Part shown: piece after piece, positions 1-64,000 of the stretch
Layout: every line of letters starts with the position of its first letter
How positions within the stretch are numbered: the stretch's first letter is position 1
Source: Fennellomyces sp. T-0311
Taxonomy: Eukaryota > Mucoromycota > Mucoromycetes > Mucorales > Lichtheimiaceae
Direction: 5' to 3'
Assembly: GCA_025266875.1 (NCBI GenBank)
Contig: JALLLT010000062.1
Coordinates: 107,676-171,675 of the forward strand
Length of the DNA: 64,000 bases
The notes under the pieces: generated by a model
The model's database searches: none
What the model saw: only the letters and a program-made list of their open reading frames with translations
Told to the model about the DNA's origin: nothing
Made by a program: the position numbers and the translations under genes

Positions 1-590
1 TGGTCCGATGTGAACGGCCATAGTAATCGTGGCAGAGAGTATAAGGAACCCCGAAAGCAATGCCAGACGGTGCTGACTAACGCGTAAAAGACCTACCTTG
101 GAAAGCAAACGGACACCGACGATGGCAATAGTGTGACAAGAACGGCATCGATGTCATGGTAGACAGCGTGGGAACCGCCAAGGACAAGATAACTATAAGG
201 GCAAAAGTTAGAAGGATTGCCACACAGCAAAGGGAATAAGTACCTGTTGTAGAAAACAATATTGATGTGGCAGATCTGTAAAGAAAAAAGATTTTGTTAA
301 TCATCCGGCAATGAAGTTTGTAAATCACATACCTTTATGGATTAAACTACTGACATGGGGGATCCCGGTTGTAATGCAGAGAAACTGAAGGGAAAGAAAG
401 TAGTAAGTGATGTAACTGGAAGAAAACTTGCTATGAAGCATAACTGGAAGCACTATAATGGAAAGTGTTAGTGATTACGTATACAGCAATAGTAAAAAGA
501 GCGAGCTACCTGGATTTTGGATGAAATAGTGATGGAAAGTAGAAAGAGAAGCGAATACGATGTTTAGCTGTGCGATCCCCCTTTTATATT
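1..590 (-). other. Terminal transcription unit of CACTA A
   Basis: On the minus strand a TATA-like box (AATATAAAAG, near 577-588) lies upstream of pyrimidine-rich leader sequence. Downstream are several strong splice pairs, including GTAGCT with a TTATAG acceptor (about 475-530) and GTATGTG with a TTTACAG acceptor (about 279-335). No long spliced reading frame is clear. The 83-codon frame at 77-328 crosses an apparent intron and is not trusted. Copies B, C and D have a comparable unit in the same place, diverging from the accessory gene towards the element end. The product is unknown and may be non-coding. Confidence 0.4.
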
Positions 591-764
591 GGTTGAGATC
601 ATGGTCATTGCCAAAAGCGTACTTGTTCATATATAAAGAATAAGAGCGCACAATATAAGGTTCTTCCCGTTCTTTTATCGCTATTTTTCTAATAGTACGC
701 ATCTGTAAACAATCATAATTCAGCCTTTCAATACTGCAGCACGTGGTACTTACTTGTATATTAG

Positions 765-1935
765 ATGTCCAACAACAGTAACGACCTGCAAATGGGTGAC
801 TTTGAGGAAACGCGTGCTCGCCAAGCAAGCAGAGCTGCTCGCTCACTTAACCAGTGGAGGAACGATATGGCTGACGAAAACGCCAGTCTTAGAGCAAGGC
901 TGGAACAAACCGAGAAGAGGATGAAGCGAATGGGCACTTTGCTCGCTAGTTGTCTTGGTGCAGATGGGGCTGGTTTGGCTGCTTCGGTCCCGAAGAAGCT
1001 AACCGATGCTCAGCTACGCGCTAAGTATGGTAAAAAGCAGAAGGAGATTGTCACCGTAAGATCAAAACAAAAGGAGAGCTATATCCGGTCGAATATTTAT
1101 CACGATTGTAGAATTACGTGCACGAAAGGGTGGCGGCATTTCCAGATGGCTTTGACTTTCGCTTCGAATATCGCGTTAGTCCCAACAAGGAATTCCGGAA
1201 CGACGTGGTTCAATGGATTAGTGTCCAACCCGGTAGCGTGAAGGACAACGACTACATCGATGTCATTCTGAAGGCGTACTACCACACCTTGCGCAGAAAG
1301 TGGAAGGTGACAGTTGCGAAGGCAAACGCCATTCTGCAAAGAAAACGGCGAACCACGCGTGTGACAAACGTTTGTATCAAAGCGAAGATATGCGATCTGT
1401 TCATAATGTGTATGTTTTTCATAGAAACTTGAAGCACGCAAGAGGGCCCGTCTTGACCACGCCAGCGCTCTGGAGCAGGAGTACCCTGCCGGGGAAACCG
1501 TGCTAGTCCGGGAATGTATGTCTCCCGAGCTTAGTGACAGAGAAGATGGAGTTGAGGTGATGCGTGTCTTGACTCCTGGATTCCGTACTCCCAAGGTAAT
1601 GGACATAATAGTTTCCATAGCAAAAGAGTTTTATTTTCTTAAAAAATGGTGCCATATAGGCCAAGGAATATATCCACAAGCTTGACGAGTACGTGAAGGC
1701 CACGAAAAAGCGGCAAAACCGCTCCAGCAACAACAGCAGCAGCACCGGCGGTGATGATGTGGTGATGGAAGATGCCATCGAAGAGGACCTGGTCTTTGTT
1801 GTTGGTGATGTGCCAAACCGCGCCGGCAATGGACGGGGCAACAGGAGCTACAAGCGCTTTGCACGCCGATATGCAGTTACAGACAGCGCTATGAGTGGCA
1901 AGCTCACAAGCACACTTCCCGACTGGGCTCTTTAA
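765..1935 (+). CDS. CACTA accessory (TnpA-like) coiled-coil protein, copy A
   Basis: This four-exon gene converges on tnp2. Exon 1 (765 to about 1052) encodes a Glu/Arg-rich coiled coil and ends at a canonical GTAAGA donor. Exon 2 (about 1110-1360) holds the central domain, with FDFRFEYRV, SPNKEF and a basic tail. Exon 3 (about 1430-1594) encodes a basic helix followed by VRECMSPELSDRE and PGFRTPK. Exon 4 (about 1668-1935) opens with EYIHKLDEYV, continues through a Ser/Asn linker and a basic patch, and ends LPDWAL. The same landmarks occur in order in copies B, C and D, although overall identity is low, which argues for selection on the protein. A DNA-binding role at the subterminal repeats, like TnpA of En/Spm, is inferred from position and charge. 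I recognise no named domain. No frameshift is seen here. Confidence 0.65.
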
Positions 1936-2080
1936 AAAAAATAAAAAAAAAGGAAAAGAATTTCTTGTATTCTTATTCAACACAACAATTTTTTTCTTGC
2001 AGCAATTTTTTGTCAACTTTTATTTCAGGCAGTGATCCGTTTCGGCAAGGGGATGACGACCATCTTTGCGTGGTCGGGAT

Positions 2081-5000
2081 CTATTTGTATGCCATGCGGG
2101 ACGATGGCAACTTGCGATAGATTCGGTGGATGGGTATTATGCAGTGGTGGGTTTCAGGCATACACTGCGTGTACCATTCCTCAAGGCTACCGACGGAAAA
2201 GTGCTGCTGCGAAGGTGGAATGGAGCGGTACCAGCGGACAAAGGCAAGGTAGTGGAATGTTTCCACACCATCGATGACAATGGCTGCGCGAAAAAAATAT
2301 TGTACCCGGCCAGTCCATGCAAGTGGTTGCGCAACGCCTTGCTCATCGTCTCTCCAGTAGATCACCTGGATGTGAGAGCCACGAGGTGTTGACGCTGCTG
2401 CTGACCGGTACGTTTGGCCAAAGATCTCTATGGTCCGGAACTTCTCGACCCTTCGCATTGCAAACCGGCGCCCTGCGGTGGCATACTGGTGCCGCAAGAT
2501 ACCTGCCTCGTTGGTGCTGTAGGCCATCCAATAGAACTGCAACAGCAGCTCGTAGTGCTCCTCGCTCAGGTTCACTTGGATACCATCGGTCATGGAAGCA
2601 ATAGTGGATGGTGGCAGTGGCTCAGACCCGGTCAAGTTGACGTTGAGGCGCGGATGCGTGGAATGTTCGAGGAAACCATCGTAGTTGAAGGTAGGCTCAC
2701 GGTCTTCTTGGAGTCGGCGTCGAGATTGACCAGCAATCTCAAGCAGCTTATCCAGTTCAGCGGAAAAGCCGTGGAAGCGGCCAGCTTGGCGTCGAACGTA
2801 GTCCACCGCACCGGTCTTCTCGACAAAACGCTTCATGAACGTGACCTCAAAGCAGTCCTTCTGGTTGGTTTCGGCGTCTTTCATATAGCCATTGAACCTC
2901 TCAAACGCGAAAATCCAGAAATTGTAGACGGAGGAGTGATCTTGCAAGCATTTGTAGAGATGGAGATGCAGATGCATGTTTGGGGTGACAGACCATTCGC
3001 CATACAAGTTCGCGCAACCACTCACGAATTCGACAAACTTCCGGTGTGCTTCCACAATGTCGTCGTCTGTGATCCGGGTTTTGATCACCAAGCGGCAGGC
3101 ATCGACAAAGAGCATCCAATGCTTATACAAGTTGGGCACCAAGACAGATTCGAGCAGGTACAGCGAGTATGCGAGCGTCCAAGCTCTCCAATGATCAGCG
3201 GTCATGAACCCAAACTTGCTTCGGATCTTGCGCTGCAATGTGGGCATCCCAGGAGGCAAGATGATGCGGTCGGCCATGGTTTGCATATCTGTAAGCACAG
3301 ATTCCGTCAGGATCCCTTGGTTCTTCCAGATGCTAACCATCCGAGCAGGTGTGCCCAAGAACAGGTTGTGCATCGGATCGATGACCGTGCCACGAATAGG
3401 GTCAAAGTACCCAAGGCGATGGAGTTGCGACCAGCGCGTTCCATTAGCCCGCTCAAGACGATACCGTTCCGCCTGGGTTGTGGCAGCCAACCACGCATTG
3501 GCAGCAAGGAGGTTGTCTGGCTGTTTACGCAAGCTGTCTCGTGGGATGTCGACTCCGGCGTAGATCATACTGTTGGTATCCGGATCAGTAACGAATTCAC
3601 GGTAGCACTTGTTGCAGCCATGTTACTTGAGTGGGCGGTAAAGCCACAGACTTTCCTGCTGGCAGGGATATCGCACGCAACATTTAGCAGGGCCGCTCGC
3701 ACTCGTGTCCGTCCATGGCATTGTGCAGTCTTCATAGGTACGCCACAATACAATTCCAGCAATTCATCCGTTAATGGCTTCAGATAGTTGTTAATCTCAG
3801 ATGTGCTTGGTTCACAAGGTCCCGGCATGATACCAACAAGGATGACGTTCTCGACTTTGTAACGTTCCGCACGAGGCAAGTTGTTGACCGTAAGGTATAT
3901 GGCGCCAACGGAGTATCCACTGTCAAATGGGGCAAACCAATCTGTATTCAATGTCAACATCAAGGATCGGTCATCATCAACAAATGTAGCTCCGTGGCGG
4001 TCGACAAGCTCTTCCCACATTGCGCCGTGGTGAATGTCTGATGCATATTCGCCCATGTACGGATGATCGCGCCACTCCAGGATCTTTTCCTCAAAGCCGT
4101 CGCGCATGAACAACTTTTCGATGCTTGTTTTGACAGAATAGTACGCATACTGCTTGAGGGGGGTGCGGCAGTTTTGGCCCTGGCGACTAGTGGACCTCTT
4201 GAAAAGCTGGTTACCGCTATATCACCGTTCAAGTGGTCTGTTGCGCAATTGTCCGGTGCAGCATCTGGTGGATAGATTGCGTGGCACTTGGAACAGGCGA
4301 CATACATCTCGATCGGGTCGGTGAGCTCGTTGAAGCCAATTTGAGAGCGGATAGTGGCCAAGGTAGTAGGGAAGTTGAACTCTGGAAGATGCAATGCGGT
4401 AACCAGCATAATGAAAAAGCTGACCAGGATGTTGGCGGTGCGTTCAGATATATGGTGAAGTTGGAACAACACAAGGAAGATCATGACAAAGAAGATCGGG
4501 CGTGGAATGCTATCGCTGAATCGGGTAAGAGGAGTATCCGGAGCAGTAGGTGAGGCTATATTGTCATCTAAAGTATTGCTTGATCAATTTACTGTGGTCT
4601 AAATTCATGTAGTGCAGCTTCTCAACACACCTTCATAGTCTTCGATCGTTGCATCCAACTCGGTGGCCATCGCCATTTCCGCGTTGATCTCGTTCTCGCG
4701 ATCTTCGGCCGCCTGTTCATGAAATGCCTCCTGTGGCAAGGGTGGCTGATTAGGCACAATAATCGCGTCTGGTGCTTCATGTGGTAAAGTTTCTATGTGT
4801 GTTTTTTATCAGCAATCTAACTATCTAATATTGTTTCGAGGCATACCATTTCTATCGTTTTCATCATCTACGGCCATCGTTTCGCCAGAACTTTGATCAT
4901 CAGCAACCATATCATCGTCGTCAATGATCATATCATCATCGATATTCGCAGCACGCGAGGCTATATACAACACGTCTGTCAGCGTCATATATTGCGCCAT

Positions 5001-5152
5001 ATGACTTTGTTCTTACCATGCATTTCCGTCAATCTAGCTGCAACCTCGCGGTCATAATGTGCCTGGAATGTTGGTCTTGACACAGTCATGCCATTCGGAT
5101 TGACCAGAATGCATTGATCACAGGTGCATACGAGCAGTTCGTGGGACGACAT
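2081..5152 (-). pseudogene. tnp2: CACTA transposase tnp2, copy A (frameshifted)
   Basis: This is a TNP2-type transposase, expected to cut and paste the element. The start is ATG at 5150-5152, because the first residues then align with the N-terminal Cys cluster (CTCDQC) of copies B and D. Small acidic exons at about 4960-4860 and 4805-4630 lead into the main exon from about 4553. Family blocks present are VMIFLVLFQLHHISERT, LNTDWFAPFDSG, IDPMHNLFLG, TPNMHLHLHL and FERFNGYMKDAETNQ. Two one-base frameshifts break the main exon. One is near 4215, before the LKQYAYY block; the other is near 3630, in the CNKC cluster. The last 495 codons (3568-2081) are open. A gene this broken is unlikely to give active transposase. 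Confidence 0.85.
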
Positions 5153-5197
5153 AGAGATAGCAGGTAAGTTCGAAAAATATGAATAGAGTATATTCAA

Positions 5198-6059
5198 CGA
5201 TGGTTTTCCTACGCGTTTATATATCTTCTACGTCTTTGATTTATTACGCGATCCGCCGGAATAAACACTGATTGAACATGTTATCGCTTGCTTGGCAACA
5301 TGCTCTCTCCTCATGTCAAACTATCTTTTCTCTTGACAATTCTGACAGATCACGCTATGACAGGTCGCGACATGATCCACAATCCACGATCCACGATCCA
5401 CGATCCACGATCCACCGCCACGTTTCGGGAGTTCTTCCGATTTCCTATTTCGACTCTGATCTGCATTAAGCGCGACGATAAAAATAGCGCGCTGAATTAT
5501 CACATTCTCTGGTTTTGAAAGCGTAATGCGATGTGCAACGATGCGGGGCTGCTTTTCAAACAAGAATTGTACGAACGCTCGGTCATCATGTCTTCATCAT
5601 GAAGGAATCAACTACAATGCTAGCACTTTATTCTCTGCCATTCTTAAGAATTCACTTTTTTTCCTTCTGCACTTTGGTCAGCTTATTGCTTTTGCATTTC
5701 GCTACCGAGCTAACTTGAACAAAAAAATAAACTTCTCTTATGGTTCCGTTCACTTTTGCCAAGCGCCGCTATAGACTTCCAAGAAAAATTACGGTTACGC
5801 ATCACCTAAATCAGGCACCATAGTTTACGTAGGCCGGCGAATTGCATCGGAAATAACTTTATCACTTGCCTTTGCTTACAAATGATACCCGAAATACCGG
5901 AAATATCTTTACCACCTACCATTTTTGTTTTTTCCCACCAGAAGTACGATCCGCCACTACAAAAAATTGGGGGGCTCTCCCCATGCACACGTTCCCCCCA
6001 CAGACTTAATACAATCCCTTATTTTTGTAAATCTGGGCTTATTCTACTTTTGCCCAGTG
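5198..6059. promoter_or_regulatory. Subterminal and promoter region of CACTA A tnp2
   Basis: No gene is supported here. Reading on the minus strand towards tnp2, there is a TATA box (ATATATAAAC) at about 5211-5222. A CTTGGC (GCCAAG complement) lies at 5291-5296 and a GCCAAG near 5757, the hexamer that clusters at the same place in copies B-D. The small open frames at 5272-5774 and 5806-6064 have no recognisable content. The region ends in the CAGTG terminus at 6055-6059. Confidence 0.55.
5375..5416. repeat. Tandem repeat, 7-bp unit ATCCACG x 6
   Basis: Six consecutive units read ATCCACA, ATCCACG four times, then ATCCACC. The array lies inside CACTA A, upstream of tnp2, and is absent from the matching place in copies B-D. 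It is probably replication slippage within an inactive copy. Confidence 0.9.
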
Positions 6060-6522
6060 TGTAACCATGGATGATAGTGTATGTCAGGAATACGACAGTG
6101 ATGTGAGCCCAGAGCCACCCGAATATCCACCACCACCAGTTACTGCACAGTTTTCTTGGGAGCGCGAGTTATCCACAACACATGAACGTTTTCTTTTTTC
6201 CTCGACAATCGACCATGGTTTACCAGTCACCAGTAATGCAACAATGGCACAGTTGCCCACCCAAATCTCCCATAGCTCATCCAATGTCAGTTTTGGATAT
6301 CAAACAGCACTTGATCATATACCCTCTGTCAACTCCGATATTGTAGTTGCACAAGAAGACACGAACAGGGTTCGCTCATCAATGGTGCGTGAGTCGACGG
6401 CTCTGTCGATGGGTGGCATCAGCATTGGTGTTGAGACCTCGGACATTGCGCCTGTAGTGCCCATGATTCATATAGTCATTTCCGCTGGTGTGCGCCACGT
6501 TCGTCAGCGATTGATTAGCCAT
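6060..6522. other. Unassigned segment between CACTA A and Ty3-A
   Basis: A plus-strand frame of 163 codons (6067-6558) begins eight bases after the CACTA terminus. It encodes a Pro/Ser/Thr-rich sequence with no recognised domain, and its last residues are antisense to the end of the Ty3-A chromodomain reading frame. The segment lies where the 3' LTR of minus-strand Ty3-A should be. Read on the minus strand it ends in TTACA beside the CACTA terminus, as the Ty3-B LTR also ends in TTACA. I favour a decayed LTR over a gene, but no second LTR copy exists in the window to test this. Confidence 0.3.
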
Positions 6523-8287
6523 TCAGAGGAGGAGTTCGTCTTTTTTGGCGATGCTTGATTTTGGTGACTTTGTCTTGCTTGCCAGGTTCTGGCGTTTGTC
6601 AAAATCGGCAATAAACTCTTGTGCATTTGTCAAGTTGGATACTGGCTCCCATGTTGCTTCTGAGATTGGGTACCCCAACCACTTCACCAAATACTTGGTT
6701 CGTCGACGTTTAACGCACTTGTCAATGATAGCTTCCACCTTATATTCTTCTTGATTGTTGACAATGAGAGGTGCTGGTCGCAGCAGTCGACGATTAGGTT
6801 CCACCGGATGAATGTACTTCCACAAGGCTCTCACGTGAAAAACATTATGGGCTTTAATGTTTCCAGGGAATTCTAAGCGATAAGCAACAGGGCCAATACA
6901 TTCAATGATCTTGAAAGGTCCAACACGCTTGGATGCAAGCTTCCGGCTGGCAGATGTGGCAAGATTGTGGGGGTTGAGATACTGTTGGTCGACAAGTACC
7001 TCATCTCCAATAGCAAATTCTTCTTCTCGTCGTTTCTGATTTGCATATTGCTCTTGACGTTCTGCAGCAGCCTTGATTCGCTCGACAGCAAGTTGCTTGA
7101 TGGACTGCAAACGTTGCTGGAGTTGGTTTGCACTTTCATGGCTTGATGGCTTGGGTTGGTCGATGGGTGACGGCATGTTCCTTCCCAAGTCACAATAGAA
7201 GGGGGACATTTGAATGGATGCCTGATACGTATTGTTGTACGTGTGCTCGACGATTGGCAACCAGGTATCCCAGTCTTCCTGATCAAATGCGACATAATGC
7301 CTAAGAAGATCCTCCAGAGTCCGATTGGTACATTCGGTTTGCCCATCTGTTCCAGGGTGTGCAGCAGTAGACATTTTCTGGGTAATCTTGAGGCAATCAG
7401 TCACAGCTTTCCAAAAGCGGGATGTGAACTTTGTGTCGCGATCAGATATGATCTCTTTTGGGAATCCATGGTGACGATAGACTTCTCGCAAGAATATGTG
7501 AGCTACGTCTTCTGCTGAGTCTGTGGTGTGACATGGAATGAAGTGTGCTCTTTTTGACAATCGATCGACAATCACCAAGATAGCGTCGTAGCCATTGTGA
7601 GTCTTTAGCAGTTGTGTAATAAAGTCCATGGAAATTGATTACCACCATTCATTAGCCAGAGGCAGAGGCTGAATGAGACCAGCAGGTTTCAGATTGGAGG
7701 GCTTGTTCCGCTGACAACTATCGCATGATGAAATATACTGTCGTACAGATTTTGCAATGTTTGGCCAGTAGTATTGTTGTTCGATTCTTTCAATTGTCGC
7801 ATCAATACCACGATGACCACCGGATGTGCGGTCATGTGCATCATGCAATATTTTCAACAATGTTGTCGGCATCCGAGGAATACACAGTTGTCGTTCTTTG
7901 CCTTCGACTTGACAATACAGGATTCCATCGACCAAATAGTAATGTTCTACATCATTTCTAGTTCGGAGTTGTGCCAACAAATTTTGTGTCCATTCATCAT
8001 CCTCATAGTGTCCCTGCGCCTCCTTTCCTATATCTTCGCCTAGTTGGACCTTGTAGACGAGATGTAGCTCCTGGGATGCATTGGGGTGAGAGGGTGTGTT
8101 GGGAGGGCGTTTGCTCAAAGCATCTGCTGCTTGATTCTGTTCATGTGGGATATGATGGATATTGAACTTGTAGGGCAGAAAGGTCTCTAGCCAATGGATT
8201 TAGCGTTTCGACAGGTTTGTGTTCGTGCATAGACTAGACAGCGCTCGATTATCAGTGAAGACAGTGAATGTTTGCATGTCCAGGTAG
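6523..8287 (-). pseudogene. pol: Ty3-A RNase H end, integrase and chromodomain
   Basis: This is the 3' half of a Ty3 (chromovirus) pol on the minus strand. In order it holds the end of RNase H (FTVFTDNRALSS), a tether region ending in ADALSKRPP, the integrase HHCC zinc finger (H-x3-H then CDSCQRNK) and the integrase core. The core's acidic residues are visible in MDFITQ, IISDRDTKF and GQTECTNR. A C-terminal chromodomain follows (KVEAIIDKCVKRRRTKYLV, WLGYPISEATWEPVSNL), which in this clade steers integration to marked chromatin. In-frame stops occur at 8200-8202 (TAA, after LSKR) and 7639-7641 (TAA, after ANEWW). Both stand where related elements usually have Gln, so both fit CAA to TAA changes. 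The upstream part of RNase H continues beyond the MULE at 12558. Confidence 0.9.
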
Positions 8288-9144
8288 CAAAATACTTATA
8301 TCGCCACCAATTTAAGCTGGCTCCCCCCACCAAAAAATTTAATTTCAATGCCAGCTGTGGCAGAGGCATGGTGGCTCAATTTCAGCAATAAAGTGAAGTT
8401 GTCCTTTACATTTATAACTTTTTTTTTCATTCCGGGATGAGCAGCTGTAAGCACCTTATGGTATAAACCTAATTGTGTTCAACAATGACAATGGCATAAC
8501 TGTGTTGTAATGACTTGGAGAGAGCCAGATGAGAACAGACACAGCAGATTTCTGACGATTTTCAAAGATGGAGCTAATTAAACTCTTTGTAGATGGAAGA
8601 TTGATTTCACCATGCAACACATTTGGGCCAAGATCTAGCAAATGGACAACGCTCTTTTCGACTGGCATTATGAAGATGACGAGTACGTGAGATTCCACCG
8701 AGAAAAACGCATATCCACTTATATTTTGCTATGCACCAGCAATACAATGGTATCAAAAACGCGTAGATAAGAAGCTCCAACAGCTTTGTTCACCTCTTCT
8801 ATCACATTGACGATCACTGGAAGCTATATATTGTTTTCATCCCACCACCTGGTTAGATGGAAAGTACACAAACATGAGGAACGCAACTTTTTGATGCCTG
8901 AGAAAAAGTAAGTATAGTTATCCATTGCTTGTATCTGCCGTTACACACAAAAATCAACCATCAGTGCGTGAGATTACTATGGATACAGCTATTATTACGT
9001 TATGGAATGCTACTGTTAGCCATGCGGTATACGGATGAAGGCTGGATGCTGTTGGATTATATAAGTCAGATAGAGTGAATGGGCTTGGACAGGATTATAC
9101 ATTGCTCATTCAGCACATTTAATGTTGGTGGATCGCGCAGTGTG
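8288..9144. repeat. MULE 1 left terminal inverted repeat (857 bp)
   Basis: The inverse copy lies at 11691-12547. Match ends at the CAGTGTG/CACACTG boundary. Each repeat encodes the same 80-codon frame (8456-8698 minus and 12137-12379 plus). This frame is MET-started but unlike known proteins, and I treat it as a by-product of the repeat. TIRs of this length are typical of MULEs. Confidence 0.95.
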
Positions 9145-9355
9145 TACTTCATAAAATAAAAATTTATTTAAGTGGCATTGAATATCATATGTACCAGTAA
9201 TGCGTAAGTGCAGTGAAAGACCATACATATATGACGATGTTTGGAAGCATAAATTTAAGTTTAACAGTTTAATAAAATAAGTGTAACGCGCAGTATAAAA
9301 GGCTTTCTTTCTTCCACTCTCAACGCTTAACTTTTCAAACGCCATTGCAATCACA

Positions 9356-11501
9356 ATGTCTGACAATTTCAACATGCAATCAACTTCAGGATCGGACAAC
9401 CCCGTGCTTATTCGTGGAAACGTCGCTCCAGACCGCGTTGTAACCTGCACTATTCATAACTATGAATCAATTATTCGTGCTGCACCACAAGAAAGTGGTG
9501 AATGCTGGGTATATCAGAAGACGTATAGGCCTACACCAAGAGTAGCAGATGGTACAAATATAAGCTGTGTAATATATAAGCACTATAATAACTGTATTGT
9601 CTCTACCTACAGAAAGCAATCCTCCAAAGCGCCAACGAACTGCAACTGTTGTATTCACAAAAACGTATGGATGTCACCGTCACACCATCGAAGATAATCG
9701 CACAGAAGCACGGCGTGAGGATAGAACTGATGATCCAGACTTTATTGCTCGGCCTGTGCAAAAAAAGTCAAAGCAAGTTGGATGCCCAGCAATTTTGAAA
9801 GCCACCTGCCGTGTTGATGATCCAAACGTCGTAACCATTACATATAAGCATGAGCATGTGAACCACGTTCCTGGCAGCATTGCTGATGTGCAGTACTTGC
9901 CTTACTCAGATGAAGTCAGGGACCGGATTGCTAAAGAGCTGGAGAAAGGCTATGGTGTTCGTGATGTCAGAACGTATCTGCAACGTGAATATGTTCACAA
10001 GGAAGAGACGTCGCACGATTCATATATCACTACTGCTCTTGTTTACAACATTTTCTACAAGCATCGTCAGCAGAAAAGTGGATGGGACTATGACGACTTT
10101 GCTTCTGTAAAAAATGGCTCATGGAACTTCAACAGCAGCAACGTTATCATATCTGGATTGAAAGTAACACGGAAAGCACAAATTCATCACAGAAGCTTCT
10201 CTCTGTGGATGGATTTGCATTTGGATTTATTGCTCCATGGCAGAAACAGCTCCTATCTGTCGCCCATTTTATTTCTTGGATGCTACTCACGACATTTGTG
10301 ATTATGACGGTGGGGTCCTTTATACCATGGTAATCCGCCATCCTGTTGTTGGTCGCGGTGTTCCCATTGCATATATGTTTACAGACGATCAATCATCTAC
10401 ACCACTTATTCATTGGTTTCAGTTCTTATCTGCTCTTGGTGTAAACCCTCAACGCATCACTATTGACCGCGATCTTGCTGAAGATAATGCAATTAGTGAA
10501 GTATGGCCACGCTGTACTATTCAATATTGCATCTGGCACGTATCGCGCGCCTGGGAGAACAATATTACATCGAAGGTAGTTGGAATGGTTGGCAGAACAC
10601 CGGCACAAGCAAGAACGGTCATTCGACATCATCTTTATGAGTTGATGTATGAAAAAGACGTCACCAAATTCCACGAGCTACTTGATGCCTTTATTGCCAA
10701 TTTTGAAACAAGCCAAAGGATGTTCATCAGCTATTTTCAACGATACTGGGTGGATAGTCGTAATGAAGAAGGATTTGATCATTGGGCAGCATGCGATCAA
10801 CCTGAAATCTACACCAATATGGAAACCAACAATTACGTTGAAACGTGGCATAACCAACTCAAGACTGTTTACCTTAAGAGAAAACGCATGCACCGCCTCG
10901 ATTTTATGATTGATGTACTTGTCAATGACGTAGCATTCGACATCCAGCAAGAAGTACGTCGTCTGTCTGTCAACATCGGTAGGATGAGCAAGCTGGAGCA
11001 TGGTTTCCGTGTCGAAGAACAAAAACTGGATCACCTGTCTCTTCACACCAAGCGATCCATGGTTCAGATGGTAACTGAATCCATATTTATGGTGAACTCC
11101 CTTAGTGTCGATGATTTGACTTATGAGGTAACATATAGTTGTTCTTTTGATCTTAGTCTGTACACTTAAACATTCTTACAATGTAGGTTCATACTGAAAA
11201 TGGGTTGGTTACGACCTGCACATGTGAAAAGTTCACAAGCACATTGCTTCCTTGTAAGCATATGTTTCTTGTTAAACAAGTCATAGAAACCGTTACTGTG
11301 CGTCAATCCATGGATAACTGGGAAGCAATGATGATGTCCTATCCACCAAGTAACAACCAGCCGCAGCTACATGCAATGCATGCTTCATCATTCCAAGACC
11401 AGCTTGAAAAAGCCTTGAAGCTGCTCACAGCCAAAGCTAATGCTGTGAAGCGTCGTGTTGGCAAGTCGGCTGTAAATACATCGAATCCAGATTGCGTGTA
11501 A
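9356..11501 (+). pseudogene. MULE 1 transposase (two frameshifts)
   Basis: Exon 1 (9356 to about 9550) gives an unremarkable N-terminus. A 63-bp intron ends at CTACAG (9613). The second exon holds a FAR1/FLYWCH-like zinc module (YGCHRHT, VGCPAILKA, YKHEHVNHVP). The DDE domain follows, with FYFLDATHDICDYDGG, IAYMFTDD, ITIDRDLAEDNAI and CIWHVSRAWE. After an intron (about 11129-11186) comes the SWIM finger CTCEKFTSTLLPCKH. The reading frame slips near 10112 in an A6 run and again near 10262, so the DGFAFGFIAPWQKQLLS block sits in a different frame from its neighbours. After the stop at 11499-11501 a further 38 codons remain open. The TIRs are pristine, so these slips are either recent or homopolymer sequencing errors. 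Confidence 0.85.
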
Positions 11502-11690
11502 GGCATCATTGACGAGATTAAAAGAGTTGTTACCAAACTGGATGACATAAACACTTCACTTAATGACATACTCTCCATCCCCTCTAATTCAAACTTTAGA
11601 CGTCAAAATGATAATTGAACTTTCTCATCATTTATTTTTACATTATTATCCTATAAATATCCAATATCATTTATATTTTTTACATTAGAG

Positions 11691-12547
11691 CACACTGCGC
11701 GATCCACCAACATTAAATGTGCTGAATGAGCAATGTATAATCCTGTCCAAGCCCATTCACTCTATCTGACTTATATAATCCAACAGCATCCAGCCTTCAT
11801 CCGTATACCGCATGGCTAACAGTAGCATTCCATAACGTAATAATAGCTGTATCCATAGTAATCTCACGCACTGATGGTTGATTTTTGTGTGTAACGGCAG
11901 ATACAAGCAATGGATAACTATACTTACTTTTTCTCAGGCATCAAAAAGTTGCGTTCCTCATGTTTGTGTACTTTCCATCTAACCAGGTGGTGGGATGAAA
12001 ACAATATATAGCTTCCAGTGATCGTCAATGTGATAGAAGAGGTGAACAAAGCTGTTGGAGCTTCTTATCTACGCGTTTTTGATACCATTGTATTGCTGGT
12101 GCATAGCAAAATATAAGTGGATATGCGTTTTTCTCGGTGGAATCTCACGTACTCGTCATCTTCATAATGCCAGTCGAAAAGAGCGTTGTCCATTTGCTAG
12201 ATCTTGGCCCAAATGTGTTGCATGGTGAAATCAATCTTCCATCTACAAAGAGTTTAATTAGCTCCATCTTTGAAAATCGTCAGAAATCTGCTGTGTCTGT
12301 TCTCATCTGGCTCTCTCCAAGTCATTACAACACAGTTATGCCATTGTCATTGTTGAACACAATTAGGTTTATACCATAAGGTGCTTACAGCTGCTCATCC
12401 CGGAATGAAAAAAAAAGTTATAAATGTAAAGGACAACTTCACTTTATTGCTGAAATTGAGCCACCATGCCTCTGCCACAGCTGGCATTGAAATTAAATTT
12501 TTTGGTGGGGGGAGCCAGCTTAAATTGGTGGCGATATAAGTATTTTG
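11691..12547. repeat. MULE 1 right terminal inverted repeat (857 bp)
   Basis: This is the inverse copy of 8288-9144 and the same length. It is followed directly by the second copy of the target duplication GTCCAGGTAG at 12548-12557, after which Ty3-A RNase H coding resumes. Confidence 0.95.
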
Positions 12548-12557
12548 GTCCAGGTAG

Positions 12558-12840
12558 TGTCTCCATTTGCCAAGGCAGTCCTTGAAGGCAAGCATCTCCT
12601 GTTCGTACACCAAATAGTTCAATTCCGCAGGTGACATGGAGCGGGATGTGAATGCAATCGGGTGTAACTTCCTGTCGGACTGTTCTTGAGACAAAATACC
12701 ACCAATAGCAGTTGTCGACGAGGCGTCTGTGTGGAGGTAAAACCACTTATTGAGGTCAGGCAGTGCCAGCACTGGCGCTAAAGCCAATTTTTGCTTAAGA
12801 GTGTCAAAGGCAGACTGCTCAACATTGGAAATAATTTTCG
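12558..12840 (-). pseudogene. pol: Ty3-A RNase H, upstream part
   Basis: The minus strand reads through the end of the reverse transcriptase linker into RNase H. Visible blocks are VEQSAFDTLKQKL, LALPDLNKWFYLHTDASS, LSQEQSDRKLHPIAFTSR and MLAFKDCLGKWRHYLD. It then meets the MULE target duplication and continues at 8287. The N-terminal limit is near 12840, where similarity to pol stops and the Plavaka-like block starts. Confidence 0.85.
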
Positions 12841-13171
12841 GAGCTTTTTGCCTTCACCAGCCTCAAACTGCCTTTGCAATATTAAGGATATTAAGAATGC
12901 TATATAGACACTTGAAGCTGAGTAACATTAGGTTAATATCAAAATGCTTCAAATTCCTTCAAAAGTCTTAAGAAGACGTTGTAAAATTCAAATGGATTTT
13001 AAACAAAAGTCAAGATAGAACTGGCTGCGCCGAAGACATCTCAAGCTTTATACGACTAGTGATATAAGAAATGGTTTGGCAAAAACTTCACTACTAATCT
13101 ATACCACCATTTGTTCATACAATTATATTGTCGCTAATATTAAACCAGCCCATTAACAATTTACGCTGTCA

Positions 13172-16100
13172 TCATATTGAGAGAACATGTTCATCATCTT
13201 CATCGTCTGTGTTAAAACTATCATTCTCACTTTCATCAGGTCCTTCTACAGGTATGTCCGTCTCCCAGACAACTTTTGATGTCAGTAATGACACTGATCC
13301 CTTTCTATCTGTCCATAGCCCTCTGTCGGCATCGTGATTGAGAAAGTATTGCCCATAGACGTCAGCGCCGATAGCTGCCGAGAACGCACACGAAGATGAA
13401 AAATCTGGGACAATAGCGATTGAACGTTCGATCTGGCGGATATGCGCAACGAATAGACCATCGTAATTGTGATGTAATGCTTGCTTAAGAACTTCAAGAC
13501 CGGTGTCGTGCTCTTTGTTTTGCGAAACGAATTCTCGTGCTAACACAAGATAGAGCTGTTCTCCACCATACGTACACTTAAACAATAGCAAGACTTGACC
13601 ATACTTGCTTTCATCTTGCCCGTACGAGAAAAGTGCAAAGCTTTTCTGTTCGTGACTGAAAAAGCTATCATAAGTACGAATCCTATCTTGGACGACGCTA
13701 CTGTCATTTTCGTTATAATCGAGTATTGTCAGTGTCTTGTAAATGTCAATGATTGTCGTGTCAAGTAAGGGCCAGGTACGCAAATTAGTTGACGTGATGT
13801 TTCCTTCTATGTCCGTATCCAAAAATGCATGCAGTAAGGTGTAAAAAAATCTAAACGACGCACCTCTTGCACAGATATCCTGCACTGTGTTATGCCGTGG
13901 TCCCAAAGAACTGAGCATCCATTCCATCGTATTCCGCGCTTCTGTCACTTCAGAGACCGTCTTCTTCGCCTGCTGATTCCAAATGCTAGACGGCCGAGCA
14001 ACACCAACGTCAAAAAGCAAGTCTTTCTTTTCAACAAAATTTGCCATTTGGACAAGTGAGTCGAAGCAACGGTTCGTTTGCTTTGCTGGCTTCTTGGCTT
14101 CCAGAATGTGCTTGTGCTCAGAATGAGTGGTGCTATAATTGACGATTGTGCCTCTGCTATGGATATCATTGGCGTACTTCTGAAGCATATGATTCTTCGG
14201 AAACGTGAATCGCGACTTGGAATATTGTTGAAAAATCGGACTATATTCATAATAGTTTGTCAAATGGTAGTCCAGTTGCGCGAGTGAATCATCTGTATGC
14301 TCCTTTGACCTAGCAAGCATGGAAAATCGAGAAAGCTTCGTATACAGAGACACGCTTGTAGGGAAGAAAATCGTGGCAACAAGTAGTATCATCGTCATAT
14401 GGCTAAGCCATTCTGAATACGTGGTATTGGTGAGACTTGACAAGAAAAAGCCGCGATCAAATCGTTTGTGATCTTTGAACTGAGGTAGTGCTGCAGCTCA
14501 GTTATTTATAGTCGTAATTGCAGCAGAGCCGTGGACATCTCGGATGTACTTTTCTACAAAATCAAGTAAGTGCCGATACACACCGCCAATTTGATGAAGG
14601 TCGTCAACAAGAAGCGCGCTATAAATTTCAAAGTTTGGCTGAGGAAGATCCCAGAACGCGTTCTATTAAAAAGCTAGCACTTAGTGGACCAAATATTAAT
14701 GCTATTATAGAAACTCACGTTCAATGGATGAATAGAAAGCATTTTACAAAGTTTCTTCGCGTCTTTGCCTCTCCTGTTTTCGATGTAGTCCTGAGCCCTG
14801 CGAACGAGTTCCTGCATATCTGATGCTGTACGGTTCATTGAGTTTTCTGTGTTCCCATTGAAATTGGCGGTAGTAGTAAAACAACGTGGGCAGCCATGAT
14901 CCGTTCGAATCCCATGTTTGCACAACGTTAATAAATGCCTTTTAAATTAGTACGTTTGAAGCCCTGTACCATAGATATGTGCATATACTTACTGCTCTGG
15001 CATATCCGCAGAATAGCTCGCCAGCGCTGGTATACAATTAAAAACCTCCCCTTTTGGACCTTGCATAATATAGGAATGCTGACTTCGAACGTGCCAAAAT
15101 GCGAGAAAGACAATAGTGAAATATTACCATCTTCCTTTCCGAAACCATTCCGTTTTGCCATAGGTTTTACTTTCGATCACAGGAAAATATGCCAATAAGC
15201 GATGACCATGGAGGGTATCTTTGTCGGGTATTTGGCTGTGTATTGGCTACACGAAACGAGTGAGTTACGCGTGATAGTAATAATGAATGTTTTACCTAAT
15301 TTCAGGTACAATGGCAAGCACTTTCATGGTGATTGCCGTAATGACAGTTTTATCAGATGCCAGCATCAAACCCAGCACCATAGAACCATCGGAGCACTGG
15401 ATGACCTCTATAATATTTGTTGGATTGCTTTGTATAGTGTTTATTGGCATGAAATTTACAAACCTGCATATTTACCCACCAATCTCCACTGAACAAGTCT
15501 TCGTATACCCGGTCGCCATCAGAATCTCTTAAGATGGAAGGTTGGACATGTGTGACACCTTCAAATAGCGGATAGCTAAGCAACCTTTCTGAAAGATGAC
15601 GGATGTTTCGATAAATCAGCATTGGTTCCCCAACGATCGTGGCAAGTCTTTCCTTATCACTTGCTAGCTCAGGCATATCATCCAGGTTGAGGCATTCGGT
15701 GGTGAATGGCTATATTAAATGAATTTGTTATTATAAAGCTTTCAAATGAGAAATATCCCATTATTCTCCACAGCTCTATACTAACCAAAGTTACATAAGA
15801 TTTCTGGTTCTTTTTTATATTTTTGAAAACGCTTTCTATCGTGGTATACCGCACTAAAGCTTTTAACTGCGAGGTAATGGCAGTCTGTTGTGAAAGCTTG
15901 ACGATACTAACCAGACTACATATTGACCAGATATCAGAAAGCTCTCTAACCGAGGGTACTATCAACTCACTGTGTATAGTTAGCATTTGAAAGGTTACAG
16001 TCCAACGCAAATTCTGCCAGCATAAGATCAATATCTGGGACGTCCACTGCTTGGGGCCAGCTACCGGTATCCCCCAGTTCACTCCATATGTCACCACCAA

Positions 16101-16616
16101 TTTTCTCTGTATCACAAGTCAGTAATTTAATCGATGTCGAGTGTATTATGCATTGCCTTCGCGTAGCTCTTTTAAATTATGTTGAGTTGTCCACCTATTA
16201 TTAGTGGCATTCACGAGATCAGGAGCCTCGGTCTCGAGTGGTATGCCAGGTTCTTGAGATTGCTCATTGCCATTAGTATAGTGGGGTTCCAAGTCGTCCA
16301 AATAAGAATCATTTTGAAATGATTGTGAGTCTTGAGATGAATGTATGCTTTGCGTCGACTGTGAGCCTTGGGTTGGCTGTGCGTCCTGAGTCAGTTGTGA
16401 GTTCAGGGCCGGCTGGGTGTTTTGAGTTGGCCGGAATTGATCTTCTGGTGCAGAAGCACTTTGCAGACGAACCCATGTACGAGCCGCTGGTACGCTTTTA
16501 CCCTTGTGGCTCGCAAGTATGTGCTGTCGAAGTGCAGAGCTGTTGGAGAATAATCGATTTGACAAGCAGAAACGTTTTAGAAGACACGGAAAAGACTTCA
16601 GCTTTATATTTGACAT
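13172..16616 (-). pseudogene. Plavaka-like transposase (multiple lesions)
   Basis: The gene starts at 16616 with a C2H2-like finger (RLFSNSSALRQHILASH); the second Cys seems lost. A Gln/Ser-rich linker with repeated TQ..SQ units follows. Downstream blocks match the fungal Plavaka pattern: YRNIRHLSERLL with RVYEDLFSGDWWVNMQ (15676-15440), GLMLASDKTVIT (about 15350), CKHGIRTDHGCPRCF (14925) and FPKNHMLQKYANDIHSRGT with HSEHKHILEAKKPAKQTNR (about 14215-14060). The last exon, 423 codons long, is open to 13172 and ends in an acidic tail. Between 15300 and 14450 the homology jumps frames and crosses stops, so the gene is inactive. The class rests on motif order and spacing remembered from the family, not on a search. 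Confidence 0.7.
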
Positions 16617-16745
16617 GATTGGGATCTTAGCAAAAGCGCGAAGTAAGAAGACTGTTAAAATGCCGATCTAGTGGAGCCAATGAGAAAGCCAGAGAAAATA
16701 TTTTTGCTAACTCTTTACTGTTGATCTTATCATTCAAGAATCATA

Positions 16746-18284
16746 ATGCGTCCAAGAAAGAGAGCTCGCCACCGATCAAATTCTCAAGTTGTGATCCCAA
16801 GGCAAGTCAATACTCGATCAAACGCCCAAAGAAATGATCTGCCATCAGCTGAACCAGGCTCAAGCACGCAACATAGTTTGATGACGCCGGCAGGTAAGTT
16901 TTCATAAGATCTACAAAGTTAGAGAATCAATTTGATCTCACACGGATTGGAGACCCAATTCACAATAATGAAGATCTGTTTGCTCTTGTCAGGGAAGCCC
17001 TGTCGCCCATTCCTTCGCATACAAGCGGAAGTGTAACTGAAAGGTATATCAGGAACATTTGTTTCCCCGTTCCTTACTTACACTTTGATACTAGTCAAAG
17101 TGCATCTACGGTGAGGGAAAGCATGGCACCTGCTATAACAGCTCGACCCACTACACTAGCCAACCGCATTGCACCGGTCAACCCCATTGCATCAGCCAAC
17201 CCCATTACACCAGTCAACGCTAATGGGCAACCTATTGCGTTAGGTGTACACGAAGCTGAGTATGCTTCAATTGGAAAATCGTATGCAACAGTGTAACTGA
17301 AAGATTCTATCAACTTTTTGAAGCATTAAACCTTACGACTTTGATCCCAATACAAGAATTTGGACTCAATTCGAGATGGGTCTCTTTCGAGATATGGTGT
17401 TTAGCAACGCATTTCCTTCTTTTGAGGCTGCAAACGAAGCCTCTGCCAAGCTTCTTCGCAACATTCTAGGCACTGCATACGAAGAAAATAGGCCTGTTTC
17501 CGCCACTATGGTTCTTAATGTAAGAGTGATATTGATGTATTTTAATGCTACTGATGTATCTGATTAGTACTTGCAATATCTCGGGCATTGGCGCACACAG
17601 CTTCATAATTCTGTCAGATACTGACTGGATTCGTACGACTTCTAGAATAGCAACGTTCCATCTGAATTTGCAACAAGACGTGTCGGTCTTCTGAACTACT
17701 TACTTACCAACTTGAGGTATGTTTTTGTTTGCATCTTTCTCTTACTGATCACAATTTTTAGATTTGCCCGGGGAGGTTACATGGATACTGGCCGCTTTAT
17801 GCACTCCCAAGCAATCAGCGATTGTATTCGGGTTGTTCTGTTGAATAATCGCCGCGCCGGCCGTCTGACACCACTTCCAGATATTGTCCCACGACAGTGC
17901 ATCACGCTAATGACACTAATAGTATTATGTTTGGTTCTCAGGATTATATATACTAATGAACTTCGATAGATATACTACCGCTTACAAGTCCATATCGAAA
18001 GACATGCACATGAACTTACAACCGGGGATATCCAGCTGTGTGATGAAAGGCAACTTGACGAACTGCAGGGCCTTGGAGCGAACAATACGAGAATGGAAGA
18101 GCAATTTGGATTTGACTCTGTTCGGCAAGAATCGTATTTCGATTTTTTGGATCCGAATGGTCTGGTTGGCAGTAGAGTTCAATGGGAAGACATTGAGACA
18201 CTCGTAACAGGGCGCGTCGGGACAGCACGCGAGCGTGCAACCCAGGCTGGCGTCCGTCGATTGTTTAATGGTCTGTTCAATTGA
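16746..18284 (+). pseudogene. Second gene of the Plavaka-like element
   Basis: This reading frame is divergent from the transposase. The first exon begins MRPRKRARHRSNSQ and is strongly basic. A GTAAGT intron follows at about 16893. Later exons encode a low-complexity stretch of repeated AN-P-I and VNPI units (17111-17296), a helical segment with MGLFRDMVFSNAFPSFEAANE (17376-17520), and a C-terminal region ending FNGLFN at 18284. In-frame stops at 17294 and about 17625 suggest decay or exons I have mis-joined. I do not recognise the family. A role as an accessory transposition protein is a guess from its position. Confidence 0.4.
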
Positions 18285-18545
18285 TTCTCATATCAACTTA
18301 CCTCCATTATCAATGTATGTTATTCAAAACCATAGCTTAGTTGAATAAAATTTGTCGCGAATGAAAAATATATTCGGCTGTCTCATTAAACGCACTTTAT
18401 GGTTATGAAGTCGCGTATATGTAAATAAAGGCTCCAAAGCATTATAGCCTTTAGACAATCCTTACATGTTTATAGCATTTGCTAACATTATTGCCTTGAC
18501 TTAAGATCAAGAATATTGTCTAGCCTTCTTAAGAGGGGGGGTCGC

Positions 18546-19562
18546 TTAAGCAGCTTGATTGACATTTCCAGCCTTGACAGGCATATCAATGCCTTCCAAG
18601 CCTTGAATAATTTTTCCGATGAGCAGACGTCCATTGCCATGGAGTATTTTTGCAAAGGAGCTTGGTGAGAGGTTGCACAATGCCAGAGTAACCATCAATA
18701 AAGTGGTGATAGTAATTGGCAAGACCCAGAAAACATTGGACATCCTTGACGCTAGTCAGTGGTGGCCATTATACGACAGCTTGAACCTTTCCAGGATCAG
18801 TGTGCAAACCTTTGGGATCGATGACATGACCCAGAAACTCCAGTTTCTGTACCCCAAACTCGCACTTCTCGCGCTTGGCATATAATTTGTGTTCCCTCAA
18901 TGTTTGCAGCACGTTACGCAGCACTTCGTCATGCTCGTGTCGCATTTTTCTGTACACCAAAATGTCGTCCAAAAATACAGTGACGGCACAGTCGAGGTAC
19001 GGCGAAAAAATGTCCTGCATCATGTGCATGAAGGTTGCCAGGGACGAAGTCATACCGAATGGAAGGACCAAAAATTCCCAGAGTCCATAACGGGTCAAAA
19101 AAGTGGCCTTTGGAATGTCGGACTCGGTTACACGGACCTGGTGGTACCCTGAGCGAAGGTCCAGTTTCGAGAACCATTTTGCGCCTTGCAGCTGGTCCAG
19201 TAGGTCGTTCGTGTGCAGTAGAGGGTATTTGTCCTTAACGGTAATGGCATTGATCGCACGATAATCAATTACCATTCTCAGCGATTTGTCCTTCTTTGCT
19301 ACAAACAAGACTGGGGCTCCATATGGGGACTTGGAGGCGCGAATCCAGCCTTTGGCAATCAGATCATCGAGTTGTCACCGAAGTTCCTTGAGTTCGTAGT
19401 TGGAAAGACAATATAACTTTTTCACTGGTATCTTGTGTCTTGGTTCCAGAGGAATTGTGTGGTCAATGTTCCGCTTAGATGGCAAGCCTAGCGGAAGATC
19501 TTTGGAGAACACATTAGAATATGCATTGATCAGCGATGCTAGCTCCTCAGAGCTCTTCTTCA
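18546..19562 (-). pseudogene. pol: Ty3 reverse transcriptase fragment
   Basis: Minus-strand Ty3 reverse transcriptase. Blocks in order are FSKDLPLGLPSKRNIDHTI, GAPVLFVAKKDKSLRMVID, KLDLRSGYHQVRV, FLTRYGLWEFLVLPFGM, the catalytic VFLDDILVY, EFLGHVIDPKGL and FLGLANYYHHFIDGYSG. It is interrupted by TGA at 19375-19377 (after KELR, best explained by CGA) and a stop near 18769. The N-terminus is cut at 19562 by the Ty3-B 5' LTR. It may belong to the same element as 6523-12840, since order and strand agree. However, both fragments encode the short CEASFQELK-like segment at their facing ends, so a single simple insertion does not explain the pair. Confidence 0.85.
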
Positions 19563-19916
19563 TGTAATGGTGTGTCCATTACAGACGTTATCCAACCTGC
19601 AACCTGGTTGATCGCCATGCAGTATCCATATTCCGTATTGATAGACGTAGCATGTGACAACTCATATGGCGCATGGTTGGATAAGGATATTAGGATTATG
19701 TATAGCTTAGATGGAATTCATAGATTGTAAATCATAGACGCCTTAGCTATTACCCCCTAATATCTGACGTATATATAAAGCAGGATTCCTGGATACAGGA
19801 ATCCTCATCATTTATACTCTCATATAACCGGTTCCACCTTCGGGTCATTATCGTAACATTGTCTGACTCACAGCAACACACATGATTGTAAGTATCCTGT
19901 GGTCTGCACTGTTACA
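19563..19916 (+). repeat. Ty3-B 5' LTR
   Basis: 354 bp, starting TGTAATGGTGTGTCC and ending GGTCTGCACTGTTACA. The outermost TGTAA...TTACA is inverted, as in most LTRs. It contains a TATA box (GTATATATAAAG, about 19769-19781) and the short palindrome ATTCCTGGATACAGGAAT just downstream. The upstream flank is the Ty3 fragment ending CTTCA. Confidence 0.95.
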
Positions 19917-19918
19917 AT

Positions 19919-19936
19919 TGGTAGCGAAATTCGGTT
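19919..19936 (+). other. Primer binding site of Ty3-B
   Basis: TGGTAGCGAAATTCGGTT begins two bases after the 5' LTR. The opening TGG pairs with the CCA of a tRNA 3' end. The tRNA identity was not determined. The leader from 19937 to 20241 shows no convincing gene. Confidence 0.75.
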
Positions 19937-20241
19937 CTGTGAAACCGTGCTCGACACTGTAATTGAGCAGGAACCTTCTTTGAGACGTTGATGCACTGCG
20001 ACGATGCTCTTTGGCACATACCAGAATTTGTTCTAATGAGTACTCTTTGCTCGGACATTTTAGACACCTACTCTCAAAGCTCTCCAAGAAACTAAAGTTC
20101 CGCCGTACCTCTGCACACTCATCCATCCAGCCTGATTCCTCTGGTTCCGATCACACGTACCCATTTCCCAACGCTATGACAAACTAGACAGAAGACCACC
20201 CCCTTCGACGCCTTTCTCAGACGCCAGGCCATGCTGCTTCT

Positions 20242-22255
20242 ATGCTGGCCCTTGGACGACCGGCTAGACCAGTTACCCCTGCAACTGCCGCTGTGGCCCA
20301 TGCAGCTGGTAGTTCTGCAGACACTGACCTTGCCAAATTGGCCGAATTTGACAAGGATCTGGATGTACTGGTGGTACAAGACGTGCTATGCCATTCGGCT
20401 GTGGCGACGATCCCCCCTGCAGCAGCTTCAACATCTGCGACGATTGCCCTTGCAGCCAACGTTACACAGGCCGCGACGCAACCCCCTGCCGCCCCCACAT
20501 TGGCCTTTCCTGCCTTGCCTGTCCCTTCGCAGGAAGGCCGCCCTTGGGATGGCGTGGCCCAGGACCTCCAGGCCTATGCGGAGCTGACGACCGGCCATTT
20601 CCAAGGCATCTAGACAGAATTGACGGCTGCCGAAGACCGGGTCCGCGCCTTGGATGACGCCAACAACCGGATGGCCGCCCGGATTGCTTCCTTCAAGGAA
20701 CGCGACGACTGGCGCAAGCACCAGATTTCGGAGCTCGTTGCCAACCAAGAGGCGACAAATCGGCAGCTGGCAGACATGCTAGCGACGGCCGACCGCAACT
20801 TCGCCACTGCGTATGCAGCGCAACGAGAGGAGGCTGTGCACCAAGACCACCAAGCTGCTGAATTGCATCTTTTAATTCAGCAGCTAACCAAACAGCTGGC
20901 AGCTATGATGCCGGGCCCTGCTGCACCTCCCACACAAGCCGTTCCTGAGGCACCTGCACCGCCACCACCAGCCACCAGTGCACCTGTTCCTAGCCCTGGC
21001 GGCGACGACCGCCCTCCGTTCCACAACGACATCCAAGGAACGTGGGCATCGATCCATGCCGCGATGCCGCCTGTCCGCCGACAAAACCCATCCAGTGGGG
21101 GCAACAGCAGCAGCAGCAGCAGCAGTTCCAGCGGGCAAAGCCGTGGCGACCACCACCTGCGACATAACACAAACAGCACCAACCTCAGTAGAGTACGCAT
21201 CCTAATGCTGTCGACGACCTTCACTGGCAAGGGCTAACCTGAAGAGGTCCACTCCTGGCTCTTTGGGTATGAGCACTACTTTTCCCTGGTCCGTACGGTC
21301 ACCGACGACTAGAAGGTGGGTCTCGCTGCTCTGACCTTGCAGGAGACGGCCCTTCTTTGGTTCAAGGCTGAGACAAAACGTGGGGCCATGCCCACCACTT
21401 GGCCGGAGTTTTGCCGCGTTTTCTGTGCTCGTTGGCTCCCCACTAACAACCAGCAACTCCACCGACGTCAGTGGCAAGCCTGTCGCCAAGGCAATGGGAC
21501 GGTTGCCAGCTTCACGCAGCGTTTCTTGCGTCTTATGGACAGTATCGATGACATCCATGAGATGGAGGCCCGAGCCCGCTACATTGAGGGGCTGAAACCT
21601 GCGGCAGCCGCCTTTGTCGAGGATCGTGGTGGTGTCAGCTTGGACGAGATCATTTGTCAAGCTGAACACTATGACGGCCATTATGGCGATGCAAGCCCGT
21701 TCCAGTCCCTGTGTTATCTGGTTTAGATAGTGATAGAAGAACAAATAGAAGAGACAATAGGAATCTGAACACGGATTTATTCTGAATAACAATCGAGTCA
21801 ACTATCAATTCAATATTCCTTTTATACTGGGCAATACGTTGTACGGATTGCACCATCCTTGATTCTGAATGCGCATTAAGCTGAGTGCGACTCGGTATTT
21901 TAATCTTCCATTTTCGGACTTAACTCTTGGACACCACAGTCCCAACCGCCGTATGCGCAGCCAAGTGCGACGTCTTCTGCCTCGGCCGAAGCCAACTCCT
22001 CCTTTGGGCCAACGCCCATGGAAGTCGACGGAGTCGAGCGTGGCTTCTGCAAGAAGCGCAACAGTCAGGCCAGCGGGTTGTCCTCCAAGAAGGTCATTGA
22101 GGGCAAGCTTTGCTTCCGGTGTTACAAGCCTGGCCATTTTGGCAAGAACTGCCTACAGTTCAGGGACCACCTGCCGCAATCCAAGCCTAAGGGCAAGGAT
22201 AATGGCGACGACAAGGGCAAGGGCAAGGGCAAGGGACGCCAGTTTTCAAAAAACT
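20242..22255 (+). pseudogene. gag: Ty3-B gag
   Basis: The capsid-type reading frame is open from MLALGRPARP, through a long Ala/Pro-rich region and a coiled coil (20620-20880), a Ser9 tract (21110-21130), the retrotransposon gag domain (WFKAETKRGAMP, FCRVFCARWLP, FTQRFLRLMDSI; 21316-21700) and a CCHC zinc knuckle CFRCYKPGHFGKNC (about 22110-22155) followed by a Lys/Gly tail. In-frame stops lie at 20611-20613 (TAG), 21235-21237 (TAA) and about 21310 (TAG). A solo LTR interrupts the gag domain end at 21710-21938, and the frame resumes exactly when the insert and one GTCCC copy are removed. It is non-functional as it stands. Confidence 0.85.
21710..21938. mobile_element. Solo LTR inserted in gag
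   Basis: 229 bp starting TGTGTTATCTGG and ending GGACACCACA, flanked by the 5-bp duplication GTCCC (21705-21709 and 21939-21943). TG...CA ends, inverted TGTG/CACA termini and a 5-bp duplication identify it as a solo LTR. It is unrelated to the Ty3-B LTR, so it marks a different LTR family that left by recombination between its own LTRs. No internal gene. Confidence 0.9.
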
Positions 22256-22370
22256 AGGCCCACCAACAGATGCGCCCATACCTGTTGGTGACCTTTCTGG
22301 CGACGTTTCTCCAGAGCCATCATCGTTAGTTAAAGCCGCAGACGATTATCAGTGCAACGAGGGATCCATT

Positions 22371-23495
22371 TTGGATCCCGAACCCCCCATCATCACTACT
22401 AGTGTAGACGTCTCTCAGGATCCTAGTACCAATAAAGCATTTTTTGCAAAAATGAACGACGACTTTATTGATGATGACGTTTATCCTCGCTCTTTCGCTC
22501 TAACAGACGGTTGTGTTAATACGAGTGAATTGCCAGTACGGCACATCCTGATCTGGCGTGAAGGCCTTGTTAATGGGCGCAAAGCCAGGATTTTGATTGA
22601 CAGCGGGGCAACACACGATTTTGTGACGTTTTCCTTTTTGGAAGCAAGTGGACTTGCGGCTGAGACGCATTCAACCCCAGGTTCTTCCGTCAAAGTTGCC
22701 GATGCCCGATGGGCAGAATTGGCATGTTACTTGGACGCCAATGTCGTGATGGACGAATTCACCACCTCAGTTCGACTTTTTTCGGGCATTGTAAGCGACG
22801 ACCATGACGTTATACTTGGTAAAAGCTGGCTTTACGACGAGAACCCCGAAATCGACTGGAAAACCAACGGTGTCAAACCTCGGCCTCCTCCTCCGACGCC
22901 TATGGAGATTCAATTTCTTTCGCACTCGGCCAGCAACAAAGCTTTGCGTGACGTGACCGACGATGGCTTTGTTGTTCTTTGCGTGGAGAAAATCGAGGTC
23001 AACGGCGATAAGGTTGACATTCCGGGTTTGGACGCACTGGTGGACGAATTTTACGATGTTTTCCCAGATGAATTGCCTGATGGATTGCCTCCCAAACGTC
23101 ATGTGGAGCACACGATTCCGCTGGTGCCTGGTGCGCAACCACCAGCTCAGCGTATGTATCGATTATCCACCCGAGAGCTCACCGTTTTAAAGAAAACGTT
23201 GGACGATATGCTTGCCAAGGGTTGGATCCGTCCATCACACTCGCCATATGTGGTGCCAGTCCTTTTTGTCACTAAGAAGGACCAATCTCTGCGGATGATT
23301 ATTGACTACAGGGCCCTTAACAGCCTGTCAGTCAAGACGAAGGCACCCATTCCTCGTACGGACGACCTTATCCATCAGCTGCGGGGGGGGGCGAAGTATT
23401 TTAGCCGTATCGATCTGCGCTCTGGTTACTACCAGGTTCGGATCACTGAGGAAGACGTTCCCAAGACGGGTTTCCTGACGAGATACGGTCATTAC
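22371..23495 (+). pseudogene. pol: Ty3-B protease and first half of reverse transcriptase
   Basis: The aspartic protease active site is [11 protein letters not shown] (about 22592-22625). The reverse transcriptase begins near 23035 with [19 protein letters not shown], then [45 protein letters not shown] and [11 protein letters not shown]. Coding is cut after the Tyr codon by CACTA B. The target duplication TAC lies at 23493-23495 and 29430-29432, and pol resumes with the next residues EMLVLGMGLMGSPATF at 29433. No stop is seen in this part. Confidence 0.9.
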
Positions 23496-24033
23496 CACTG
23501 CGCACCAGGTGAGGAATCCCCTACTAGGAAGGTAGGGGATTCTTAAGAATCTTTTGTTGGGGGATAAGACGCAGCTCGTACCCCCGGTTTCCAGAGTGAA
23601 AGCTGCATGAAGAACTGCATAATTGCTTGAAAAAGATGGATGCGGTGACTTTCTGCATGTTTCTGCACCAGCATGCAGAGTGCTGTATAAGCAATTTGTA
23701 ATTTTTGTGAACGACCAATTTTATTTTCAGAAATGGTGCTGATGCAGCAATGTTGAAATGGAATGGAGGAGAAGTCTTTAACAAGCGGTGTTGAGTTTAC
23801 AAAGGGTAGTCAATATTTCAGTACCATGAGAAACTTTAAAACTGGTGCCTTATATCGGCAATCCGACGCACATGGTGCATCAGCAAGAAAAAAGGAAGTT
23901 GGATGCGTTGTAGTATAGCGTCACGCATTGTACGAAAAGAAGTATACACGACTCTAGCACATATTGGTATTGTGCTATTGAAATAGTGATCCGTGTTCCT
24001 GTACACTTTACATATATAGAAGAGCCTAATAAA

Positions 24034-24233
24034 GCCAAGACAGCAAAATGCACGGTTCACGTTGCACATGACGGTCCATAACAAATTAGTAACCAATTGT
24101 AATGCAATGCTGCCAAGGCAAACACTGCTGTGTTGAGACTTAGTCGCTATGACGGTGCCAAGACAGATCGATATGAACTTGCCAAGGTAAACGGCCATGG
24201 TGATGTAGAAACGGTGCCAATGATGCTGCCAAG
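24034..24233 (+). promoter_or_regulatory. GCCAAG cluster upstream of tnp2, copy B
   Basis: GCCAAG occurs at 24034, 24112, 24157, 24181 and 24228, with a near-match GCCAAT at 24216. The cluster precedes a TATA box (CTATATAAG, about 24297) and the tnp2 start at 24358. Repeated hexamers in subterminal DNA are where the accessory protein binds in plant En/Spm; here that role is inferred. Confidence 0.5.
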
Positions 24234-24357
24234 ACGAATGACCAATGTGGCGAAGCATAATGGGACATTTTTTATTATTCGTGCATTGACGAAAGACTAT
24301 ATAAGAAGAATGTTCGAGCAGTAGGTATGGTATCAAATCGTACCTACCGTTTCTAAA

Positions 24358-27268
24358 ATGTCAACAAGATCCTATATGTGTTACTGTGAACTTTGCCGAG
24401 GCAGAAACCCCAATGGGGCTATTGTCAACCAGCGAACATATAATGAACACCAGCGTGCCAGCGCCACCAATACCATTGCCGCCATTGTATCGACTCGCGT
24501 TGATAATGGTATGCCTGAATTCATGCGAGTGTTGATGGCAATCTAACTTACCTGTATTCCTTCAGATGGTGATACTACCATGATGCATAATGAGCCTGAC
24601 GACGATGATTTTGGTGAGCCTGCACCGATGGTTGTCAATGGTAGGTTCATGTAAGCTAAATACCGAAGCAAAACATTCATACCAATTTATAGAAGAACCA
24701 CCGGTCCAAACATTCGACATTTGCGATCCTGGGATCAGCGATCAAAATGAAATGAACGAAGCCGTCGATGTCGAGTTCGGGCACGCAGTTGAGGATGATG
24801 AAGGTTTGTGAAATTAACGGATCTGTAGAGGAAGCAAAGTAGTGTTGACCGCAAAACGTTTAGATCAAGAAATTGTAGACGGTACCAGCCTTCGGGATCA
24901 TATCCCTGATTTGCTGTTGTTCGTCTTCGCTTTCCTTGTATTGTTCCAATTGTATCACATATCCGAGAGAGCTGCCGTCATCCTCATCAGCTTCTGCGTA
25001 TCCTTGATCCATTCCCAATCGAGAGATTTGTTGCCATCCGTGCCAGAAACGATCACCAGTCTGCGAAGATGGATCGGCTTCACCCGTCTTACTGAAGATC
25101 TCCGCATGTACAGTGCTTGCCCCACGTGCCATGCCATTTCCCCTCTGCCTGGCCCAGCTATGTGCACGAATGTCGACTTGTCTATTTGCGGCACACGGCT
25201 TCTGAAGCAAACATTAAGCAACCGAATCTCGCAGACACCCATTAAGCAGTATGCTTACTATCCATTGGGGAAAAGTTTGGAGCGGCTTTTCAGTCGTGAA
25301 GGCTTCGAAGACAGCATCAATAAATGGAGACGATACCAGTATCGACCGGGTGTTTTCACAGATGTATACGACGGTATGCGCTGGCGATCGCTCCGGGATA
25401 ACGATGGTCTTCCTTTTGTTGAGCACCCACGCTCGTTAATGTTTACGCTCAACATTGACTGGTTCTCTCCTTTTAACGGTACTTACTCCATCGGCGCCAT
25501 ATATCTCATTGTCAACAATTTGCCTCGAGCCGAACGCTATAAAATCGAGAACGTGATCCTTGTCGGTGTCATACCTGGACCAAAGGAACCACATACCTAT
25601 GAAATGAACCATTACTTGGAGCCACTTGTCGACGATTTCCAGCGGCTTCGTGATGGAATTCTGATGTCAACACACCAAAGTCGTGATCGTGTGATGGTTC
25701 GAGCAGCATTATTCAACATTGCCTGCGACATTCCCGCCAGTCGCAAAGTCGCTGGCTTCACCAGTCATTGCAGCACGCGCGCATGCAATAAATGTACGCG
25801 AGAATTTGTTGTCTTCCCTGGTACCACGAAACTTGACTATTCCGGCCATACTCTTGGTGAATTGAGAACGAAGGAGCGCAACGCACATGATGCCGAGCGC
25901 TGGGCACAGGAAACCTCATCAGCTGGGCGCTATAGAGTCGAGCGTGAAACAGGAACGCGGTATTCTCAAATCCACCAGCTTACATACTTTGATCTAGTGC
26001 AGGATACAGTTATCGATCCTATGCACAATCTCTTCCTCGGTACGGCTGAGCGAATGGTGTGCATATGGAGAAGCCGCGGCCTACTGACTGACGCTGATGG
26101 CGTGACGATGCAGAAGCTGGCTGATGGAGTTGTCTTGCCTCCTGGTATTCCTACCTTGCAGCGAAAGATCGAGCGTAAGTTCGGCTTCATGACCGCTGCA
26201 GACTGGAAGGCGTGGTGTCTGGTGTATTCTGCATTTGTTTTGAAAGGGGTCCTTGCTGGTAACTATTATCGGCATTGGATGCTCTTTGTGTCTGCCTGCC
26301 GCCTCCTCGCCAAGACTGTCATCACATATGCCGAAATTGACGAAGCTCAAGACTTGCTGATACGATTCGTACGTGGCTGCGCGCGGTTGTACGGTGCTGA
26401 ATCGATCACCCCAAATATGCACTTGCACTTGCACTTGAGCCGCACCATCCAAGACTTTGGACCAATCTATGCATTTTGGGTTTTCAGTTTTGAGCGATAT
26501 AACGGCTACATGAAGAATGCTGAAACGAACCAGAAGGATGCCTTTGAACTGACGTTCATGAAGCGTTCATCGAAAAAACTGGTGCTGTTGACTTTGTCCG
26601 CTACAATATTCGCGAAAGCGTTGCTCAGCATCCCGTCTATGGCCGCATTCTACTCCAGATTGCCGGCCAGTTGCGTCGTCGACCCACCGAAACAAACGCT
26701 GCAGCTTTCGACCCAGTTCGCTTTGGTTCCCATTCTTCCGATGTCAGTGCCGAGGCCTGTGGCAGTGAGGCCTTACCACCGGACACCTTTGAGTCTATGC
26801 GTCATGGTCGGAAAGTGATCGCAAGCACCCTGCTGTACGGATTCCTGCTGCAGCATTACCGCCGCCACTATGAAGGGGAAGCATTCCATTGCCCCAACAG
26901 CATCGAGAAGTTCCAAACGATAGAGATCTACGGACAGACGTACAGGTCAGCAACAGCCCGATCGATTGAGATCACACATACAGGCCTTGTTTGAGCAGGG
27001 TAACCGTGTTGTTGCCTGGACTGGCCAAGTGCAGTACTACTTCAGCAGTGAAATTGTCCACAATCACAGCATCGTCAAGCACTACTTCGCGTATGTCCGC
27101 TGGTACCGCACCCAGGCCTCACCACAGCGCTTTGAAAGAGAAGGCCTGGAGGAATGGCGTAACAGTTTTATGACGGATGACTTCCGGTGCATCTTGCCAG
27201 TACACAGAATCTTGAGCCAAGTCGCCGTTGTTGCTTATGGTGCCCAGACAAATCGTGACACGCAATGA
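24358..27268 (+). pseudogene. tnp2: CACTA transposase tnp2, copy B (two frameshifts)
   Basis: Exon 1 starts at 24358 (MSTRSYMCYCELCRGRNPNG), giving the N-terminal Cys cluster. Short acidic exons follow at about 24567-24640 and 24693-24802. The main exon starts near 24842. It contains the paired hydrophobic segments (LLLFVFAFLVLFQLYH onwards), SACPTCHAI, LNIDWFSPFNGTYS, NVILVGVIPGPKEP, CDIPASRKVAGF, TRACNKCTREF, VIDPMHNLFLGTAERM, TPNMHLHLHLS, and FERYNGYMKNAETNQ. A missing base near 26567 (after FMKR) and a second slip near 26970 (after the TYRSATARS block) move the C-terminus through three frames. The last frame ends at 27268. Upstream parts are open and well conserved, so decay is fairly recent. 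Confidence 0.9.
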
Positions 27269-27351
27269 TGGTTGTGATTCCGTTGGTGCGTAGAAGCGTT
27301 GCGTAGTGAAAAAAAAAATAAAAGTAAAAGGAGGGAAGCAAGCGGGCTTTA

Positions 27352-28398
27352 TTATGCCCAGTCGGCAATGCATCTCGTACTTTTTGAGAAAGCACAGCGT
27401 CTTCGTCCACAACTGGCTTTCTTTCTCGCTGTTGCCATCCAGGCACTTTTTTGCTCGCCTCAACAAGCCTATCCAGCTCGTTGATGTACTCCACAGCCTG
27501 TGGCATTACGGCGTTCAAGTCAGCATGATGCTACCGTTTTCACGAAACAAAAAAGCTTTTACCTTCGCACTGCAGAATCCAGGTTTCGAACCCAAAGGAT
27601 CGCATCTGACTCCGGATCCGAGATCTCCGGAGACATGCACTCCCTCCGAAGGAGGTCTTCTCCATTCGGGAACCTTTCCTCCAAGGATGCTGCGTTTCGT
27701 GCGCGAGCATCCTTGCGCGCCTTCATCTTCTGTTTTTCAGCGTAAGTAATCTGTACAAGCCTTAAAAAAAGCTACCCAAAAGTACTCACGCTCCACACCC
27801 TCTTGTTGCGCGTCTTGCGCTTCTCATCCTCACCAGCAACCTGAAGACCCGCATTCACCCGATCTTGCTTCCTCAGCTCCTTTTGTTGGCCGGTAAAGTA
27901 TTGGTGGATCTTTTTACGCAAGAATCCACCTTCCAGTGCACTTCGTCTATCACCGACCACAGCGGTATGGCAGCACGCAGCTATGGCTGCAGTTACCGAC
28001 TCGTTGTGCTCTGCACGGAAGGTCAGATTGTAATCATACCCTTGGCCACTGGGAAGAGAATCGTGGATGCGGGTGATGTTACTCTGGCAACGTTTTGTAA
28101 GTCGATGATATTGAAAGTATTGAATGCATTTTTCAAGTGTTCTTACAACAGCTTCTGCGCGGACCACATCATCCAATCCATGCACGGTACCCACCGCATC
28201 CTGCTGCTGCTGTTGCTGTTGCTGAGAAGCAATGTGCGACGCTAGGCCCTCGAGCTGCTGCCGCAACGCATAGTTTTCGCCCCGCAAGGTATCGCATTGC
28301 CCTTGCAGGTCTTGAACGGCCGCACGCAATCCGGAAAGCTCCAGCGATTCTGCGTGCTGTTGGCGCTCGTTGCTGTTGTTGTTGTTGTTGGAAGACAT
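27352..28398 (-). pseudogene. CACTA accessory protein, copy B
   Basis: Exon 1 starts at 28398 with Asn- and Gln-rich runs and a coiled coil (LRAAVQDLQGQCDTLRGEN), with a Q8 run from CAG repeats near 28205. The central domain (YDYNLTFRAEHNESV, LRKKIHQYFTGQQ) spans about 28130-27790. Exon 3 (about 27740-27565) encodes EKQKMKARKDARARNAAS and RRECMSPEISDPESD. The final exon (from about 27500) has VEYINELDRLVEASKK. The conserved C-terminal LPxWA followed by TAA (27352-27354) appears only after a one-base slip at about 27365. Without it the frame runs on into the tnp2 3' end, as far as 27168. The gene therefore probably makes an altered C-terminus. Confidence 0.6.
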
Positions 28399-28589
28399 CT
28401 AAAGGCTATCTAAGGATATTGATCTCTGGTGGGTGCTCTATCTTACTTTATAGGTGCGATCGAAGTAAGTGGATTAAAGAAAGTGAATGACAAGGAACTC
28501 ATTTTATGCTGCTTTTATTGCAGATAGACATCACGCATGACTTCACGTTTGCCAAGTGCAGCAGGACCGGGTTTTTTCTACAACGGTAT

Positions 28590-29040
28590 ATAAAGGGCGC
28601 AATTGCCGCTTTTCTTTCGTAACCTTCTCTTTCTTTTCCTGATCTTTTCTGCTTCCGTCTACACAGGCTCTCATAATATCCGGTAAGATTTCTATTCTCT
28701 CTGTTATACTAACACCGTCCCAATAGCTAGTTCATCATGCTCCGTTAAAACAAAAGGTTAGTTTCCAATGCGGCAGCAGCGTCTTCTTTCTTACTAACGC
28801 GTTTCAATACCAGTTCACCTTCGTTCACATTGCCATGACTACAGGTTAGTGGTGTTGAGATTGCAATCGCTGAAGGATTAACGCTAACGATTCTTTGTTT
28901 CTCACAGACATCTCACGGAATCCAAGTTGCGGCAAGTATCAACCGTTTTGTATTCACCATCGCATTGCTCCGGCCACCATCCTAGGCGTTACCTATAGCT
29001 GTTTAGACATTGTAGCATTACTGCCATAATAATAAAAAAT
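28590..29040 (+). other. Terminal transcription unit of CACTA B
   Basis: A TATA box (GGTATATAAAGG, near 28590) precedes a pyrimidine-rich leader. Three introns are apparent: GTAAGA at about 28683, GTTAGT at about 28758 and GTTAGT at about 28845, each with a good AG acceptor. AATAATAAAA lies near 29028. The only spliced frame I can see is a 43-codon one starting MTTDISRNPSCGK at about 28834. It shows no similarity to the C/D version, so coding is doubtful. The architecture and position, divergent from the accessory gene, are shared with copies A, C and D. Confidence 0.4.
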
Positions 29041-29289
29041 ATATTTGAACCATGCAATCGTATTCCATCCAAATTGCTACCATTTAATTTTTTGGTCGTT
29101 CATAAACCACTGCTACCAAATAATGCACTATAATTATGTATGCACAGCATCGCTGCTAAAAATCGATCGATCGAAAGCACATATTCTGTTACTCTTATGT
29201 ATGCACCGGCAGGCTATGTGCATATAAGCGTTATGCAGTCTGCGTCTCTTTTTGTATCTTTGCATGCATTCTGCTTTTGGTTAGTGTTG

Positions 29290-29429
29290 AGGAATCCCCT
29301 AGTGGATTCTTACGGAACCTTTTTTCAACTGAGGAATCCACTACTAGGTGATTCGCTAGGGGATTCTTGAGAATACCTTAGAGAATCCCCCACTTTTCAG
29401 ATAGGGGATTCCTCACCCACTGCGCAGTG
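29290..29429. repeat. GGAATCCCC subterminal repeats of CACTA B
   Basis: Units of the form GAGGAATCCCCTA or its inverse recur about five times between 29290 and 29415. Two more lie in the left end (23510-23545). They adjoin the CACTG terminus, the usual place of transposase or accessory-protein binding in CACTA elements. Confidence 0.75.
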
Positions 29430-29804
29430 TACGAGATGTTAGTATTGGGCATGGGGCTTATGGGAAGCCCTGCGACGTTTGTCACCTTGCTAACAGACAT
29501 TTTCCGCGATCTTCTTGACGATAACGGCCTTGTGATATATCTCGACGACTTTCTGATTTATACTAAGACGAAAGAAGAGCACCTCGCGACGTTACGCGTT
29601 GTTTTCGAACGCCTACGAGAACACAAGTTATATGCCAACCCCAAGAAATGCGAATTTGGCATGACGCGACTTGAGTTTCTCGGCCATGTGGTTTCCGAAA
29701 ACAAGGTCGAATGCGATCCACACAAACTGGAGGCTATATCCCAATGGCCGACGCCACGGAAAACTGCGGACATCCAATCTTTTTTGGGATTATGCAATTA
29801 CTAC
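29430..29804 (+). pseudogene. pol: Ty3-B reverse transcriptase, second half
   Basis: Coding resumes directly after CACTA B. It contains VLGMGLMGSPATF, the catalytic LVIYLDDFLIYTKT (YLDD), LREHKLYANPKKCEFG, EFLGHVVSENKVECDPHK and SFLGLCNYY. It is cut at 29804 by the DDE transposon; the next residues (RTFVDGFAELS) begin at 34115. Confidence 0.9.
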
Positions 29805-32800
29805 ACACCCGGAGGTGTGAGAATATAAAATAGGCAAGTCCATGTACCTCAGTAAAGTATGATTGGCTAGCAGCTGCAGATAGTTGGGGGTGCATGCTGG
29901 GAACTGTCCGAATACTGGGGGGAGAGACAGCTTTTTGGGAGAGACTGTTACAAACATTCTCTATTTGGAAAGAATGGTAGCACAGAGTTCGAGAGCTCTG
30001 CTAAGTCTATTATCACGAGCTGTAAGATCCATATGAGCGTTAGAAACATACTTTAATCAATATAAAATAAAATGATACAGTAATATAAGTGAGAAGAATA
30101 TATATGTGGTGGATGTGAGAGCTCATGTATTCTATGGCGCATCAGTCATATAAATGCTATATAAGCTGGTTTGGAGCAGATACCAGAGAGAGCCGAACTT
30201 GCTAACGTTGACGACGTAATTTCCAATCATTGAGCAGCAAGGCTGTAGATCTACCACTTCGTCCAGATCCAAGCTATCAAGACGATATAAAACCTCGGCA
30301 GGGTTGGTAGGGGTTACGATGAGATTTCCAGCGAGGTCTTTGAGACACGTTGAGTATATCGAATTTGGGCAGAATGTTGCTACATCAGAGATATCGCGTA
30401 TTGGCTGATATACTTTCAGATGAGCGAACTTCGTATTGTCCTGTGTAATTATATCTTCGATTTGTCCCAGAATATATACTGATGTCTCGCAATCGACGAA
30501 AAACCCAGCAACACCTTTCTTGAAGTCTTTGCGGGCAGTATTGTTGTCGGCATATTCGCGATCTTTACCCAAGTAAGTCTCTGTAAAGTCCTTGCGGGTG
30601 CCGTTGTCGTCCCAATAACCACCTTCGATTATATGCCGAAACATGAACTGACGCCCGAAAAGAGTTAAGACATCACGCGATGGATTATGCCTATTAGTAA
30701 GAAAAATGTGTTCTCGGATAAACTTGTTGAATCGTTCGCCCTTTTCACTTTCATAATGGATGGCGGTTGCGAAGCGGACAAGATCGTGCTGTAAATGGTG
30801 TAAAATATGCAGTTTCGATGTTCTGCTTATTACTCTTGGACCTTGGTTGCTGTATGTACAGCAGAGATCCTCGACTTCGTTGATAGCAGTCGTGAATAAC
30901 TTGACTTTTTGATCTACGAGCTGGATGTACGCTTCAAAGTCACCGTGGATCTCTCCCATATATACCAAGGATATCAGTTCGCCATGTACCACGAAGCATT
31001 TAAACCAAGCGTCAATAACAGCTTTTCTGTCACCGTCCAATCCTTGCCACTCGTTATATCGTAGGTCGTTCAAGATAATAGGAAGTTGCTGCGACATTAT
31101 CTTGAAATCTCGTCCTACGAATGAGGTACTTGATAACCGCAAGCAGCTGCCCATCGTACGACCGAAAGCTTTAGAGGTGTAACTTCGTAATTTGGTTTGA
31201 AGTTGGCTGGTTTCAAGTGCATTGAGATACTTAACCAATGAATACGTGATATACTTTGTGACTCCAAGCATCAGACAGTGCAAAATCTCGACCGGAAGAT
31301 CCTTCGTTTGATCGAAAGCACGCAACTGAAGTAGCACTTCACCGCCAGTGAGCTTAAGACCTAATTTACCCAGGTCATTTGTGGTCTCTCGTCCATTGGG
31401 GAGGAGTATGTCATGTCTACAAGTCGTGTTCGTAGTCAAGGCAGCAATATCGTCCTTGGAACGAGAAATGGCGTTGTTGTGATCGTTGATATTTAACGTT
31501 TCATCTGCAGATCGAACTTGGTAGAAGCACTTGCGACATGGAAAATTTGCCCTTGCGCCTTTATGACATGCGAGTTCCGAGTGTCGTGCATTATCGGCAA
31601 TGATAAAGTTGAGGGGCGCAATTACCAATACGTTTTCATTGCAGCTAGAGTCGTACATGATCATTCCGTCCTCTAACTGCTTAAGATCAGAAAAGATATC
31701 GGCAAGCATATCCATAGCTGAGAGACGCTTATGAACGCATAGGAGGAATGTATTTTCTCTCTTGTTCCTTTCTTGTAGAGGCAGTGCAGATGGAATCATC
31801 GACCAACTATCGAATTTGTTCCATTTTTTTGAAGTGTTCCCACTGGTGTCATCCGAGAACAGGTTAAGCGGGATGACACGGACCTTTGAGTACAACCCTT
31901 CGTCACTTGGTTTGCATCGGTATCGTGCTTCGAAGATACTATTAGTATCTTTTAGCATGTATGGTATGTTGTCGAAAAAGGTGTCAGCATTAGGAAGAAG
32001 GACTTGACAGTGATGTCTGCATTCTTGAAGCCGGTTGTTGTGTCCATATAGCTGAACATTGTCCATTACAAGTGGCACGAAGTGAAACTGTCGTTCTTGA
32101 TTTCCGTCCAAATATTGTGAGAGCGTTACGACAGTAGAGCTGTTGCCGGACTGCAATTCATAAGCTACACATGCATCTGCCATGACGACGTCGTTCATTG
32201 TGTAGAACCGTACAAGCTTATACAGCATTGTGGAATGATTATCACCTTCTGGGACAACGAAATCGCCCACCCAGAAATCATCTTGTCCAACAGTAATCAT
32301 CGGATGTTGGAAGTATGGACATGTGTGCCATTTTTTCCCTTGTGCCAATGATGTACACGCATCTGTCGATTTGTCGGGAAGCGCGCTAAGTAGCCCTGAT
32401 AAACGAGGGTTAGCAATTAAATGCTTCACCACTTCTGACGGTTTGTACATGTAGAGGTCGACAAGCTCCTCTACTTTCTCATTCTCCCCGTCTGCGTTCC
32501 TTCTCGTGACGTTTATAGTTTTTTCTGTACGAGTCATCTTGAGCTGAGGAACTCTGTTGCTTTTATAGCTCTCAGAGTTCGTTACCCAATGCATAGTTGG
32601 GGCTGTCAACTCAGGATCCTCGCGTGCCATATCGATCACATCTTTCACCAATGCAAGAATTTGTCGCTTAACCGGTCGAGGGGAAAGCCGGTCATCACCG
32701 TCAAACAGTGCACGCAGACGAAACTCAAGCTGATTACCATATGGATAGTATGGATTCGCTCCTCGAGCAACCGATGCCGAAAAATCTAAAACGAATTCGT

Positions 32801-34111
32801 TCGGTTGTTCGACAAATGGTGGAGGATCCTCATACTCATCGTCGTTGGCATCATCATCTCGTTCCTTTTCCAATAAATAAGATTACTCATGGTTATATAT
32901 GACTTAAGATAATCCTGTACTCTTACATCGAATACGGCTCCAGTATTCACAACCCGGAAACGATCGACGTTAGCACCAGGGCTGGAATTGTCAAGGGCAA
33001 GGTTCATGGTATCATCAGAATCACTTTGTCCTGCGTCGTCAAAATCACCATGCTCGAGGCTTTCGTTTTCGACTTCCTGCATAGGAATACTTGGCTCCGA
33101 GTTTTCGCCACTGGTGCCGGGTCTATTTTCGAAACGTTGCTCATTTGCGCGGCACGCTGGAATCTCAATGGTAGGCACTTGTAGTCCCTTTGCGATCCTG
33201 TCCTTTAAATAATCGAGATGCTTCTCAGTTTCCAGGTGGCGAGTGCGGTTTTTCGAGGTAAACTGCCCACCACAACCGCACTTGTGGTTTTTTCTCACTC
33301 GAGGCTTCATTGGCTTGCTGTTAAACTTGAACATTGAGTTCTCCATTGTGTGTTTGTGTAGAGTGAAAGAGGGGCAAATTTAAAAAGCAGCGCGCAGCAA
33401 ATTATCTCCAAACTCCTTTCTTTCGCTCCTTTCTCTTCAACAATAAAAAAAACGCGTCTTCTTATTGCTTAATGAATTGTAAGTCGATTGTCTAATTTTA
33501 CCCATTCAAATAACTAATAACGGCTATTCTAGGTTAGATTTTAAGCTAAATGCAATTCCATACAGACAATAAGGTAAATGAACTTGAACCTCTAAAGATT
33601 TACTTTTAATAGGCCGTACGGTTTCTGTTACTCTATCATGGTAAGCCTCGTCAAACTTTATTACAGACTTCATACTAATAGCAAGTTTTGTTTTAAGACG
33701 TGTGGTTCTCTTAATATATCATGGTAAGCTCTATCAAAACTTATAGCATACTTTATGTTAACAATAATTTTCGTTTTAAGATGTCAATATCGCGTCCGTG
33801 AAAATAGGATGGCCTTATCGACTGATGAGACGCGACTGACACATCATTAGTAGGGACAACGCTTGAATGGCTGAAATGGTGGGTCAACACGCTGAGAGGT
33901 CAACAGGCTGCAAGCGAGTTCTAGTGATATTTCCTGTCCACCCTTTATTCGATAAATAAAAAAATTGGTCAGAGCATCGTCTCTTTAGCACCCCAACAGT
34001 ATACCACATGACTTTCCACATCGTCGTAAAAGGAAGCTCTTTTGGCCTCTCTTTTTTTTTACTAACTCCAAATGGTAATTCTGTATTTGGATACCCAGAC
34101 CTCCGGGGGTG
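29805..34111. mobile_element. DDE DNA transposon with ACACCC termini, inserted in Ty3-B
   Basis: 4307 bp. The left end reads ACACCCGGAGGTGTG and the inverted right end CACCCCCGGAGGTCTG. Flanks share TAC (29802-29804 and 34112-34114). The exact split between a 2-bp TA or AC and a 3-bp TAC duplication is ambiguous. Its one gene, on the minus strand, is open throughout. The 3' flank of that gene (29805-30131) and the 5' flank (33347-34111) show nothing else beyond AT-rich DNA with two imperfect direct repeats near 33630-33790. Confidence 0.85.
30132..33346 (-). CDS. Putative fungal DDE transposase, intact
   Basis: Two exons. Exon 1 starts at 33346 (MENSMFKFNSKPM) and holds a zinc finger-like KCGCGGQFTSKNRTRHLETEKHLDY and an acidic linker. 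It ends at a GTAAGA donor near 32926. Exon 2, about 910 codons, is open to 30132. Blocks include MYKPSEVVKHLIANPRLSGL, FWVGDFVVPEG, VIPLNLFSDDTSGNTSKKWN, FIIADNARHSELACHKGARA with a following CRKC, and VEILHCLMLGVTKYITY. These recur in many fungal proteins derived from CMC/KDZ-type DNA transposons, but I cannot place it in a named family with certainty. The DDTSGN and LGVTKY blocks occupy the places of the FAPFDSG and DPMHNLFLG blocks in tnp2. The reading frame is intact and the TIRs are clear, so this copy may be able to move. Confidence 0.75.
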
Positions 34112-34114
34112 TAC

Positions 34115-34920
34115 CGGACGTTTGTGGATGGTTTCGCCGAACTTTCGGCTCCTATGAATTACTTGCTTCGCAAGGACGTGCCGTGGAACTGGGATGATAA
34201 GTGTGAAGCTTCTTTTCAAGAATTGAAGTGACGTCTAACTTCCGCCCCTGTTCTAGCCCTACCAGATCCTGACCGACGATTTTTTGTGCATGCCGATGCT
34301 TCCACGACGCTTTCGATTGGTGGCATCCTTAGCCAGGTCCAGAACGACGGTCTGCTCCACCCTGTGGCTTATGCTTCAAGGACGCTCAAGGGTGCTGAGC
34401 TTCATTACCCGGTGCATGAGTTGTGTCGTGGCTGACATGATAATTCGCATAAAGATGAATTCGGATAAACATAAGTTCGGATAAAAGAAGAATCGGATAA
34501 AGTATGAAAGTGAAACAATCAGAGTGAAGAGCGACACTCAGTGAAACATCACTAGATGACAAATGTACCTTCAATAACTAGAAGATGCTAAAAGGACAGT
34601 CAAAGATGTGCCGTAGTCAACAGTATAAATAAGGCACTAGTTTAGCATATGAAAAGACAACCAGAACAGAGATTTATTTTACGGTCTCAGCGACTCTTTA
34701 TTGTTACCAATTGATCCTTCTACATCACAAGTTGGAGCTCCTGGCAGTCAAGTACTGTCTTGAGCAATGGCGTCACCATCTTGATGGTGAACGATTCACG
34801 GTCTTTACAGACAACCGCGCCATTGCGACGATGTATGCCAACAGCAAGAACCTTTCGAAATGGCAAATCCGACTATTGGAGAAGCTGATGACGTTTCAGT
34901 TTGACGTGCACCATATCCCT
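34115..34920 (+). pseudogene. pol: Ty3-B RNase H (split by a solo LTR)
   Basis: It runs from the reverse transcriptase linker (FVDGFAELSAPMNYLLRKD) into RNase H: FFVHADASTTLSIGGILSQ, LHPVAYASRTLKGAELHYPV, the LELLAVKYCLEQWRHHLDG block and FTVFTDNRAIATMY. TGA at 34229-34231 (after QELK) fits CGA to TGA. A stop at about 34921, after VHHIP, replaces the usual Gly and would be a G-to-T change. The solo LTR at 34424-34729 lies between the codons of HEL and LELL. Confidence 0.85.
34424..34729. mobile_element. Solo LTR inserted in RNase H
   Basis: 306 bp starting TGTCGTGGCTGACATG and ending CTTCTACATCACA. The 5-bp duplication AGTTG lies at 34419-34423 and 34730-34734. A TATA box (AGTATAAATAAG, about 34621) implies plus-strand transcription. 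It is unrelated to the solo LTR in gag and to the Ty3-B LTR, so it represents a third LTR family. Confidence 0.9.
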
Positions 34921-34984
34921 TGAGAAGAGAATGAAGGGGCTGACGCGCTATCCAAGCGGCCTCCTGACGTACCATCCAATCCCG

Positions 34985-35248
34985 ACGCTTCAATGGAAAT
35001 TTGTTCTATTGTCCTCACCGTGAGGGGGGAGACGATTGGTAAGGAATGCGCCATGTACTACGCTAAGGACGCTTACTGGGCTGACGTTTTGGCCCGCTTG
35101 CGTACTACTAGCCATGACGACGACTATGTTCTCGAGGATGGCATCATCTACAAGGTAGTTGATGGCCGCCGTTTACTGTGTGTACCTCGCATGCCGACAC
35201 TGCTGAACACCTTGTTACATGACGCCCATGATGCCCCAGTTGCTGGCC
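34985..35248 (+). pseudogene. pol: Ty3-B integrase N-terminal zinc finger, first half
   Basis: The spacer between RNase H and integrase leads into YVLEDGIIYKVVDGRRLL, VPRMPTLLNTLLHDAHD and PVAGH. The two His residues of the HHCC zinc finger are here. CACTA C is inserted just after the second His codon. The following RGIDAIVERLGRTYFW and the Cys pair lie at 41758 onwards. Confidence 0.85.
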
Positions 35249-35751
35249 ATACACTGCGCAAAATTAGAAGTATCTGTAACTTTCAAAGGTTACAGAAAGT
35301 TACAGATAGTTGCAGTACGGATGGGGCCCGTGAGAATGTACAGGGACCCCGAAATTTTATCGCGATGGATGTTGATTAGAGTACAAAAATAGACAATGTC
35401 AATATCGGCAGCAGTATTCCGAAGTGTAACGTTCAAAAGTGCAACCAAAAAAGCAAACGGCTGAACCTAGTTTGGGCAGGAGCACTGTATTTTCTGTGCA
35501 ACAAGAAGACTGCTTGGAAATTGTCGGCAGGGCAAGAGCAGAATGATCATTTATCTTTAGTTTGCTTAGAAATAAAAAATACATTGAGAGAAAAATGCAG
35601 TATGCTGCGTTGTAGTATAAAAAGGTAGCTGATTTTTAAGCAATGGCGTTGGAAAAATGGTTGTAATGAAGTTAATTCTTCAATGGCAAGACAATCACAT
35701 GGGTAATTCTTAAGTTAATGTTGTAGATATAAAGTCAACCGTTCTTAGAAT

Positions 35752-36012
35752 GCCAAGGACGCACATATGCTTAAACTTCTAGACGCGTCCTTGTAATGAA
35801 AAAGTGTCATGCAACTCTATATTATGCAGCTTACTATTTTTACCGACAGTCTGAATGTAGGACAGCATCCAAAACGGGCAATCTATTGTATTGAAAAACG
35901 TGATAGTAATGCGTATTAAACTGACGTCTAAGGGATCAAGCAATGCCGCCAAGAGGGAAAGATACACAGCCAAGAGGATGACGGATGGCCAAGAGAAAGA
36001 CATGCTGCCAAG
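35752..36012 (+). promoter_or_regulatory. GCCAAG cluster and TATA box upstream of tnp2, copy C
   Basis: GCCAAG is found at 35752, 35948, 35969, 35988 and 36007. The last four are spaced 21, 19 and 19 bp, about two helical turns, so they face one side of the DNA. A TATA box (GATATAAAAG) follows at about 36068 and the tnp2 start at 36144. Copy D has the same array at 50972, 50993, 51012 and 51031. Confidence 0.6.
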
Positions 36013-36143
36013 GAAACATGTTCGTAGCGTGCATGTATTTGTAGGGACGTTTTGTTTATGTGAAAAGATATAAAAGCAGAATAAGAAGGCTGCCAGAAAA
36101 ATCTACATTAACACCTCCTTTACAACACCCACCCATATCATCG

Positions 36144-39100
36144 ATGCCGGGACAACCTACTTACCTATGTGTGTGTACACGCTGCACCGGCAGAAATCGG
36201 CCAGGGAGATATGTGACAGACGAAGTATACCGCGCTCACTTTGAGCAACAAGTTGCTCGAAGACTCAGACGTTGTAAGTCGAAAAAATGGCATAATGGAA
36301 TTGATGATATTAACAGTTGTATAGTCACCCCACCTACTACCACTGCTGCCAGCCATCAGACCGAAGATCAATCCGAACCAATGGCTATCGATGACGAAGT
36401 TGACAACGATGGTAGGTCTGCAACATATCACTGAAAGATAGCTTACTGATGAAAAATAGAAGCTTTGCCTGGAAACTGGGATGTAGGTACAGCAGAGCCT
36501 ACCCTGGAGCCGCTACTGCAAGAGTCATTCGACGATCCGATCAACCAGGATCAAAACGAAATGAATGAGAACATGGAGAACCAGTTCGATTCTTTGCTGA
36601 ACGGCGATGAAGGCGATGACCAAGGTTGGTTAAGAAGATGCTAAACAAAAAAGCCGGTCGTTAATAAGAAAATATCAGATATGTCCGTTGACAGCCCAGC
36701 TACTATGGTAGCCCTACGCCTAATTGATATGATCCCACAGCCATACCTTTTCGTCTTCATGTTCATCGTTCTCTTCCAGCTCCATTACCTCTCGGAACGA
36801 ACGACCGCCATCCTGATCACCTTCATCGTGACCTTGCTTGCCACCCTTCCCATCCCTGAAAGGTTCAACTTCCCTGAAACCTTGGCCACCATCCGCCACT
36901 ATGTGGGCTTCGATCAATTGACGGATACACTTACCATGTATGTCGCTTGCTCCAAGTGCCACGCCATATATCTCCCGGAACGTGCTCGAGATACATGCAC
37001 TACCACGGCTTTGAATGGAAACGTATGCGGAAATGCCCTGTTCAAGATATCGACTGTCGGTGGGCGTCGTGTTCGTGGGGCTCCACTTAAGCAGTACGCA
37101 TACTACAAGCTAGGGCACAGCCTCAAAAGGCTTTTCACGCGCAACGGCTTTGAGGACAAGATCATCGAATGGAGACAGGATCTCTTCAATGGCACCGAGT
37201 TTCGCGACATTTACCACGGTTTGAAATGGAACAGGCTCAAAGATGCAAACCGCATTCCTTTTGTTGCTGACGATCACTCATTGATGCTCACGCTCAATGT
37301 CGACTGGTTCGCACCTTTTGACAGCGGTTACTCTTGCGGCGCTATATACCTTACGGTCAATAACCTACCCCGTGCGGATCGATTCAAAACGGAAAACGTC
37401 GTCCTTATGGGCGTCATGCCTGGGCCACGCGAACCAAAGACCTACGAAATGAATAATTATTTGGAGCCCCTCGTGGATGATCTTCTTGCCTTCTATGCGG
37501 GTGTTCGTATGAAAACTTTCAAGTACCCAAGAGAAACCATGGTACGCGCCGCTCTGTTGAATGTCGCTTGCGATATCCCGGCCAGCCGTAAGGTGTGCGG
37601 CTTCACGGCACATTCCAGTACACGTGCTTGCAATAAGTGCAACCGCGAGTTTGTCACCGATCAGGAGACTGGCAATATGGTCTACGCCGGTACGGACATT
37701 CCCCATGCAAGCTTGCGAACCAAACGAAGCAATCGTATTGCAGCCGACAACTGGAGAAACGCAGCGACCCAGGCTGAGCGGCAAAGACTTGAACGAGAGC
37801 ATGGCACCCGCTGGTCACAGCTTCACAGGCTTAGCTACTTTGACCCAGTACGATGCACCATAATTGACCCTATGCACAATCTTTTCCTTGGCACAGCTGC
37901 TCGTATGGTCAAAGTCTGGAGGACCCGGGGCGTCTTCACGGAATCGGTGCTCAAGAATATGCAAGAGATTGCCGATCGTGTTGTGCTGCCCTCTGGGATG
38001 CCGACGCTTCAGCGCAAGATCGAGCGAAAATTTGGCTTCATGACGGCGGATGATTGGAAGGTGTGGACCTTGGTGTACCCCCTTACGTGCTCCAGGGGGT
38101 TTTGCTCCCAGACTATTACGAACACTGGATGCTGTTTGTCGATGCCTGTCGATTGTTGGCGCAAACGAGGATCACGTATGACAATATCGCCGATGCACAC
38201 CAGAAACTTGTCGAATTCGTAGACAACTGTGCGATGTTATACGATGATTCCATTGTGACGCCCAACATGCACCTCCATCTCCACCTCCGCGAAGTTCTGC
38301 AAGACTTTGGCCCCATCTATGCGTTCTGGTTGTTCAGTTTTGAGAGATACAATGGGTATATGAAGGATGCTGATACCAACCAGAAGGATTGCTTCGAGGT
38401 CACGTTTATGAAGCGATTCATTGAGAAGACTGGTGCCATTGATTTCGTTCAGGCCGAGGCTGCTCGCTTTGGGAGGAATTCGGCCGAGCTCAGGATGCTG
38501 CTACAGATTGCTGGACAATCTTCTCGTCACGTACTGCAGCAGGGCCCAAGTACCTTCGATTATGAAACGTTCATCAGCTACTCTATGAATCCAAGCCTAT
38601 CCACCAATGTCACTGGATCTGAGCCGCTGCCCCCTTCGACTGCGATCACCATGAGCGATGGCGTTGACGCAAACCTTAGCGAAGAACACCACGCACACTT
38701 GCTTGAGTACTATGCGTATACGTATGGTACGGCTGTTTTGCCTGCGAGTGACGGGATTCCAGCTCATGCGTTTGCCATGCGGAAGGCTGAGAAGTTTCGG
38801 ACGATTGAAATCTTCGGGCAAACATATCGATCGGCAGCTGCAGCATCCTCGCGCGGATCCTACATTCAGGTTGTCTATTGGCGCGGTGAGCAACCTGGCG
38901 CGTACACCGGCCGTGTGCAGTATTACTTCAAGCATTCACTGGTTGTCAATGGCTCATCAGTGGTCCATCATCTCGCTTTCGTTCGTTGGTACCGCACCGT
39001 ACCGGAATCCCACCAGCGATTCACTTTAGGCGGCCTTGAAGAATGGCTATGGCAGTTCACAGATGAACGCTACGATTGTATCATACCTGTTCACCGCATC

Positions 39101-39196
39101 CACTCACAAGTCGCTGTTGTTGCTCATGGGCCGCAAGATGACGTGCAAACAGCCAGGATGGTTGTGATTCCGTTGCCAAAACGGATTACTGTTTAA
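36144..39196 (+). pseudogene. tnp2: CACTA transposase tnp2, copy C (one frameshift)
   Basis: Same three-exon structure as copy D: exon 1 from 36144 (MPGQPTYLCVCTRCTGRNRPG), a short acidic exon, and a main exon from about 36679. Domains are as in D. One T is missing at about 38079 relative to D, in a C-rich run, which shifts the frame after MTADDWKVWTLVY. The remaining C-terminus continues in the next frame to 39196 and is otherwise undamaged. A homopolymer sequencing error is possible, but the accessory gene of this copy is also frameshifted. Confidence 0.9.
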
Positions 39197-39278
39197 AAAA
39201 ATAAAAAATTGTTCTTGACAAAGGTCCAAAACTTTACTCAAAAATTGGCTACTAAAAGAAGCAGGAAAAAAAAGGCTT

Positions 39279-40519
39279 TTATTGTTGCTGAGGTCGGCGC
39301 ACAGCCCACGAAGGCAACCTGCTCGCCAGCTCGGGTGTCAACACGAAGTCGCACTCGAGGTCCACTGGTCTACGCTCGATTCTACCAGTGGCACTTCCAC
39401 GACCAGTGCCCACTCGGCGTCGTACGTTGCGACCTTCCTCGACAGAGTTGCCGTTGTCGTTGCTGTCGCTTCTTCTGCGGCGGCTTCCTGCTGGTGGCGG
39501 CGACCGGTTGCCAACTTCCTCACCGCTGTCAGCTGATCCAGTTTCTTGAAGTACTGGACAGCCTACATATGCATACAACTTCTAGCTTAAAAACAAATAC
39601 CCTTCACTTAAAATTTGGTTACCTGTTGGGAGCGATAGCCCACCTTGTAGACGTTGACAACCTTATCACTTCCGTCAGCTTCGCCATCTGTCAACTCTGG
39701 AGACATACACTCCCGAGCGAGAAGTGCACTCCCGCCTTGGAACGGGGATCCCTCTGCCTCGAGCAAGTCCACATTATCAGCATACGACTGACAGCGCGCA
39801 TCATGCTTCTATATATGACCAGTTTTTCTTTTTAAGTGCCACCTTCCTTGTTGAAAATCGTTTATTGACTCTTACCTCTCGCACACGCTGGTACCGGCGC
39901 TTGTCGTCGTTTTGCTCCTCCTTTCGCTGTTCGCTCATGCGTGCATCATCACGGCGGGAGCGAAAAATGTTGTGCACCTTCTCGCGCACAGTCTTTTTGT
40001 CTACCTGGCAGCTTGGTCTGCCACAAACCCAGTTAACCACTTCCGTGGCCAGCTGGTTGTTCGGTGCCCTGTTGAAGTATACACCCAGATCGAACTCTCT
40101 GGGTGACTCTTCGTTGGCAAGCGACTCCAATTTCTGATGGATGAGGTCCTATGTCACTACGCGTATCAGGCTAAAGCAGTATCAGCATTGCATTATTTTT
40201 TTATTACCTTTGCGTGCTTGATCTCTTCACCAGTATATGCTCGGACAGCAGGGGCAGTAGGCGCACTGACTACAGGGGCAGCGGGTTGCACGCTCTGCTG
40301 CGCAGCATACAGGGCGCTTAAGTCCCGCAAGCGACCTTCATATTCCTCCTGCCTGGCTTGCACACGACGGTACTCGCCCAAGAGATATCGCAACTGGGCC
40401 TGAATATCATCAGGCACACCAGTTGCTTGGTGCAGGGTCCGGCGATCGTTGAATGACAGCTCCTCATCACTGCTATCGCCACTGTTACTGTTGCCAAGAG
40501 TGAAGTTAAAGTTGGACAT
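39279..40519 (-). pseudogene. CACTA accessory protein, copy C (one frameshift)
   Basis: Four exons parallel to copy D. Exon 1 begins at 40519 (MSNFNFTLGNSNSG), exon 2 covers about 40125-39885 and exon 3 about 39835-39632. The final exon starts near 39565. Relative to D, one base is missing near 39507, so the spliced frame enters an Ala/Thr-rich run and stops at 39338. The D-like basic C-terminus ending LPSWAVRRPQQQ is in another frame, ending at 39279. The rest is conserved. Confidence 0.7.
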
Positions 40520-40689
40520 CTAGACTATGCGTAAGTATAAGCATTTACGTAAATTAAACAGCGAACATTACGGTAATTGGAGCGAGCTGAGGTAAGATAA
40601 AGCGGTATGAAATGGATACTTTCCAACATGGTGTTTACACTTTATATATTTGGTACTGCCGCCACGTTAGGTGGCAAGCGTCGCAACGG

Positions 40690-41340
40690 CTATAAAAGTC
40701 GACTACGGAGCTCGGGTTCTTTTCTCTTCCTTTAACTTTTTCTCTTCAGTTTTATCAATGTAGTCCATGAGTGCCAAGGTAATAACAGTGCTGTTTCCTT
40801 CGCGCTGCCTCCATATAATCATTGACTTTTTCCAAAGCACAGCACTACCGATTGTATTCAAGGCATTATCCTCTCTTTTCGTTGACACCGGAGCTTTTCT
40901 GGCCAGAACACCGAGCATATCACAACATGGTAAGCACCCTCTCAAAGCGTGGTCTGTTGTACTTTTCTTAACAGCATCTCTTCCTTTGCAGCCATCACTC
41001 CATTTCGCAAACTAAATCAATCAAGGTGCGTATAATTCGTAAACGACATTGCAAGTGAACTAATAAAATCTTAAGAATAGGCTTGCCCGCACTCGTATTA
41101 TTTCAAAACTGTAAGGTATTCTGCTTACTTTTTCTCCACTGTACATGTTTTCTAACTTTCTCCATTCTAGTTACCGTCATGCCACCCTTTTCTCCGGAGT
41201 TCTTTACTCCTTCTGGTGTTCCTTACGCCGTCCATCGTTATTTTCCTGGTTGACTAGTCGCTAGTGATTTATGTAGACAGATAGAAATTTCACCCATTGT
41301 ATACTCCTTTCTGAAAATAAAAATGCTTTGCTGCTATAAT
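40690..41340 (+). other. Terminal transcription unit of CACTA C
   Basis: A TATA box (CTATAAAAG, about 40690) precedes a pyrimidine-rich leader and ATG at 40767. Donor and acceptor pairs are apparent: GTAAGC at about 40930 to TTTGCAG, GTGCGT at about 41024 to CTTAAG, and GTAAGG at about 41113 to TTCTAG. AAAATAAAAATG near 41320 could be a polyadenylation signal. In C, one spliced frame of about 104 codons runs from MSAKVITVLF to VHRYFPG. In D an extra base breaks that frame, and the remaining peptide differences are mostly non-synonymous. Coding is therefore unproven, but the transcript structure is conserved. Confidence 0.4.
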
Positions 41341-41757
41341 CATAATTACCACCACCAATTTTGCCAGTTGCGCAACTAAAATTAGCGATACTATTGCTGA
41401 AAAAATATGCTATTCAACATCGGATGCTTCTTCCGAAATCAATAAGCAACGTCCCAGTACCCCCATCTGTGTACCCTACTACAAAAAAGCTTCTAACCGG
41501 CCGGTGCATTACACAACGATTAAGGTTTACCGCATGGTTGCTAATGCCTTTTACAGCAAAAAAGACGGCACGTCCGATTGGCTGGTGCTTACAAGTATCT
41601 GTAACTTTTAAACTTACAGATACTCGATAATAGTCAGTTTCGTTACAAGTATATGTAACTTTTGAAAGTTACAGAAAGACAAACATATACCCGGCTATCT
41701 GTTTGTTTCCCTGTAACTTTTTTACTTACATATTCTTCTAAAAATGCCCAGTGATAG

Positions 41758-43057
41758 AGGTATCGACGCTATAGTAGAACGTTTGGGACGGACTTACTTT
41801 TGGCCACAGATGAACAAGTCAGTGCGACGTTATATTGCCACTTGTGATATGTGCCAACGTGTCAAGTCGACGAACCAGAAACCAGCCGGCTTACTTCAGC
41901 CACTGCAGCATGCTGAAGGACGATGGCTCTCGATTTCGGTGGATTTCATCACGCAGCTACCGAAGACGCCTCGCAAGTTTGATGCTATTGCCGTTTTTGT
42001 CGATCGATTCTCCAAGCGCGCACATTTTGCTCCTTGCAAGACGACGGACACTGCAGAGGATTTTGCTCACCTGTTCTTGCGCGAGATTTATCGGCAACAT
42101 GGCCTGCCCAACGATATCGTATCAGATCGCGATACTCGTTTCACGTCGAAGTTCTGGGCAGCGCTGACGAAACAGTTGGGGATCAAGAGGAAACTCTCCA
42201 GTAGTTTTCATCCCCAAAGCGACGGACAGACGGAGATCATGAATCGTAGTCTGGAAGACTTGCTACGACACTACGTTGCCTACCAGCAGACGGATAGGGA
42301 CGAATGGTTGCCTATCTTGGAACATACGTATAATGATTCCAAGCATGCATCCACCAATCTGACGCCTTTTTATGCAGATCTGGGACGCCATGTATCGCCA
42401 GCTCTGATCTCCAGCTCTGACGACACGAGCAATGCACATGCTGACGCCCTTGCTCGACGATTGGAGTCTATACGACTCGACGTTACCAAGGCTATCAAGG
42501 ACGCAACGGAGAGACAAGCTAAGTATGCCAACCGGAAGCGACGCGATTTGGAATTTTCTGTTGGTGATCCAGTACTGGTCAAGACGGCAAACTTGAACCC
42601 AGACGTCTACTAGAATGCACCTACCAAGAAATTGCTTCCACGGTGGGCCGGTCCATACAAGGTCATGGAACGAATCGGCTCAGTTGCATACAAGCTCGAC
42701 TTACCGGCGACGATCAAGACACACAACGTCTTTCACGTTAGTGTGTTGAAGCCTTATTCCGAACCAGATGACGTGGAACGACGACCTGAACGGCCACCAC
42801 CAGTCATCACCAATGGATCAGAAGACGAATTCGAGGTTGAAGAAATTCTGGACGAGCGCAAGCGACGAAACAAGTTAGAATACTTGGTCAAGTGGAAGGG
42901 TTACCCCCTTCATGACGCTACTTGGGAACCAGTTTCACACTTGGCTAACGCGCAAGATGTTCTTCGACAGTATCAAGCTTCTAAGGAGACACCGATGCTT
43001 GATGCGGTGCCTAAGAAGCGACGGGGTCGGCCACCCAAACACTTGCGACGCGCATAG
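41758..43057 (+). pseudogene. pol: Ty3-B integrase and chromodomain
   Basis: The HHCC finger is completed by CDMCQRVKS. The catalytic core has its acidic residues in VDFITQLPKTP, IVSDRDTRFTSKFW and GQTEIMNRSLEDLLRHY. After a GPY/F-type segment (RWAGPYKVMERIGSVAYKL) comes the chromodomain: EVEEILDERKRRNKLEYLV, WKGYPLHDATWEPVSHL. A basic AT-hook-like KKRRGRPPK ends the protein at 43055-43057. TAG at 42611-42613 (after NPDVY) is the only stop here and fits CAG to TAG. The chromodomain probably targets integration to heterochromatin. Confidence 0.92.
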
Positions 43058-43487
43058 TAAGGTTTATTTTGGGTGCCCCTTACTCATTTTTCTCGATTTT
43101 TCTAGGAAGACGCGACTCAGACGATCCTGAACTTATTGTTCTTTGACTCTCGGCTTTTCCTGGACGTGCCTATTCTTTGGCGGGGGAAGAGCCTAAGCCG
43201 AGACGTTTTGCCACAATTACGACGACGAGTATTATTGCAGGCAACTCGGCTTGACGATAAATGATCTGTCACTGCTGACTAGGGGTCCAGCATACATACA
43301 ACTTGGACGGACTCAAGGACGGTGCATCATGATTCACATATCGACGAACAAGGGGTTGATGGACGATACCAAGGACGATTGCGAGACGACGAAACAAAGG
43401 GAATTGACTTGGACGACATCGACGGATTGACGGTGAATCCTCCCGACGAATCAACTATGGATATGACGTTATATAGACGGGGGAGAT
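43058..43487 (+). other. Ty3-B 3' untranslated region and polypurine tract
   Basis: No gene is seen. The last bases (AGACGGGGGAGAT, 43475-43487) are the purine-rich primer site for plus-strand synthesis, directly against the 3' LTR. A 61-codon minus-strand frame at 43269-43454 has no supporting feature. Confidence 0.7.
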
Positions 43488-43839
43488 TGTAATGGTGTGT
43501 CCATTACAGATGTTATCCAACCTGCAACCTGGTTGATCGCCATGCAGTATCCATATACCGTATTGATAGACGTAGCATGCGACAACTCATATGGCGCATG
43601 GTTGGATAAGGATATTAGGATTACATATAGCTTAGATGGAATTCGTAGATTGTAGATCATAGACGCCTTAGCTATTACCCCCTAATATCTGACGTATATA
43701 TAAAGCAGGATTCCTGGATACAGGAATCCTCATCGTTTATACCCTCATATAACCGGTTCCACCTTCGGGTTATTGTCTACATTGTCCGACTCACAGCAAC
43801 GTACACGATTGTAAGTATCCTGTGGTCTGCACTGTTACA
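43488..43839 (+). repeat. Ty3-B 3' LTR
   Basis: 352 bp, starting TGTAATGGTGTGTCC and ending GGTCTGCACTGTTACA. It differs from the 5' LTR at about 13 sites by eye, including a small indel in the ATTATCGTAACATTG segment. It is followed by the interrupted tnp2 of CACTA E, beginning CAGGCAACATTTAG. No 5-bp duplication matches the CTTCA before the 5' LTR. Confidence 0.95.
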
Positions 43840-44669
43840 CAGGCAACATTTAGAAGAGCGACTCGGACATTTGCACCAGTTGGTACCTCAGCGGTGGCAA
43901 TGTCAAAACCGGTGTACCATTCCACCAAGTCATCTGTCAAGGGCCTCAAGTAATGGTTCAAGTCTGACATGCTTGCTTCCTTTGGCCCGGGCATTACACC
44001 CACAAGAATGACATTCTCCATTTTGAAACAGTCGGCACGAGGCAGGTTGTTGATCGTAAGGTAGATGGCACTGCAAGAGTATGTCAAATTAAGGTACGGT
44101 GAAAACCAATCAACATTGATCGTCAGCAATAGAGATCGAGGTCTAGCAACAAAAGATTGCTGGTTGGCGTCTTCAACGTTTCGCCACATGTCACCGTCAT
44201 ATATATCCAAGAATGTCCATGCCATACGCCGACGGTAGGTACGCCAGTGCTCCAACTTCGCCTCGAACCCAGGACGCTTGAACATCCTCTCAAGTGAGGC
44301 TCTGAGTGGCTGATAGACAAATGTCTTCACTGGGGTGCGCTGACCTGCAACGTCTTAAAACAATGGTTTGCCACAACGACGATCGTATTGGATGTCACTG
44401 TTGGTGCATTCATCCGAGATGGCAGGTTGTCCTGGTCCAAGGCAATACAGGTAGTGGCATCGAGGACAAGATAGGTAGGTGCGCAGGCGATCAGTCAATG
44501 AGGAGAAGCCAGTATATCGACACAATGTTGCAAGTGACCCTGGCAGCGAAAACGTTGGGAATACCTCTGCAAGCACAATCGTACAAAAGTTGATCAAAAT
44601 GGTAACTGCCCGCTCGGAAAGGAAATGTAGTTGGAAAAGGACAATGAATACCACGGTGAAAGTGAATAG

Positions 44670-44800
44670 TAGGGATCGTCATTCACGGATCCGAAACGGA
44701 TCCGCTCATTTGGAATCCGGATTAGGATCCGGATTATAAAATGGAATCCGGATCCGTTTCGTAAAAATCCGGATCCGATCCGAAATCCGAATAGTAAGAA
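44670..44800. repeat. ATCCGGAT-type subterminal repeats, hAT left end
   Basis: Many overlapping copies of ATCCGGAT, GGATCCG and ATCCGTTTCG in about 110 bp. A matching cluster is at 48545-48705 near the right end. In hAT elements such arrays bind the transposase BED finger, so the same is inferred here. Confidence 0.8.
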
Positions 44801-45151
44801 CAAGCTTCGAGAGAGATCAACGCTTCGTAGAAGGACAAATTAAAAGTAAGTGTATACGCTGATGTTTTTTATTGAATTAGCAGATGTTATATAGTACAGC
44901 AGTCGAAAGCAGCGAGAAAAAAGGAAGAAAAGAGTAGGAAGAAGAAAAAGAAAGGAGAAAGCGAAATAACACTAAGTGTAACGATGGGGAAGAAAATAAA
45001 AACAGATAAGGGTGGCGGGAGAGCAGAATGGCAGAAGCATTGAAAAGTGTTTGTAGGGAAGAAGGGGAGTTAAAGTAAAAAAGAAAAGTGACCGTTGTAA
45101 TGAGCACATAAAAAAAGCTTTTTACAACCACGCACAATCCCCAGCTTGCTG

Positions 45152-47509
45152 TTATTCTTCTCCAAAATACTTGCTCCACGAATCGAGTAGGACACTTGCT
45201 TCGAGTTTCCTGCTACTGAGTCGGTTTCGCTCACTTGGGATGTAGTGCTTTGCGCGAGAGAAAAGGCGTTCGGATCCCGTTGACGATGCAGGAATCGCCA
45301 AGTACCTGCGTGCCATCAGCCTTAGCTCCTGCCAATTGTTCACCTCCCGTTGCCAATACTCCAAAACGATCGAGTTGTTCTCCCCATCACTCTCGTCAGT
45401 GACGGTGTCAGCAGCAGCGTATTTCTCCAGCTGGTCAACGTTCGACCTCTTCTTCTTGATCAAAGCGTCTGGGTTGACCGTGCTTCGTTTTTGGCTCTTG
45501 GACGGCTTGTATGATTGCCATGTATGCTCCACCATTTCTATTGCGTCTGCCCGGTATTCACCCCAGTTCTCGTCCTCCCACCATTCGTACTTGAGGCGTG
45601 GGTCCATGGCAGTAGCAACGGCGTACGCATGACCGTCAGCCTTGCAATAGTAGCCCTGCAACTTTTCCCAGCCGCACTTAGCTGCTTGCACCAATTCAGG
45701 CCAGGTCTAAAAAGTATGATGTAAGTATATGGCATGGGATGACAGTCCTTGGCACGTATATCGACTCACCTTCTTCCATTCTCTTTGGTATGCTTCGAGT
45801 TTCCCTAGCAACCGGTTATAGGCAAGGATAACCAAGTTCATGGTTGCATAGGACGAACCAGACAGCAATGGGGTCATTCTTGCAAATTCATGGAGCAGTT
45901 CGGCCATCTTCTCCAGACATTGCCATTCATAGTCGGTCAGATCGTACTTCTCAAGCCCTGCGATATTTCGGCATGTACTACCATACGAGCGCTTGACTGT
46001 AAGCGCCCTCTGGATCATGCTATAGGTCGAGTTCCAACGAGTACGAACATCGAGGATCAGCTCACGGCGGTCTTCAGTCTCGACTTCGGTGATATCGGCA
46101 TCCTCATTGTCCATGCTTTGCGGTTGATGGCCTACCACCTTGAATGAGTTCCGGTATTGCTCCAGTCTTTGTGGGGATGCCCTGATGGCTACGATTCCTT
46201 TACGCAGCTTACGCAACGTCTCGCCTAAGGTAAGTCATATTATAATTAATATGGAGGTGCACTTCCCTGGTCGGTTTTTCTCTTACCTGCGCTGATAGTA
46301 ATAGGCTCCTCTGTAGTCTGCAACGCTTGCTCTTCATCATCGTACGCCTCTGCTCCCAGTCCCTCGTGCAGAATTGCCTGTGCAGCCAAGTTGATGATAT
46401 GTGTAATGCATGGGATACGATTTTCCTTGGCATTAAAGATGTCGGATCCGACCAGAAACTGCAATTCAACAGCCATCGTATCCATGTTGGATGCATTGTC
46501 TGCCGTCAGGAAAAAGGGCGTCGACAACAGGTCCCACTCGTTCAAGACGTTCATGAAAGCGCCTGCCATGTTCGCACCGGTGTGTGGTCCATTCAGAAGC
46601 TGAAGGCCGATGGCAACAGATTGCTGCTTCCATTCTTCATCGATCCAATGGGCTGTGATACCAAGGAACGGGACTCTCCATTCGCTCGTCCAAGCATCGA
46701 CAGTGTACGAAAGGTACGGCTGACTTTTCAGGATACCATCCATACGGCTTCTGTAAAGCTGGTACACGTCGAGCAAATCACGGGAGATGGTAGTGTCACT
46801 GGGGAGCTTTATGTGGGTGATACTCGGAGCGGATTGCACGAGATTCAGCAACCTTTGGAAGTATACGTTCTTGACAATGGCGAATGGCAATGCCGCAGAC
46901 ACAATGAACAGGCAAAGCAGTCTGCGGAAGAGCTCGGGATCGAAAGGCTGGAAGCTCGCCGTGGCGTTTGACAGGTACCCATGGAGCGTATTTCCCTGTG
47001 GTGGTGCATTGCGGGCCGTGTCCTTGTTAACGCCATGTTTGGACAAGTGTTTGGTCAATCCAGTAGTTGTTCCCTTCGGATCCTTGAAGCGTACACCGCA
47101 GAGTCCCTTGCCCAGCGGGTATTGGCAGTGGAAGTACGTGATGGCTGTCGTAGCGTCTTGCTTCGCCTCGAACCACTGGTACACCCAGCTTTTGCGTGCT
47201 TTTACCCCTTTTCTGGTGGCCTGGTCTTGGCTCGAAGTAGGCGCAACAGAATCAGCCTCATTGCTGGTGTCATTGTCTTCGTTTTCGAAATCAGTCGACA
47301 TGGTGGAAAGCTGGCGGTCGATGGACATAGAGCTGCCCTCTCGCTCGTTCATGGAAGAGTCCTAAAGGAAATGATGAGAATATGTTAGAGCAGGTAATTC
47401 AGGATGTACTTATTGGCAGCACAGGACAACTTACTTCTTGGGCGAGTACGTTATCATCACGTGTAGTTGAAGTGCGCTTACCGAGGATAGAGAAAGCTGG
47501 TGGATTCAT
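45152..47509 (-). CDS. hAT transposase, intact
   Basis: Four exons on the minus strand: 47509-47435, 47361 to about 46291, about 46228 to 45770, and about 45705 to 45152. The 25-codon first exon (MNPPAFSILGKRTSTTRDD) joins in frame to DSSMNEREGSSM. A BED-type zinc finger follows (SWVYQWFEAKQD, CQYPLGKGLCGVRF, LTKHLSKHG). The RNase H-like core has acidic residues in YLSYTVDAWTSEW and FFLTADNASNMD, and DVRTRWNSTYSM lies in exon 3. The C-terminal hAT dimerisation domain is clear (WQELRLMARRYLAIPASST then GSERLFSRA). No stop or frameshift is seen in about 780 codons. With good TIRs and target duplication, this element is a candidate active hAT. Confidence 0.9.
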
Positions 47510-48544
47510 CGTAAAAGTTGGATGCCTGTTGGGAGGAATTATGTCAGTAAAGAAGGTATGTGATTGAGTGCACGAAAGAGGATGCAGTTGTTGGATGTAA
47601 ATGCAAAGTCTCATACCGTAGTGAGGAACAGTAATAAAAAGAAGTGTATTCTACTTTCAAACAAATTGCTCTTGAGACTTTATATAACTTTGTTCAACTT
47701 AGTTTTTATGAGCCATTGCCGATATTACGGATCAGCTAGGTATAACCTGATGATAGTGTTCTTCCGGTATGCCATAAGATAGCTATCATCCTTCGGAAGA
47801 AGTCGCACAAAGGTTATCATGAAGATCGGGTTGAGTATTTCCTAAAACATACAACCCTTTTACTAAATTGAGCAGCCTACCGCGATCGGAGTCTTCCGAA
47901 TGGTCAATGTTATCAACGATAAAACGGTTTGCATGATAGAGCTCAGCATTCGCGTATGGTGAACGAGCAACTTACGGATCGTAATAGATCGCGAACCTGC
48001 CTTTAGCATATTGTTCCGGCCATGTATATACTACATCATATCCCCGAAAGCACTTCTATCTCCTTTCCAAAAATACTTTAGCTTGATTACCATCGGCATG
48101 ATAACGACACCACTGACTCTGGAATGAAACGGCTAACAATCGTAATATCGCTGCACAAGGAGCACATAAGGCTACACACTCATTATCTTCTGTATCATCG
48201 ACAGAGAGCTTGGATGGATACAACTCTCGCCGAACACGCGAATGCATAATAATTAACAACGCCGCTCGCAAGCCAGAAAGCCCTCTACTTTTTTCACTGT
48301 AGTTTACGATCCTTATTACCGCTCATTATAATTCAACCTTCCATCCCGTAGTTAATTTCGCTACAGCATCACAGCAGATTATGCGATGGCGCACGTCTTT
48401 TTTTTAATAAACCCTTCTCTTTTATATTGCTCTCTACTCAAAGTAACGGAATACGTTTATGTTATATTCGCCTTATATATTCTTCAACACTTTTAACAAT
48501 GCTGTAATTACCAAGTCAACGACAAATTAGCCACGTAAAATAAA

Positions 48545-48705
48545 ACGGATCAACCGGATCGATCCGGATTGCCACCTTCAGATCCGTTTTCAATCCGGAT
48601 CGTCAAAAGCTCAATCCGAATCCGTTTCGATCCGTGAAAGTACTAATCCGAATCCGTTTCGTTTCAATTCGAAACGGAACGGATCGAGCAATCCGGATTT
48701 TATGC
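48545..48705. repeat. ATCCGGAT-type subterminal repeats, hAT right end
   Basis: Same motif family as at the left end (ATCCGGAT, ATCCGTTTC, GATCCG), in about 12 overlapping copies next to the CCCTA terminus. Confidence 0.8.
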
Positions 48706-48760
48706 AGAACCCTAGTGAATAGCAGCGGGATGGTGTTCATCTAGGAAGTATTCGCATGAC

Positions 48761-49716
48761 GAATTTGCATAAGTTCTACAGTCATGTAGGCTATGATGTA
48801 TTATAGGTCCCACGCGATAGCGCCTGAACTAGCAGTCACACCGTTACCATATTTGGGCCATATGTTACCACGCATCTTGGCATCTCAGAACATAAAACAT
48901 AATTTCAAAAGAAGAAAAACTCATGACGTTCGGAGCGTTTAAAAAGTATGTATATTGATAGACATGTTGGCAGCCCCACCAACTTTCCCTTTTTTCCTTT
49001 CTCTCTCTCTCTCTCTCCCTCTTGTATTATCATATCATATATATTATCATTATCAGTATTAAAAAAGATGTACAAAAACCAAAAACAATAAATAATATAA
49101 AAACCCGAAACCCACAAGTGCCTCAAACACCCACAATTACCCAATAGAGTAGCCCAGTAGCCAGAATCTTCTTTGCTGCGGCACTCTACATCTCAATTAC
49201 TGCGGCAGCTGCGCCACCACTAGCCAGCAATTAGCCTGCATGAACAGCACCAATCACCTTTACCTCCACTGCTGCGGCAACTACACCATCATCAATTGGT
49301 TACCGTACGCACCTATCACAGCTAGAATAGCTAGTGCTGCGCCATTGTATCGAAAGATATAAATAAGAAGCTCTTTTCATTAAATAAACATTGGTCAATT
49401 GATTACATTTATCAACACCCCAACCTAAATACTTTATAGTTACCAGTGTTGTTTAGTATCCCGCAATTAGGATTACTGTTTATCGATCAAGCAATAAAGA
49501 CAATTTGCTTTCCTACCCATTTTCTATTTTCAATCCTCAATCCTCTTTAGGATCCCTTTATACAAACGTCCGTAACAAACGATATTGTTGCTGGTGCTCA
49601 CTATATTTTGGTGTACTCAACTACCAATTTACACAACAACCGACTACTGTACACCTGACTCAAAATGGCGCCAACAATATTTCTAATTTTCGAATTATGA
49701 TGCCTTTAGCTCCAGC
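48761..49716. other. Segment without a supported gene
   Basis: It contains a (CT)n microsatellite at about 49000-49017 and two GCTGCGGCA-type repeats near 49178-49270. A promoter-like GATATAAATAAGAAG lies at about 49358. The latter part could be an LTR remnant, but no second copy or target duplication supports it. The 71-codon plus frame at 49505-49720 is in the wrong frame to join the downstream gene. Confidence 0.4.
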
Positions 49717-50196
49717 ATGAATTGTAGCACATCTCCCCTTTTAGAAACAAGGTACGTTTTACCAGCTGTTAGGAGCTTTGTAAACAGTAACTAAGAGAAT
49801 GTTGTTCATTTTGCAGTCAAGGCACACGCAATATAATCCACCAGCAAAGAAATGATGATACAGTGCATGGGCTGAGCATGTATACTTGCGACTTTGAAGC
49901 TATGCTGTCTAGTGACGATGAAGACGAACCTTTGATCGGATGTACGAAACCTCAAAACGAGCATCAAGAATTGGAACCAGCTGCCAATGACAAGGGCAAG
50001 GGCAAGGCAGTAACAGGTATGTATTGCAAGTAACTACAAATGAATCTCATCTTTACACTACTGTTTTATAGGGAACGTACAAGAAAAAAAACGTGGTCAA
50101 TCCGCAAAGGCGGTCAAAATGGCGAGGATGGCAAGGACAGAAGAAGTACCAGCACCCAACAAACGCTTCAAAAAAGCCACTGCTAAACAAAACTAA
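49717..50196 (+). CDS. Small three-exon gene, unknown basic/acidic protein
   Basis: Exons about 49717-49751, 49817-50016 and 50072-50196 join in frame across two GT-AG introns. They encode about 119 residues. The protein starts MNCSTSPLLE, has an acidic block (EAMLSSDDEDEPLIG), a Lys/Gly run (NDKGKGKAV) and a very basic Lys/Arg-rich C-terminus (KRGQSAKAVKMARMARTEE; ends KKATAKQN). AATAAAG lies 25 bp after the stop. The upstream start is uncertain, because a preceding exon could exist. The acidic-then-basic layout resembles a nuclear protein. It abuts CACTA D and might be the tail of another element's accessory gene; I recognise no family. Confidence 0.5.
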
Positions 50197-50971
50197 ATGT
50201 GCAATGCGATGAATAGTTTTAATAAAGATGGCAATGCCAATAGTTATGAGCAAAAGCAATATGTACATAATGGATCCTGTTACACTGCGCAAAATTAGAA
50301 GTATCTGTAACTTTCAAAGGTTACAGAAAGTTACAGATAGTTGCAGTACGGATGGGGCCCGTGAGAATGTATGGGGACCCCGAAATTTTATCGTGGTGGA
50401 TGTTGATTAGAGTACAAAAATAGGCAATGTCGATATCGGCAACAGTATTCCGAAGTGTAACGTTCAAAAGTGCAACCAAAAAAGCAAACAGCTGAACCTA
50501 ATTTGGGCAGGAGCACTGTGCAACAAGAAGACTGCTTGGAAATTGTCGGCAGAGCAAGAGCAGAATGATCATTTATCTTTAGTTTGCTTAGAAATAAAAA
50601 TACATTGAGAGTAAAAATGCAGTATGCTGCGTTGTAGTATAAAAAGGTAGCTGATTTTTAAGCAATGGCGTTAGGAAAATGGTTGTAATGAAGTTAATTC
50701 TTCAATGGCAAGGCAATCACATGGGTGATTCTTAAGTTAATGTTGTACATATAAAGTCAACCGTTCTTAGAATGCCAAGGACGCACATATGCTTAAATTT
50801 CTAGACACGCGTCCTTGAAATGAAAAAGTGTCATGCAACTCTATATTATGCAGCTTACTATTTTTACCAACAGTCTGCATGTAGGACAGCATCCAAAACG
50901 GGCAATCTATTGTATTGAAAAACGTGATAGTAATGCGTATTAAGCTGACGTCTAAGGGATCAAGCAATGTC

Positions 50972-51036
50972 GCCAAGAGGGAAAGATACACAGCCAAGAG
51001 GATGACGGATGGCCAAGAGAAAGACATGCTGCCAAG
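50972..51036 (+). promoter_or_regulatory. GCCAAG array upstream of tnp2, copy D
   Basis: GCCAAG at 50972, 50993, 51012 and 51031, spaced 21, 19 and 19 bp, on the same face of the helix. A fifth copy is at about 50776. The TATA box GATATAAAAG is at about 51092 and the tnp2 start at 51168. Confidence 0.6.
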
Positions 51037-51167
51037 GAAACATGTTCGTAGCGTGCATGTATTTGTAGCGACGTTTTGTTTATGTGAAAAGATATAAAAG
51101 CAGAATAAGAAGGCTGCCAGAAAAATCTACATTAACACCTCCTTTACAACACCCACCTATATCATCG

Positions 51168-54100
51168 ATGCCGGGACAACCCACTTACCTATGTGTGTGT
51201 ACACGCTGCACCGGCAGAAATCGGCCAGGGAGATATGTGACAGACGAAGTATACCGCACTCACTTTGAGCAACAAGTTGCTCGAAGACTCAGACGTTGTA
51301 AGTCGAAAAAATGGCATAATGGAATCGATGATATTAACAGTTGTATAGTCACCCCACCTACTACCACTGCTGCCAGCCATCAGACCGAAGATCAATCCGA
51401 ACCAATGGCTATTGATGACGAAGTTGACAATGATGGTAGGTCTGAAACATATCACTGAAAGATAGCTTACTGATGAAAAATAGAAGCTTCGCCTGGAAAC
51501 TGGGATGTAGGTACAGCAGAGCCTACCCTGGAGCCGCTACTGCAAGAGTCATTCGACGATCCGATCAACCAGGATCAAACCGAAATCAATGAGAACATGG
51601 AGAACCAATTCGATTCTTTGCTGAACGGCGATGAAGGCGATGACCAAGGTTGGTTAAGAAAATGCTAAATAAAAAAGCCGGGCGTTAATAAGAAAATACC
51701 AGATATGTCCGTTGACAGCCCAGCTACTATGGTAGCCCTACGCCTAATTGATATGATCCCACAGCCATACCTTTTCGTCTTCATGTTCATCGTCCTCTTC
51801 CAGCTCCATTACCTCTCGGAGCGAACGACCGCCATCCTGATCACCTTCATCGTGACCTTGCTTGCCACCCTTCCCATCCCTGAAAGGTTCAACTTCCCTA
51901 AAACCTTGGCCACCATCCGCCACTATGTGGGCTTCGATCAATTGACGGATACACTTACCATGTATGTCGCTTGCTCCAAGTGCCACGCCATATATCTCCC
52001 GGAACGTGCTCGAGATACATGCACTACCACGGCTCTGAATGGAAACGTATGCGGAAATGCCCTGTTCAAGATATCGACTGTCGGTGGGCGTCGTGTTCGT
52101 GGGGCTCCACTTAAGCAGTACGCATACTACAAGCTAGGGCACAGCCTCAAAAGGCTTTTCATGCGCAACGGCTTTGAGGACAAGATCATCGAATGGAGAC
52201 AGGATCTCTTCAATGGCACCGAGTTTCGCGACATTTACCACGGTTTGAAATGGAACAGGCTCAAAGATGCAAACCGCATTCCTTTTGTTGCTGACGATCA
52301 CTCATTGATGCTCACGCTCAATGTCGACTGGTTCGCACCTTTTGACAGCGGTTACTCTTGCGGCGCTATATATCTTACTGTCAATAACCTACCTCGTGCG
52401 GATCGATTCAAAACGGAAAACGTCATCCTTGTGGGCGTCATGCCTGGGCCACGCGAACCAAAGACCTACGAAATGAACAATTATTTGGAGCCACTCGTGG
52501 ATGATCTTCTTGCCTTCTATGCGGGTGTTCGTATGAAGACTTTCAAGCACCCAAGAGAAACCATGGTACGTGCCGCTCTGTTGAACGTCGCTTGCGATAT
52601 CCCGGCCAGCCGTAAGGTGTGCGGCTTCACAGCACATTCCAGTACACGTGCGTGCAATAAGTGCAACCGCGAGTTTGTCACCGATCAGGAGACTGGCAAT
52701 ATGGTCTACGCCGGTACGGACATTCCCCATGCAAGCTTGCGAACCAAACGAAGCAATCGTATTGCAGCCGACAATTGGAGAGACGCAGCGACCCAGGCTG
52801 AGCGGCAAAGACTTGAACGAGAGCATGGCACCCGCTGGTCACAGCTTCACAGGCTTAGCTACTTTGACCCAGTACGATGCACCATAATCGACCCTATGCA
52901 CAACCTTTTCCTTGGCACAGCTGCTCGTATGGTCAAAGTCTGGAGGAGCCAGGGCGTCTTCACGGAATCGGTGCTCAAGAATATGCAAGAGATTGCTGAT
53001 CGTGTTGTGTTGCCCTCTGGGATGCCGACGCTTCAGCGCAAGATCGAGCGAAAATTTGGCTTTATGACGGCGGATGATTGGAAGGTGTGGACCTTGGTGT
53101 ACTCCCCTTACGTGCTCCACGACGTTTTGCTCCCAGACTATTACGAACACTGGATGCTGTTTGTCGACGCCTGTCGATTGTTGGCGCAAACGAGGATCAC
53201 GTATGACAATATCGCCGACGCACACCAGAAACTTGTCGAATTCGTAGACAACTGTGCGATGTTATACGATGATTCCGTTGTGACGCCAAACATGCACCTC
53301 CATCTCCACCTCCGCGAAGTTCTGCAAGACTTTGGCCCCATCTATGCGTTCTGGTTGTTCAGTTTCGAGAGATACAATGGGTATATGAAGGATGCTGATA
53401 CCAACCAGAAGGATTGCTTCGAGGTCACGTTTATGAAGCGATTCATTGAAAAGACCGGTGCCATTGATTTCGTTCAGGCCGAGGCTGCTCGCTTTGGGAG
53501 GAATTCGGCCGAGTTCAGGATGCTGCTACAGATTGCTGGACAATCTTCTCGTCACGTACTGCAGCAGGGCCCAAGTACCTTCGATTATGAAATGTTCATC
53601 AGCTACTCTATGAATCCAAGCCTATCCACCAATGTCACTGGATCTGAGCCGCTGCCCCCCTCGACTGCGATCACCATGAGCGACGGCGTTGACGCAAACC
53701 TTAGCGAAGAACACCACGCACACTTGCTTGAGTACTATGCGTATACGTATGGTATGGCTGTTTTACCTGCGAGTGACGGGATTCCAGCTCATGCGTTTGC
53801 CACGCGGAAGGCTGAGAAGTTTCGGACGATTGAAATCTTCGGGCAAACATATCGATCGGCAGCTGCAGCATCCTCGCGCGGATCCTACATTCAGGTTGTC
53901 TATTGGCGCGGTGAGCAACCTGGCGCGTACACCGGCCGTGTGCAGTATTACTTCAAGCATCCACTGGTTGTCAATGGCACATCAGTCGTCCACCATCTCG
54001 CTTTCGTTCGTTGGTACCGCACTGTACCGGAATCCCACCAGCGATTCACTTTAGGCGGCCTTGAAGAATGGCTATGGCAGTTCACAGATGAACGCTACGA

Positions 54101-54221
54101 TTGTATCATACCTGTTCACCGCATTCACTCACAAGTCGCTGTTGTTGCTCATGGGCCGCAAGATGACGTGCAAACAGCCAGGATGGTTGTGATTCCGTTG
54201 CCAAAACGGATTACTGTTTAA
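51168..54221 (+). CDS. tnp2: CACTA transposase tnp2, copy D, intact
   Basis: Three exons (51168-51435, 51484-51648, 51703-54221) total 2952 bp, or 983 residues. ATG at 51168 lies 70 bp after the TATA box and is the first in-frame start giving the Cys cluster LCVCTRCTGRNRPG. Exon 2 is acidic. Exon 3 has two hydrophobic segments (YLFVFMFIVLFQLHYLSER onwards), a CSKCHAI finger half, LNVDWFAPFDSGYSCGAIY, NVILVGVMPGPREPKT, CDIPASRKVCGFTAHSSTR with CNKCNREF, TIIDPMHNLFLGTAARM, TPNMHLHLHLREVL and FERYNGYMKDADTNQKD, then a C-terminal region with FGQTYRSAAAASSRGSYIQ. Acidic residues in the DSG, DPMHN and FERYNG blocks are the likely catalytic triad of this superfamily. The product should bind element ends and catalyse excision and insertion. 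Confidence 0.92.
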
Positions 54222-54303
54222 GAAAATAAAAAATTGTTCTTGACAAAGGTCTAAAACTTTACTCAAAAATTGGCAACTAAAAGAAGCAGGAAAAAAAAGG
54301 CTT

Positions 54304-55570
54304 TTATTGTTGCTGAGGTCGGCGCACAGCCCACGGAGGCAGCCTGCTCGCCAGCTCGGGTGTCAACACGAAGTTGCACTCGAGGTCCACTGGTCTACGC
54401 TCGATCCTACCAGTGGCACTTCCACGACCAGTGCCCACTCGACGTCGTACGTTGCGACCTTCCTCGACAGAGTTGCCATTGTCGTTGCTGTCGCTTCTGC
54501 TGCGGCGGCTTCCTGCTGGATGGCGGCGACGGGTTGCCAACTTCCTCACCGCTGTGAACTGATCCAGTTTCTCAAAGTACTGGACAGCCTACATATGCAT
54601 ACAACTTCTAGCTTAAAAACAAATACCCTTCACTTAAAAATTTGGTTACCTGTTGGGAGCGATAGCCCACCTTGTAGACGTTGACAACCTTATCACTTCC
54701 GTCAGCTTCGTCATCTGTCAACTCTGGAGACATACACTCTCGGGCGAGAAGTGCACTCCCGCCTTGGAACGGGGATCCCTCTGCCTCGAGCAAGTCCACA
54801 TTATCAGCATACGACTGACAGCGCGCATCATGCTTCTATATATGACCAGGTTTTCTTTTTAAGTGCCACCTTCCTTGTTGAAAATCGCTTATCGGCTCTA
54901 ACCTCTCGCACACGCTGGTACCGGCGCTTGTCGTCGTTTTGCTCCTCCTTTCGCTGTTCGCTCATGCGTGCATCATCACGGCGGGAGCGAAAAATGTTGT
55001 GCACCTTTTCGCGCACAGTCTTTTTGTCCACCTGGCAGCTTGGTCTGCCACACACCCAGTTAACCACTTCCGTGGCCAGCTGGTTGTTCGGTGCCCTGTT
55101 GAAGTATACACCCAGGTCGAATTCTCTAGGTGGCTCTTCCTTGGCAAGCGACTCCAATTTCTGATGGATGAGATCCTATGTCACTACGCGTATCAGGCCA
55201 AAGCAGTATCAGCATTGCAATATTTTTTCATTACCTTCGCGTGCTTGATCTCTTCATCAGTGTATGCTCGGACAGCAGGGGCAGTAGGCACACTGACTAC
55301 AGAGGCAGAAGGCTCACTGACTACAGGGGCAGCGGGTTGCACGCTCTGCTGCGCACCATACAGGGCGCTTAAGTCTCGCAAGCGACCTTCCGTTTCTTCC
55401 TGCCTTGCTTGCACACGACGGTACTCGCCCAAGAGATATCGCAACTGGGCCTGAATATCATCAGGCACACCAGTTGCTTGGTGCAGGGTCCGGCGATCGT
55501 TGAATGACAGCTCCTCATCACTGCTATCGCCACTGTTGCTATTGCCAAGAATGAAGTTAAAGTTGGACAT
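54304..55570 (-). CDS. CACTA accessory (TnpA-like) protein, copy D, intact
   Basis: Exons: 55570 to about 55235 (acidic start MSNFNFILGNSNSGDSSDEE, coiled coil QLRYLLGEYRRVQARQEE, Pro/Ala/Val linker), about 55175-54904 (central domain FDLGVYFNRAPNNQLATEVV, then a long basic helix), about 54838-54650 (KHDARCQSYADNVDLLEAE; RECMSPELTDDEADGSD; YKVGYRSQQ), and about 54590-54304 (AVQYFEKLDQFTAVRK, Arg/Ser-rich linker, LPPWAVRRPQQQ). It converges with tnp2, and the stop codons are 82 bp apart. Four homologues in the window keep the same landmarks despite wide divergence. Role inferred: binds subterminal repeats, helps tnp2, or represses the tnp2 promoter. I know of no named domain that fits. Confidence 0.7.
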
Positions 55571-55739
55571 CTAGACTATGCGTAAGTATAAGCATTCACG
55601 TAAACTAAACAGCGAACATTACGGTAATTGGAGCGAGCTAAGGTAAGATAAAGCGGTATGAAATGGATACTTTCCAACATGGTGTTTACACTTTATATAT
55701 TTGGTACTGCCGCCACGTTAGGTGACAAGCGTCGCAATG

Positions 55740-56390
55740 ACTATAAAAGTCGACTACGGAGCTCAGGTTCTTTTTTCTTCCTTTAACTTATTCTCTTCAG
55801 TTTTATCAATGTTGTCCATGGGTGCCAAGGTAATAACAGTGCTGTTTCCTCCGTGCTGTCTCCATATAATCATTGACTTTTTCCAAAGCACAGCACTACC
55901 AATTGTATTCAAGGTATTATCCTCTCTTTTCGTTGACACCGGAGCTTTTCTGGCCAGAACACCGAGCATATCACAACATGGTAAGCACCCTCTCAAAGCT
56001 TGGTCTGCTGTACTTTCCTTAACAGCATCTCTTCCTTTGCAGCCATCACTCCATTTCGCAAACTAAATCAATCACGGTGCGTATAATTCATAGACTACAT
56101 TGCAAGTGAACTAATAAAATCTTAAGAATAGGCTTGCCCCACACTGGTATTATTTCAAAACTGTAAGGTAATCTGCTTACTTTTTCTCCACTGTGCATGT
56201 TTTCTAACTTTCCTCCATTCTAGTTACCGTCATGCCACCCTTTCCTCTGGAGTTCTTTACTCCTTCTGATGTTCCTTACGCCGTCCACCGTTATTTTCCT
56301 GGTTGACCAGTTGCTAGTGATTTATGTAGACAGATAGAAATTTCACCCATTCTATAGTCCTTTCTGAAAATAAAAATGCTTTGCTGCTAT
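55740..56390 (+). other. Terminal transcription unit of CACTA D
   Basis: Same promoter, leader and intron layout as in copy C: TATA (CTATAAAAG) at about 55741, ATG at about 55818, introns with GTAAGC, GTGCGT and GTAAGG donors, AAAATAAAAATG near 56370. Relative to C, one extra base in the third exon (about 56140) changes the frame of the last exons, so a conserved protein is not supported. Confidence 0.4.
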
Positions 56391-56662
56391 AATCATACTT
56401 ACCACCACCAATTTTGCCAGTTGCGCAGCTAAAATTAGCTGAAAAAATATGCTATTCAACACCGGATGCTTCTTCCGAAATCAATAAGCAACGTCCCAGT
56501 ACCCCCATCTGTGTACCCTACTACAAAAAAGCTTCTAACCGGCCGGTGCATTACACAACGATTAAGGTTTACCGCATGGTTGCTAATGCCTTTTACAGCA
56601 AAAAGTATGGCATGTCCGATTGGCTGGTGCTTACAAGTATCTGTAACTTTTAAACTTACAGA

Positions 56663-58961
56663 TCTATAATATAATAGACAACTCCCGAAAAATAACCAGA
56701 AATTATTAGTAAAAAACCTTCCTTATATGGAATGCTCCTGTCGGTGTGAGCCTCGAGCGCACAAATGAAACATAGCCTATGTTTGCGCTGTAGATTCGCT
56801 TTGTCGTATCAATATCATTGCATCAGTTCAATTAGAAATACTCTACCAAAGGGCTCATAATCGATGCGTGTATGTGTGTGCAAACACTGTATGCAATCAC
56901 TGATGTTGGTGATAAGGCTCTTCTTTGCGTTATGGACTCGCTTTGTGGTATCAATGTCAACATATCTGTCGATCAGTGTTTAACTTTCGTGGGTGAAATG
57001 TAGCCTACGTTTTCAGTTCGGATAGAAGAATTCCATCTACCATTGCACTAGACATCTGCTCCGCTAAGGGAATATGTACTTCCCTCTCCTCAAGTTTTCG
57101 CACTGATAGCTATCTATGATTTTGCTGAGTGGCAAGTCAATAGAGAAAGTGAAGTTAGTTACAATCAAAACACGGGAGTTGACATTGCTTTTAGGATTAA
57201 TATCATCTGACTCTTCTCTTGCAGGGCATGAACGATACTGTGAATTCTCACGTTGCAACTTTTCGAAAAACTGTCGGCTACCTACGTGAGAAGCGTGCTG
57301 TGTATTTGTCTATCCAAACATCTTATGACTTGAATCATGGTCATCAGTACACTGCATCAACTGCTGATAATGTAGCTGTATTATTGATTGTTAATAGTTA
57401 GTTGCGAAGATCCAGGGGCTGAGATGCTGTGCTGTTTCGTAGAATCGGCAGAATAACTCATATCCACAGTAACAATAGCGTGCATGATTTACGGAATTAT
57501 GTTCTAATGTATCCGCATGTTGCAACAGAGTAGAGAAAAGGTATCCATTATCGGGACAGTGGTGATAGGATAGTAATAGCATTTGTGGGCCTCATCGTAG
57601 CGACCAAAACACTGTTTCTGCTGGGGAATACTATGCATACTGTATCTACGAGAGAAGCGATTCCTCGCTACAGCGTTATGAATGCCTCTGGCATCGCTAT
57701 ATCGTCAGTATGTACATCAAAATTAAGCATCATCAAATGTATTACTATTATACAAAGCAATATCAATTGCGTGTTGAACTGCATAGCTGCATAGGTTAAT
57801 ATACTTCAACAGAATACTAGCAACGTAAACCTGGAACTTGCAAGAAGCCTTGATTGCAGTGTAATATACGAATACTATCATAGCCTTCTTATAGTGTGGC
57901 GTATCTCTGCTTAAATATTCCAAAGTGTCTTGAACCACATCTCCTTTCTGGCGTTTCACTGCCTGAAAAATCATCTTCCATGCTTTTCTCTTGCTACTGC
58001 TGTTGTGGCTGTGTGGTGTCGCTCAATTGGAAACTTCAATGACGAGACCAAAAATAAGATAATGTTTTATTGAGGAAAACTACTCTCTATTTATAATGAT
58101 GCTGAGCCGGGACGGAGAAGGTGAATGCTTTTCTATCAGAGCCGAATCTGTGTGATCGCCGTAATCCCTAATGATCGTACTGCTTTATTACGAAGGAACG
58201 GATAATAATGCAAAGACTGAGTTAACCTGAATGGTCCCTCTTGAAGTCTGAACCCAGATTAAGGTCTCACTGACGCACAAGCCAGTGAACGGATCAATAG
58301 ATAACTGTGCAGTTGTTGGTGTCGAAATAAAGGAACGGATGTAACAAAGGCTGAGATGGAAAGGCATGTAGACAATGGATGGCTGGTATGTCAAGATACG
58401 ACAGGTTGTTCTTCTCAGCAGCTTTTCTTCAAGCGATATGCGTAATGATGTATATTTTGCTTGATGTGTCACTATAGCTCTACACTTTTTCAAAATGGCT
58501 TGCTTTTGTATCATATGAAGTGCATTTCAACTTTAAGCATGACTTTTAAAATTGTGAAACAAAGTACATCATTAGCTTAAGGATGGCCCGAATTTAACGC
58601 TTCGACACACCAACAGTAAATTCCAGATAAACTACGGATGAAGCATCACATGACTCCCGCTAACCAGTTTGTTTTCTGAGACATGAAACGATACTGGTGA
58701 AATCAATGTTGCCATATATCCCCTATGTAACTAATTTGTATACAGAACTATATATTTCTTAATAAAATGTATATCGCTCAAGCTACAAGATATTGTAGAA
58801 GTTTCAATGAATGGGAAATAACAACAGGGGGTGCAGGGGTCTCCCTGCTGAGGGTTTGGGGGCAGGCCCCCAACGAGCCGCTGGAAATGGAGCACGAAGG
58901 TGTTGACACGAAGCGTAGCGGAGGGGCTCAACCCCGGATGTGCGTAATGGACTAAGGCTCG
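56663..58961. mobile_element. 2.3-kb Helitron-like insertion in CACTA D
   Basis: Comparison with copy C shows a clean insertion between A (56662) and T (58962) with no target duplication. The left end starts TCTATAATATAATAG. The last 130 bp are GC-rich and hold three hairpins. Insertion between A and T, a 5' TC and hairpins near the 3' end fit Helitrons, but the 3' end reads CTAAGGCTCG, not CTRR. Inside there is no Rep/helicase gene and no recognisable protein. Two imperfect repeats of a TCGCTTTGTNGTATCAAT segment lie at about 56790 and 56930. If it is a Helitron, it is non-autonomous. Confidence 0.5.
58833..58935. repeat. Three GC-rich hairpins at insertion 3' end
   Basis: GCAGGG-GTCT-CCCTGC (58833-58848), TTGGGGGC-AG-GCCCCCAA (58856-58873, perfect 8-bp stem, 2-base loop) and GGGG-CTCAA-CCCC (58923-58935). 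They stand out sharply from the AT-rich surroundings. Confidence 0.85.
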
Positions 58962-59269
58962 TACTCGATAATAGTCAGTTTCGTTACAAGTATATGTAAC
59001 TTTTGAAAGTTACAGAAAGACAAACATATACCCGGCTATCTGTTTGTTTCCCTGTAACTTTTTTACTTACATATTCTTCTAAAAATGCCCAGTGTTAGCT
59101 ATTATTCCTGTATTTAGAAAGAATTCAAATCAACGTTTAGGAAAAATTCAAAAAATGATCAAATTGAATTTTTTGGCTAATGTAAAGAATTTGGCCAGTC
59201 CGAGGAAAAGCAGTCACATATGTTCATAGGCTATACTGGCGCGTGCCTAGGTGTGGTGCCTTAAACTTT

Positions 59270-59345
59270 GTAGGTCTATATAGCGTAATGGTTTATATGC
59301 CGACTCGGATCTAGTAGGTCCAGTGTTCAAGCCCGGGTCTTGTAT
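59270..59345 (+). repeat. tRNA-like sequence, possible SINE head
   Basis: TATAGCGTAATGGTTTA resembles a pol III A box, and 35 bp later GTGTTCAAGCCCGGG resembles a B box with the T-loop TTCAA. The T stem and acceptor stem pair poorly, so this is not a working tRNA. It is followed by an AT-rich tail. A decayed tRNA or a tRNA-derived SINE are both possible. Confidence 0.4.
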
Positions 59346-60198
59346 ATTTCATATTCAAACTACTAAAAGGTGTATAACTCTTTATAAAACAATGATAATA
59401 CAATAAAAATTATATTGTCATGTACGAAATTTTTTTCTCTATATGATAAAAGCGTTTATAGATAGCTAGTTAAATTATTAAATTTCTATATCACTATAAT
59501 TTGAATAAGAGCTATTGTTATCAGCTGTAGTATCTTCATCACTAGAAATAACAATTAGCTGGCGATTTCAAGTAGGTCTTGGTGAAGAAATTCCATCTGA
59601 TGAGATATCAGTTAATCCCTCTTCTGCCTCTTCATCTTCCGAGTCTTGCAAATCCCAGTCTTCATCTTCTGAATCTAAATCTGATTCACCATGGTCCAAC
59701 AAAGAGAACGCGTTTCTAAAATTTCACGGATGAGTATAGCAAATTACATACTCCGACAGGGTGAAAAGTGAGGTTGTGAATTTTTGACGGTGGCTTATCA
59801 GCCAAGAGGCATAACAGATTGACGCTCCGGTCATTATGGACTTAGATAAAGATAAAAGTTGTGAAAAAAACAAACACCCGTGCAGGAAAAACTGTTTATT
59901 TATTTATCTTACAAATCTGTATAACCTATTTTATAGCTAATTGATAGTAACCCTGATAATAACTTGCCTTACCCATTTTAATAAGATGCACGATCATGCA
60001 ATATTCGAGTTATCTGCCGCAGTGCGATTATTTAAAAGTATATAAAAGTATGATATAAAATGAAAAAGGTTTAGTAGAGTCTATGTTAAAAGGAAAAGTA
60101 TGAAGAAAAGAAATGAAAAAAAGAGAGAAAAATAGAAAGGAAAAAAGCACAGAGATGATAAAAAAATAATAATAAAGATAAAAAGCAGCAATGAAAGT
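59346..60198. other. AT-rich segment without a supported gene
   Basis: The only open frame of note (59515-59733, plus) encodes a Ser/Glu-rich 72-residue sequence with no recognised domain. The rest is AT-rich. It lies between CACTA D and the 3' end of MULE 2, and may include that element's terminal repeat, which I could not delimit. Confidence 0.35.
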
Positions 60199-63100
60199 TT
60201 AAGGGTAGTATTGGACGTATCTATGGACATTGCGTGAGTTTGCTGAGCGTATTTGTTGGTTTTGATGCTGGCGAACAACTCTGAGGTACTCCTCTGTGTC
60301 GTCGTTTTCAAATGCTTCATCGAATCGACGTCGTTGATTTGCTGGTAACATCATTCGGTAATGGCTGAGAGCTTCCAGCATCTGACGTTGCGATTCTTGG
60401 TATTGCAGACGTATTTGCTAGTGTCGCTGGTATATAAGATCAAACTGATCTTCAGATCTACCCAAGCGCATCCACAAGTTAACTTCAGCATCGCCACTGT
60501 TCGCATCTACACCGTTTTCAGTCGCAGGCGGAGCCATAGCAACCACGCCGTTGTCGTCGTCATCACTGATTACTATGACATCCTCCTCGACTGATACACC
60601 GTCAATCTTCAACTGTTCTTCATTACCAGCTACGATGGCTTCGTTCTCTTGGTCTGAAGCAGTGAAATCGGCTGGCACGTCTATAAAATTGATTATAATA
60701 AAACATTTAGCATTGCAAACCTCACCGATCTTAGTGTATTGTACAATAATTAACACACCTTCCCAGGTAGGGTGAACAAGGTCTGTATCGACAGTATCTA
60801 CTGATGGTAGATCAGATTCTTCGTCGAGCAAGGGAGGAAGCGGGGTAAGCTGTATAAGGTGGTAGAGATATAATCCACGCTACGTGTGCATTGAATCACA
60901 TTAGAAACTGATATGCCGACTTCCTATAGGTAAGCATACATTTCGATGAACATGCACATATGGTGCAGTATCTTTGCGTTCAATATACACTTCAAGTGCA
61001 GCAAAAGCATTTGTCGTTCGTCTAACGTTATCGTTGAAACGTTTGATCAGATGCTTACAAAGCATAAACCTGTTGTTGGCAAAAGAAGGGCAGCCGCACG
61101 TCCAGTCTTCCAACGATGGCATATACACCTGGTCTGCATCCGCACGTTCTTGATGATTCCGTCGCATATACCCCTTGGTTATGGCCCGCCATGTCCTCGC
61201 AAACTCCATCTCCCAGTCTAATGGCTGGCGTCGATTTCTAAACTTAAGCTCAAACTTTGCTCGGATAAGCGGGAGCTGTTGATTCGTGATGATCCAGATC
61301 AACATGTCGAGTCTAGGGCGAGGTCAATTCAAAAGAAAATCCCTCTTTAAGACTCTCCACTGCGTCTCGATCATCATTGTCGTCTTTGCCATGGGGATGT
61401 TGTCGGGACGGCTGCTGCGGGACCATCGGTGCCACCATACCCGTTCATACCAGCGGTTGTACATGTATGCCCACACGTCCGGAAGTTCATGGCGAACACA
61501 ATACTCGTACATTTCCTGACTAGCATTCTGACGCAGCTGACGTTCATCTTTACGGCCAACTAAATCCATATTAACAATATACCCTATGTTTTACACAGGT
61601 TGATCTTCATAACGTACTATTTGGGAATGGAATGTGCGGATGCATATCATAGTGCCTACGCATCATGGCCACAATTTCATCGCGGCACTCCACATCGGGG
61701 CAAAGTTTTCCACTACGGTCTTCCGGTGGGACAAAGCACAGCGAAACAAAAGGAAATTGCGTGCGAGCATCTTGTGCATCGTAACGCGGGTCTTCCACTT
61801 TATCTTCTGCGAGCCGTAGCTTCACAGCTCGCTGCAAGTGCCATAAGCACAGGCGATTTGTATCCCGGCCGAAAACTGACTCGATAGCGTTAATCTGGCC
61901 CATATCCTTGTCCGAAAACAGGAAAGTTGGTCTAAGCCCGTGGGTATGAAGGGTACGGAAAAAACGACATATCATTTCCTGGCGCGTTGGTGCTCTCTCG
62001 TTTCCTGAAGCATGCCCCTGGCTATCGCCTAAGAACATGTATGCAATGGGGAAACCGCATCCATTAAAATTCGCCATGACACCAAAGAGCTCGTATCCCA
62101 TTCTATTCGTCTTATACGTAGAATCGACATGGAATTCTCGTACCAGAGGGGAAGAACACGCCGAAACAAAAAACTCGGTAACAAAACCGAAACCAACAAC
62201 ACCATTATAATTTCGATAAAAAATCTGTATTTTATTCATCATAAATATGTATGAACTCTTTATCGTTGTCTACCATTTTTGTTGCATAGTAATCATCGCA
62301 AAGAAAGCTATGGTCATGCACATATGGTTATCTTACACATACCTTACGGATCCCATTGGTACCTCTATCAATGTGCATGATAGCTGAGGTAAGCTGGTTT
62401 TCGTGCAGCTTACATCGCCCTTCGACTTGCCGAGACCATGTCGCATATACCTACCGCTCCATCATTGTATCGGCATCATATCAGCAGTTTTAACTTACCT
62501 GTGGCTGCGTAACAATACCGGCAGCAGTAGGAAAACGAGTAACAATATGGCGGTACAGCGATTGAGCATTAAACTCATCTGCATTATCCACTATGTACTG
62601 GCGAACCTCCTGTGGCATCTCAGTCCCAATAAACTCCGGTTGTTCTGGAGGAGGGTGGGCAGTAGGATGCTGAAGCTTCACATATACGTACCCATTGTCC
62701 CGGTCGATGTATCCCGAGATTTGACCGCCACAGGAATAAGTTTCCATTCGGTAAATCAGGTGATTTCGCTGATCGTCAGGTACTTGACGCTGCACAGCAG
62801 TGTCTTGGCAGCAGACGTACTTAAACGCGGTCGTGCATCGTTTCCTCGGGCTGGTTACGTACTTTAGGTAGTACCTGTAACCATCGCATGCCTCGATTCG
62901 ACTGATGATATAAAGAATAAGAGCGCGATCATCATCCAGTTCTGCCATGGCTCCTTCAATCAATACGTCGCCGTCATATACATAAAATACACCTTCTAAA
63001 GCATTTGCTCAGATATCAGTAAAGTCTCTTTCATTACAATTCTTCATACCTTCTGTGGGCAATGGAATGAATTCAAGCACTTCATCTAATGTTGTCACAA

Positions 63101-63242
63101 AATCAGAAGCACCACGCCCCACCTGGCTTTGTCTGCGACGGCAAATGGAACAAGTACTGTAGCTCTCAGAATTTCCCCTGAAAAGCTCGACAGGACGATA
63201 GCATCTGCAGCCTGAGCACATGAGTAGTTCTGGTGTTTCCAT
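60199..63242 (-). pseudogene. MULE 2 transposase (two in-frame stops)
   Basis: The gene starts at 63242 with a CxxC-CxxC zinc module (MCSGCRCYRPVELFRG, TCSICRRRQ). The next exon (about 62950-62500) carries a FAR1-like binding region (YSCGGQISGYIDRDNGYVYV). The DDE domain spans 62270-61607: REFHVDSTYKTNRMGYELFG, FPIAYMFLGDSQGH, LFSDKDMGQINAIESVFG and LCLWHLQRAVKLR. WRVLKRDFLLN follows (to 61327), then RPRLDMLIWI after a stop, and the SWIM finger WTCGCPSFANNRFMLCKHL (about 61120-61065). The C-terminal exons are acidic (VIVISDDDDNG) and end in a Gln/Arg-rich helix. TGA at 61324-61326 and TAG at 60418-60420 interrupt an otherwise continuous frame; both fit C-to-T changes (CGA, CAG). TIRs were not found. 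Confidence 0.8.
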
Positions 63243-63275
63243 AATAAAGAGTAAAGAGTGAGCAATCTGTTGCTT

Positions 63276-64000
63276 TCATAAAAAAAATCTTAGTTGTATA
63301 CTGTCGGAAATCAAAATCAGAGGGTGGCTCATCCGTGAAATTATAGAAACCTGTTGACAAGTACCATGGTCCAAGTTTTGGGCAAGCTCATTTTCCTCTG
63401 CACTATCAATCTGATAAATAGTACGAAGGCAATGCAAAAAGCGGCTCCATAGTTCTTCATTATGCTTGCGTTTCCAAATAAAGAAGTTTAAACTTGCTTT
63501 GATTTGGCTTTTGGTGAATGACTTGGGAAACATACGAATTTTGATGCCATTCCATGTGCCTAAACAGATAAATAAGTTTTGATACTATATAAAACTAAAG
63601 ACTTTACCTTCAATTGTATTGGTGTGAACGCCATCTTCTGTTACAAATTCTCTTGAATGATTAACAGTAAAATGCTGAAAACCATAATTTTGTCCATGTC
63701 TTGTAACCAAGTGTGGAATTCGTTCATATGCTTTCCAACAATCAGTATGAATAATAGATCCTGGAGCAACATGTTTCTTGATTAACTTGAGCAACGTTTT
63801 GGCATTTCATTTTTTGATAGGAACTAGAAAAAGATGACATTCAGGTGTTTTTTCCATACCTCCAAGAACCTATTGACCTTAAAAATTAGTTAGCTTAAGT
63901 TAAAGGCATATAACCAAGCTTACCTTCAACCATATGACCAACATTATACTTGCGTTTCCCAAACTTAGACTCATCAATTTCAACAATAATGCCTGGACCT
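63276..64000 (-). pseudogene. Merlin (IS1595/ISXO2-like) transposase, partial
   Basis: The 5' part lies beyond the window. From 64000 downwards the frame reads GIIVEIDESKFGKRKYNVGH, an intron (about 63924 to 63875), then VLGGMEKTPECHLFLVP and LLKLIKKHVAPGSIIHTDCW. After an intron near 63560-63607, WNGIKIRMFPKSFTKSQIKA and FFIWKRKHNEELW follow. The DDE triad is visible as the Asp in EIDESKFG, the Asp in HTDCWKAY and the Glu in NTIEG. TGA at 63807-63809 (after PIKK) fits CGA to TGA. Merlin is the eukaryotic branch of the bacterial IS1595 superfamily. The gene is tail-to-head with MULE 2, 34 bp away. Confidence 0.8.

Follow-up and report, generated by a model that had tools for sequence, protein, structure and literature searches.

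A conserved second gene convergent with tnp2 in CACTA-type transposons of Fennellomyces sp. T-0311, and its possible role at the transposon ends

The window analyzed here, a 64,000-nt stretch of the genome of the mucoralean fungus Fennellomyces sp. T-0311, carries four copies (A to D) of a transposon in which a tnp2 transposase gene is accompanied by a second, accessory gene. In copy D the accessory gene is intact, with four exons on the minus strand (55570 to 54304) that encode 359 amino acids (aa) and are separated by three phase-0 introns of 59, 67, and 61 nt. The original prediction of a four-exon gene convergent with tnp2 was confirmed at D. Copy A is organized likewise, and its gene model is identical in every residue to an annotated hypothetical protein of this strain (P0001, 331 aa). 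The main features are as follows.

50283-59094, plus strand: element D, with CACTG...CAGTG ends and the 3-bp target duplication TTA on either side (50280-50282 and 59095-59097).
50283-50345: terminus of D on the tnp2 side, bearing GTTACAGA-type motif copies in both orientations (their positions taken from copy C).
50774-51036, plus strand: GCCAAG array of D (copies at 50774, 50972, 50993, 51012, and 51031), in a promoter-like position, with a TATA-like box downstream near 51093.
51669-54221, plus strand: tnp2 of D, an uninterrupted 850-codon frame (Transposase_21, PF02992).
54304-54588, minus strand: accessory gene D, exon 4, with Y-x3-LD, LPPWA, and the stop codon.
54650-54835, minus strand: exon 3, with RECMSPELTD; by alignment, the basic long helix ends here.
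54903-55175, minus strand: exon 2, helical domain with FDLGV.
55235-55570, minus strand: exon 1, with the start codon and the N-terminal coiled coil (the latter from models of two relatives).
About 56671-58962: insertion of ~2.3 kb in the accessory-side end of D, not in copy C.
58960-59094: terminus of D on the accessory side, bearing GTTACAGA-type copies.
35252-41753, plus strand: element C, target duplication ATA.
23496-29429, plus strand: element B, target duplication TAC.
6059: tnp2-side end of element A, the other end lying beyond the window (in L040); target duplications nonmatching.
765-1055, 1112-1369, 1425-1595, and 1660-1935, plus strand: exons of accessory gene A (331 aa), laid out as in D.

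Most of the window's own copies of the accessory gene are decayed. In copy C (40519 to 39279, minus strand) the frame is broken in exon 4, and in copy B (from 28398, minus strand) the 3′ part is decayed and frame-broken. The original prediction that all four proteins keep a terminal LPxWA thus holds for A and D, the only copies in the window with both C-terminal motifs in one frame, but not for C, where Y-x3-LD and LPSWA sit in different frames, nor for B, where LPxWA is absent from every frame; an intact B-type copy elsewhere in the genome (L071) ends in LPDWA. The predicted F/Y-D-x-F motif is likewise present, but in the looser form [FY]-[DN]-[FYL]-x-[FLV]. Intact relatives with three introns were found at six other loci, i.e., C41 (357 aa), C108 (327 aa), C38 (288 aa, B type), C33 (340 aa), C169 (349 aa), and C180 (339 aa), giving a range of 288 to 359 aa for the intact proteins. 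Those of D, A, the C41 type, and the B type are homologous pairwise (29 to 40% identity, z scores of 13 to 33 in global alignments against 200 shuffles).

Searches for known relatives of the protein were negative. The first member matched no Pfam family at an E value of ≤1, and among 25 of the 30 families matched by eight members, mostly coiled-coil or unrelated models, the best E value was 0.0057. The lack of recognizable homology to plant TnpA, as anticipated, was borne out in that the Pfam models gave no similarity to TnpA/TNP1; no PDB or foreign homologue was found, and neither sequence nor fold pointed to a recognized DNA-binding family. In structure models the protein combines a coiled coil with a basic domain of three helices; the same helices were seen in the two members modeled, and in A a basic long helix has a net charge of +10 across residues 143 to 202. 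The three-helix domain was compared with the Zeste-type (Myb/SANT-like) DNA-binding fold.

Purifying selection, a further element of the original prediction, was evident in the comparison of the accessory genes of C and D (dS 0.102, dN 0.020, dN/dS 0.20). Ratios between D and L002, L003, L004, L007, and L008 were 0.12 to 0.29 (0.12 for L003), and L005, which has three stops, gave 1.06 against D and 0.49 to 0.84 against the others. Among the very young pairs formed by C, L004, and L008 (dS 0.004 to 0.008), the ratio was 0.59 to 1.76 on only 3 to 9 changes. The pattern is one of selection keeping the gene in jumping lineages and drift in dead copies. Across types the accessory protein diverges more than the transposase, identity to D being 26 to 33% for the former and 55 to 66% for tnp2. 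By eye and uncounted, L056 and L008 differ from sister copies by several R-to-H/C, E-to-K, and V-to-M changes of the kind that C:G-to-T:A decay (RIP-like or methylation linked) would leave.

Genome-wide, the accessory gene sits by tnp2 and not mainly away from it, in line with expectation. A convergent tnp2 domain was found within 5 kb of at least 52 of the 78 accessory loci, against 0.64 expected from random placement; the tnp2 list held 150 of 240 candidates, and the pairing counts are therefore lower bounds. A second tnp2 list supplied a partner for 4 of the other 26 loci. Five of the 22 orphan loci then remaining were read: three had a tnp2 tail, another was truncated at a contig end, and the fifth had none. 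Conversely, among the 40 tnp2 genes whose 3′ end is preserved, at least 35 are accompanied by an accessory gene, 34 of these at a distance of 67 to 392 nt. Four of the five partnerless tnp2 3′ ends were read: two retain the partner's last 27 residues and one abuts a contig end, and at the 3′ end of the tnp2 of C93 no remnant of an accessory partner was detected. The two genes are thus arranged tail to tail across the genome, in one unit bounded by terminal inverted repeats (TIRs) and target site duplications (TSDs). Together with the dN/dS values, these data support the view that the accessory gene belongs to the transposon as its conserved second gene, kept by purifying selection and usually neighboring tnp2.

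Both genes lie inside elements with CACTG...CAGTG ends; the termini of C and D read CACTGCGCAAAATTAGAAG ... CTTCTAAAAATGCCCAGTG. The tnp2 beside gene D matches PF02992 with an E value of 5e-16, and the family scored above its curated cutoff in D, C, and B and also in the A region (genome search, C142:111270-111701); the tnp2 of C is broken across frames 36645-38222 and 38054-39196. CACTG ends with matching 3-bp TSDs were found in 8 of 11 elements (D, C, B, C38, C169, C41, C108, and C33). Of the remaining three, both ends were identified in A and C180, with no TSD match, and C47 showed one end only. Among four additional elements, C172 and C182 have both ends with unmatched TSDs, and C142_74 and C167 have one end. 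The assignment of the copies to CACTA elements stands insofar as they combine a tnp2 transposase, CACT-type TIRs with 3-bp TSDs, and motif arrays at both ends, as in CACTA/EnSpm, but the termini themselves read CACTG, not CACTA.

Other mobile sequences are present in the window. An 857-bp inverted repeat, 100% identical between 8288-9144 and 11691-12547 and with CAGTG/CACTG at its inner boundaries, possibly represents two oppositely oriented copies of another CACTG element. A 916-codon frame between B and C (30132-32882) has a weak Plavaka match (PF18759, E value of 7e-4, below the cutoff). A retroelement frame (22203-23546) that matches retropepsin and reverse transcriptase extends into the left end of B (from 23496) with its last 51 bases only.

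Each subfamily repeats an 8-bp motif of its own, in both orientations at both termini and starting within the TIR. The motifs are as follows.

GTTACAGA: C/D type.
GAATCCCC: B type, with arrays at both ends of B.
AATAATCC: A type (A, C169, C180, C33, and C142_74).
AGAATACT: C41 type (C41, C172, and C167).
GATAATGC: C108 type (C108 and C182).

With up to one mismatch, the own motif was counted 8 times in C, 9 in B, 11 in C41, and 9 in C108, the motifs having been chosen from the very ends in which they were counted and the ends being all related by descent. The best 8-mer reached these counts in 4 of 100 dinucleotide shuffles for C and in none for B, C41, or C108. The A type is weaker, AATAATCC counts of 6 (A), 5 (C33), and 2 (C169) being reached by 55, 71, and 100 of 100 shuffles; the best 8-mer of A, the shifted word ATAATCCC, occurs 9 times, the highest count in any shuffle being 8. 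For 10-mers, the best word was reached by none of 60 shuffles in C, B, and C108 and by one each in A, whose top 10-mer is a word other than its 8-mer motif, and in C41; C169 and C180 failed this test (7 and 3 of 60). The arrays are therefore clear in the C/D, B, C41, and C108 types and weak in the A type. Density in the terminal 2 × 300 bp exceeded that of the interior 26-fold in C and 40-fold in B. The ~2.3-kb insertion in D splits the outer motif copies from the remainder of the element.

Among the 14 elements and five motifs, no exact match to a motif was found in the ends of another type. Allowing one mismatch, cross-type matches did occur, chiefly linking the A type with the B type and the A type with C108 (e.g., the A-type motif 3/0 in C108 and 2/1 in B, and the B-type motif 4 in C142_74). 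Some site positions recur with a different sequence, namely, 17-19(+) in four of the five types and 40-43(−), 54(−), 62-64(+), and 74-76(+) in three of the five each; the C/D type has none of the recurring positions. In the types that share these positions, an element's sites have changed in concert, which is what one would predict were they read by a trans-acting protein that the element itself encodes; conversion among repeats could be another route to such joint change.

Our preferred explanation, which we rate somewhat above even, is that the accessory gene is the second gene of a CACTA/EnSpm element whose product dimerizes, binds the terminal motifs, and pairs the ends for tnp2. The protein would dimerize via its N-terminal coiled coil, and the basic three-helix domain encoded by exons 1 to 3 would bind the short motif at both termini in both orientations. 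Once bound, it would label the two termini and bring them together for the tnp2 transposase, the part played by TnpA in maize En/Spm. From one subfamily to the next, protein and motif would switch together, so that each subfamily would read its own ends. Dimerization, DNA binding, reading of the arrays by the accessory protein and not by tnp2, and a need for the protein in transposition are steps that we infer from sequence and models; an essential role and a TnpA-like function are plausible on this basis.

The arrays might instead be read by tnp2 itself. A frame with a C-x-C-x2-C...H motif lies close to the expected tnp2 start in 7 of the 8 elements scanned, C41 being the exception; the motif itself varies, and the frame is a possible second DNA-binding part. 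In D this frame is located near 51168, upstream of the main tnp2 frame, and its counterpart in B is near 24358. Within the main frame, the first 150 residues are less conserved between D and B (36 to 45%) than residues 151 to 600 (48 to 74%). Both observations would suit a tnp2 whose N-terminal Cys/His motif recognizes the arrays at the ends, with the accessory protein as a partner or bridge without sequence specificity. We consider this unlikely, as tnp2 overall changes far less between types than the accessory protein does and, in maize, the subterminal repeats are recognized by TNPA, both proteins being needed, according to the available portion of the soybean study (PMC2613891).

Family-specific arrays bound by a changing, element-encoded protein are also found outside CACTA elements, in the VANDAL elements of Arabidopsis, which are MULEs and belong to another superfamily. 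VANC21 and VANC6 are described in the accessible part of that work as each binding a different short motif that is arrayed in its own VANDAL family, with proposed coevolution (PMC5735166), and TNPA, too, reactivates a methylated promoter, as the SmTRC1 report states in the part available (PMC1636069). By analogy, the accessory protein could bind its subfamily's arrays to lift the silencing of its own element, with no direct role in excision. This appears quite improbable given that the VANDAL arrays are, in the same partial source, in one orientation and in noncoding regions generally (PMC5735166), whereas those of Fennellomyces are in both orientations and start inside the TIR, at both ends, where cutting occurs.

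The transposase side carries a second short repeat, GCCAAG, present at least once in all 14 elements. Three to five copies point toward tnp2 in 12 of them, C169, C180, and C33 having one reversed copy in addition; A and C47 have one copy in each direction. In the eight elements checked, the forward copies lie ~10 to 320 bp upstream of a TATA-like box, and in seven elements the accessory side holds at most one copy each. The arrays are alike across all subfamilies examined, though their accessory proteins share only ~30% identity. Because the pH regulator PacC has GCCARG as its binding consensus in the excerpt available (PMC3618310), a host factor would suffice, and it is simpler to read the arrays as part of a promoter controlled by the host, the involvement of PacC being suggested by the consensus match. 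That the accessory protein binds these arrays and regulates tnp2, as originally predicted, is very improbable and probably wrong: it would account for the tnp2-side enrichment (reached by 0 of 300 shuffles in D, C, B, C38, and C169, 7 in C41, and 9 in C108) but not for a promoter-like position, a mostly single orientation, near absence from the accessory side, and constancy across such divergent proteins. The terminal motif is the better candidate target and fits a TnpA-like end-binding protein that would coevolve with its sites.

A broader reading, possible if rather doubtful, is that this one genome harbors at least four, and probably five, two-gene CACTA systems in which accessory protein and end motif have switched together, with largely separate transposition but a shared GCCAAG (PacC-like) host control of transposase expression, and that the accessory proteins form a new end-recognition family.

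A tnp2 transposase plus a second protein is the organization of maize En/Spm (TnpA with TnpD) and of plant TnpA/TNP1 CACTA elements, with which the Fennellomyces elements also share, from what the available text describes, 3-bp TSDs, CACT-type TIRs, and subterminal motifs that differ by family; the second proteins of different plant families may themselves be unlike each other (PMC2613891). In Fennellomyces, however, the second protein is encoded by a separate convergent gene, whereas that of maize En/Spm arises by alternative splicing of one transcript, and it differs from plant TnpA in having no detected sequence similarity, an N-terminal coiled coil, and CACTG ends. SmTRC1 of Schistosoma, among the animal and fungal TRC/CACTA elements, likewise combines tnp2 with fast-evolving proteins for which a TnpA-like role was proposed, but there the extra proteins arise via alternative splicing, as far as the accessible text indicates (PMC1636069). 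Fungal EnSpm, Plavaka, and the related CMCT and CNIRT6 (Cryptococcus) elements share the EnSpm-type transposase, 3-bp TSDs, and CAC/CACTG ends; in the sections available they are described as encoding a transposase, in some cases alongside a TET/JBP gene, without this second gene (PMC12730594, PMC12810828). That CACTA elements use a variable second protein and that tnp2/EnSpm elements occur in fungi was thus known, on the partial texts at hand (PMC1636069, PMC12730594, PMC12810828). The accessory family, its convergent layout, and a subfamily series with different terminal motifs were not found in searches of the open-license literature.

The soybean work, in the portion available, raised the question of how the subterminal repeats of CACTA elements and their TnpA-like proteins change in step (PMC2613891). 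With four or five types in a single fungal genome and small intact genes (288 to 359 aa), such co-change becomes testable by cross-binding. The findings also suggest that tnp2 elements outside plants employ a second protein of unrelated sequence.
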